A stretch of 36,873 nucleotides of DNA, from contig JAFZFP010000014.1 in the NCBI GenBank assembly GCA_017555905.1, positions 1 through 36,873 on the forward strand, written 5' to 3'. Both the position numbers and the translations under genes were made by a program. Source of the stretch: Alistipes sp. (GTDB lineage Bacteria; Bacteroidota; Bacteroidia; Bacteroidales; Rikenellaceae). Positions 1 to 36,873 of the stretch are shown one piece after another. The notes under the pieces were generated by a model. It searched no databases, was not told where the DNA came from, and was given only the letters and a program-made list of their open reading frames with translations. Position 1 is the first letter of the stretch. Each line of letters opens with the position of its first letter.

Positions 1-512
1 CCCAACAACAACTGCTGACCGGTCTGACCACGAGCATAGAATGTACGAGATACCTGAGCACCACCAAATGAACGGTTAGCCAACAAACCACCGTACTCAC
101 GTGCGAAAGGTACACCCTGTGCTACGCACTGGTCGATGATGAGGTTAGAAACCTCAGCCAAACGATATACGTTAGCCTCACGTGCGCGGTAGTCACCACC
201 CTTGATTGTATCGTAGAAGAGACGATATACAGAGTCGTTATCGTTCTGATAGTTCTTTGCTGCGTTGATACCACCCTGTGCTGCGATAGAGTGCGCACGG
301 CGTGGAGAGTCAGAGATGCAGAAAATCTTTACGTTGTAACCAAGCTCACCAAGTGAAGCAGCTGCAGATGCACCGCCAAGACCGGTACCTACAACGATGA
401 TATCCAACTTACGCTTATTTGCAGGGCTTACGACCTTAATCGCAGCCTTGTGGTTACTCCACTTCTGTGCCAATTCACCAGCAGGTGTTTTTGCATCTAA
501 TTTATAAGCCAT
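1..512 (-). CDS. frdA: Fumarate reductase/succinate dehydrogenase flavoprotein subunit, N-terminal part (runs off the window)
   Basis: This is the FAD-carrying catalytic subunit that interconverts fumarate and succinate at the inner face of the cytoplasmic membrane. The reverse strand reads from ATG (510-512) as [20 protein letters not shown], followed by a dinucleotide-binding motif ([20 protein letters not shown]) and the covalent-FAD region with [18 protein letters not shown], all standard for this family. About 170 codons are present and the rest lies beyond position 1. It follows the cytochrome b gene after 44 nt on the same strand, the usual Bacteroidota order (C, A, B); the iron-sulfur subunit would be expected off the window. 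In anaerobic Bacteroidales this complex mainly works as a fumarate reductase, which is family knowledge. Sequence alone does not separate sdh from frd naming. Confidence 0.95.
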
Positions 513-556
513 AATATTTTAGTTTTTATTGTTATCAGTAATGTGAGTATCGAGTA

Positions 557-1270
557 TTAGATAAGAGACTCGATAAGGTCTGGAGTGCTTACGAAGAAGC
601 AGTAAACAGCAACCACGGCAAAGCCGAGGAAGATGAGGGTAGCAACGATGTTACCCAAGCACTTCAAACGTGGGTACCAAGTGTCGTTTGCCCAACCTAC
701 TGTCTGGAACATAGACCATACACCGTGAGTAAGGTGGAACCACAAAGCAGCAAACCATACTACGTAGAGAACTACGTTGTACCACTTAGAGAAGGTGATC
801 ATCATAAGTGCTGCACCGCTAGTAGGCGCTACATCGAAACCTGCTACTACAGAAGAGTGGTGGCCCATAAGCTCTACCAACTGCATCTTTGACCAGAAGT
901 GTACGAGGTGAAGACCAAGACCAAGAATTACGATTACGCCCAAAACAAGCATATTCTTAGAAGCCCAAGAAACACCCTTCTCCTGAACAGTTACGTCGTA
1001 ACGCTGGCTACCACGAGCGCGGTAGTTGTTGATAGTGAGAATGAAGGCATAGAGGAAGTGAATTGCAACACCACCTGCCAACACCACAGTAGCAACAAGT
1101 GCATACCAGTTTGCTCCGAGGAACTCACAAATAAGGTCATAAGCCTCGTGGCTGAAAAGCATTGTGAGGTTCATTGACATATGGAAAAGAAGGAAGAGTA
1201 CGAGGAAACATCCTGTGATACTCATAACGAGTTTCTTTCCCACTGATGAATTAGTTAAAAAACAGCTCAT
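557..1270 (-). CDS. frdC: Fumarate reductase/succinate dehydrogenase cytochrome b subunit
   Basis: This is the membrane anchor subunit that binds heme b and passes electrons between the quinone pool and the flavoprotein. The 237-residue protein has about five hydrophobic segments (near residues 15-38, 57-80, 107-127, 160-180 and 207-230). Histidines in or near them (H30, H71, H121, H124, H179, H182) are the likely heme ligands, as in the Bacteroidota/epsilonproteobacterial single-subunit cytochrome b type. The segment FHLTHGVWSMFQTVGW near residue 178 is characteristic of the family. It is the first gene of the operon, with the flavoprotein gene 44 nt downstream and a good promoter upstream. 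Confidence 0.95.
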   Translation of the reverse strand: MSCFLTNSSVGKKLVMSITGCFLVLFLLFHMSMNLTMLFSHEAYDLICEFLGANWYALVATVVLAGGVAIHFLYAFILTINNYRARGSQRYDVTVQEKGVSWASKNMLVLGVIVILGLGLHLVHFWSKMQLVELMGHHSSVVAGFDVAPTSGAALMMITFSKWYNVVLYVVWFAALWFHLTHGVWSMFQTVGWANDTWYPRLKCLGNIVATLIFLGFAVVAVYCFFVSTPDLIESLI

Positions 1271-1362
1271 AGTGTAAAAATTTAAAATTTATGATAAATA
1301 GTTTTGTCGATTAATCTTTTAAGCCTCTTTACAACGCATCGCTAATGCGATAAACATTACTG

Positions 1363-1392
1363 CAAAGATAAGAATTGTTTGAATAATAACAA
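1363..1392 (-). promoter_or_regulatory. Promoter of the fumarate reductase operon
   Basis: On the reverse strand, TTG (1390-1392) and TATCTTTG (1363-1370) are separated by exactly 19 nt, matching the Bacteroidota primary-sigma consensus TTG-N19-TAnnTTTG. Transcription would start near 1358, leaving a leader of about 90 nt before the cytochrome b ATG. Confidence 0.75.
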
Positions 1393-1444
1393 TACCTAAT
1401 CGCACATTTTATGCTCTAAAAGTCCATAAATCGGAAAAAATATC

Positions 1445-1452
1445 TAATTTTG
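1445..1452 (+). promoter_or_regulatory. Possible -7 box for the formyl-THF cyclo-ligase gene
   Basis: TAATTTTG fits TAnnTTTG and ends 22 nt before the ATG at 1475. No clear TTG lies about 19 nt upstream, so the call is tentative. Confidence 0.4.
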
Positions 1453-1474
1453 TAGTCAAATAATATGCCTGCCT

Positions 1475-2011
1475 ATGGTAGATAAGATGGAGATTCGTCG
1501 AGAGGTGAGACGACGCATAAAAGAATTGAGTGCAGAGCAGTGCCACAACGCTGCCGAGAGGATATACACCGAGATAGCCTCTAAAGAGCAATTTCACAGA
1601 GCCCACTGCATAGCCCTATTTGTGGCAATGAGGGATGAGGTGCCAACAAAGATGGTACTCGATGCGTGGCAACAACTCGGCAAGCGTATCGTCATTCCGC
1701 GTGTTGAGGGCGACATTATGCGCTTCTACGACTATAGTGCCGACAGGATGGTGGTCGGGGCCTTCGGTATTGAAGAGCCCGTAGGCGAAGAGGAGGTGAT
1801 GGCTGAGGAGATAGACCTCATAATTGTCCCTGCACGTGCCTTCACCCTTTCGGGCATACGTTTGGGTCGTGGCGGTGGCTTCTACGACAAGTATATGTCG
1901 CTGCCATCGTTCCGCGCCTACAAAATCGGCATCGCCTACAAGGAGCAAATCTTCGAAACACTACCCCACGACGCCCACGACATTATGGTTGATGAGGTTG
2001 TTGTTGGTTAG
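1475..2011 (+). CDS. fau: 5-formyltetrahydrofolate cyclo-ligase
   Basis: This enzyme converts 5-formyl-THF to 5,10-methenyl-THF using ATP, returning a storage folate to one-carbon metabolism in the cytosol. The 178-residue protein has the normal family length. It carries the C-terminal signature IIVPARAFTLSGIRLGRGGG followed directly by FYDKY (about residues 116-140), which holds the glycine-rich ATP/folate-binding loop. The N-terminal basic helix (EIRREVRRRIKEL) is also typical. The ATG at 1475 is used; an in-frame ATG at 1487 is a possible alternative. It stands alone, divergent from the fumarate reductase operon and ending at a strong hairpin. The family is also named ygfA. Confidence 0.93.
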   Translation: MVDKMEIRREVRRRIKELSAEQCHNAAERIYTEIASKEQFHRAHCIALFVAMRDEVPTKMVLDAWQQLGKRIVIPRVEGDIMRFYDYSADRMVVGAFGIEEPVGEEEVMAEEIDLIIVPARAFTLSGIRLGRGGGFYDKYMSLPSFRAYKIGIAYKEQIFETLPHDAHDIMVDEVVVG

Positions 2012-2062
2012 TACAAAAGTGGGTTTTATAGTCTCGCAAACACAACATTTGAAAAAGAGTAG

Positions 2063-2091
2063 TGGCGTGTCCACCGATTGTGGACACGCCA
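2063..2091. terminator. Bidirectional hairpin between converging genes
   Basis: TGGCGTGTCCA (2063-2073) and its perfect complement TGGACACGCCA (2081-2091) form an 11-bp stem with a 7-nt loop. It sits between the converging cyclo-ligase and TonB-domain genes. The T tract is short on the plus strand; on the minus strand CTCTTTTTC follows a few nt later. Its core arm sequence recurs in the hairpin at 6534-6566. Confidence 0.75.
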
Positions 2092-2115
2092 TTTATCACT
2101 TCGGGGGACTACACC

Positions 2116-2781
2116 TTATTCTCCGAACGAGACAACTACAATCTCCCTCAACTTAGCATCATCGGCAACCTCAGGCTCCTCAGTTGGAGCGGCCGGAGTT
2201 TCAGTCTCAGGCATCTTGAACGTCACAGGGATTACGAACCTAACTCTTACGGGCTTACCCTTCTGTCGTCCAGGGGTCCACTGTGGTGACTTGCTAAGCA
2301 CTCGGATAACCTCATCTCTAAGAATCATATCCTTGTCGCCAGTCTCGTGGAATATAAATGTGTCGGTGTCGATATATCCGTTACTATCGACAACGAACTC
2401 TGCCACTACCCTACCCTCAATGCCTAATTCGAGGGCCTTGGCAGGGTAGCGCACATTCTGCATAACCCACATCACAAAGGTCGATAAATCTCCGTCCATA
2501 AATTTTGGCATCTCTTCGACCCAAGCCCATACCATATCATCACCCTCTTGCTCGGTAATGATACACACCACACCATTCGATACATCTCCCATATGGTCAT
2601 ACTGTCGAACCTCATCACTTCCCTTGCGCACAATCATCGACACTATCTTCTTATTTTTGAGGTTATTAACATCCTCTAACGTAGCCTTCTTTCCGTCGAT
2701 GATATAGAGAGGCTCCTGATTTACTGCAAATGCGCCAATGGTTATAAGCGCAAAGAGCATTGTTAAAAATAGTTGTTTCAT
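2116..2781 (-). CDS. Secreted protein with C-terminal TonB-like domain
   Basis: The 221-residue protein begins with a cleavable-looking signal peptide (MKQLFLTMLFALITIGAFAV). A short segment resembling receptor-plug sequences follows (LYIIDGKKATLEDVNNL, residues 25-41). A TonB C-terminal fold then spans about residues 105-190, with RYPAKALELGIEGRVVAEFV and the terminal strand region KGKPVRVRFVIPVTF. The C-terminus is an acidic/proline tail. Classic TonB has a long inner-membrane anchor and a Pro-rich spacer, and this protein has neither, so an energy-transducing role is uncertain. It may be a periplasmic binding or regulatory relative. It is divergent from a two-component operon and appears to share a control region with it. 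Confidence 0.75.
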   Translation of the reverse strand: MKQLFLTMLFALITIGAFAVNQEPLYIIDGKKATLEDVNNLKNKKIVSMIVRKGSDEVRQYDHMGDVSNGVVCIITEQEGDDMVWAWVEEMPKFMDGDLSTFVMWVMQNVRYPAKALELGIEGRVVAEFVVDSNGYIDTDTFIFHETGDKDMILRDEVIRVLSKSPQWTPGRQKGKPVRVRFVIPVTFKMPETETPAAPTEEPEVADDAKLREIVVVSFGE

Positions 2782-2827
2782 AGTTTTAAAGTTTTAGCGT
2801 TTTTCTTGCAGCTGCTTTTTGTTAGTG

Positions 2828-2858
2828 CAAATTTAGGATATCTCTCCTTCGCAACAAA
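2828..2858 (-). promoter_or_regulatory. Promoter of the TonB-domain gene
   Basis: On the reverse strand TTTG (2855-2858) and TAAATTTG (2828-2835) are separated by 19 nt, a full match to the Bacteroidota consensus. The leader to the ATG at 2781 would be about 40 nt. The TGTTAAA repeats lie directly upstream of the -33 element. Confidence 0.65.
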
Positions 2859-2866
2859 ATAATCTA

Positions 2867-2905
2867 TGTTAAACATTGTTAAAGCTAATGTTAAAAAGTG
2901 TTAAA
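2867..2905 (+). promoter_or_regulatory. Four direct repeats TGTTAAA, candidate response-regulator operator
   Basis: TGTTAAA occurs at 2867-2873, 2877-2883, 2889-2895 and 2899-2905, with start-to-start spacings of 10, 12 and 10 bp. That is two pairs on roughly one helical face. OmpR/PhoB-type regulators bind 7-bp direct repeats of this geometry. The array lies between the divergent promoters of the TonB-domain gene and the kinase/regulator operon, just upstream of both -33 regions. Binding by the adjacent regulator is inference. Confidence 0.6.
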
Positions 2906-2920
2906 ATTTTATAATCAACC

Positions 2921-2950
2921 TTTCATTATACGCCATTTATTATAACTTTG
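2921..2950 (+). promoter_or_regulatory. Promoter of the histidine kinase operon, possibly leaderless
   Basis: TAACTTTG (2943-2950) matches the -7 consensus. TTTC (2921-2924), 18 nt upstream, is a near match to TTTG. The kinase ATG begins 5 nt after the box, so the transcript would start at or next to the start codon. Confidence 0.55.
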
Positions 2951-2954
2951 TGGT

Positions 2955-4190
2955 ATGAAAAAGGGTCGTTTTACCATAATACTTCTTTGCGGAATACTCT
3001 CCTTGGTGCTACTCACAGTGATAGAAACACGCTGGTCTGTAAATAGTTATCGTTCTATGCGCGATAACTATACCGACCAACTACAGGTACTACTTGAAGA
3101 GGCAACGTGGCAATATGTTGCACGACCTACCCAATATGAGCCATATATGAAATATGGTAGCATCAACCGCCTACACACCTTCGTCGGTGAGCAACTGCGC
3201 TCCGCTGGTATCGACACCGAATACATGGTGGAGGTATGCTCTACGACCAACGCGGAGCCTATCGTACTGATGGCAATGGGCGACGAGATTGACTCGAAGC
3301 GCAAAATGGTTATTGAGAAGCAATTGACCCCTATCATCCTGCGCCTTACGGTGAACGACCCCCACAACGACATACTAAGTAGTATGCGCAACATACTGCT
3401 TCTACAGATAATATCGATCCTGCTCCTAGTCGCGACATTCTACTACCTAACAAACACCCTCTTCAAGGCTAAGGCGATTGAACGCATCCGTCAAGACCTC
3501 ACACACAACATAACCCACGAACTTAAGACCCCGATTGCTGCAGCCTACATAGCCACAGACGTATTGCGCACAACGGAGCAAATTGCCCAAAACAAGAGCC
3601 TTCGTGACGAATACTTAGATATGACACTCAAGGAGTTAAAGCGTCTGAGCAATATGGTCGATGAGATACTTCACTCCTCTATCGAGGCAATTGATGCCAA
3701 GTGCCTAACCTTTGAGGAGTGCAACATCCGAGAGATTTTCGACGAGGTGTGTGCTACCCAACGCCTAAAATATAGGGATCGAGATATCGTCTGGCAAATC
3801 GAGGTTGAGAGCGACACTATAGTAGTTGCCGACCGACACCACCTCTATACACTTGTTAGTACGCTGGTCGATAATGGCATAAAATATTGCTCGCAACGCC
3901 CCATAATCACCCTCGGCGCGCACAATAGCGAGGCTACCACCACTATCACCGTTCAGGATAATGGCGTTGGTATCGCCAAGAACGAGCAGAGGCTAATCTT
4001 CGAAAAGTTCTACCGCATACCTCAAGGTAATCTCCATAATAGCAAGGGGTATGGTTTAGGACTATACTATGCGAAGAACATTGTCAAGAGCCATAACGGC
4101 TCGATAGAGTTATCATCGAAGATAGGTCAAGGCTCTATATTCCGTATAACACTCCCACGCTATGGCACAAAGACGAATACTAATAGTTGA
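2955..4190 (+). CDS. Sensor histidine kinase (two-component system)
   Basis: This is a membrane sensor kinase that autophosphorylates on histidine and passes the phosphate to the regulator encoded next. The 411-residue protein has a membrane segment at residues 7-25, a roughly 115-residue extracytoplasmic sensor region and a second membrane segment near 145-165. The dimerization box DLTHNITHELKTPIAA follows, with phospho-acceptor H188. The ATPase domain shows the N box TLVDNGIKYC (N307), G1 DNGVGIAKNEQ (335-345), the F box FEKFYRI and G2 GYGLGLYYAK (365-374). Its 3' end overlaps the regulator gene by 29 nt, so the two are translationally coupled. The architecture resembles Bacteroides RprX; the ligand is unknown. 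Confidence 0.93.
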   Translation: MKKGRFTIILLCGILSLVLLTVIETRWSVNSYRSMRDNYTDQLQVLLEEATWQYVARPTQYEPYMKYGSINRLHTFVGEQLRSAGIDTEYMVEVCSTTNAEPIVLMAMGDEIDSKRKMVIEKQLTPIILRLTVNDPHNDILSSMRNILLLQIISILLLVATFYYLTNTLFKAKAIERIRQDLTHNITHELKTPIAAAYIATDVLRTTEQIAQNKSLRDEYLDMTLKELKRLSNMVDEILHSSIEAIDAKCLTFEECNIREIFDEVCATQRLKYRDRDIVWQIEVESDTIVVADRHHLYTLVSTLVDNGIKYCSQRPIITLGAHNSEATTTITVQDNGVGIAKNEQRLIFEKFYRIPQGNLHNSKGYGLGLYYAKNIVKSHNGSIELSSKIGQGSIFRITLPRYGTKTNTNS

Positions 4191-4842
4191 AGACGAGGCT
4201 ACGATACGACGTACCGTCGCTGATGCACTCTGCATTGCAGGTTATAGCGTTACGGCGGCCGAGGATGGCGAAGAGGGTCTGCGACTCTTTCAACAGACCA
4301 ACCCCCACTTAGTCATTGCCGACATTATGCTACCTCGTATAGATGGTTTCGAGATGGTAAAACGTATGCGCAGAGTTGGAGGCACAACCCAGTACCTCTT
4401 CCTCTCGGCACGTTGCGATGCCGACGACGTTGTGGAAGGTTTCCGTGTAGGAGGCAACGACTACATACGTAAACCATTTGCAATTCAAGAACTTATTGCA
4501 CGAGCAGAGGCACTCTTAAGCCGTAACGAGGAGCAGAGCGCAACAACCTTTACTATAGGCCACTACCACTTCGACAGTGTCGCCCAGCACCTATCCTTCG
4601 ACAACAACATTCGACACCTCTCGGCACGCGAAAACGCACTGCTACACGCCTTAGCCATCAACCTCAACCGAGTGGTGAATTCCAACCAACTGCTGACAGA
4701 CATCTGGGGTAACAACAGTTACTACAACCTACGCTCTATGAATGTCTATATCTCAAAACTTCGACTATATCTCGCTGATGACCGTCGCATCGAAATTTCG
4801 TCGGTACGAGGTGTGGGATATTGCCTACGTATCAATACTTAG
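4162..4842 (+). CDS. Response regulator, OmpR/PhoB family
   Basis: This is a DNA-binding response regulator paired with the kinase it overlaps. The receiver domain covers residues 4-120 and shows the acidic pair D11/E12, phospho-acceptor D54 in VIADIMLPR, the switch serine in FLSAR (S82) and K104 in YIRKPF. The C-terminal winged helix (about residues 130-225) ends RSMNVYISKLRLYLADDRRI followed by EISSVRGVGYCLRI, close to the RprY style of Bacteroides. A plausible operator of four TGTTAAA repeats precedes the operon, suggesting autoregulation and control of the divergent TonB-domain gene. The start ATG lies inside the kinase gene and matches the usual domain start. Confidence 0.93.
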   Translation: MAQRRILIVEDEATIRRTVADALCIAGYSVTAAEDGEEGLRLFQQTNPHLVIADIMLPRIDGFEMVKRMRRVGGTTQYLFLSARCDADDVVEGFRVGGNDYIRKPFAIQELIARAEALLSRNEEQSATTFTIGHYHFDSVAQHLSFDNNIRHLSARENALLHALAINLNRVVNSNQLLTDIWGNNSYYNLRSMNVYISKLRLYLADDRRIEISSVRGVGYCLRINT

Positions 4843-4871
4843 TTTTAGCCATTATCATAATATCTGAGGAT

Positions 4872-4900
4872 AAAAGAGTTGCTCCGCGGAGAAACTTTTT
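4872..4900 (+). terminator. Terminator of the kinase/regulator operon
   Basis: The arms AAAAGAGTTGCTCC and GGAGAAACTTTTT pair around a GC centre (core CTCCGCGGAG), with one bulge and one mismatch. They run directly into a T tract. The hairpin begins 29 nt after the regulator stop and occupies the -33 to -7 interval of the next promoter. Confidence 0.6.
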
Positions 4901-4909
4901 GTATCTTTG
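4879..4909 (+). promoter_or_regulatory. Promoter of the MBL-fold hydrolase gene, possibly leaderless
   Basis: TTG (4879-4881), 20 nt, then TATCTTTG (4902-4909). The ATG at 4914 begins 5 nt after the box, the same geometry as at the kinase gene. The MBL gene therefore probably has its own transcript that starts at its initiation codon. Confidence 0.65.
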
Positions 4910-4913
4910 TCCT

Positions 4914-5699
4914 ATGAAACTAACTTTCTTAGGCACGGGAACATCCCAGGGAGTTCCTGTAATAGGTTGTGATTGTGAGGTTTGCCGTTCCGAGGCACAC
5001 CAGGACAAGCGTCTTCGTACTTCGGCAATGCTGGAGTGGGATAACAAGCGCATAATCATTGATGCCGGCCCCGACTTCCGCTACCAGATGCTCCGCGAGG
5101 GGGTAAGGCATATCGACGCCATACTGCTCACCCACGAACATAAAGACCATACGGGAGGCATCGACGATGTTCGAGCCTTCAACTTCGTGGACTACCCCGA
5201 AGCCATTCACACTATGCACATCTTTGGCAACGAGCCAACCATAGCGTCAATAAAACGTGACTTCCACTATGCCTTTGCCAAGGATAAGTATCGTGGTGTT
5301 CCCGAGATAGAGTTACACACCTTCGACCCCAAAGAGCGCTTTACGGTTGCAGGACTCGATATACTCCCCATTGTAGGTAGCCACTCAGACCGTTTTTGCT
5401 CGGTAGGTTTCCGCTTCGGAAGCCTTGCATACCTTACCGATATGAACTATATAACACCAGAGGAGGAGGCGAAACTTAAAGGTGTCAAAACACTTGTAAT
5501 CAACGCACTACGTTGGGCAAAACATAGTTCACACTTTTCGGTAGATGAAGCCGTAGAGATAATCAAACGCATCGGTCCAGAGAGAGCCTACCTAACACAT
5601 ATGTCACACAGGATTGGCCTACACCAAGAACTCGAAACAAGGCTTCCAGAGGGCATCTCCCCCGCTTACGACGGGCTAAAGATCGAGATAAACGACTAA
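4914..5699 (+). CDS. MBL-fold metallohydrolase, PhnP-like
   Basis: This is a cytosolic metal-dependent hydrolase of the metallo-beta-lactamase fold. The 261-residue protein opens with MKLTFLGTGTSQGVPVIGC. A cysteine cluster CDCEVC (C19, C21, C24) resembles the structural metal site of PhnP, the cyclic phosphodiesterase. The metal-binding HxHxDH motif is LLTHEHKDH (H74, H76, D78, H79). Further conserved histidines are in VGSHSDR and YLTHMSHRIG. PhnP acts on a cyclic ribose phosphate in phosphonate breakdown, but no phn genes are nearby, so the substrate is open (cyclic nucleotide or RNA processing relatives are alternatives). The ATG at 4914 is preferred over an upstream in-frame ATG at 4821, which lies within the regulator gene and would add 31 unrelated residues. 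Confidence 0.88.
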   Translation: MKLTFLGTGTSQGVPVIGCDCEVCRSEAHQDKRLRTSAMLEWDNKRIIIDAGPDFRYQMLREGVRHIDAILLTHEHKDHTGGIDDVRAFNFVDYPEAIHTMHIFGNEPTIASIKRDFHYAFAKDKYRGVPEIELHTFDPKERFTVAGLDILPIVGSHSDRFCSVGFRFGSLAYLTDMNYITPEEEAKLKGVKTLVINALRWAKHSSHFSVDEAVEIIKRIGPERAYLTHMSHRIGLHQELETRLPEGISPAYDGLKIEIND

Positions 5700-5712
5700 C
5701 TGATTGAGCGTT

Positions 5713-6528
5713 ATGAAATTTCTAAAAGATCGAGTTATAGTAATCACTGGAGCCTCTTCGGGCATTGGCGAGGCTATGGCCAAGGAGTATGCCAAAGTGG
5801 GAGCAAAGGTGGTATTGGGCGCTCGTCGTCAAGAGGAGTTGAAGCGTGTGGCAGATGAAATTACAGTCCTCGGTGGCAAGGTGGCATACTCGGTGTGCGA
5901 CGTAACTAAAGAGGAGGATTGCAGACTACTTATGGAGTGTGCCATTCAGAACTTCCAACGCATAGATATCCTTATCTGCAACGCAGGGCTCTCGATGAGA
6001 GCATTGTTCGACGATTGCGACCTCACGGTATTGCACCGCCTGATGGATGTAAACTTCTGGGGAACGGTAAACTGCACAAAATATGCTCTAAAGTATTTAC
6101 AAGAGTCAAGAGGCTCGTTGGTGGGCATCTCTTCGGTAGCAGGAATACACGGACTCCCAGGGCGCACGGGCTACTCGGCATCGAAGTATGCGATGACGGG
6201 ATTCTTAGATACGATACGTGTGGAAAACCTAAAGAAGGGGCTCCACGTAATGACCGCCTGTCCGGGCTTCACAGCCTCGAACGTACGCTTCTCAGCACTC
6301 ACGGCAGATGGCTCACAGCAGGGGGAAACACCTCGCAACGAGGATAAGATGATGACTCCAGAAGAGGTAGCACACATCGTGGCCAAGGGAATACGTCGTC
6401 GTAAACGTCTCTGCCTAATGGAGTGGGAGGGTCGCGCTACGCACTTCATAAAGAAGTTCTTCCCAGGCCTTGTAGATAGGCTCTTCTACGCCGTGATGGC
6501 AAAAGAGCCAGACTCTCCGCTAAAGTAA
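5713..6528 (+). CDS. Short-chain dehydrogenase/reductase (SDR), classical type
   Basis: This is an NAD(P)-dependent oxidoreductase of about 271 residues. The cofactor motif TGASSGIG lies at residues 12-19 and the NAG motif at 90-92. N114 (in NFWGT), serines 140-141, Y154 and K158 (YSASK) supply the catalytic set. The basic residues after the second strand (GARRQEE) suggest NADP. The C-terminus, with KKFFPGLVDRLFYAVMAKEP, is amphipathic and may associate with membrane or lipid. The substrate is not evident; lipid-related reductases of this type exist in Bacteroidota. The ATG at 5713 is preferred; a TTG at 5704 would add three residues. It begins 13 nt after the MBL gene, so the two are probably co-transcribed. 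Confidence 0.88.
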   Translation: MKFLKDRVIVITGASSGIGEAMAKEYAKVGAKVVLGARRQEELKRVADEITVLGGKVAYSVCDVTKEEDCRLLMECAIQNFQRIDILICNAGLSMRALFDDCDLTVLHRLMDVNFWGTVNCTKYALKYLQESRGSLVGISSVAGIHGLPGRTGYSASKYAMTGFLDTIRVENLKKGLHVMTACPGFTASNVRFSALTADGSQQGETPRNEDKMMTPEEVAHIVAKGIRRRKRLCLMEWEGRATHFIKKFFPGLVDRLFYAVMAKEPDSPLK

Positions 6529-6533
6529 AAAAG

Positions 6534-6566
6534 AATGGCGTGCCCTAATCTTTAGGACACGCCATT
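6534..6566. terminator. Bidirectional terminator between SDR and lipoprotein genes
   Basis: The 15-nt arms AATGGCGTGCCCTAA and TTAGGACACGCCATT have one imperfect position, which becomes a G-U pair on the minus strand. The loop is TCT. T-rich tracts follow on both strands. It serves two converging genes. Confidence 0.85.
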
Positions 6567-6584
6567 ACTATTTTTGTCCAACTC

Positions 6585-8177
6585 CTATGGACGCAAAGTC
6601 TTAAACTCATCGCAGATAACAAGCGACACTCCGCCACTCTGATCTACGACCTTTATACAAGGAGTGTAGTAGGTATCATAGTTCAAAGCATCCCACACGT
6701 AGTTCTCATCGGGCGCAATGAACTGACGCATAAACTCATAACTCAATCCAGGGATAAGCGAGAGCATACAATCCTCAAATGTATTGTAGTACATTGAATA
6801 GTTTTGACGGGCATTTTCAACCATCTCACTCTCCAACATAGCAATATAACAGCACCATACATCGCTACCAAAGAGACAAGACAAGGTTACCTCGTTTACA
6901 CCTATCTCCTTAATCTCGAAATCGACCTCTCCCGTTCCAGCCGACTCAGCAGGGGTGGTAATCTCAACAATCTCAACGCCACTCAAAAGACTATTCTCCC
7001 GACCCTCACTATAGTCCATAAGTGCAGCCAAGACAAGGTACGTAGTAGATGGTGAAACGCTCATCTGATAGCCTTGTACATACTCAAACATCTGACCATC
7101 AACCCAATTGATTGTGAGAGGGCCCTGGAGCATAAAGCCGTAGTTGATGACCCAAGCACCTGGGTTAGAAGTAACTTGACTATAAACACGCTTATCGACA
7201 ATCGAGCAACGCCAATACTGGTCGGCCTCAGCATTAATATTGAACTTGAAGGATGTTGAGGTCACGTCCAACACATAGATAAGGCGCTTAGCACCCTCAT
7301 CGTCACCCTTAGGAACGGTGGCTCCCGAAAGCATATCGTTGTAGTAACCCTGAACGGTATGTAGAGTGCCGTCAGCATCATAGGTGAGCATAAAGTAGAT
7401 AGTGTAGTAACCATTAGCCACATCGACATTTACATAACCATCGGTGAAGAGGTAGCCATCTTGATCTGCAACACCATTAGGGATATACCAAGAGGTCTCG
7501 TTATGCAAGGTATATGGATCGATCGAGTTACCAAGGCTATATGAGCCGTATGGCAAGTAGCAACTCATAGTCTCATCCAAGGTGTAGAAATCCAAGATAA
7601 GTTTGTCGCCATTATCCGCAACAAGGGTCACGTAGAAGTTGTAGTACTCATACCAGCGACCATCCTTAGTATAGACAATATTTAGATTCTCAACACCATC
7701 AATCTCTGGTAGGTCATCATTGCCACCACCAGGATTCTCTGGATTCTCTGGCTCGTCGCCACCACCAGGGTTATTGGGGTTCTCAGGTTCGTCACCGCCA
7801 CCAGGGTTTTCGTTCTGACCCGTCGTAGCAATAGCAACCGTATTAGAGAGGACCACACCAGCACCATTCATCGCCGCAGCGATTACGTAGTAGGTGGTAC
7901 CGCTCTTGAGGTTATTGACAACGATAGAGTTGCCATCACCCTTGGTCTGCACACCCTCGGCAAGGACCTTGTCGGCCGAGATAACATCGCCATCGTAGAG
8001 CATATAGGCACACTTTTCAGCACCCTCAGCCTTGACGCTAAAGATAATCAGATTCTCTGTCGAGCCAACACTCTCAACAGTAACCGTCGGCTTTACACCA
8101 TCGCCAGCCTTATCGCAACCGATAAAACCAATGACTGCAACAAGTGCAATAAGAAGATTCTTAATTACGCTTTTCAT
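6585..8177 (-). CDS. Surface or periplasmic lipoprotein with fibronectin-like N-terminus and repeat linker
   Basis: The 530-residue protein has a lipoprotein signal peptide ending FIGC (lipidation at C21). Residues 29-120 look like a fibronectin type III-like beta domain, with LKSGTTYYVIAAAMNGAG near its end. A flexible linker made of PGGGDEPENP repeats (125-154) follows. The C-terminal 370 residues are rich in Tyr, Trp and Asp. They contain a strand-rich segment around 165-285 (YNFYVTLVADNGDKLILDFY) and a second beta domain around 305-430. I do not recognise a specific family. Such architecture is common in exported Bacteroidales lipoproteins that bind polymers or form cell-surface structures. 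It is monocistronic between two terminators. Confidence 0.75.
   Translation of the reverse strand: MKSVIKNLLIALVAVIGFIGCDKAGDGVKPTVTVESVGSTENLIIFSVKAEGAEKCAYMLYDGDVISADKVLAEGVQTKGDGNSIVVNNLKSGTTYYVIAAAMNGAGVVLSNTVAIATTGQNENPGGGDEPENPNNPGGGDEPENPENPGGGNDDLPEIDGVENLNIVYTKDGRWYEYYNFYVTLVADNGDKLILDFYTLDETMSCYLPYGSYSLGNSIDPYTLHNETSWYIPNGVADQDGYLFTDGYVNVDVANGYYTIYFMLTYDADGTLHTVQGYYNDMLSGATVPKGDDEGAKRLIYVLDVTSTSFKFNINAEADQYWRCSIVDKRVYSQVTSNPGAWVINYGFMLQGPLTINWVDGQMFEYVQGYQMSVSPSTTYLVLAALMDYSEGRENSLLSGVEIVEITTPAESAGTGEVDFEIKEIGVNEVTLSCLFGSDVWCCYIAMLESEMVENARQNYSMYYNTFEDCMLSLIPGLSYEFMRQFIAPDENYVWDALNYDTYYTPCIKVVDQSGGVSLVICDEFKTLRP
7716..7805 (-). repeat. 36-bp tandem repeats encoding the PGGGDEPENP linker
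   Basis: Two full 36-bp units (7770-7805 and 7734-7769) and the start of a third (7716-7733) encode PGGGDEPENPNN, PGGGDEPENPEN and PGGGND in frame. Copy number could change by slippage without a frameshift, altering linker length only. Confidence 0.8.
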
Positions 8178-8219
8178 ATTAAATTAGTAGTGTTTGATTT
8201 GTCCTAACTGATATTGATG

Positions 8220-8227
8220 CAAAGATA
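8220..8227 (-). promoter_or_regulatory. -7 box for the lipoprotein gene
   Basis: The reverse strand reads TATCTTTG, an exact consensus box 42 nt upstream of the lipoprotein ATG. No TTG at the right distance is seen upstream, so only half the promoter is supported. Confidence 0.5.
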
Positions 8228-8258
8228 TAGATTTTTTCGCAATATCGCACATCGTAAC

Positions 8259-8296
8259 AAAAAAAAGAGACCGAGCATAGACTATTTGCTACGCTC
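8259..8296 (-). terminator. Terminator of the glyS-yqgF-def operon
   Basis: On the minus strand GAGCGTAG (8289-8296) pairs with CTATGCTC (8273-8280), with one G-U pair and an 8-nt loop. After seven nt an 8-nt T run follows (8259-8266). It lies 27 nt beyond the deformylase stop codon. Confidence 0.8.
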
Positions 8297-8322
8297 AGCC
8301 CCTCAATCCTATATCGCCGTGG

Positions 8323-8871
8323 CTATCGCTTAGTCTTGTAAAAAGCCTTATACGAGCCACGCGCCATTTTCTGCAACTTATTCTTAATAAGATTCTTACG
8401 CAAAGGCACAAGGTGGTCGGTAAATACCAAACCCTCGATATGGTCGTACTCGTGCTGGATGACACGTGCAGGCTTACCTGTGAACTCCTCGTCGTGCTCC
8501 ACGAAGTTCTCATCAAGGTAGCGCATACGTATCGACACTGGGCGACGTACGTTCTCGTGCAAACCTGGCAACGAGAGGCAACCCTCCTCGAACAACGATG
8601 TCTCCTCAGAGCGCTCATAGATCTCGGCATTGATAATCACCTTGCGGTAGTCTGCCAACGATGGGTCATCCTCACCCCAAGGGGTGCAATCGACGATGAA
8701 GAGGCGGATATTCTTACCAATCTGTGGTGCAGCAAGACCTACACCCTCAGCCTCTGCAAGTGTAATCCACATATCGTCGATGAGTTTCTTCAACTCGGGA
8801 TAGTCGGGGGTGATATTCTCCGACTTGTTGCGCAAAACCTGCGAACCGTAAATTACTATTGGGTAAATCAT
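8323..8871 (-). CDS. def: Peptide deformylase
   Basis: This metal-dependent enzyme removes the N-terminal formyl group from nascent proteins. All three family motifs are present in the 182-residue protein: GVGLAAPQIG (43-52), EEGCLSLPG (95-103, metal ligand C98) and QHEYDHIEG (139-147, ligands H140 and H144, catalytic E141). The length and the ATG match the family. It is the last gene of a minus-strand operon, 30 nt after yqgF, a pairing that is common in Bacteroidales. Confidence 0.97.
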   Translation of the reverse strand: MIYPIVIYGSQVLRNKSENITPDYPELKKLIDDMWITLAEAEGVGLAAPQIGKNIRLFIVDCTPWGEDDPSLADYRKVIINAEIYERSEETSLFEEGCLSLPGLHENVRRPVSIRMRYLDENFVEHDEEFTGKPARVIQHEYDHIEGLVFTDHLVPLRKNLIKNKLQKMARGSYKAFYKTKR

Positions 8872-8901
8872 CTATATTCTATTTAATTATTACACACGTT
8901 A

Positions 8902-9318
8902 TTACATCCCTTGCGACGACATATAGTCCTGCAAGATTATCGCAGCCGACACCTTATCCACCAACGACTTATCGCGTCGAGCCATCTTGCCAATACCACT
9001 CTCACGAATAGTGCGCTGGGCTATGACCGAGGTGAAACGCTCGTCGTAGGCAACAACAACCTTATCGGGGTAAGCGTGACGCAAGCGACCCATAAGGGGC
9101 TGTATGAAGCGCATAGTCTCCGAGGGTTCACCATTCATCTGGCGAGGATGGCCTACCACTATGGTAGAGACCTCCTCACGCGAGAAATAATCTGCCAGGA
9201 AACGCTCCAACTGCTTGGTCTCGACAGTCTCCAAGGGCGAGGCGATGATACCAAGTGGATCGGTCACAGCAAGTCCTGTGCGCTTGGTGCCGTAGTCTAT
9301 TGCAAGGAGTCGTGCCAT
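8902..9318 (-). CDS. yqgF: YqgF/RuvX family RNase H-fold nuclease (pre-16S rRNA processing)
   Basis: The 138-residue protein has an RNase H-like fold. The acidic residue D8 in LLAIDYGTKRTGLAV, the segment VVGHPRQMNGEPSE (55-68), YDERFTS (91-97) and D121 near the C-terminus form the usual active-site pattern. The family was proposed to act as a Holliday junction resolvase and is better supported as a nuclease that trims the 5' end of 16S rRNA. Its ATG is one base past the stop of a 36-codon membrane ORF, so translation is probably coupled. Confidence 0.93.
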   Translation of the reverse strand: MARLLAIDYGTKRTGLAVTDPLGIIASPLETVETKQLERFLADYFSREEVSTIVVGHPRQMNGEPSETMRFIQPLMGRLRHAYPDKVVVAYDERFTSVIAQRTIRESGIGKMARRDKSLVDKVSAAIILQDYMSSQGM

Positions 9319-9319
9319 A

Positions 9320-9430
9320 TTACAACAATTTTCCGACCAACAACCCTATGACATAACCCACAATAAAGCAGAGGGTTATGATAACAACGGTGGTGAGCAA
9401 TACACGCACCTTCGAGGGTGTCGAGTTCAT
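9320..9430 (-). CDS. 36-residue single-span membrane microprotein
   Basis: A small reading frame runs from ATG (9428-9430) to TAA (9320-9322) on the reverse strand. It encodes MNSTPSKVR followed by the hydrophobic stretch VLLTTVVIITLCFIVGYVI and the tail GLLVGKLL. A short basic N-terminus before one 20-plus-residue hydrophobic segment predicts one membrane helix with the N-terminus inside. It fits tightly between its neighbours: 4 nt after the glycyl-tRNA synthetase stop and 1 nt before the yqgF ATG. Such packing argues that it is translated and not random spacer. The function is unknown. Confidence 0.65.
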   Translation of the reverse strand: MNSTPSKVRVLLTTVVIITLCFIVGYVIGLLVGKLL

Positions 9431-9434
9431 AGAT

Positions 9435-10979
9435 TTAGGCCTTAATCTTCTTGAACAACTCGCGGAACGATACCTCCTTCTCGATCAATGCGCGCAAATC
9501 CTCGATCTTAACACGCTCCTGCTGCATAGTGTCGCGGTGACGCACAGTAACCATACCGTCGGTCAATGAGTCGTGGTCTACGGTCACACAGAATGGAGTA
9601 CCGATGGCGTCCTGACGACGGTAACGCTTACCGATAGAGTCCTTCTCGTCGTAAACTACGTTGTAGTCGTACTGCAAGTCGGCAATAATCTGACGAGCAA
9701 CCTCTGGAAGACCATCCTTCTTAACGAGTGGCATAACGGCAACCTTGGTAGGAGCAAGGGCTGCAGGGATTCGCAACACTACGCGCTCCTCGCCATTCTC
9801 CAACTTCTCCTCGCAGTAGGCTGCAGACATAATCTGCAAGAACATACGGTCTACACCGATAGAGGTCTCTACAACGTATGGTACGTAGCTCTCGCCACGC
9901 TCTGGATCGAAGTACTGAATCTTCTTGCCTGAGAACTCCTGGTGACGGCCAAGGTCGAAGTCGGTACGAGAGTGGATACCCTCAACCTCCTTGAAGCCGA
10001 ATGGGAAGTTGAACTCTACGTCGGTAGCAGCGTTAGCGTAGTGAGCAAGTTTGTCGTGGTCGTGGAAACGGTAGTTCTCATCACCGAAGCCGAGGGCACG
10101 GTGCCAAGCCATACGTGTCTCCTTCCACTTGTTCCACCACTCCATCTCTGTACCCGGCTGAACAAAGAACTGCATCTCCATCTGCTCGAACTCACGCATA
10201 CGGAAGATAAACTGACGAGCAACAATCTCGTTACGGAAAGCCTTACCAATCTGCGCGATACCGAATGGGAGTTTCATTCGACCAGTCTTCTGCACGTTGA
10301 GGTAGTTCACAAAGATACCCTGTGCGGTCTCAGGACGGAGATAAACGGTGTTAGCACCATCGGCTGTAGAACCCATCTGGGTAGAGAACATAAGGTTGAA
10401 CTGACGGACATCGGTCCAGTTGCGAGTACCAGAAATAGGGCAAACGATCTCGCAGTCGAGGATAATCTGCTTCAACTCATCGAGGTTGTTCTCGTTGAGA
10501 GCCTTAGCGAAACGCTCGTGGATAGCATCCATCTTAGCCTTGATCTCCAAGACACGTGGTGAGGTTGCGAGGTACTGAGCCTCGTCGAAGGCCTCGCCAA
10601 AACGCTTCTTTGCCTTGTCTACCTCCTTCTGAATCTTCTCCTCCTGCTTAGCCATCCAATCCTCAACAAGGACATCAGCACGATAGCGCTTCTTAGAGTC
10701 CTTATTGTCGATGAGTGGGTCGTTGAATGCGCCTACGTGGCCTGAAGCCTCCCAGGTCTTTGGGTGCATAAAGATTGCAGCGTCGATACCCACGATATTC
10801 TCGTTGAGTTTAACCATAGAGTCCCACCAATAACGCTTGATGTTATTCTTGAGCTCCACGCCATTCTGGCCATAATCGTAGACAGCACCAAGGCCATCAT
10901 AAATCTCGCTTGAAGGGAAAATAAAGCCGTACTCTTTGCAGTGTGCAATAAGCTTCTTGAACAATTCTTCCTGTGTCAT
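9435..10979 (-). CDS. glyS: Glycine--tRNA ligase (homodimeric type)
   Basis: This class II aminoacyl-tRNA synthetase charges tRNA-Gly. The 514-residue length and sequence match the alpha2 bacterial/eukaryal-like form (also called glyQS). Motif 1 region is FPSSEIYDGLGAVYDYGQNG (21-40), ETAQGIF (217-223) contacts substrate, and motif 2 is AFRNEIVARQFIFRMREFEQ (248-267). Motif 3 is near TSIGVDRMF. The C-terminal anticodon-binding domain contains LAPTKVAVMPLVKKDGLPEV. It leads an operon with the microprotein, yqgF and def. Confidence 0.97.
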   Translation of the reverse strand: MTQEELFKKLIAHCKEYGFIFPSSEIYDGLGAVYDYGQNGVELKNNIKRYWWDSMVKLNENIVGIDAAIFMHPKTWEASGHVGAFNDPLIDNKDSKKRYRADVLVEDWMAKQEEKIQKEVDKAKKRFGEAFDEAQYLATSPRVLEIKAKMDAIHERFAKALNENNLDELKQIILDCEIVCPISGTRNWTDVRQFNLMFSTQMGSTADGANTVYLRPETAQGIFVNYLNVQKTGRMKLPFGIAQIGKAFRNEIVARQFIFRMREFEQMEMQFFVQPGTEMEWWNKWKETRMAWHRALGFGDENYRFHDHDKLAHYANAATDVEFNFPFGFKEVEGIHSRTDFDLGRHQEFSGKKIQYFDPERGESYVPYVVETSIGVDRMFLQIMSAAYCEEKLENGEERVVLRIPAALAPTKVAVMPLVKKDGLPEVARQIIADLQYDYNVVYDEKDSIGKRYRRQDAIGTPFCVTVDHDSLTDGMVTVRHRDTMQQERVKIEDLRALIEKEVSFRELFKKIKA

Positions 10980-11037
10980 AATATCTGTTTTTTATTATCC
11001 TAATCTTCGTTGTTTACCCTTTGGGTATTTCAAACTG

Positions 11038-11045
11038 CAAAGATA
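11038..11045 (-). promoter_or_regulatory. -7 box of the glyS operon
   Basis: The reverse strand reads TATCTTTG, giving a leader of about 55 nt. The -33 interval has no TTG but coincides with an A/T-rich near-palindrome at 11061-11088 (ATCTCAT-TCT-ATGAGAT core), which might be an operator or structural element. Confidence 0.55.
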
Positions 11046-11153
11046 GCATTTTTTTTGTAAATTATATCTCATTCTATGAGATTATAATAATTTAGACTGC
11101 ATATTGAGGAAGAGTCGTAGCCCTAAGCGCAAATAGTGTGTATGATGGGTATA

Positions 11154-11387
11154 TTTTGTCGTTAGAATAGTGCAGATACAACGCTCGGCGAATTTCGAGG
11201 CGATGGGCAAAACCCGTGACCAGTAGCCGAGAAGTTGTATAACAAGAGCTAATTTTAGGCGCACGAAGTTCGAAAAAGCGTAGTTTACTGAGACGTAAAT
11301 GAGCATTTTGAGAACGAGTGCAACGCCAAAGTAGCCTTGTTAGACAGCTTCGTTAGCGGCAGTAGATGCGCTATTATAACGGCAAAA
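11154..11387. repeat. Nested inverted-repeat element (MITE-like or structured RNA) at the radC 3' end
   Basis: This fills most of the otherwise gene-free interval between glyS and radC. The outer arms 11154-11179 and 11362-11387 match at 21 of 26 positions as an inverted repeat (TTTTG[T/C]CGTTA[G/T]AATAG[T/C]GCA). Inside, 11231-11288 and 11295-11351 form a second long imperfect inverted repeat around TGAGAC, sharing GAAG[T/C]TGT, TAACAAG, GGCG, GCAC and TTTAC blocks. Between them a small stem CTCGGC/GCCGAG (11184-11189, 11226-11231) closes a hairpin. The right outer arm contains the last codons and stop of radC. No transposase is nearby. Confidence 0.6.
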
Positions 11388-12036
11388 CAAGGTTGTGCCC
11401 ACGGAAAGAGTAGTGCGCATCTCGCGCTATGATTACGTGATCGAGCAGGGAGATGTCTAATAGTTTTGTGGCTTGGGCGACTCGCTCGGTGAGGTCGATA
11501 TCCTGACGGCTGGGCTCGATAGTTCCTGAGGGGTGGTTATGGACAAGGACTATTTGGACCGCGAGCAATTCGAGAGCGCGTCGAAGGATAAGGCGACAAT
11601 CGACTACGGTAGCCTGCACACCGCCCTGGCTTATGCGCTGACGCTCAAGGATTTTACCAGAGTTGTTGAGATAAAGGACCCAGCACTCCTCGTGGGGCAA
11701 AGAACCGATAATTGGGCGCATAACTCGCACTACGTCGTGGTCGGAAGAGATGGTGTCGCGGTGAGCCCCCTCGGCCTGCACTACCCTACGTCCGAGTTCT
11801 ATGGAGGCCATAAGGCGCGCAGCACGCAATCGTCCGAGGCCAGCCACCATACGCATACGTGAGAAACCACACTCCGCAATATTGGCGAGGCGGGAGTTGC
11901 ACTCTGCCATAATAGTCTGAGCCACGGAGAGAGCCTCCTCGTCGTTGAGTCCCTCGGCCACCAACACAGTGAGTAGCTCCTCGTCGGATAGGGCCGAAGC
12001 CCCTCGCGCATCCAACCTATCTATTGCGTTTTTCAT
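11374..12036 (-). CDS. radC: RadC/MPN-domain family protein
   Basis: The 220-residue protein has an N-terminal helix-hairpin-helix-like region (LSDEELLTVLVAEG, VAGLGRLRAARLMASIELGR). A C-terminal JAMM/MPN metalloprotease-like domain carries HNHPSGTIEPSRQD (H166, H168, D179), followed by LLDHVII. The family is widespread and its role is unsettled: an old link to DNA repair is not well supported, and many relatives occur on mobile elements. The C-terminal tail after YSFRG (HNLVLPL) is longer than usual for the family. Its coding end lies within the right arm of the inverted-repeat element, so the stop may have been supplied by that element. Confidence 0.9.
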   Translation of the reverse strand: MKNAIDRLDARGASALSDEELLTVLVAEGLNDEEALSVAQTIMAECNSRLANIAECGFSRMRMVAGLGRLRAARLMASIELGRRVVQAEGAHRDTISSDHDVVRVMRPIIGSLPHEECWVLYLNNSGKILERQRISQGGVQATVVDCRLILRRALELLAVQIVLVHNHPSGTIEPSRQDIDLTERVAQATKLLDISLLDHVIIARDAHYSFRGHNLVLPL

Positions 12037-12132
12037 ACTTTGCTTGGGAGTTTAGGGAATTTAATGAGGTTAGGGAGGTTAGCCTCAATCAATCAATCAA
12101 AAGATTAAAAAGTAAAATCTTAGAGCCTAAAT

Positions 12133-13095
12133 CTAAAAAGCGGAGACGGCGCGCACATAGTCGCCGAAGTACTTAATACGGTTGTAGGTACCGCCGTCAT
12201 ACATATAGACATTCCACGCAAAATTACGATCTTTTTCCGTTGAAGACCAATACCAATTGTACCCCAACACTTCCATCGATTTATCTCTTAAAGTTTTATT
12301 AATCTTATCCTTAACTTTGTATAATAACTTTAGTTCCTCTTTTGATGGTAGATACCACTCATCTCCCTTTGCCCTGCACCACTGAAAAGCAGGATAGTTA
12401 GCACTATCCGCACGAGCAATTACCTTATCAGTATTTGACTTGCCATCACTATCACTCGACGCTCCGAAAATGATGCACTGCTTTTTATATTCATTAGTAC
12501 GCCATTGCTTCTTAGTCTGATCAAGACTTACGATCTTACCGTGCCTACCATCGTCAGACACCGCAAATACAACACCTTGTCTCGTACCATCATCGTAGTA
12601 GTCGCCAACCTGATAGATAACAGGTGATAATTCAACACTTCGCTTGGGAACAGATGGTGTGGATTGTGTGGATTGTGATGATGGCGTAGATAATTTAATA
12701 CCAAGCAATGATGAAACATTCTCAGCCACACTTCCAAACACCTGCTCTGGATTAGGAAAAGCATCTATCCAATTAATATTCTTGAGATAATATTTCTTTG
12801 CCCCCTTGAAGACATCATCAGAGATTCGAAAAGTAAGAATAGGCTTCTTATCCTCACTCGCAAGTTCTATCTCACGGTCTACCTGATCGGAATTATTGAA
12901 ATGCTCCGAGAATACTACAACCATCATACGACTCTCGTCGAGAGCATCAACAATAGCTCGCGCCCATACAACACCTCGTGGAATATCGCGATAGGCAACA
13001 AAACATCGTATCTTTTGCTGCTCAAGATAAGCACATAGACCCTCTACGACCTTTTGATCGTGAGAAGAATAACTTATAAAAACATCGTATTTCAT
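12133..13095 (-). CDS. TIR-domain protein with C-terminal C-type-lectin-like (DUF1566/FISUMP-like) domain
   Basis: The 320-residue protein has an N-terminal TIR domain (residues 1-135), with YDVFISYSSHDQ, FVAYRDIPRG and SRMMVVVFSEHFNNS. A Ser/Thr/Pro-rich linker follows (136-157). The C-terminal domain (about 158-320) has VGDYYDDGTRQGVVFAV, DEWYLPSKEELKLLYK, NWYWSSTEKDRNFAWNVYMY and the ending GDYVRAVSAF. This is the pattern of DUF1566/lectin-fold domains, including variable proteins of diversity-generating retroelements. TIR domains act in immune signalling or NAD breakdown; here no acidic residue sits in the RGVVW turn where the catalytic Glu is often found, so activity is uncertain. The gene is more A/T-rich than its neighbours and has its own promoter, which suggests acquisition. 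An immune sensor/effector role is inference. Confidence 0.8.
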   Translation of the reverse strand: MKYDVFISYSSHDQKVVEGLCAYLEQQKIRCFVAYRDIPRGVVWARAIVDALDESRMMVVVFSEHFNNSDQVDREIELASEDKKPILTFRISDDVFKGAKKYYLKNINWIDAFPNPEQVFGSVAENVSSLLGIKLSTPSSQSTQSTPSVPKRSVELSPVIYQVGDYYDDGTRQGVVFAVSDDGRHGKIVSLDQTKKQWRTNEYKKQCIIFGASSDSDGKSNTDKVIARADSANYPAFQWCRAKGDEWYLPSKEELKLLYKVKDKINKTLRDKSMEVLGYNWYWSSTEKDRNFAWNVYMYDGGTYNRIKYFGDYVRAVSAF

Positions 13096-13117
13096 AGTTA
13101 GTAGCGGTATAGATAAA

Positions 13118-13149
13118 CAAAAATAGCAAATATTATCGGTAAAGACAAA
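13118..13149 (-). promoter_or_regulatory. Promoter of the TIR gene
   Basis: On the reverse strand TTTG (13146-13149), 20 nt, then TATTTTTG (13118-13125) gives a good consensus promoter. The leader would be about 17 nt. Both elements lie within the arms of the hairpin at 13123-13159. Confidence 0.6.
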
Positions 13150-13159
13150 TATTTGCTAT
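13123..13159. terminator. Hairpin terminator after rnc, overlapping the TIR promoter
   Basis: ATAGCAAATATT (13123-13134) and AATATTTGCTAT (13148-13159) form a perfect 12-bp stem with a 13-nt loop. On the minus strand the stem runs into TTTTTG. It lies 28 nt beyond the rnc stop codon. It could also act as an operator for the TIR gene because it spans that promoter. Confidence 0.7.
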
Positions 13160-13186
13160 CTTTTTTAACAGTTATTACCCAAGTGC

Positions 13187-13972
13187 TTAGTTGGCCATCT
13201 TGTCGATCTTATCCAAGATGCGGGCGCTACCCTCGTCGGTCAATGCTGTGGCAGAGTCCTGCGATACCGAGAAGGCGGCATTCTGCTCGGCCTGCTTCTT
13301 TGAGTCTCCCGTGCCGTGGCCAACGGCGATACCACCAATAAGTACCGTCGAGTGGAACATAGGGCGTGACGACGACGTGCTACCATCGTGGGTGGTCTGG
13401 AACTCTATGCTATAGTGATTCTTCTGGCACCACTCGATAAGGCGACTCTTGAAGTCGGTCTCAGAGTGGAGAATATCCTTGATAGATAGGTGGTTGGCAT
13501 ATATATTATTAATCAAGAGGCGGTTAGCAAAATCGTAGCCCTGATCCAAATATATAGCACCAACTATCGCCTCAAAAGCATCACCATAGATATGCTTCTG
13601 TGTAGAGTTGCCAGCAGCATTGGAGATGACGTGCTTGTCGAGACCAATCTCCGAAGCGATGCGGTTGAGCGACTGACGAGAGACAATCTTCGAGCGCAAC
13701 TGGGTCATAAAGCCCTCATCGCTATCAGGAAACTCGATGAAGAGGTAGTCCGAAGTGATGCTCTCGATGACGGCATCGCCCAAGAACTCAAGGCGTTCGT
13801 TGTTGATATGGCTACCATCCTCCAACTCCACGGATGCAGACTTATGAATCAATGCGAGTTTATACAACTCGATATTGTGAGGTATAAAGCCGAACATATC
13901 GTCGATGGCGACATAGAAACGCTTGTCGTCACCAAAATTTCGGCGTAGGGGTCGTAATATAAAGTCGAACAT
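13187..13972 (-). CDS. rnc: Ribonuclease III
   Basis: This double-strand-specific RNase processes rRNA precursors and structured mRNAs. The 261-residue protein shows the signature NERLEFLGDAVIESI (58-72) and the second acidic motif GDAFEAIVGAIYLDQGY (130-146) with the catalytic Asp/Glu. A C-terminal double-stranded RNA-binding domain spans about 165-240 and includes SSSRPMFHSTVLIGGIAVGH and GTGDSKKQAEQNAA. It follows acpP on the same strand; in many Bacteroidota fabF separates these two genes, but here there is only a 238-nt structured spacer. Confidence 0.97.
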   Translation of the reverse strand: MFDFILRPLRRNFGDDKRFYVAIDDMFGFIPHNIELYKLALIHKSASVELEDGSHINNERLEFLGDAVIESITSDYLFIEFPDSDEGFMTQLRSKIVSRQSLNRIASEIGLDKHVISNAAGNSTQKHIYGDAFEAIVGAIYLDQGYDFANRLLINNIYANHLSIKDILHSETDFKSRLIEWCQKNHYSIEFQTTHDGSTSSSRPMFHSTVLIGGIAVGHGTGDSKKQAEQNAAFSVSQDSATALTDEGSARILDKIDKMAN

Positions 13973-14004
13973 AATGATAAACCTCTAAACAGAGAATTAC
14001 TCCG

Positions 14005-14143
14005 TAACTCCGCATAAAAACCATTCGCAGAGTTATGCTCTTAAAACCAAAGAATGGACCCAACCGAGGGAGTTACCTCCCTTGGCATAGTCCATACTCT
14101 TCGTAGGTCGTGAGTACATCCATACCGTCGAAGTACCTCGACC
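14005..14143 (-). ncRNA. Structured spacer between acpP and rnc (candidate structured RNA or RNase III target)
   Basis: The minus strand of this gene-free spacer folds into at least three stable stem-loops. The first is GGTCG-AG-GTAC with GTAC-TCA-CGACC (14106-14143). The second has an outer ATGGAC/GTCCAT, an inner CCAA/TTGG and a tip GGGAG-GTAA-CTCCC with a GNRA tetraloop (14054-14095). The third is a 10-bp stem TAACTCTGCG/TGCGGAGTTA with two G-U pairs (14005-14035). No promoter box is seen inside the spacer, so it is probably part of the acpP-rnc transcript. A short open frame across it has no convincing start. Confidence 0.5.
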
Positions 14144-14210
14144 ATCAATAAATTTTGACTTCGCTCGCAAAAGAGTTTTTACACCCCCTTGCTACGAATA
14201 GAATCTTCTA

Positions 14211-14444
14211 TTACTTGTGAGACTCGATGTAGTCGATAGCATCGCCTACAGTCTGAATCTTCTCAGCGTCGCCATCAGGAATCTGGAGATCGAAAGCCTT
14301 CTCGAACTCCATAATGAGCTCTACCTGATCCAATGAATCAGCACCAAGGTGAGCAGTGAAGCTTGCCTCGCGAACTACCTCTGACTCCTTAACACCCAAC
14401 TTGTCAACGATGATCTCGACAACTTTTGACTGAATTTCTGACAT
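14211..14444 (-). CDS. acpP: Acyl carrier protein
   Basis: This 77-residue acidic protein carries growing fatty acyl chains on a phosphopantetheine arm. The attachment serine is S37 in [16 protein letters not shown]. The length and the four-helix pattern match the family exactly. It lies upstream of rnc on the same strand; the fabF gene that often follows it is absent here. Confidence 0.97.
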
Positions 14445-14530
14445 AATAAATAAGTTTTAGTTAAACATTATAGTAGTAAAAATAATCTACTGTAATCATA
14501 TCTGGCATCATTTTTTTCAACCAGACGATG

Positions 14531-14538
14531 CAAAAGTA
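14531..14538 (-). promoter_or_regulatory. -7 box for acpP
   Basis: The reverse strand reads TACTTTTG, fitting TAnnTTTG, about 87 nt upstream of the acpP ATG. No matching -33 TTG is seen. Confidence 0.45.
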
Positions 14539-14551
14539 ACATTTTTTTTAT

Positions 14552-14559
14552 TATCTTTG
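14552..14559 (+). promoter_or_regulatory. -7 box for pepE
   Basis: The plus strand reads TATCTTTG about 70 nt before the pepE ATG. It is divergent from, and only 13 nt away from, the acpP box, so the two promoters overlap. A -33 TTG is not evident. Confidence 0.5.
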
Positions 14560-14629
14560 ACATTATTACTAATAAATTTTACCACAGTTTTTCGACAATA
14601 TGTGTTAAATACTTAAAATACAACGAATT

Positions 14630-15343
14630 ATGAATTTACTACTTATTTCTAATTCTACCAACGCAGGCGAGCCTTATTTGAAATACCCTATCGCCGAAAT
14701 AGCAAAAACACTTAAGGGCGTAACCGAGGTTGTCTTCGTTCCATACGCTGCAGTGACCTTCTCTTACGACGAGTATGAGGCAAAAGTTCAGGAGCGCTTC
14801 AACGAGATTGGCATCAAGGTTAATTCTATCCACCGCGCACTCAACAAGCGTAACTTCATCCGTCACGCTCAGGCTATCGTTATCGGTGGCGGTAACACCT
14901 TCGCTCTTTTGAAGAAGATGCAGGAGGAGGATCTCCTCGACGCTATCTTCCGTCGTGTGAAGGCTGGTGTACCTTACATTGGCTGGTCGGCAGGTAGCAA
15001 CGTAACCTGTCCTACAATCTGCACAACAAACGATATGCCGATTGTTCAGCCAGAGTCATTCCGTGCTATCGGCTTGGTATCGTTCCAGATCAACCCACAC
15101 TACCTCGATGCTAACCCTGAGGGTCACGCAGGCGAGACTCGCGAGCAGCGCATCCTTGAGTATCTTGAGGCTAACCGCAGCCGCTATGTCGTAGGTCTTC
15201 GTGAGGGCTGTATGCTCCGCATCGACGACAACGGTATTCAACTTATCGGTTCACGCACTATGCGTGTATTTAAGAAGGGTATGGAGACATTTGAGGTTGC
15301 TCCTGGCGACAACATCGACTTCCTTATCCACCGCAATAAGTAG
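14630..15343 (+). CDS. pepE: Peptidase E (alpha-aspartyl dipeptidase, family S51)
   Basis: This cytosolic serine peptidase cleaves dipeptides with an N-terminal aspartate. The 237-residue protein has the nucleophile S120 in the elbow YIGWSAGSN, the preceding IVIGGGNTFALLK (83-95) and H157 in FQINPHYLD. These match the class I glutamine amidotransferase-like fold of S51. The strand-rich C-terminus with GLREGCMLRI is also typical. YraN begins 7 nt downstream, so the two genes are probably one operon. Confidence 0.93.
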   Translation: MNLLLISNSTNAGEPYLKYPIAEIAKTLKGVTEVVFVPYAAVTFSYDEYEAKVQERFNEIGIKVNSIHRALNKRNFIRHAQAIVIGGGNTFALLKKMQEEDLLDAIFRRVKAGVPYIGWSAGSNVTCPTICTTNDMPIVQPESFRAIGLVSFQINPHYLDANPEGHAGETREQRILEYLEANRSRYVVGLREGCMLRIDDNGIQLIGSRTMRVFKKGMETFEVAPGDNIDFLIHRNK

Positions 15344-15349
15344 CATTGA

Positions 15350-15706
15350 ATGGATATCCGCGCTATCGACATAGGTGCTAAGGGCGAGGATGCAGCGATG
15401 GAGTGGTTGCGCGAACGAGGGTACTACATCGTCGAGCGCAACTGGCGCATAGGCCACTACGAAATAGATATCATTGCACAGCACTTCGATACGATGCACT
15501 TCGTGGAGGTCAAGACACGCTCCTTGGGGTCGTGGCAATCGGCCTTCGACAGCATCGACGAGCAAAAGAGACGTACACTGCGTAGGGGCGCGATGGCCTA
15601 CAACGCCATACACCGCCATCAGCACAATGTGCAATTCGACCTTATCGCCGTAACCATCGACTCGCACGACAACTACACGATAGAACTAACCGAGAATATC
15701 CTATAA
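15350..15706 (+). CDS. yraN: YraN (UPF0102) family endonuclease-like protein
   Basis: The 118-residue protein has the restriction-endonuclease-like fold of the UPF0102 family. The N-terminal motif is GAKGEDAAMEWLRERGYYIV (9-28). The active-site-like residues follow: E38/D40 in HYEIDIIA and E53/K55 in FVEVKTR. Its role is not established; a nuclease linked to DNA processing is assumed from the fold. It follows pepE by 7 nt and ends just before a strong hairpin. Confidence 0.92.
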   Translation: MDIRAIDIGAKGEDAAMEWLRERGYYIVERNWRIGHYEIDIIAQHFDTMHFVEVKTRSLGSWQSAFDSIDEQKRRTLRRGAMAYNAIHRHQHNVQFDLIAVTIDSHDNYTIELTENIL

Positions 15707-15710
15707 ATAG

Positions 15711-15747
15711 GTACCCCCGACACCACGCAAAGGCCATTCGGGGGTAC
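15711..15747 (+). terminator. Terminator between yraN and waaA
   Basis: GTACCCCCGA (15711-15720) and TCGGGGGTAC (15738-15747) form a perfect 10-bp stem followed by TATCTTTT. That tract also resembles a -7 box (TATCTTTT) ending just before the waaA ATG at 15759, so terminator and downstream promoter may overlap here too. The -33 element is not clear. Confidence 0.7.
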
Positions 15748-15758
15748 TATCTTTTGGT

Positions 15759-16994
15759 ATGAACAACCTCTACAACTTCGGCATCAGGGCGTACGGCTTA
15801 GGCATAGCCATCGCAAGTCTTGTAAATAGTAAGGCTCGCCTTTGGCATAAGGGTCGCATCGCTCTCTTCGAGAGGTTAGCAACGAAAATCGACACCCAGG
15901 GTAAGCGTGTTTGGGTACACGTAGCCTCGCTAGGAGAATTTGAGCAAGCACGTCCCATAATCGAGGAACTCAAGAGGGTGCGCCCAGAGGTAAAGGTGGT
16001 AGTCACCTTCTTCTCACCCTCGGGCTACGAGATACGCAAGAACTACCCAAAGGCCGACTGCGTGGAGTATCTTCCAGAGGACACGCCAGAGAGTGTATCG
16101 CGATTCTTAGACATAGTAAAACCTTCGGTGGCCCTCTTCATAAAGTATGAGTTTTGGCTCAACTACCTCGAAGAGTTACGCAAGAGAGAGATACCTACCC
16201 TACTCGTCTCGGCCATCTTCCGCCGAGACTCCATCTTCTTTCGCCCCTATGGCAAGGCTTGGCGTAAGGCCCTCGGCACCTACGAAACGATGTTTGTGCA
16301 GAACGACAAATCGAAAGCACTACTCAACGAGCTTGGGTATCAACGTGTTGTAGTGGCAGGCGACAGTCGCTTCGACCGTGTCAGAGAGATTGCTCAGCAA
16401 GCCAAGGAGATAGAGATCATAGAGCGATTCAAGGGTAATGGTAGGCTCTTTGTGGCTGGTTCAACGTGGGAGCGCGACGAGGAGTTAATCATAGATGCTA
16501 TGGCTAAAAACCGCGATATAAAGTTCTTGATTGCTCCTCACGAGATTGGTGACGACAGGGTACAGAGGCTTATGGATAGGTGTAACGCCAAGGCGATTCG
16601 ATACACAGACATAAGCGTCAATAACGATCTTGCCGACTACCAACTACTCATCCTCGACACTATGGGTATGCTCTCTTCGGTCTACCGCTATGCCGATTGG
16701 GCATACATAGGAGGTGGCTTTGGTGCGGGTATTCACAACATCTTAGAGCCTGCGGTGTATGGCATCGCCATAACATTTGGTCCTCGCTACCACAAATTTC
16801 AGGAGGCACACGACCTTATCGGATTGGGCGTAGCACAGAGCGTAAGGAACAAAGCGGAGTTACGAGATCGTATTGCCCACCTCAAGGGAGACTCCTTCAG
16901 CGAGTCGAGCATACGAGCGAAAGCGTTGAAATATATTGATGACAACTGCGGAGCCACGCCACTCATAGTAGAGCATATACTAAACTTACTGTAG
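15759..16994 (+). CDS. waaA: 3-deoxy-D-manno-octulosonate (Kdo) transferase
   Basis: This inner-membrane glycosyltransferase attaches Kdo to lipid A precursor. The 411-residue protein has the family's N-terminal hydrophobic segment, the motif VWVHVASLGEFEQARPIIEE (51-70) containing the conserved Glu (E60), and EFWLNYLEELRKREIPTLLV. A C-terminal donor-binding region is YIGGGFGAGIHNILEPAVYG, followed by FGPRYHKFQEA. Its length and motif order match WaaA (KdtA). It is transcribed separately, between two hairpins. Confidence 0.95.
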   Translation: MNNLYNFGIRAYGLGIAIASLVNSKARLWHKGRIALFERLATKIDTQGKRVWVHVASLGEFEQARPIIEELKRVRPEVKVVVTFFSPSGYEIRKNYPKADCVEYLPEDTPESVSRFLDIVKPSVALFIKYEFWLNYLEELRKREIPTLLVSAIFRRDSIFFRPYGKAWRKALGTYETMFVQNDKSKALLNELGYQRVVVAGDSRFDRVREIAQQAKEIEIIERFKGNGRLFVAGSTWERDEELIIDAMAKNRDIKFLIAPHEIGDDRVQRLMDRCNAKAIRYTDISVNNDLADYQLLILDTMGMLSSVYRYADWAYIGGGFGAGIHNILEPAVYGIAITFGPRYHKFQEAHDLIGLGVAQSVRNKAELRDRIAHLKGDSFSESSIRAKALKYIDDNCGATPLIVEHILNLL

Positions 16995-17006
16995 CAAACA
17001 GTCTAA

Positions 17007-17051
17007 AAAAGAGGAGTATCGCAGGTCTAATACCCACGATACTCCTCTTTT
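17007..17051. terminator. Bidirectional terminator between waaA and the accessory locus
   Basis: AAAAGAGGAGTATCG (17007-17021) and CGATACTCCTCTTTT (17037-17051) are a perfect 15-bp stem with a 15-nt loop and A/T tracts on both sides. It ends two converging transcription units. Confidence 0.9.
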
Positions 17052-17070
17052 GCTATCTACAGCGAGACTC

Positions 17071-17538
17071 CTACAAAAGTGGAGCAACGTCTGTAGCACG
17101 TGTTGCACCTGCCTCGTCGATAACCTCCTGAGGGATAGTGCAAATCTCGTAAACGCTGGTGATGCTAACGTCCTCCTGGCTATAGAGTTTAAGAATGCCA
17201 TCAACAACCTCAAAACGGTAGCCACAAGCCCAACTATCACCATTAGCGTATGTACCTGAAACGATATCACCATTAGTAGTGTAAGTACCGTTGAAGTGGT
17301 CGTAAGTGAGGTTCCACACCTGCTGGTAGATATCGAACGAGCCATCGGCCTTGAACTGCAAATATACATTAAACTCAGGAGCCTGCTCATCCCAAGAGGT
17401 GAGACACCATTGATTTACGATTGACGAAGGGTTGTTATTGTTATTGTTTCCAGTACCCTGACCCTCCTTATTCTTATTGCAACCAACCAATGCCAAAAGC
17501 ATAAGCGCAACAAGTGAGCATATCTTCAAACTTTTCAT
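17071..17538 (-). CDS. Small barrel-like lipoprotein of cassette 1
   Basis: The 155-residue protein has a lipoprotein signal peptide ending LVGC (C20), an Asn-rich spacer, and a beta-rich domain (about 40-140). The domain holds NQWCL, FNVYLQF, FDIYQQ, GTYTTNGDIVSGTYANGDSW and VYEICTIPQEV. This alternating strand pattern resembles lipocalin-like or META-type barrels, but I cannot name the family. It is a paralogue of the lipoproteins starting at 20232 and 22975. It begins 31 nt after the S8 protease gene. The tail GATRATDVAPLL resembles the tails of its paralogues. Possible roles are inhibitor, chaperone or substrate carrier for the adjacent protease; this is inference from pairing only. Confidence 0.8.
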   Translation of the reverse strand: MKSLKICSLVALMLLALVGCNKNKEGQGTGNNNNNNPSSIVNQWCLTSWDEQAPEFNVYLQFKADGSFDIYQQVWNLTYDHFNGTYTTNGDIVSGTYANGDSWACGYRFEVVDGILKLYSQEDVSITSVYEICTIPQEVIDEAGATRATDVAPLL

Positions 17539-17569
17539 ATTGAAATCCTTTTTAGAATATTATACACTA

Positions 17570-19567
17570 CTACAACCAGCCACCAGGGATGATAGGCTCG
17601 TTTGTACCCTCATCGACCTTAACGCCATAGCGAACAACAAGGGCAACCTCGTGCTGTGCCTCGAGACCACCAGTAATCTGACCACCACCAACAGTGGTAC
17701 CACCAGCGATATACTTCAATGTTACGAGAGCCGAACCAGGCTTAGTACAAGTAATTATGAGTTTACCTCCCATAAGTTTTACATCGGTAATGCCAAGCTT
17801 ATCCATTACCTCCTGGCTAATAACAGGATTAAGCATCTTGATACTCAACTGACCATCGCCAATATACTTACCCAAATCAATCGCTACAGACTCACCTACA
17901 GGGAGTGCGATACAAGTAGTACCACGCACAGCCATAAGCGCACGATAAGCATCAATAAGACCTGTACCCATCTTATTGTTATAACTTGCGAGGTTGAGTG
18001 TACCACCCTCAGCGTACTTCTCCTTGAAGCGGAGGTCGCCAACGAAGGTGCTAAGGCTATTAACAGAAGAGAGAATAATATCCTTCAACTCTGGCAATGT
18101 CAATTTAATGCCATTATCCAAAGCGTAAGAGATAGCCAACGCTGCAATACCAGATACGTGAGGACAAGCCATTGAAGTACCCTGGTAGAGACCATAGCGG
18201 TCGCCTGGGAGAGTAGAGAGTACACAACCCTGCTCAGCATAACCAGCAGCATACTCACCACCAGGAGCGGCTACGTTACAACCTCTATCGTAGCAAGTGT
18301 AGTATGTAGGCAAACCATCAGGTCCAATAGCGGTTACTGCGATAAGTTTATTGTATGCAGCAGGATAGCCCGCTACGCTCTTACCGTCGTTACCAGCAGC
18401 AAAGATGATAATACCACCATCCAAAGCCTCGCAGTTCTTCTTCTCCATAAAGTAGTTGAAGGCTGTAACCTCCACCTTGGTAGTTCCGCTATCGAAGGCA
18501 GCATCGTTAGCGATCTGGCCAGCACCGAAACCCCAAGAGTTCTGCAACACTGAAGCACCACGGTCTGCAGCATACTCAACAGCAGCAGCGGTAGCACTTG
18601 GACCCGCAGCTTCACCGTTAGAGATAATCTGGCAAGAGATAAGGCGTACACCATCACCATTACCCGAACCACCAGCAACACCACAACAGCCGATGCCGTT
18701 GTTGTTCACTGCAGCAACTGTACCTGCCACGTGTGTACCGTGACCAGAGTCCTTAGCCTTAGACCAAGTGACACGACCATTATCAACGAAGTTGTAACCG
18801 TAGATATCATCTACATAGCCATTGCCATCGTCATCAACACCATCAGCACCATTCAACTCAGCCTTGTTTGCACACATATTAGCCTTCAAATCAGCGTGAG
18901 TGTAGCATACACCCTCATCAACTACAGCAACGATAACATCTGGACGACCAGTAGTATGCTCCCAAGCGTTGAAGAGGTTGATATCTGCACCAGCCTTAGC
19001 ATTAGGGAAGTTTACTGTACCATCGTTATTGTAGTGCCACTGCTGACCAAGCATAGGGTCGTTGAAAGGCAACTCCTCAGAACGTGTGGTCTGGAAAGCA
19101 TCCAACGATACCTCAGGAATACGCTCAGCAGGCACCTTAACACGTGTAGCGAACTGTACAGCCTCCACCTCGTTCAACTTAGAGAGTGACTGTGCAACAG
19201 CCTCGAGGTTTGCATCCTCAGAGAAAGTAATGGTGTACCAGCGGTGCATATCGAGTTCACGCTTCTGCTCCGCATTAACAAGCATATTAAATACAGGCTT
19301 GATAGAGGTTGCTCCACACTCCGAAGCCAACGCATCCAAAGCAGTAACACCTGAACGAGTAGCATCAGTAGCACCCTCAAGTTGTGACGCTGTAGCCTCA
19401 TCAACGAAGATAATCAACTCACCCTGCTTAGCATCCTCAGAGGTGTTCACAATCTTCTTTAGTGCAACAGCCTCAGCAGAACCCTGTGACTGATCAACGG
19501 TATCGCTGACACACGATGCCACGAACAATCCCGCCAAAGCAAAAAGAAAAACTTTTGTCTTATTCAT
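17570..19567 (-). CDS. Subtilisin-family (S8) lipoprotein serine protease, cassette 1
   Basis: The 665-residue protein has a lipoprotein signal (FVASC, C19) and an I9-like prodomain (about 50-145) containing VFNML and MHRWYTITF. The catalytic domain has D217 (VAVVDEGVCYTHADL), H276 (SGHGTHVAGTV), oxyanion N393 (FAAGND) and S465 (GTSMACPHVSG), so the triad is complete. The C-terminal beta domain (about 545-665) ends GGWL. The motif DGVDDDGNGYVDD suggests a calcium site. The protein probably sits on the outer membrane and cuts external proteins. Sequence TRSEELPFNDP marks the pro/catalytic junction. A -7 box and an upstream terminator suggest it is its own transcription unit with the lipoprotein that follows. 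Confidence 0.93.
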   Translation of the reverse strand: MNKTKVFLFALAGLFVASCVSDTVDQSQGSAEAVALKKIVNTSEDAKQGELIIFVDEATASQLEGATDATRSGVTALDALASECGATSIKPVFNMLVNAEQKRELDMHRWYTITFSEDANLEAVAQSLSKLNEVEAVQFATRVKVPAERIPEVSLDAFQTTRSEELPFNDPMLGQQWHYNNDGTVNFPNAKAGADINLFNAWEHTTGRPDVIVAVVDEGVCYTHADLKANMCANKAELNGADGVDDDGNGYVDDIYGYNFVDNGRVTWSKAKDSGHGTHVAGTVAAVNNNGIGCCGVAGGSGNGDGVRLISCQIISNGEAAGPSATAAAVEYAADRGASVLQNSWGFGAGQIANDAAFDSGTTKVEVTAFNYFMEKKNCEALDGGIIIFAAGNDGKSVAGYPAAYNKLIAVTAIGPDGLPTYYTCYDRGCNVAAPGGEYAAGYAEQGCVLSTLPGDRYGLYQGTSMACPHVSGIAALAISYALDNGIKLTLPELKDIILSSVNSLSTFVGDLRFKEKYAEGGTLNLASYNNKMGTGLIDAYRALMAVRGTTCIALPVGESVAIDLGKYIGDGQLSIKMLNPVISQEVMDKLGITDVKLMGGKLIITCTKPGSALVTLKYIAGGTTVGGGQITGGLEAQHEVALVVRYGVKVDEGTNEPIIPGGWL

Positions 19568-19626
19568 AGTTGTTAATAGTTAAATGTTTCCTAATCATCT
19601 AAGTTTGGCCACACAAAGCCAATATG

Positions 19627-19634
19627 CAAAGATA
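19627..19634 (-). promoter_or_regulatory. -7 box for protease cassette 1
   Basis: The reverse strand reads TATCTTTG 59 nt upstream of the protease ATG and just after the terminator of cassette 2. A TTG at -33 is not present, so the strength or factor dependence is uncertain. Confidence 0.5.
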
Positions 19635-19676
19635 CAATTTTTTTTTGGAATTTGTGACTTTAGTTATTTTTTTCAC

Positions 19677-19729
19677 AAAAAAAAGAGTACCCCTCGAAGG
19701 TGTAATAGCACTCTTCGAGGGGCAACTCT
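19677..19729 (-). terminator. Terminator of protease cassette 2
   Basis: On the minus strand, arms built of CCCCTCGAAG and CTTCGAGGGG (10 bp perfect; 19690-19699, 19713-19722) extend through AGAGT/ACTCT and end in an 8-nt T run. It is a textbook intrinsic terminator, 36 nt after the lipoprotein stop. Confidence 0.9.
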
Positions 19730-19764
19730 ATACATATCGGTCTATGAGCCTGTCACAAAGCGAC

Positions 19765-20232
19765 CTACAAGAATGGAACAAACTCCATTGAGCGGGTTGT
19801 GAGAGCCTCGGTGATTACCTCCATAGGTATCTCGCAAGCCTCGTAGACGCAAGTGATAGGATTTGACTCCTTGCTTACAAGGGTGAGGGTGTTACCATCC
19901 TCAGAAACGCTACCCTGGTAGTCGCACTTCCACGCAGAGCCATCGACATAAACACCCGAAAGGGTATCACCCTTGATGGTGTAATCACCCTCGTAATAGA
20001 GGTAATCAAGGGTATAAATCTGCTGGTACATATTGAAAATACCCGACTCCAAGTAGAGGTAAACGGTGAACTCTGGCTCTACGCCATTTACCGAAACCAA
20101 CTTCCACTCGTTATCTACATTTGTGAGGGTTGGTACATCAACACCACCACCATTATTATTATTTGGCTTCTCGCAAGCAACCATCGCTATAAGCAGAACT
20201 ACTGCTATAGACCATACCTTAAAAATCTTCAT
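19765..20232 (-). CDS. Small barrel-like lipoprotein of cassette 2
   Basis: The 155-residue protein has a lipoprotein signal ending MVAC (C20), an Asn/Gly-rich spacer and the same beta domain as its two paralogues: NEWKLVSV, FTVYLYL, FNMYQQ, GDYTIKGDTLSGVYVDGSAW, SEDGNTLTL and VYEACEIPMEV. The tail reads TTRSMEFVPFL. It follows its protease gene by 33 nt and precedes a strong terminator. Family and function are not recognised; the constant pairing with an S8 protease is the main clue. Confidence 0.8.
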   Translation of the reverse strand: MKIFKVWSIAVVLLIAMVACEKPNNNNGGGVDVPTLTNVDNEWKLVSVNGVEPEFTVYLYLESGIFNMYQQIYTLDYLYYEGDYTIKGDTLSGVYVDGSAWKCDYQGSVSEDGNTLTLVSKESNPITCVYEACEIPMEVITEALTTRSMEFVPFL

Positions 20233-20265
20233 ACTCTACAATCTATTTCTGTGTTCTACATATAA

Positions 20266-22311
20266 TTACAACCAAGCGCCATTATCGTTCTTCTGGCGAG
20301 AGATAAGCACCAACTCCTTCTCGATGAGTTTACCACCAGGAGTGTTTGAAGTACCTACCTTGTCGCCACCAGCGATGAACTTAACAGTCACAACACCGAT
20401 ACCTGGCTTAGTACAAGTGAGGATAAACAAGTTGCTAAAGACTGTATCGCCCTCGATACCGAGACTCTCGCGTACCTCGTCGCTGATGACATACTCCTTA
20501 GTAAGTGTAAGCGAAAGGTTACGATCACCAAAAAGGGTATTAACATCGATCTCGATCTCCTCGCCCACAACCACAGGAACACAAGTAGCACCACGAAGGT
20601 TCATAATAGCAAGTGTAGCATCGAGTTTACCAGTACCCATAGCGTTGTCATAGGCATTGAGATTAAAGGTAAAGCTCTGACCATAGTTGTTGAACGCAGT
20701 CTTTGAGCGATCCTTCAAACTACCGAAACCACGTACAGAGGTTGTGAGAATCTCGTTGAGTTCAGCAGTAGTGAGGTGGATACCATTCTCTACAGCATAA
20801 GACAACAACAACGCTGCAACACCCGACACGTGAGGGCAAGCCATTGAGGTACCCTGCATATAGCCGTAGTCCGAGCCATAGATATCCTCGCCATAGGTAT
20901 ATGGGTCACGGGTCTCAGCAGGGATAGTTGAAAGAACTGTGCTGGCATCAACATAGTTGCGCATCTGGTACTCGTACTCACCACCAGGGCCCGCTACGTT
21001 ACAACCCTTTCCATAGTTGGTATATGTTGTAGGAAGACCATCTGGAGCGTATGATGTTACAGAGATAAACTCAGTATAACCGCCAGGATAGTTCGACGCT
21101 GGGTGAGCCTCGTTACCAGCAGCAAAGATTACGATACCTCCATCCATAGCCGAGCAGTTGCTCTGGCTGATGAAGTAGTCGAGAGCCTCGTGCAACAATG
21201 GCTGATCGCGCTTGAATGAACCGTCAGTGATATTTGTTACGGTGTAGCCCCAAGAGTTCTGCAACACTGAAGCACCCATATCGGCAGCGTACTCAACACC
21301 ACGAGCAGTCTTTCGGTCACCAGAAGCATCAGGACCATCGAAAATCTGGATGCTCATAATGCGAACACCGTCACCCTTACCAGAACCACCAGCAACACCC
21401 GATACACCCAAAGCGTTGTTATTTACAGCAGCGATAGTACCTGCTACGTGTGTACCGTGACCTGTATCGCCAGCATAGTAGCCCTCTCTCCAAGCAACAA
21501 CATCCCAAGTAACATCACCATTCTCGTCCCAAGTGTTTACACCGTGGATATCATCAACCCAGCCGTTCTGGTCGTCATCAACACCTGGCTGACCACTCTT
21601 CTCGGCCTCGTTCACCCACATATTTGCCTCCAAATCTGGGTGGTTATACTTGACACCCTCATCTACAACGGCTACTACAACCTCGCGGTTACCTGCTGTG
21701 TACTGCCAAGCACCGAATGCACCGATATCCTCGCCCTCCTTAGCAGTCTGAGAGATGCTCTTGCTACCACGGTTATCGTAGTGCCACTGCAAAGTAAGCA
21801 TAGGGTCGTTATATGGCATCTCGTCGGCACGTGTGATAGGCATAACCTCCTTAACAGGACGTGCAGCAGCCTGAGGACGCTTAGGTGTAGTGCTAAACTG
21901 AATCTTGCTAACCGATGGGAGTTCTGCAAACTTCTGTGCTACAACATCAAGATTTGCCTCCTGATCGAACTTAACAACGAACCAGCGGTGCATACCACGA
22001 GCGCGCTTCACATCAGCGTTCATAGCCATATTGAAGACCTGCTCAACAGACTCAGCACCTACCTCCTGAGCAATAGCAGCCAAGGCGCTGTCTGACGAAC
22101 GAGTGATAGCCTTCTCTACGCTCCACTGCTCAGCAGTAGCATCATCCACATAGAGAACCAACTCGCCCTTTGCAGCATTCTCCGAGGTATTAACAATCTT
22201 TGTGGCAACAGCAACCTCACCCTGAGCAGAGCCATCCATCTTAGGATCCTCGACGCAAGCAGCAGCAAGAGTAGCCACAACAGCAAACATTAAAAATTTA
22301 ACCTTGTTCAT
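20266..22311 (-). CDS. Subtilisin-family (S8) lipoprotein serine protease, cassette 2
   Basis: The 681-residue paralogue has lipidation at C19 (LAAAC) and a prodomain with VFNMAMN and MHRWFVVKF. The complete active site is D217 (VAVVDEGVKYNHPDL), H285 (TGHGTHVAGTI), N400 (FAAGNE) and S489 (GTSMACPHVSG). GVDDDQNGWVDD is a likely calcium loop. Compared with its paralogues it has an insert before the active-site serine (about residues 464-482, with TYGEDIYGSDYGYMQ), which may reshape the substrate cleft. The C-terminal domain ends NGAWL. It has its own promoter downstream of a terminator. Confidence 0.93.
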   Translation of the reverse strand: MNKVKFLMFAVVATLAAACVEDPKMDGSAQGEVAVATKIVNTSENAAKGELVLYVDDATAEQWSVEKAITRSSDSALAAIAQEVGAESVEQVFNMAMNADVKRARGMHRWFVVKFDQEANLDVVAQKFAELPSVSKIQFSTTPKRPQAAARPVKEVMPITRADEMPYNDPMLTLQWHYDNRGSKSISQTAKEGEDIGAFGAWQYTAGNREVVVAVVDEGVKYNHPDLEANMWVNEAEKSGQPGVDDDQNGWVDDIHGVNTWDENGDVTWDVVAWREGYYAGDTGHGTHVAGTIAAVNNNALGVSGVAGGSGKGDGVRIMSIQIFDGPDASGDRKTARGVEYAADMGASVLQNSWGYTVTNITDGSFKRDQPLLHEALDYFISQSNCSAMDGGIVIFAAGNEAHPASNYPGGYTEFISVTSYAPDGLPTTYTNYGKGCNVAGPGGEYEYQMRNYVDASTVLSTIPAETRDPYTYGEDIYGSDYGYMQGTSMACPHVSGVAALLLSYAVENGIHLTTAELNEILTTSVRGFGSLKDRSKTAFNNYGQSFTFNLNAYDNAMGTGKLDATLAIMNLRGATCVPVVVGEEIEIDVNTLFGDRNLSLTLTKEYVISDEVRESLGIEGDTVFSNLFILTCTKPGIGVVTVKFIAGGDKVGTSNTPGGKLIEKELVLISRQKNDNGAWL

Positions 22312-22363
22312 ATTTTTTTTGTTATTTAGTAGTTTTCGCCTATAACAACATTACTTCAAGGTG

Positions 22364-22393
22364 CGAAGATAGTAAAAAAATCTGTATCAACAA
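22364..22393 (-). promoter_or_regulatory. Promoter of protease cassette 2
   Basis: On the reverse strand TTG (22391-22393), 19 nt, then TATCTTCG (22364-22371) differs from the consensus at one position. The leader to the protease ATG would be about 47 nt. Confidence 0.55.
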
Positions 22394-22442
22394 TACCATT
22401 TTATCTATTCTCTGCATAGATATTCACACAAATAGATAACGC

Positions 22443-22474
22443 AAAAAACCGCCCGACTATTGCTAGTCGGACGG
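22443..22474 (-). terminator. Terminator of protease cassette 3
   Basis: On the minus strand CCGTCCGACTA (22464-22474) pairs with TAGTCGGGCGG (22449-22459), with one G-U pair and a GCAA tetraloop. A T6 tract follows. It lies about 40 nt past the lipoprotein stop. Confidence 0.9.
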
Positions 22475-22513
22475 TCCTTCTATTCGGGTTTAATACCCTA
22501 CTTGCGCTTTTGA

Positions 22514-22975
22514 CTACAAGAAGTAACCTGTTGCGCGTACGCTTGCTGGCTCTACAGCGTTAGCCTTCACGCTCTCAGGAATAGCAACCTGCTCGTATAC
22601 GCTCATAGTGCCATCAGTGGTGTGAAGGCGGAGAACCTTACCATCTGCTGATACCTCTGCGCGATACTCGTAGTTCCACGCTGTGCCATCTGCATAAGTA
22701 CCTGTAAGATCATTGCCTGAGAGTACGTAGTCGCCATTGCTGTAAACATACTCATAGGTGAAGTTACGCTCATACATCTCGAAAGTAGCGTCCTCGTTGA
22801 AATCAACGTAAACGTCGAACTTCGCAGGCTGACCAGCAAACTCTACGAGGTGCCACTCATTGACAATCTTATTGACATCACCTGGCACGAAAGTTACAGG
22901 AGCTGGCTCTGGCTTACAGCCTACCATGGCTACGAGCAACATAACTGCAAGTGAAAATATCTTTAGATTCTTCAT
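22514..22975 (-). CDS. Small barrel-like lipoprotein of cassette 3
   Basis: The 153-residue protein has a lipoprotein signal ending MVGC (C20), a Pro/Glu spacer and the shared beta domain: NEWHLVEF, FDVYVDF, FEMYERNF, GDYVLSGNDLTGTYADGTAW, SADGKVLRLH and VYEQVAIPESV. The tail reads SVRATGYFL, again with an Arg-Ala step near the C-terminus. It follows its protease gene by 43 nt and is closed by a terminator. The function is unknown. Confidence 0.8.
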   Translation of the reverse strand: MKNLKIFSLAVMLLVAMVGCKPEPAPVTFVPGDVNKIVNEWHLVEFAGQPAKFDVYVDFNEDATFEMYERNFTYEYVYSNGDYVLSGNDLTGTYADGTAWNYEYRAEVSADGKVLRLHTTDGTMSVYEQVAIPESVKANAVEPASVRATGYFL

Positions 22976-23018
22976 AATTCGTTTACTTTTTAGTAATTAT
23001 TACTCTACGATGAAACTA

Positions 23019-25097
23019 TTACAACCAGCCGTTAGTGCCGTCGATAGTACCATCCTCACTCAATGTGTAGCCCTCGCGTACGATGATAGCGATCTCCTTC
23101 TCCAAGCGCATACCGCCCATAGAGTTACCGCCACCGATCTGCTCACCACCACCTACAAGAACAACCTTGATAACACCAGTACCAGTGTTTGTACAAGTGA
23201 AGATAAGATCGTTACCGAAGATAGTCTCGTTCTTAAGACCAAGACGCTCACGAACGTCCTGAGGAACGATGATCTCCTCCATAATCTTGAGTGATGTCTG
23301 ACCATCAGCGATAAGTGACTTGATATCAACTACAGTCTCCTCACCAGCAACAGCAGGTACGCAAGAGATACCACGCATTGCCATAAGAACACGGTAAGTA
23401 TCGATGATACCAGTACCCATCTTGCCTCTATACTGAGCCAAATCCATCTTACCAGCAGTTGAATACTTAACAGCACCGTCGTAGAGATACTTGTCGATAT
23501 CAGTTACAGAGGTCAAAAGCATCTCCTTGAACTGGTTTACAGTGTAGCACTTGCCCATATCCTGTGCATAAGAGAGAGCCAATGCTGCAACACCTGATAC
23601 GTGTGGAGTTGCCATAGAGGTACCCTGCATATAGCCATACTTGTTGTCAGGAAGAGTTGAAAGAACGCAACCTGTACGCATAGCGTGACCGAACTGATTA
23701 ACGAAATACTCACCACCAGGAGCAGCAATGTTACAACCAGGACCAAAGTTAGTATAGTATGCTGGAAGACCATCTGGAGCAACTGAAGTTACAGAGATGT
23801 ACTCGTTGTATGCACCTGGATAACCTGCCATAGGAGTAGACTCGTTACCTGCAGCGAAGACGATGATACCACCATCCAATGCTGGGTGGTTCTTCTTCTT
23901 CATAAAGTAGTTGAACGCAGCGTAACGAACTGACTGAGCGGCCTTATAAGTGTTATCGTTAGTGATAACGCCTGGATCCTGACCCCAAGAGTTCTGAGCG
24001 ATAACTGCACCACGGTCAGCAGCGTACTCCATAGCACGTGCAGCAGCAGAGTTATCAGAAGATGTGTTGTCACCACCCAAAATCTGGCAAGAGATCATAC
24101 GAACACCATCACCAGCACCTGAACCACCAGCAACACCTGCGATACCAATGCCGTTGTTGCTTGTTGCAGCAACAGTACCTGCTACGTGTGTACCGTGACC
24201 GATACCGTAAGAGATAGGCTTAACATCCTCAGCCTTCACGTTTGCTGGGTTGTCGATGAAGTTGTAACCGTAAACGTCATCTACGTAACCGTTGTTGTCA
24301 TCATCAACACCTGGCTGGCCATTCAACTCAGCCTCGTTAGCGAGCATATTATCCTTCAAATCCTCGTGGTTAAAATCAACACCCTGGTCGATAATTGCTA
24401 CGATAACCTCAGCGTTACCCTTTGTGTACTCCCAAGCAGGAACTACGTTGATATCTGCACCAGCCTTGATGGTTGGGAAGATGAAACCTGGGTCGGTGTA
24501 CTCAGAGTAGTCATAACCATACTCCTCATTAGCAGGAGCGTTAGCGTTACCGTTGTTGAGCAATGCCCACTGCATATTGAACTGAGGATCGTTTGGATAA
24601 CCCTCGGCACGTGTAGAACCCATATTTACTACCTCTACAACCTCTGGCTCATCAACTACTGGATTAACGAGAAGTGTAGGGAACTCGATGCGCTGAACTG
24701 CTGAAGTAGCCGCCAAAGCCTTAGCAGCCTCATCAACATTTACATCCTCAGGGAACTCAATAGCGAACCAACGATCCATACCGAGTTCACGCTTAAGTTC
24801 AGCATTAACCTTCATATTAAATACCTGGTGGAAGCCAGTTGCACCAATCTGCTTTGCTACAGCGTCGATAGCCTCTACGCCAGTAGCAGTTACAGATGTT
24901 GCAGACTCAAGCTGTGCTACATTAGCCTCATCTACATAGAAGAGGAGTTTGCCTGAGACAGCATCTGAAGAGGTATTCACGAATTTCTTGGCTACAGCAA
25001 CCTCTGGAGTTGCTGCGGGCTGATCCACAGAGTCGTTTACACACGACACTGCAAGCAATCCTGCCAAGCTAATCAATAAAATCTTACCCTTATTCAT
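23019..25097 (-). CDS. Subtilisin-family (S8) lipoprotein serine protease, cassette 3
   Basis: The 692-residue paralogue has lipidation at C19 (AVSC) and a prodomain with VFNMKVN and MDRWFAIEF. The active site comprises D237 (VAIIDQGVDFNHEDL), H301 (IGHGTHVAGTV), N418 (FAAGNE) and S494 (GTSMATPHVSG). It carries an extra Tyr-rich segment between prodomain and catalytic domain (about 190-207, EEYGYDYSEYTDPGF). The C-terminal beta domain ends TNGWL. It lies nearest to the SusC/SusD genes and has no promoter box of its own that I can see, so it is probably transcribed with them through the hairpin at 25134-25196. Confidence 0.93.
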   Translation of the reverse strand: MNKGKILLISLAGLLAVSCVNDSVDQPAATPEVAVAKKFVNTSSDAVSGKLLFYVDEANVAQLESATSVTATGVEAIDAVAKQIGATGFHQVFNMKVNAELKRELGMDRWFAIEFPEDVNVDEAAKALAATSAVQRIEFPTLLVNPVVDEPEVVEVVNMGSTRAEGYPNDPQFNMQWALLNNGNANAPANEEYGYDYSEYTDPGFIFPTIKAGADINVVPAWEYTKGNAEVIVAIIDQGVDFNHEDLKDNMLANEAELNGQPGVDDDNNGYVDDVYGYNFIDNPANVKAEDVKPISYGIGHGTHVAGTVAATSNNGIGIAGVAGGSGAGDGVRMISCQILGGDNTSSDNSAAARAMEYAADRGAVIAQNSWGQDPGVITNDNTYKAAQSVRYAAFNYFMKKKNHPALDGGIIVFAAGNESTPMAGYPGAYNEYISVTSVAPDGLPAYYTNFGPGCNIAAPGGEYFVNQFGHAMRTGCVLSTLPDNKYGYMQGTSMATPHVSGVAALALSYAQDMGKCYTVNQFKEMLLTSVTDIDKYLYDGAVKYSTAGKMDLAQYRGKMGTGIIDTYRVLMAMRGISCVPAVAGEETVVDIKSLIADGQTSLKIMEEIIVPQDVRERLGLKNETIFGNDLIFTCTNTGTGVIKVVLVGGGEQIGGGNSMGGMRLEKEIAIIVREGYTLSEDGTIDGTNGWL

Positions 25098-25133
25098 AAG
25101 TTTAATTTTGTATTAATTTTAATTTTACATTCT

Positions 25134-25196
25134 CATAAGCCTTTGGGGGTGACTTTCGTCAGTGGCGAGAGCCACCCTTTTGGCAAATTGCTTATG
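25134..25196 (-). other. Multi-stem RNA structure between the surface lipoprotein and protease genes
   Basis: An outer stem CATAAGC/GCTTATG (7 bp, 25134-25140 and 25190-25196) encloses two smaller stems. On the minus strand these are TGAC-GAAA-GTCA with a GNRA loop and GTGGC-TCTC-GCCAC. An alternative pairing GGGTG/CACCC competes with the second. No T run follows, so it is unlikely to be a simple terminator. RNA processing, stability control or attenuation would separate SusC/SusD expression from protease expression. Confidence 0.55.
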
Positions 25197-25197
25197 A

Positions 25198-27675
25198 TTA
25201 CTGAATGTTAAGACTTGCAGGAATCAACTCGATGTTTGAGTTCATCTTAAGAGTCTTGTTTGTACGAGTACCGACACAAACAGCCTTTGATGGAGTTACC
25301 TCATCCTCAGTCTCCTCCTCAGTGTTCTCACCACTATCTGGAGTCTCCTCCACTACTGGCATCTTAGACTCAGTAAGAGTGATAACAGTAGTCTCAGGCT
25401 TGAACTCCTTGAGAGTTGTCTCAGTTACAACATCCTTAGTTGTACCATCACCATTATCAACCTTGTCGTAGAACTTCTTATACTTCTTGAAGTAAGTGAT
25501 AAGTTCGTTGATCTGGCCATCCTCACCGTAGTAAACTACGAATGACTCGTTCTCGTACTCATAGTCAGAAGTTGAAGAACTCTTGTAGCCCCAGTAAGTG
25601 TTGCTCTCATTGTTGTACTTGTCGAGGTCTACACCGAACAATACACCGTAGTTAGAGAAGCCATCAGCCAAACCGTAGCAGCAGATTGCATTCCACTTAG
25701 GCATATGGTAGCCGTAGAATGTGAAGTACTGTGGCTCTGCCTCCTCATCGTCAGAAGAGATAGCATCGTCAAGCATAGTAAGAAGGTAAACAAAACCTGA
25801 ACCGTAGTCTGCAATCATATTTGCAGAGAAGATAGAATCAACACCAATGTTCATAGTGCTGTCGCCATCCTTGAACTCATAATTACCGATAACTACCTGA
25901 CCTGGGTAAGCAGTAGTAGACTTCTCAAGCTCGTAGTACTTAGTCTTACCATAGATGCTGGTCATAGAGAAGAGCATTGTGTAAGATGTTGAAGGAGTAA
26001 GGCTCTGCAACAACATAGTACCCTCGCCAGCAGCGATATCTGCAAACCAACTATTACCATTCTCACCATTCTCAGCAAGGATAGACTCAACAGTAGCACC
26101 CTTAGCCTTAGCTGCCTCGATCTCAGAAGTAGGAGCGAAGTAGTAAGCGATGTTAGATACATAATCCAAGAGGTCTGATCTCTCTGGAATAGACATATCG
26201 AAACCAAGGTAGTATGCGCTTGGATACTTGGTAATATCAGCACCAAACTTATCAAGAGAGTCGAAAGTCAAGATCATATCCGCAATCTCAGGTACTTCAT
26301 CATCAGCATTTGCTGAACGCAAATAGAAGTAGGTACGTACGATCTCTGACATTACTGGCTCACCTGCCTTGTCGTAAGGAACAGCGAACACAGTGTAAAC
26401 GCCAGCCTTAGGAAGAGTAATCCACCAGTTAGTCTGAGTAGGAGTAGCGGTTGCCATATTATCCTCAGGAGTTGGCTCATACTCGTCGTTGATAAGGTTC
26501 TGGATAGACTCGTGGTAAACAGTCTGGAACTCCAAACCTACTTTCTGCTGAGTAGAGATAGGCTCGTTACCCTCAACTACTGCGAAGCGGAATGCTGAAA
26601 CGTCAGCACCAACTACGAAACTAAGGTTAGCAGATGTCTCAGAGTTATCTGGAGATACCTGTGCGCCATCGTAGTAAATAGCAACAGAGTGGTCTACAAG
26701 GCTAATACCTGGAAGTGTTACGCGCATCAAACCATTCTGGTTTGAAAGGTAACCTGAACCAGAAGCGTCAAGGATACCTACAGTCAGTGGAGCGAAAGAA
26801 ACGATACCATCCTTCAAAACTGCGTTGTCCTTACCGATGCTCTTACCAGAAGCAATGCAAACTGGCTCCATAAAGCCGATGATGCTGAAACCAGCCTCCT
26901 GGTATGGGAAGTAAACAGCCTCAGGATCACGTGCATCAAGCTCAACATAAGATGGAGCTGGAGCAAATGAGATATCAGAAGGAACACCACCAAGCATCTC
27001 AACAATATTCTCCTTTGAGAAGAGGTTTACCAAACGGTAGTAGCCCTTACGTGACTCAGACTCATCAACCTGTACTGATACGATTGCACCACCGCTACCG
27101 CCATACAAGAATGTGAAGAAATCCTCAGTGAAAGTACCCAACTTGAGGTTGTTATCCTTTACATCATCACCAAGGTTCTTCCAAGTCTCAGGAATACCAA
27201 TACCAATAGTCTTACGGTAGAGACCGTAGTTACCGTGGTGCTTAGTCTCCTTGATCATAATCTCAGCGTTGAACAAGTTACCTGGCTTCAAAGACAACTC
27301 CTCGTGGAGAATAATCTCAAGGTAAGCAACAGTCTCACCCTCAGCGAAGGTTACGCTCTCAGCGATAGTAAACACTGACTCATCTGGACCAATAAGATCG
27401 CCAGCGTCGATGTTGTCAATCATACGTGAACGGATAGCAACAGTCAACTCTGCGCCACCATTCTGACGGTAAACAGGGAAGTAAGCTACGTGAGCCTCGT
27501 CAATCTCTGTCTCATCATTATCTACTGCAGCAAATGATGCATACTCAACCTCAACTGGGAAGTATACGCTCATCTCCGAGTCAGGCTGACCAGGCTCCCA
27601 ATCCTGCTGGCAAGCAGTAAAGGCGCCGGCAACGAGTGTTGCTACAAGCAGAAATAAAAACTTTATATTTTTCAT
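25198..27675 (-). CDS. Large surface lipoprotein of the SusC/SusD locus
   Basis: The 825-residue protein has a lipoprotein signal ending FTAC (C22). The N-terminal region (about 30-150), with MSVYFPVEVEYASF and VTFAEGETVAYLEIILHEEL, resembles a Calx-beta-like or Ig-like domain. The middle contains several beta-sandwich-like segments with repeated Thr/Val/Tyr patterns. The C-terminus is acidic (EETPDSGENTEEETEDE) before a short hydrophobic ending. It is 38 nt downstream of susD, the place usually held by SusE/SusF-like surface-binding lipoproteins, so a ligand-binding role is inferred. I do not recognise a known family over the whole length. Confidence 0.75.
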   Translation of the reverse strand: MKNIKFLFLLVATLVAGAFTACQQDWEPGQPDSEMSVYFPVEVEYASFAAVDNDETEIDEAHVAYFPVYRQNGGAELTVAIRSRMIDNIDAGDLIGPDESVFTIAESVTFAEGETVAYLEIILHEELSLKPGNLFNAEIMIKETKHHGNYGLYRKTIGIGIPETWKNLGDDVKDNNLKLGTFTEDFFTFLYGGSGGAIVSVQVDESESRKGYYRLVNLFSKENIVEMLGGVPSDISFAPAPSYVELDARDPEAVYFPYQEAGFSIIGFMEPVCIASGKSIGKDNAVLKDGIVSFAPLTVGILDASGSGYLSNQNGLMRVTLPGISLVDHSVAIYYDGAQVSPDNSETSANLSFVVGADVSAFRFAVVEGNEPISTQQKVGLEFQTVYHESIQNLINDEYEPTPEDNMATATPTQTNWWITLPKAGVYTVFAVPYDKAGEPVMSEIVRTYFYLRSANADDEVPEIADMILTFDSLDKFGADITKYPSAYYLGFDMSIPERSDLLDYVSNIAYYFAPTSEIEAAKAKGATVESILAENGENGNSWFADIAAGEGTMLLQSLTPSTSYTMLFSMTSIYGKTKYYELEKSTTAYPGQVVIGNYEFKDGDSTMNIGVDSIFSANMIADYGSGFVYLLTMLDDAISSDDEEAEPQYFTFYGYHMPKWNAICCYGLADGFSNYGVLFGVDLDKYNNESNTYWGYKSSSTSDYEYENESFVVYYGEDGQINELITYFKKYKKFYDKVDNGDGTTKDVVTETTLKEFKPETTVITLTESKMPVVEETPDSGENTEEETEDEVTPSKAVCVGTRTNKTLKMNSNIELIPASLNIQ

Positions 27676-27713
27676 ATCTTTATCCTATTTTATATTATCA
27701 AATAGCAAACTCA

Positions 27714-29417
27714 TTAGATTGCATCCTCAGATACAAGACCACGTGATGGGTCTGGACCTGCGGTCTCCTTACAAGCTGTATTTACTGCAGTCTCACCTGA
27801 AGGGATAGGAAGGTTCCACCAAGGAAGACGACCCTCAGACTTGAACAACATACCTGAAGGATAGTTCTGACCAGTGGTATCAACACCCATATTCAAACGC
27901 TTCATATCGAAGAGAACCTTACCCTCGCCCCAGAACTCTACAGACTTCTGGAAGATAATCTCGTCTACTACGTCCTCAGTAGGAAGGATAACGTAGTTAG
28001 AAGCACGGTTTGCCATAAAGGTATTGAGAAGTGTACGTGCTGTACCCTCATCGTAGTGTGCGATAGCCTCCATCTCGATGAAGTACATCTCCTCAATACG
28101 CATAATTGGCAATGAGACAGCATTTGCAACCATATAGTCTACACGCTCACCCTGTGCAGGACGGAACTTGAAGTTAGTGTAAGGAGCGCGGTATGCCAAC
28201 TCCTCCCACTCATCCTGTGGCATAGTAGTATAGTTCTTGAAGTCAGCATAAGTGGTGTTAGGACCAATGATCAGCTTCTTACGGAAGTCGCTATTGCTCA
28301 AACGATCGTATGTCTTAGAAGCAACACCTACGCAAGCCAATGGACCGTAACCGTATGATGCCTCAGGACAAACGTGTGCTGGGAATGCATACAAGTTGTT
28401 GATAACGGTATCGGTAGACATCTGAGTAGCCCAAATCCAAGCAGGAACAACTGAGTTGAAACCTGTAGTGGTGTTAGTCCACTCCATCTCAGACATAATA
28501 GATACATTAGCAGTGTCGATAGCCTTACGAGCGTACTCAGCAGCAAGACGGTAAGCCTCCTCACCAGTCGCTACGTTCTCGTAGTTGAGGTTGTTGAAAC
28601 CACCAAGCCACAAGTATGCACGAGCGTACAAACCATAAACAGCAGCCAACTCAGGATAAGTAACTGAGCTACCATAAACAGTAGGCTTAAGTTTTGAATC
28701 CTCAGCCTCATATGCCAAGAAGCACTCCTCTGCATCCTTCAAGTCAGCGAAGATGAACTCAAACATCTCCTCGCGCTTAGCACGCTGGTTCAACTTAGCA
28801 GTCGCCTCAGTAGTGTTCTCAGTTACGATAGGCACGATGTAATCCTTAACCTTAAGCAAGTCAGCCTCGTAAGTAGGAAGCATTGGAGCCTTAGCCTCAA
28901 GGCTATCGTAGTAACCTACCAAGTCGATGTAGAACAACGCACGGAAAGCCTTAGCAATACCACGGTACTCCATCAAAGACTCATCAGTACCTACAGCACC
29001 GATAATATCGTTAGCCTTCTTGATGTATGGATAGTAGTTATACCATATATAATGTGTATAGCCACCGTTTGTACCCATATCAAAACCGTAGTTAGGAGCC
29101 TGAAGACGTGAGTAGTATACATTACCACCACGATCTACACGTGTACAAGGGAACATTGTCAAAGCGTGATGATCCTTGTAAAGACCAATTGAGTGGTAAC
29201 CAAAATCAGAGTGGTCGTAGCTTGCAGCAACAGTTGCTGCCATAGCAGAAGGAACTGACTTCAATAGAGACTCCAAACCAGCATCACTCTGTGAGAGCTG
29301 AGACTCGGTGATAGCACTCTCCTTAGGGAAGACCTCCTTGATACAACCAGTGAACGATACAGCAGCGATAAGAACAACCGCTGTAGTCTTGAGTATCTTA
29401 TTTAGTTTCATAGTCAT
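27714..29417 (-). CDS. SusD/RagB-family outer-membrane nutrient-binding lipoprotein
   Basis: The 567-residue lipoprotein (FTGC, C25) is the extracellular lid of a SusC/SusD importer. SusD-type features include the N-terminal TPR-like helices (YIWYNYYPYIKKANDII), YRGIAKAFRALFYIDLVGYY, ADLKDAEECFLAYE, YARAYLWLGGF and the C-terminal IMRIEEMYFIEMEAIAHYDE. The protein ends with DPSRGLVSEDAI. It lies 14 nt after susC. A second in-frame ATG two codons in (29411) could be the start. In this context, next to proteases, peptides are as likely a ligand as glycans (RagB precedent). Confidence 0.93.
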   Translation of the reverse strand: MTMKLNKILKTTAVVLIAAVSFTGCIKEVFPKESAITESQLSQSDAGLESLLKSVPSAMAATVAASYDHSDFGYHSIGLYKDHHALTMFPCTRVDRGGNVYYSRLQAPNYGFDMGTNGGYTHYIWYNYYPYIKKANDIIGAVGTDESLMEYRGIAKAFRALFYIDLVGYYDSLEAKAPMLPTYEADLLKVKDYIVPIVTENTTEATAKLNQRAKREEMFEFIFADLKDAEECFLAYEAEDSKLKPTVYGSSVTYPELAAVYGLYARAYLWLGGFNNLNYENVATGEEAYRLAAEYARKAIDTANVSIMSEMEWTNTTTGFNSVVPAWIWATQMSTDTVINNLYAFPAHVCPEASYGYGPLACVGVASKTYDRLSNSDFRKKLIIGPNTTYADFKNYTTMPQDEWEELAYRAPYTNFKFRPAQGERVDYMVANAVSLPIMRIEEMYFIEMEAIAHYDEGTARTLLNTFMANRASNYVILPTEDVVDEIIFQKSVEFWGEGKVLFDMKRLNMGVDTTGQNYPSGMLFKSEGRLPWWNLPIPSGETAVNTACKETAGPDPSRGLVSEDAI

Positions 29418-29431
29418 TATACAATTTTAAA

Positions 29432-32400
29432 TTAGAAGGTCAAAGTTACACCACCCGAAATTGTACGGATTGGCGAGTAGTTTACGTTGGTTGTACCACC
29501 GCTAAAGCTCTGACGAGGATCCAAACCACGACGCTTAGACCAGTAGAATACGTTATCGCAAGCTACGTAAACACGCAAGCTGTTGATCTTACCGTTCCAC
29601 CACTTAGCAGGGAAAGTATAACCCATATTGATGTTAGAGATATTGAGGTATGACGCGTCAGTCAAGAAACGATCAGATGTTGCTGAAGAGTACTGGTCGT
29701 CGTACTGGAAACGTGGAATCTGTGAATCCTCGTTTACACCCTTAGTCCAAGCCTTCAACAAGTCGATGTGATAGTTCTGACCTACAGAAGTACCGCTAGG
29801 AGATGCCATATAACCTGCATAACCTGAGTCATATACCAAACCACCAATCTGATAGTCAAATGCGATAGAGAAGTCGAAACCTGCAACGCTCAATGATGTG
29901 TTGAAACCACCATAGAGGTCTGGAGTTGCGCAACCCATAAGCTTACGAGATGTTGTCTGAGAAGCGTAGCTATAAGTTGTGCTTACACCCTCCTCATATA
30001 CTGGGTTACCAGCCTCGTCTACCATAGGATTACCCTCGTTATCAGCCATCTGGAGTTTGTAGTACCACTGTGACTCACCATTCTCGTTTACACCACGGTA
30101 CTCAGGAAGCAACCAAGTATACATTGGAAGACCCTCAGCAATGAACTGTGAGCCATTAATAAAACCATGATAGCCATCAACCTCGAAGTCCTTACGGATA
30201 GGAGGCAATTTGAGAACCTTGTTGCGTACGTGTGTCATATTAAGACCAAGTGACCAAACAACATTGCGTGTACGGATAATATCACCGCTCAACTCGATCT
30301 CGATACCACGGTTAACCATATCACCGATGTTGTCATAGTATGAAGAGTAACCCAATGATGGAGGAACTGGTACTGAGAACAACATATCAGATGTCAAACG
30401 GTTGAAGAAATCGATGCTACCGCTCAAGCGATCCTGCCACAAGCCAAACTCAACACCGACGTTAAGGTTAGTGTTGGTCTCCCAAGTGATGTTAGGATTA
30501 CCCTTCTGAGAGAAAGCAACTGAGATACCACCAGCACCGTCGTTGCTTACAGAATAAATATCGGTATAACGGTAAGAACCGATACCATCGTTACCCTGTG
30601 AACCGATAGATGCCTTAAGTTTCAACATGCTGAATACTGGAGCGTTGAACCACTGCTCACGATTGATAATCCAAGCAGCACCAACTGACCAGAAGTTACC
30701 CCAACGGTGATCAGGGTGGAAGTTAGTAGAGGCATCGCGACGGAATGAACCAGATGCGAAGATACGCTCGTCGTAGTTGTACTGAGCACGGAAGAAGTAA
30801 CCCTCGTTAATGTACTCTGTACGGTAAGAAGATACAGCACTCATATCTACTACAGCACCAGCCAACTCGTTGTTGTCTGTAGAGAAGATGTTAGACTTAG
30901 CACCACCTACATAGTAGTAACGAGTAGTATAAGTCTCGTGACCGAGCAACAAGTCGAGGCTGTGCTCGTCGTCGTTACCGAATGTAGTGTTGTAGTTCAA
31001 CAACTGCTGCAAGTTGTGAGAGTAAGAACGGCTGTGACCCTTAGTTACGATACCGCCGTTAGTTACGAACTGACCGTAGTATGGGTTAGATACTGATGTA
31101 GAACGAGTCTCATCGATATTTACTGCACCGTTGATAGTAAGTTTCAAACCTGGCATAAAGATAAAGTCAGCGAAACCGTTTACACCGAATGCGTTACCCT
31201 CTGAGTTAGCCTCATCCAACCAGATCAACTGCAATGGGTTAGCCTGTGTACCGCTAGCACGCATCATACCGTTGTCACGACCGTCACCGGTATCGTACAA
31301 AGGCCAGCCATACTTGTCGGTCATCACGTTACCCTCACCATCGCGCACGTATACAGGATAGATAGGTGCCATATCTGCTACTGCAGAGAATACGTCGGCA
31401 GTAGAACCATCACCCTCGTTTGAAGAAGATGCACCATTCCAGTAGAAATGAGTGTAGTTCATGTTAGCACCAACTTTCAACCACTTCTTTGCCTGGTAGT
31501 CACCACGAAGACGTGCTGTCCAACGCTCCATATCTGAACCATCGGTAATACCGTTGTTGTTCAAATAACCGAGTGATGCAAAGAATGTAGACTTCTCAGA
31601 AGCACCAGAGATGTTTACGTTGTACTCCTGACGGAATGATGGATCGTACAACTCGTCCATCCAGTCGTCTGGAGTGAGGTAATACTCCTGACCCTTATAC
31701 TCATACTTGCGACCAAGTGTAGCATTTGGGTTTAACTTACCGTTAGTACCGATAAGCTGCTGACCTGCAGGAACATTGAATACATTGTAACCCAAACCAC
31801 CGATGTTGTTTGATGTCAAAGTAGAGACAGCCTTGCTATAAGATGTAGCAGCGTCGTTACCCTGATCACGGAAGTAGTTGTACAATGAAGTGTAGTGCAT
31901 CTCATAGTACTGACCTGGATCCTTCACATACTCGTAAGTCTGACGAGCGCGGGTATTAACACCCCACTTAGCGTCGAACGAAATGTGAGCATCACCAGCC
32001 TTTGCACGCTTGGTAGTCACCATGATAACACCGTTTGCACCACGAGCACCGTAAAGTGCGTTAGATGCAGCATCCTTCAAGACGGTCATAGACTCGATAT
32101 CCGCCATGTTGATATTGTTCATATCACCCTCGTAAGGTACGCCATCGATGACCCAAAGTGGAGCCTGATTAGCGTTGATAGAACCAAAACCACGGATACG
32201 GATCGATGGCTCAGAGCCAAGCGAACCTGAACTTGAAGATGTCTGAAGACCTGCTACCTTACCAACAAGAGCGCTGGCAGCTGATGAAGACTGTGTCTTC
32301 ACGAGGTCGTCTGACTTAATAACCTTCGCTGAACCAGTGAAGGCCTCCTTCTTAGCAGTACCGAAAGCCTGTACGATGACCTCCTCAATCTGCTCTGAAT

Positions 32401-32698
32401 CGGCAGCGAGAACTACATCGACCTGCGAACGGCCTGCAACAGCAACGGTCTGAGTCTGCAAACCAAGGTAAGAGAATACCAAGTTAGCATCAGACGAAGC
32501 TGCAATCTCATAAAAACCGGCTACATCGGTAGTAGTACCGCGAGATGTTCCCTCGACTACAACCGCCGCTCCGATAACTGGCATACCAGTCTCATCGGTC
32601 ACTGTACCGGTAATACGCTGACCTTGTGCAAATGCGCCGAAGCAGCCCAAGACCAGAGTTGCAACCATTGATAGTACAACTTTTCTAACCATAAGCAT
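29432..32698 (-). CDS. SusC/RagA-family TonB-linked outer-membrane receptor
   Basis: The 1088-residue protein forms the gated outer-membrane barrel partnered by SusD. After a signal peptide ending FAQ (residue 25) come a carboxypeptidase-regulatory-like domain (27-100, with ITGTVTDETGMPVIGAAVVV) and the TonB box/SusC signature EEVIVQAFGTAKKEAFTGS (105-123). The plug domain follows (LWVIDGVPYEGD, LYGARGANGVIMVTTKR) and then a 22-stranded barrel ending in GGVTLTF with the terminal Phe. M1 and M3 are both possible starts. It leads the accessory locus under a consensus promoter. No sigma/anti-sigma pair is adjacent within the window. Confidence 0.96.
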   Translation of the reverse strand: MLMVRKVVLSMVATLVLGCFGAFAQGQRITGTVTDETGMPVIGAAVVVEGTSRGTTTDVAGFYEIAASSDANLVFSYLGLQTQTVAVAGRSQVDVVLAADSEQIEEVIVQAFGTAKKEAFTGSAKVIKSDDLVKTQSSSAASALVGKVAGLQTSSSSGSLGSEPSIRIRGFGSINANQAPLWVIDGVPYEGDMNNINMADIESMTVLKDAASNALYGARGANGVIMVTTKRAKAGDAHISFDAKWGVNTRARQTYEYVKDPGQYYEMHYTSLYNYFRDQGNDAATSYSKAVSTLTSNNIGGLGYNVFNVPAGQQLIGTNGKLNPNATLGRKYEYKGQEYYLTPDDWMDELYDPSFRQEYNVNISGASEKSTFFASLGYLNNNGITDGSDMERWTARLRGDYQAKKWLKVGANMNYTHFYWNGASSSNEGDGSTADVFSAVADMAPIYPVYVRDGEGNVMTDKYGWPLYDTGDGRDNGMMRASGTQANPLQLIWLDEANSEGNAFGVNGFADFIFMPGLKLTINGAVNIDETRSTSVSNPYYGQFVTNGGIVTKGHSRSYSHNLQQLLNYNTTFGNDDEHSLDLLLGHETYTTRYYYVGGAKSNIFSTDNNELAGAVVDMSAVSSYRTEYINEGYFFRAQYNYDERIFASGSFRRDASTNFHPDHRWGNFWSVGAAWIINREQWFNAPVFSMLKLKASIGSQGNDGIGSYRYTDIYSVSNDGAGGISVAFSQKGNPNITWETNTNLNVGVEFGLWQDRLSGSIDFFNRLTSDMLFSVPVPPSLGYSSYYDNIGDMVNRGIEIELSGDIIRTRNVVWSLGLNMTHVRNKVLKLPPIRKDFEVDGYHGFINGSQFIAEGLPMYTWLLPEYRGVNENGESQWYYKLQMADNEGNPMVDEAGNPVYEEGVSTTYSYASQTTSRKLMGCATPDLYGGFNTSLSVAGFDFSIAFDYQIGGLVYDSGYAGYMASPSGTSVGQNYHIDLLKAWTKGVNEDSQIPRFQYDDQYSSATSDRFLTDASYLNISNINMGYTFPAKWWNGKINSLRVYVACDNVFYWSKRRGLDPRQSFSGGTTNVNYSPIRTISGGVTLTF

Positions 32699-32834
32699 TA
32701 GTTTTAAGTAAATAAAGTTTTATAAAGTTATTAAAGTTTCTTCTTCACTTAACATCCAAATTCACAATCAAATATCACCATATCGGCGCATACGGCAATC
32801 GTTATGACCACAATATTGACGTAAAGTTAATGCA

Positions 32835-32865
32835 CAAAGATAACCCAATTAATTGAAATAGCAAA
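32835..32865 (-). promoter_or_regulatory. Promoter of the susC operon
   Basis: On the reverse strand TTTG (32862-32865), exactly 19 nt, then TATCTTTG (32835-32842) is a perfect match to the Bacteroidota consensus. The transcript would start near 32830. Confidence 0.85.
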
Positions 32866-32938
32866 AAAACCTACAACTTTTTTAGCATATTTATACAAAT
32901 ATATTACGCGCAAGCATACACTACCCTATTCCAAATAC

Positions 32939-32960
32939 CGAAAAATAGACCAATTTTTCG
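32939..32960. promoter_or_regulatory. Inverted repeat CGAAAAAT-N6-ATTTTTCG, possible operator
   Basis: A perfect 8-bp inverted repeat with a 6-nt spacer lies about 75 bp upstream of the susC -33 element and about 130 bp upstream of the divergent promoter. The symmetric geometry fits a dimeric regulator site, but A/T richness makes chance more likely than usual. Confidence 0.35.
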
Positions 32961-33088
32961 ACCATTATATCATAAATTTTAACCATAATTTTAAAGATTA
33001 TTATATCTTTTTATCATACGTTTTTATTCTTATTTTCAATATTCGGTTAGCAATTTCAATTTTTAGTGTGAAAATATTAACAAAACGC

Positions 33089-33117
33089 TTGGATTTAAAT
33101 ATTTTTTACTATATTTG
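33089..33117 (+). promoter_or_regulatory. Promoter of the orphan TonB-dependent receptor gene
   Basis: TTG (33089-33091), 18 nt, then TATATTTG (33110-33117). Transcription near 33123 would leave a leader of about 70 nt before the ATG at 33193 and excludes any start codon upstream of it. Confidence 0.75.
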
Positions 33118-33192
33118 CAATCGATTTTGCACCGCGTGAGTGCAATACTATTATCAACCTGGCACATAAATAGTGTCCCTAAATCTCAACCT

Positions 33193-36100
33193 ATGAAGCG
33201 ACTGCTTTTAACCGTCGCACTGCTTTTTGTCGTGGCAGTGTCGATGGCTCAGGTTACCACATCATCTGTACGTGGCGTGGTTACCGCTAACGACAAACCT
33301 CTTGTTGGCGCTACAATCGTAGCAACTCACACCCAATCGGGTACCATTTATGGTACTATCACCAACGCTGAAGGCCACTACTATATTAATGGTATGCGCG
33401 TGGGAGGACCATACGAAATTAAGGTCTCTTTCATTGGCTATAACAGCGTAGTTTACACAGACTTAACACTAAAACTCGGCGACACATCAATCTACGATGC
33501 GCAACTATTTGAGTCATCAATGGAGGTTGATGACGTAGTCGTTGTGGCATACTCCGACAACAACGGTAGCAACACCTTTGGTCGTCAGGAGATGGAGTCG
33601 ATACCATCTATAGACCGCTCGATTTACGACCTTACAAACATACTATCTTCGGCCGTCTCTCCTGCATCAGGAGGCATCATCCTCTCGGGACAGAGTACCC
33701 GATACAACGCCTTCACAATCGACGGTACACCTTCGGCCGACATCTACGGCCTCGGCACAACGGGTATGACGGGCTCTTTGACGCAAGCAAACCCACTTCC
33801 GTTGGACGCTCTGGGCGCCGTAACAATCTCTACCTCAACAGTAGATCTTCGAGAGAGTGGTTTTACGGGAGGTGCCATCAAGGCCATCACACGCTCTGGC
33901 GATAACGAGTTCAAGGGCTCGGCATACACCTATTTTAACAACGAGCATTTCTGGGGTACAACACCAGGCAAGGTGGAGGGGGAGCGCAAACCCCTTGCTG
34001 AGCAGATGACAAACATCGTGGGTGTAACCCTCGGTGGCCCAATCATCAAGGATAAGTTATTCTTCTTCGTTGCGGGCGAGTTCAACCGCAACATAACCCC
34101 TTCGACAAACCATCCTGCCGAGGGCAAGAGTGCTTTGACACTCGACGAGGCAAAGGAGATATCTTCTATATATGAGCGACTTACGGGTTACGATGGCGGA
34201 GGTTACGGCATCCACAACGTAAGTGCACTGACCGGCTCGGCGGTGGCACGTCTCGACTGGAACATCAATCGCAACAACCACCTCTCGTTGCGATACAATA
34301 TGCTACACGCCGACGCTCACGACTCGGCGAACTCATTGCAGTCGTTCTACTTTACGGGCGCAGAGTACACCAACATCAACCGCACACATTCGGTAGTGGG
34401 TGAATTGAACTCGTCGTGGGAAGGTGGCTCGAATGCTCTCCGCGTGGGTTACACACGACTCAAGGACGGTCGTACAACAGAGGAGAGTCTCCCAGCAGTA
34501 ATCATCAATGGCTTAGGCGAATACGGCAATGGCTCAGCAACGATAGGTACCAACCCCTACTCGGGATGCAATATGCTTAATCAAGATGTTTTCATCTTTG
34601 GCGACGACCTCAACATCGTGCGTGGCGAGCATAACATCACTATCGGAACTGCAAACGAGGTCTATCGTGCCGACAACCTCTACTTGGCAAATGCACGAGG
34701 CACCTACACATACTCCTCGTTGGAGGACTTCAGAAACGACAACGCCTCAAAATACCAGTACAACTACTTCGCTGACGGCAAGCGCAACCCTCCAGTGACA
34801 ACGGGACAGTTCGCTATCTATGCCCAGGATGAGGTGGCGATAAGTGGTATCGGCAAACTCACATACGGTGTTCGTGCCGACATCCCCGTAATGTTCGACA
34901 CACCCGTAGTAAACGAGAATTTCAACCACAGCGACTTCGCAACAAAATATGGCACTAAGACTGGCGATATACCTCGCGTTCAGGTACTTATATCTCCTCG
35001 TATAGGCTTTGAGTCGCGCATAACCGACCAGCTTAAACTGCGTGCAAGCACAGGATTCTACACTGGTCGCATCCCATTCGTCTGGCTCTCGAACTGCTAC
35101 CAGAACACGGGCACTCGCTCAATGGGTGTAACGGTGAACAACCCTGCCGAGACACCAGCATTAAGCCTCAACCCCGAGAGTGTGGGCGTGATGAGCAACC
35201 CCTCGATAGACCTCGTATCTACAGATTTCTGCTACCCACAGGTATTCCGCACCGCCATAGGTCTCGACTACCGCTACAAGGGTCTTAAACTATATCTCGA
35301 TGCCGACTACTCGAAGGGTCTAAACAACATATTCGTTGAAAACCTCGTGGCTGAGGATAAGGGCGACCGCCTCTTCGTGGGTGGAGAAGGCTCGACAGCC
35401 TCAGCGACATACTACACATCTTCGACAAAGGAGTATTCCGCAGTCTATCGCCTAAGAAATACACAGAAAGGCTACTCGTGGTCTACAACTGCGCGTGTGG
35501 AGTATGACTTCGGTGGCGCAGCCGAGGGTTTGCGCCTAACGGCAGCATACACCTTCTCGCAGTCGAAGAGCGTGAACGACGGTATTTCGGCACAGTCGTC
35601 GTCGAACTGGGGCCGTACATACGCCGTAGATAGCAACAACCCTGAACTCAGCAACTCCATCTACGAGTTCCCACACAAGGTTGTGGCATCACTCTCCTAC
35701 TCTCGTCGCTACGGACTCTTCGGTACAAACGTGATGCTCCTCTACAATGGTCACTCGGGCGACCACTACTCTTTGACCTACGCCAAGGGCAAGGTGGATG
35801 TTAATGGTGATTCGTACAAGGGCAACTCACTCATCTACATCCCTACCGAGGCTGAGATGGCAACGATGCTCTGGGCGGACGATACATCTATGACGACATT
35901 CAACGACTATATCAACGGCGACAAATACCTAAGCACCCATCGTGGCAAGTTTGCCGAGCGCAACTCGCACTCGCTCCCATTTGTTCACCGTCTCGACCTC
36001 CACGTAGCGCAGTCGTTCTACTTCGAGCGAGAGAACACAGGTATAAATGCTTCACACCGCAATAGCCGACGCGTGGAGTTGTCCCTCGACATCCTCAACC

Positions 36101-36297
36101 TCTCGAACCTCATCTGTCGCGAGTGGGGAATGGTCTATCGCACTTCGAATTGGGCGCTCTCGCCAGTAACCGTAACCGACCTGGAGGCTGTGGAGGGTGG
36201 ATACCGCCCCGTCTATAAGTTCAATGGTGCAGACTACACCGAGGACGATATCACCTCGCGCTGGCATATGCAGATTGGACTTCGCATAGTATTCTAA
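33193..36297 (+). CDS. TonB-dependent receptor with carboxypeptidase-regulatory-like domain (Oar-like, no SusD partner)
   Basis: The 1034-residue protein starts MKRLLLTVALLFVVAVSMAQ, a clear signal peptide. A carboxypeptidase-regulatory-like domain (about 23-110) contains VRGVVTANDKPLVGATIVAT and GHYYINGM. A plug domain follows, with SGQSTRYNAFTIDGTPSADI and STVDLRESGFTGGAIKAITR. The long barrel ends GLRIVF with the terminal Phe needed for outer-membrane assembly. No susD follows, and the sequence is of the Oar type. It is divergent from the SusC/SusD locus; the substrate is unknown. The ATG is chosen because the promoter overlaps any upstream extension. Confidence 0.92.
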   Translation: MKRLLLTVALLFVVAVSMAQVTTSSVRGVVTANDKPLVGATIVATHTQSGTIYGTITNAEGHYYINGMRVGGPYEIKVSFIGYNSVVYTDLTLKLGDTSIYDAQLFESSMEVDDVVVVAYSDNNGSNTFGRQEMESIPSIDRSIYDLTNILSSAVSPASGGIILSGQSTRYNAFTIDGTPSADIYGLGTTGMTGSLTQANPLPLDALGAVTISTSTVDLRESGFTGGAIKAITRSGDNEFKGSAYTYFNNEHFWGTTPGKVEGERKPLAEQMTNIVGVTLGGPIIKDKLFFFVAGEFNRNITPSTNHPAEGKSALTLDEAKEISSIYERLTGYDGGGYGIHNVSALTGSAVARLDWNINRNNHLSLRYNMLHADAHDSANSLQSFYFTGAEYTNINRTHSVVGELNSSWEGGSNALRVGYTRLKDGRTTEESLPAVIINGLGEYGNGSATIGTNPYSGCNMLNQDVFIFGDDLNIVRGEHNITIGTANEVYRADNLYLANARGTYTYSSLEDFRNDNASKYQYNYFADGKRNPPVTTGQFAIYAQDEVAISGIGKLTYGVRADIPVMFDTPVVNENFNHSDFATKYGTKTGDIPRVQVLISPRIGFESRITDQLKLRASTGFYTGRIPFVWLSNCYQNTGTRSMGVTVNNPAETPALSLNPESVGVMSNPSIDLVSTDFCYPQVFRTAIGLDYRYKGLKLYLDADYSKGLNNIFVENLVAEDKGDRLFVGGEGSTASATYYTSSTKEYSAVYRLRNTQKGYSWSTTARVEYDFGGAAEGLRLTAAYTFSQSKSVNDGISAQSSSNWGRTYAVDSNNPELSNSIYEFPHKVVASLSYSRRYGLFGTNVMLLYNGHSGDHYSLTYAKGKVDVNGDSYKGNSLIYIPTEAEMATMLWADDTSMTTFNDYINGDKYLSTHRGKFAERNSHSLPFVHRLDLHVAQSFYFERENTGINASHRNSRRVELSLDILNLSNLICREWGMVYRTSNWALSPVTVTDLEAVEGGYRPVYKFNGADYTEDDITSRWHMQIGLRIVF

Positions 36298-36318
36298 CAC
36301 ATTAATAACAAACAAATT

Positions 36319-36356
36319 AAGGAGGAGACTCAACACAAATTGAGCCTTCTCCTTTT
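36319..36356 (+). terminator. Terminator of the orphan receptor gene
   Basis: AAGGAGGAGACTCAA (36319-36333) pairs with TTGAGCCTTCTCCTT (36340-36354) at 13 of 15 positions, with a 6-nt loop and a short T tract. Confidence 0.7.
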
Positions 36357-36406
36357 AGTTTATCCACCCACCCTACTACATTATTAAAAAAATTTACGAT
36401 TTGTGG

Positions 36407-36437
36407 TTGTTTTATCCGTTTAGTTTTTGTACCTTTG
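36407..36437 (+). promoter_or_regulatory. Promoter of the iron-sulfur scaffold-like gene
   Basis: TTG (36407-36409), 20 nt, then TACCTTTG (36430-36437). The leader to the ATG at 36504 is about 60 nt. Confidence 0.75.
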
Positions 36438-36503
36438 CGCTGATTTTTGCTAAAGGGTGAAATATAGAACAATATAACACAATAACTAAAAACTAATAAG
36501 ACT

Positions 36504-36873
36504 ATGATTTACTCACACGAAGTGCAGCAGATGTGCTGCGTGAAGAAGGGTGCTAACCACGAGTCTGCACCTATTCCAGAGGAGGGAAAATGGGTTCGCG
36601 CTAAGGAGATTAAGGATATCTCTGGTCTTACCCACGGTATCGGTTGGTGCGCACCACAGCAGGGTGCTTGCAAACTTACCCTCAACGTTAAGGATGGTAT
36701 CATCGAGGAGGCATTGGTAGAGACTATCGGCTGCTCTGGTATGACCCACTCGGCTGCTATGGCATCAGAGATTTTGCCAGGCAAGACTATCCTCGAGGCT
36801 TTGAATACCGACCTCGTTTGCGACGCTATCAATACAGCCATGCGCGAGTTGTTCTTGCAGATTGTTTACGGCC
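36504..36873 (+). CDS. Iron-sulfur cluster assembly scaffold-like protein, N-terminal part (runs off the window)
   Basis: The first 123 codons are present and the frame is open to the window edge. The protein begins MIYSHEVQQMCCVKKGANHE. It contains LTHGIGWCAPQQGACKLTLN and ALVETIGCSGMTHSAAMASE, with cysteines at the positions seen in NifU/IscU-N-like proteins of Bacteroidales. In that order the gene commonly precedes one encoding a GGGtGRT protein, which would lie beyond the window. The function is inferred from resemblance only. Codon use is smooth and consistent with a well expressed gene, and the upstream promoter is clear. Confidence 0.8.
   Translation, partial: MIYSHEVQQMCCVKKGANHESAPIPEEGKWVRAKEIKDISGLTHGIGWCAPQQGACKLTLNVKDGIIEEALVETIGCSGMTHSAAMASEILPGKTILEALNTDLVCDAINTAMRELFLQIVYG

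Follow-up and report, generated by a model that had tools for sequence, protein, structure and literature searches.

Tandem cassettes of an S8 lipoprotein protease and a lipocalin-like lipoprotein in Alistipes: a candidate system of proteases with dedicated partners

Three described systems in which a protease is encoded beside a small dedicated protein are close precedents for the locus studied here: the KLIKK proteases and potempins of Tannerella, the C10 proteases of Bacteroides with Bti or Bfi, and dentilisin, in which PrcB accompanies PrtP. Our locus lies in a stretch of 36,873 nucleotides from an Alistipes genome (the window, below), where three cassettes, each an S8 protease gene followed by the gene of a small lipoprotein, stand in tandem. 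The sequence-only reading from which we started had held that no system of this kind was described, a claim that these precedents contradict; a description of this particular S8/lipocalin-like pair was not found among the titles listed in searches of the open-licence literature, which is weak evidence of its absence.

In Tannerella, each KLIKK protease is preceded by a small putative lipoprotein, and mirolase is a subtilisin-like member of the set (PMC4404884, available portion). The available text of PMC7296668 gives these lipoproteins the name potempin and calls each specific for the protease expressed with it, citing data to be published. Both there and in the window, a small lipoprotein is encoded beside each secreted protease. 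Potempins of the PotE and PotB type are eight-stranded up-and-down barrels (their structures are reportedly the subject of a 2023 paper), and the partner in the window is predicted to have the fold of potempin E, with eight strands as well. The two systems differ in gene order, the potempin gene preceding its protease whereas our partner follows the S8, and in the protease itself: KLIKK proteases leave by type IX secretion and have KLIKK as their last residues, whereas the S8s of the window are lipoproteins ending in GWL or GAWL. Because of these differences in gene order and protease C-terminus we reject membership in the KLIKK/potempin system; by analogy, the cassettes may work like it. At the sequence level, potempins gave E-values of 0.006, 0.036 and 0.0077 with the signal peptide included and were not listed at E <= 5 without it, so that a sequence relation is not secure.

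The C10 proteases of Bacteroides (Btp/Bti, Bfp/Bfi) share transcripts with small, exported, staphostatin-like proteins, of which some are predicted to be lipoproteins (PMC3462683, as far as the available excerpt goes). The shared features are a small, beta-rich, exported and partly lipidated partner and genes that partly alternate in clusters; the differences, comparing by description, are that these are cysteine proteases, that their partners have 116-138 aa and that inhibition is predicted (same excerpt). The staphostatins themselves, the precedent named in the sequence-only reading, serve as an analogy only: the protease class differs, and they too were compared by description. In Treponema, PrtP protein becomes undetectable when PrcB is lost in a non-polar way or when the PrtP C-terminus is deleted, and the acylated PrtP-N piece is absent from the purified dentilisin complex (PMC8167434, available portion). 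Dentilisin resembles our cassettes in pairing an S8 lipoprotein with a small lipoprotein, which in Treponema binds the protease and is needed for it. It differs, according to the same portion, in that PrcB is encoded first, that there is a third subunit, PrcA, and that PrcB is reported without homologs outside oral treponemes.

The cassettes and their transcription signals

The window is contig C9 of genome G000 (assembly of 1.77 Mb, 86.85% complete). On its minus strand, genes for a SusC/RagA protein, a SusD protein and an 825-aa lipoprotein are followed by the three cassettes (17071-25097; Table 1), whose coordinates and lengths, as first read from the sequence, agree with the open reading frames. 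The gap between S8 and partner gene is 43 nt in cassette 3, 33 nt in cassette 2 and 31 nt in cassette 1, and roughly 200 nt separate one cassette from the next. Adjoining the SusC gene and divergent from it is a gene for a 1060-aa outer-membrane barrel protein (PF25183) with carboxypeptidase-regulatory-like domains (33115-36297, plus strand).

Table 1. Features of the window, with positions counted from its first nucleotide
Feature	Position	Strand	Details
Promoter-like TTTG-N-TAnnTTTG, 5' of SusC	32835..32865	-	pattern scan of window
SusC/RagA-family TonB-linked outer-membrane protein, locus start	29432..32698	-	TIGR04056 776.5 bits (cut-off 368.25)
SusD-family protein	27714..29417	-	PF14322 34.2 bits (cut-off 27); PF07980 25.4 bits (cut-off 23.1)
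825-aa lipoprotein, SusE/F position between SusD and cassette 3	25198..27675	-	no family match over cut-off
S8 lipoprotein protease, cassette 3	23019..25097	-	692 aa; PF16361 + PF00082; C-terminus DGTNGWL
Lipocalin-like partner lipoprotein, cassette 3	22514..22975	-	153 aa; Lipocalin_4 25.7 bits (cut-off 22.4); C-terminus GYFL
Intrinsic-terminator-like hairpin + T run, 3' of partner 3	22443..22475	-	z -5.6; as stable in 0/200 shuffles
Promoter-like -7 box TATCTTCG, 5' of S8 of cassette 2	22364..22371	-	one mismatch to TAnnTTTG
S8 lipoprotein protease, cassette 2	20266..22311	-	681 aa; C-terminus NDNGAWL
Lipocalin-like partner lipoprotein, cassette 2	19765..20232	-	155 aa; C-terminus EFVPFL; structure predicted
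Intrinsic-terminator-like hairpin + T run, 3' of partner 2	19677..19729	-	z -7.1; as stable in 0/200 shuffles
Promoter-like -7 box TATCTTTG, 5' of S8 of cassette 1	19627..19634	-	fits TAnnTTTG
S8 lipoprotein protease, cassette 1	17570..19567	-	665 aa; C-terminus IIPGGWL
Lipocalin-like partner lipoprotein, cassette 1	17071..17538	-	155 aa; C-terminus DVAPLL
Intrinsic-terminator-like hairpin + T run, 3' of partner 1	17005..17051	-	z -6.8; as stable in 0/200 shuffles

Each S8 of the window matches PF00082 at 142-162 bits (cut-off 21.8) and also the Bacteroidota pro-domain PF16361 (Peptidase_S8_N), with a lipobox ahead of the pro-domain; with the curated cut-offs passed and Asp, His and Ser intact, they belong to peptidase family S8 with this pro-domain. 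They are not dentilisins, scoring 44.6-69.6 bits against a PrtP equivalog model whose cut-off is 300. The second and third are 50 and 52% identical to the first, and their small proteins 42 and 36% identical to the first small protein. The complete triad that had been read from the sequence is present throughout: Asp, His, Ser and the oxyanion-hole Asn are found in 118/118 aligned paired S8s, including the copies of the window's three.

The arrangement of transcription signals suggests how the cassettes may be expressed. The pattern TTTG-N-TAnnTTTG has 4 matches in the window against 0.9 expected (2/100 shuffles have as many), and one of them lies upstream of SusC; cassette 3 stands directly behind the SusC/SusD genes. 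A TATCTT[TC]G box precedes the S8 genes of cassettes 2 and 1, with similar boxes in relatives; the Bacteroidota -7 element is TAnnTTTG, which these boxes fit. A stable hairpin with a T run follows the small gene in 3/3 cassettes, while a generic terminator scan did not list these three hairpins and gave totals not above those of shuffles. Because each has its own promoter-like box and terminator-like hairpin, cassettes 2 and 1 look like separate transcription units of a protease plus its partner.

Pairing and co-divergence across genomes

The pairing extends beyond the window. All five S8 genes of the window genome have a small-family member beside them: at the fourth (contig C13) a DUF1573 gene intervenes, and at the fifth (contig C14) the small domain makes up the C-terminal part of a longer protein (509 aa) that gives weak Ig/FN3-like matches. 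The C13 locus (L044 5936-10889) runs from an LRR/BACON lipoprotein through a GWL S8 and the DUF1573 protein to a small-family member without an F-L tail. Partners of about 490-510 aa, with the barrel domain C-terminal and an F-L end, form an alternative type behind GWL S8s (L043 9808-11334; L062 5695-7197 and 9342-10808); in L043, a gene for an M49-family peptidase adjoins the long partner on the opposite strand.

A search of 61 related genomes gave 56 small-family matches at E <= 1e-5. For 51 of these an S8 pro-domain is present within 3 kb, in 50 cases on the same strand, and the remaining 5 have no S8 pro-domain on their contig. The small family is therefore not found mostly away from S8 genes, the outcome that the sequence-only reading had named as evidence against a functional link. 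Weak matches in G017, G018, G020, G024, G027 and G033 include some that cross one or more in-frame stops. Across 180 genomes of the same genus, 153 have both families, 6 the S8 only, 2 the small family only and 19 neither (Fisher 1.6e-18), so that the association exceeds chance.

To avoid selecting loci by the small gene, we counted S8s found through the protease alone, restricted to complete sequences of at least 590 aa with a GWL-type end and distinct over their last 300 residues (shorter or incomplete S8 ORFs, and duplicates over those 300 residues, were left out). Of these GWL S8s, sought by similarity to the window's own and so biased towards the GWL type, 90/92 have the partner downstream (77/79 in one locus set, 13/13 in the other), which makes the pairing more general than had been proposed from the window. 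In loci chosen by the small gene the partner is downstream in 28 of 29 and upstream in the remaining one, which brings the count for all 121 GWL S8s to 118 downstream, 1 upstream only and 2 absent. The two without a partner are L172 and L184 (their ORF lists were checked), the DNA after the L184 S8 being mostly masked. By contrast, homologous S8s with other C-termini in the protease-found loci have a downstream partner in 0/6; one of the six follows a partner that belongs to the GWL S8 next to it. An order-wide search gave a match in 31/247 genomes, and one region each was fetched from 20 of these; here S8s from three other families that end in GW[LM] have the partner in 3/3, against 0/20 complete S8s with other ends (same strand, within 1.6 kb; 2 others extended past the fetched region). 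The gap between S8 and partner in the 118 pairs is at most 60 nt in 101, 60-600 nt in 8 and above 600 nt in 9. The named hosts include Alistipes and Rikenellaceae MAGs (many from ruminant gut), Candidatus Cryptobacteroides, Tidjanibacter and Carboxylicivirga. Alistipes montrealensis (L138), a gut relative that can be cultured, has the pair as well.

In L171 (5001-6985), left out of these counts, the S8 is split over two successive ORFs, of which the second ends in GGWL, and a small-family gene lies 398 nt behind the first. Behind the cassettes of L045 (13039-15365) come genes for a C10 cysteine peptidase carrying a Spi-type inhibitor domain (PF01640, PF13734) and for a BACON lipoprotein; ORFs of comparable size and ends follow the cassettes in L047, L049, L050 and L051, judging by ORF lists, and the window has none. 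L215 (3709-16000) carries five homologous S8s in tandem, all partnerless, whose C-termini include FVKR; it comes from a same-family genome (G383) in which SprA was not found.

Do proteases and partners also diverge together? Over 98 of the 118 pairs (longer partners were left out), S8 and partner distances correlate at r 0.894, the maximum of 500 permutations being 0.18. A stricter comparison comes from 20 loci with two or three cassettes (41 in total), where r is 0.769 and falls to a mean of 0.158 after partners are swapped within a locus (0/3000 as high); in 39/41 cassettes the small protein of the nearest S8 elsewhere fits the cognate partner best. The comparison of the two families that had been proposed as a check thus shows co-divergence: S8 and partner travel and diversify as cognate pairs, although co-divergence alone does not prove contact. 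The proposal that the two work together is well supported by this co-divergence, the near-strict co-occurrence and the signals of a shared transcription unit. Inter-protein covariation adds no signal: 10 of the top 15 pairs fall in the S8 C-terminal domain, but swaps with partners of near relatives (68 draws) give a mean of 7.4 and a maximum of 11. A single read-through chain of S8 2 and partner 2 (mean pLDDT 80.7, pTM 0.70) gave no docking, in a model with a non-native C-terminus, an alignment of 31 rows and S8 tail residues 675-696 below 50 pLDDT.

Barrel fold, protease tails and export

The small proteins of the window give weak to moderate matches to Lipocalin_4 (PF13648) or DUF5640: for Lipocalin_4, partner 3 exceeds the cut-off, partner 1 falls below it and partner 2 is not among the matches listed. 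In the family at large, 61/68 mature members match Lipocalin_4 at E <= 0.01, which places the family there. A PHROGs search gave nothing useful. The barrel first proposed from sequence gains support from the structure prediction of partner 2, modelled with confidence as a barrel of eight strands on which the F-L tail is ordered (tail pLDDT 93, single chain). Among the best matches to solved folds is potempin E of Tannerella, a protease inhibitor, which ties with uncharacterised Bacteroides proteins; the lipocalin-like PDB entries 4qrl, 4gzv and 5byp belong to the same group of best matches. Foldseek alone gave no match at E <= 0.001, and the absence of PrcB and staphostatins from the fold matches listed excludes nothing. 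Partner and solved Lipocalin_4 relatives are alike in family and fold, the entry titles of the latter name no partner protease, and the alignment does not reach as far as the C-terminal helix and F-L tail of the partner.

The motifs quoted for the small proteins in the sequence-only reading are real (among the most conserved positions are W43, G82, G93, Y95, W101, Y105 and P136 in partner 2 numbering), but VYE...IP..V is not the end of the protein: a helix and then a tail, mostly F-L, follow it. In the predicted structure, this tail may fill a binding site on the barrel. That reading also missed the near-invariant [GA]-W-L end of the proteases. A [GA]W[LMF] end is shared by all 118 S8s that have the partner downstream, and none ends in KLIKK; the W is invariant, and the final residue is L in 111, M in 5 and F in 2. 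Such an end occurs in only 1/2207 non-S8 ORFs, and the SusD protein and 825-aa lipoprotein of the window lack it, so that a role as a general surface signal is unlikely.

The tail goes with a larger feature of the protease. A match to the same 663-position S8 profile stops at 493-562 (one at 620) in 28 non-GWL S8s, whereas it extends to 603-663 (one to 555) in 67 GWL S8s, so the GWL clade carries an extra C-terminal domain of its own. In a quick tree of 95 catalytic regions the GWL S8s fall on one side of one branch (SH-aLRT 97), so the association reflects one origin and long joint retention rather than many independent gains; the GWL S8 closest to that branch is L184, one of the two without a partner.

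How the S8s are exported bears on the comparison with KLIKK proteases. SprA was not found in any of 8 genomes of the genus tested (G000, the window's own, G011, G023, G064, G070, G075, G142 and G177), which makes type IX secretion of these S8s unlikely in the genus; the SprA model had no match in 14 control genomes but matched in other genomes of the same searches. A clean split, with GWL tails in genomes lacking type IX secretion and other tails in genomes having it, fails: G354 and the Carboxylicivirga genome combine GWL S8s with SprA, and no SprA was found in the six genomes whose S8s have non-GWL tails (G206, G207, G286, G293, G306 and G383).

What the partner may do

The best-supported reading of the sequence evidence is that S8 and partner are cognate binding partners. 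By analogy, the small barrel may restrain its S8, and that the cassette amounts to a protease with its own dedicated, potempin-like inhibiting barrel is our tentative first choice, at somewhat short of an even chance. Inhibition ranks first for two reasons: the phylum's closest functional precedents are described as inhibitors, and one of these has the same fold. Under such a scheme, the S8 would be exported as a lipoprotein with an N-terminal pro-domain, and the downstream gene would yield, from the same transcript, a lipid-anchored lipocalin-type barrel. This barrel would bind its own S8 one to one and block or damp it until it is placed at the cell surface, protecting the envelope; the mode would be potempin-like, a membrane-anchored barrel set against the protease encoded beside it. 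The active S8 would then cut dietary or host protein, and the peptides might pass to the neighbouring SusC/SusD importer.

The main alternative, which we consider less likely, gives the barrel a part in assembling, stabilising or anchoring the S8, the role that PrcB has towards PrtP. Since the S8 lipid sits on the pro-domain, with the lipobox ahead of it, the anchor would be lost on activation, and a lipidated partner could hold the mature S8 at the outer membrane by reading its C-terminal domain and G-W-L tail. The tie between the partner and the S8 clade with that domain (90/92 against 0/6, and 3/3 against 0/20 order-wide) favours this alternative, as do the invariant tail W with its rarity in other ORFs and the Treponema results, namely the loss of PrtP without PrcB or its own C-terminus and the missing acylated piece (PMC8167434, in part). 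It is weakened by the single origin of the GWL type, which reduces the association to one gain and its retention, by the partnerless L184 and L172, by the disordered S8 tail in the fusion model, and by the lack of a PrcB-named family among the Pfam matches of the small proteins.

It is improbable that the barrel instead binds products or substrates, picking up the peptides that the S8 sets free and passing them to SusC/SusD. The lipocalin-type fold does have ligand-binding relatives, and the cassettes stand behind SusC, SusD and another lipoprotein, with ORFs of like size and end in that place in several relatives. However, one-to-one pairing also occurs without a SusC-sized ORF in the 14.7 kb fetched at the C14 locus (L043), partners co-diverge with their own S8, and the tail ordered on the barrel model may already occupy the binding site. 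That S8 and small gene are merely co-inherited as a duplicating block with no direct functional link is the least credible account, for although tandem duplication and linkage alone can yield parallel trees and the GWL type has a single origin, the pairing is retained in several families of the order despite varied gaps, the long partner form or an upstream partner, and the two families co-occur genome-wide.

A more speculative variant, to which we give only a small chance, makes the barrel a reader of C-terminal aromatic-leucine tails: as long as the partner is free, its own F-L tail would rest on the barrel, and the G-W-L of the S8 would displace it, locking the pair and anchoring or releasing the enzyme. 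If true, such tail reading would have a lipocalin-type lipoprotein recognise a C-terminal tag, and would add to type IX signals and lipid anchors another means of holding a protease at the Bacteroidota surface.

Whether as restraint or in another role, the partner carries the notion of one dedicated lipoprotein per secreted protease beyond oral pathogens, to a set that is widespread in gut Bacteroidales; SprA was not found in the window's genus, and in the window the set is tied to a SusC/SusD locus. The sister S8 clades without a partner provide a built-in control, and the conserved C-termini (GWL in the protease, FL in many partners) together with swappable paralogous pairs make the specificity of these proteases for their partners directly testable.
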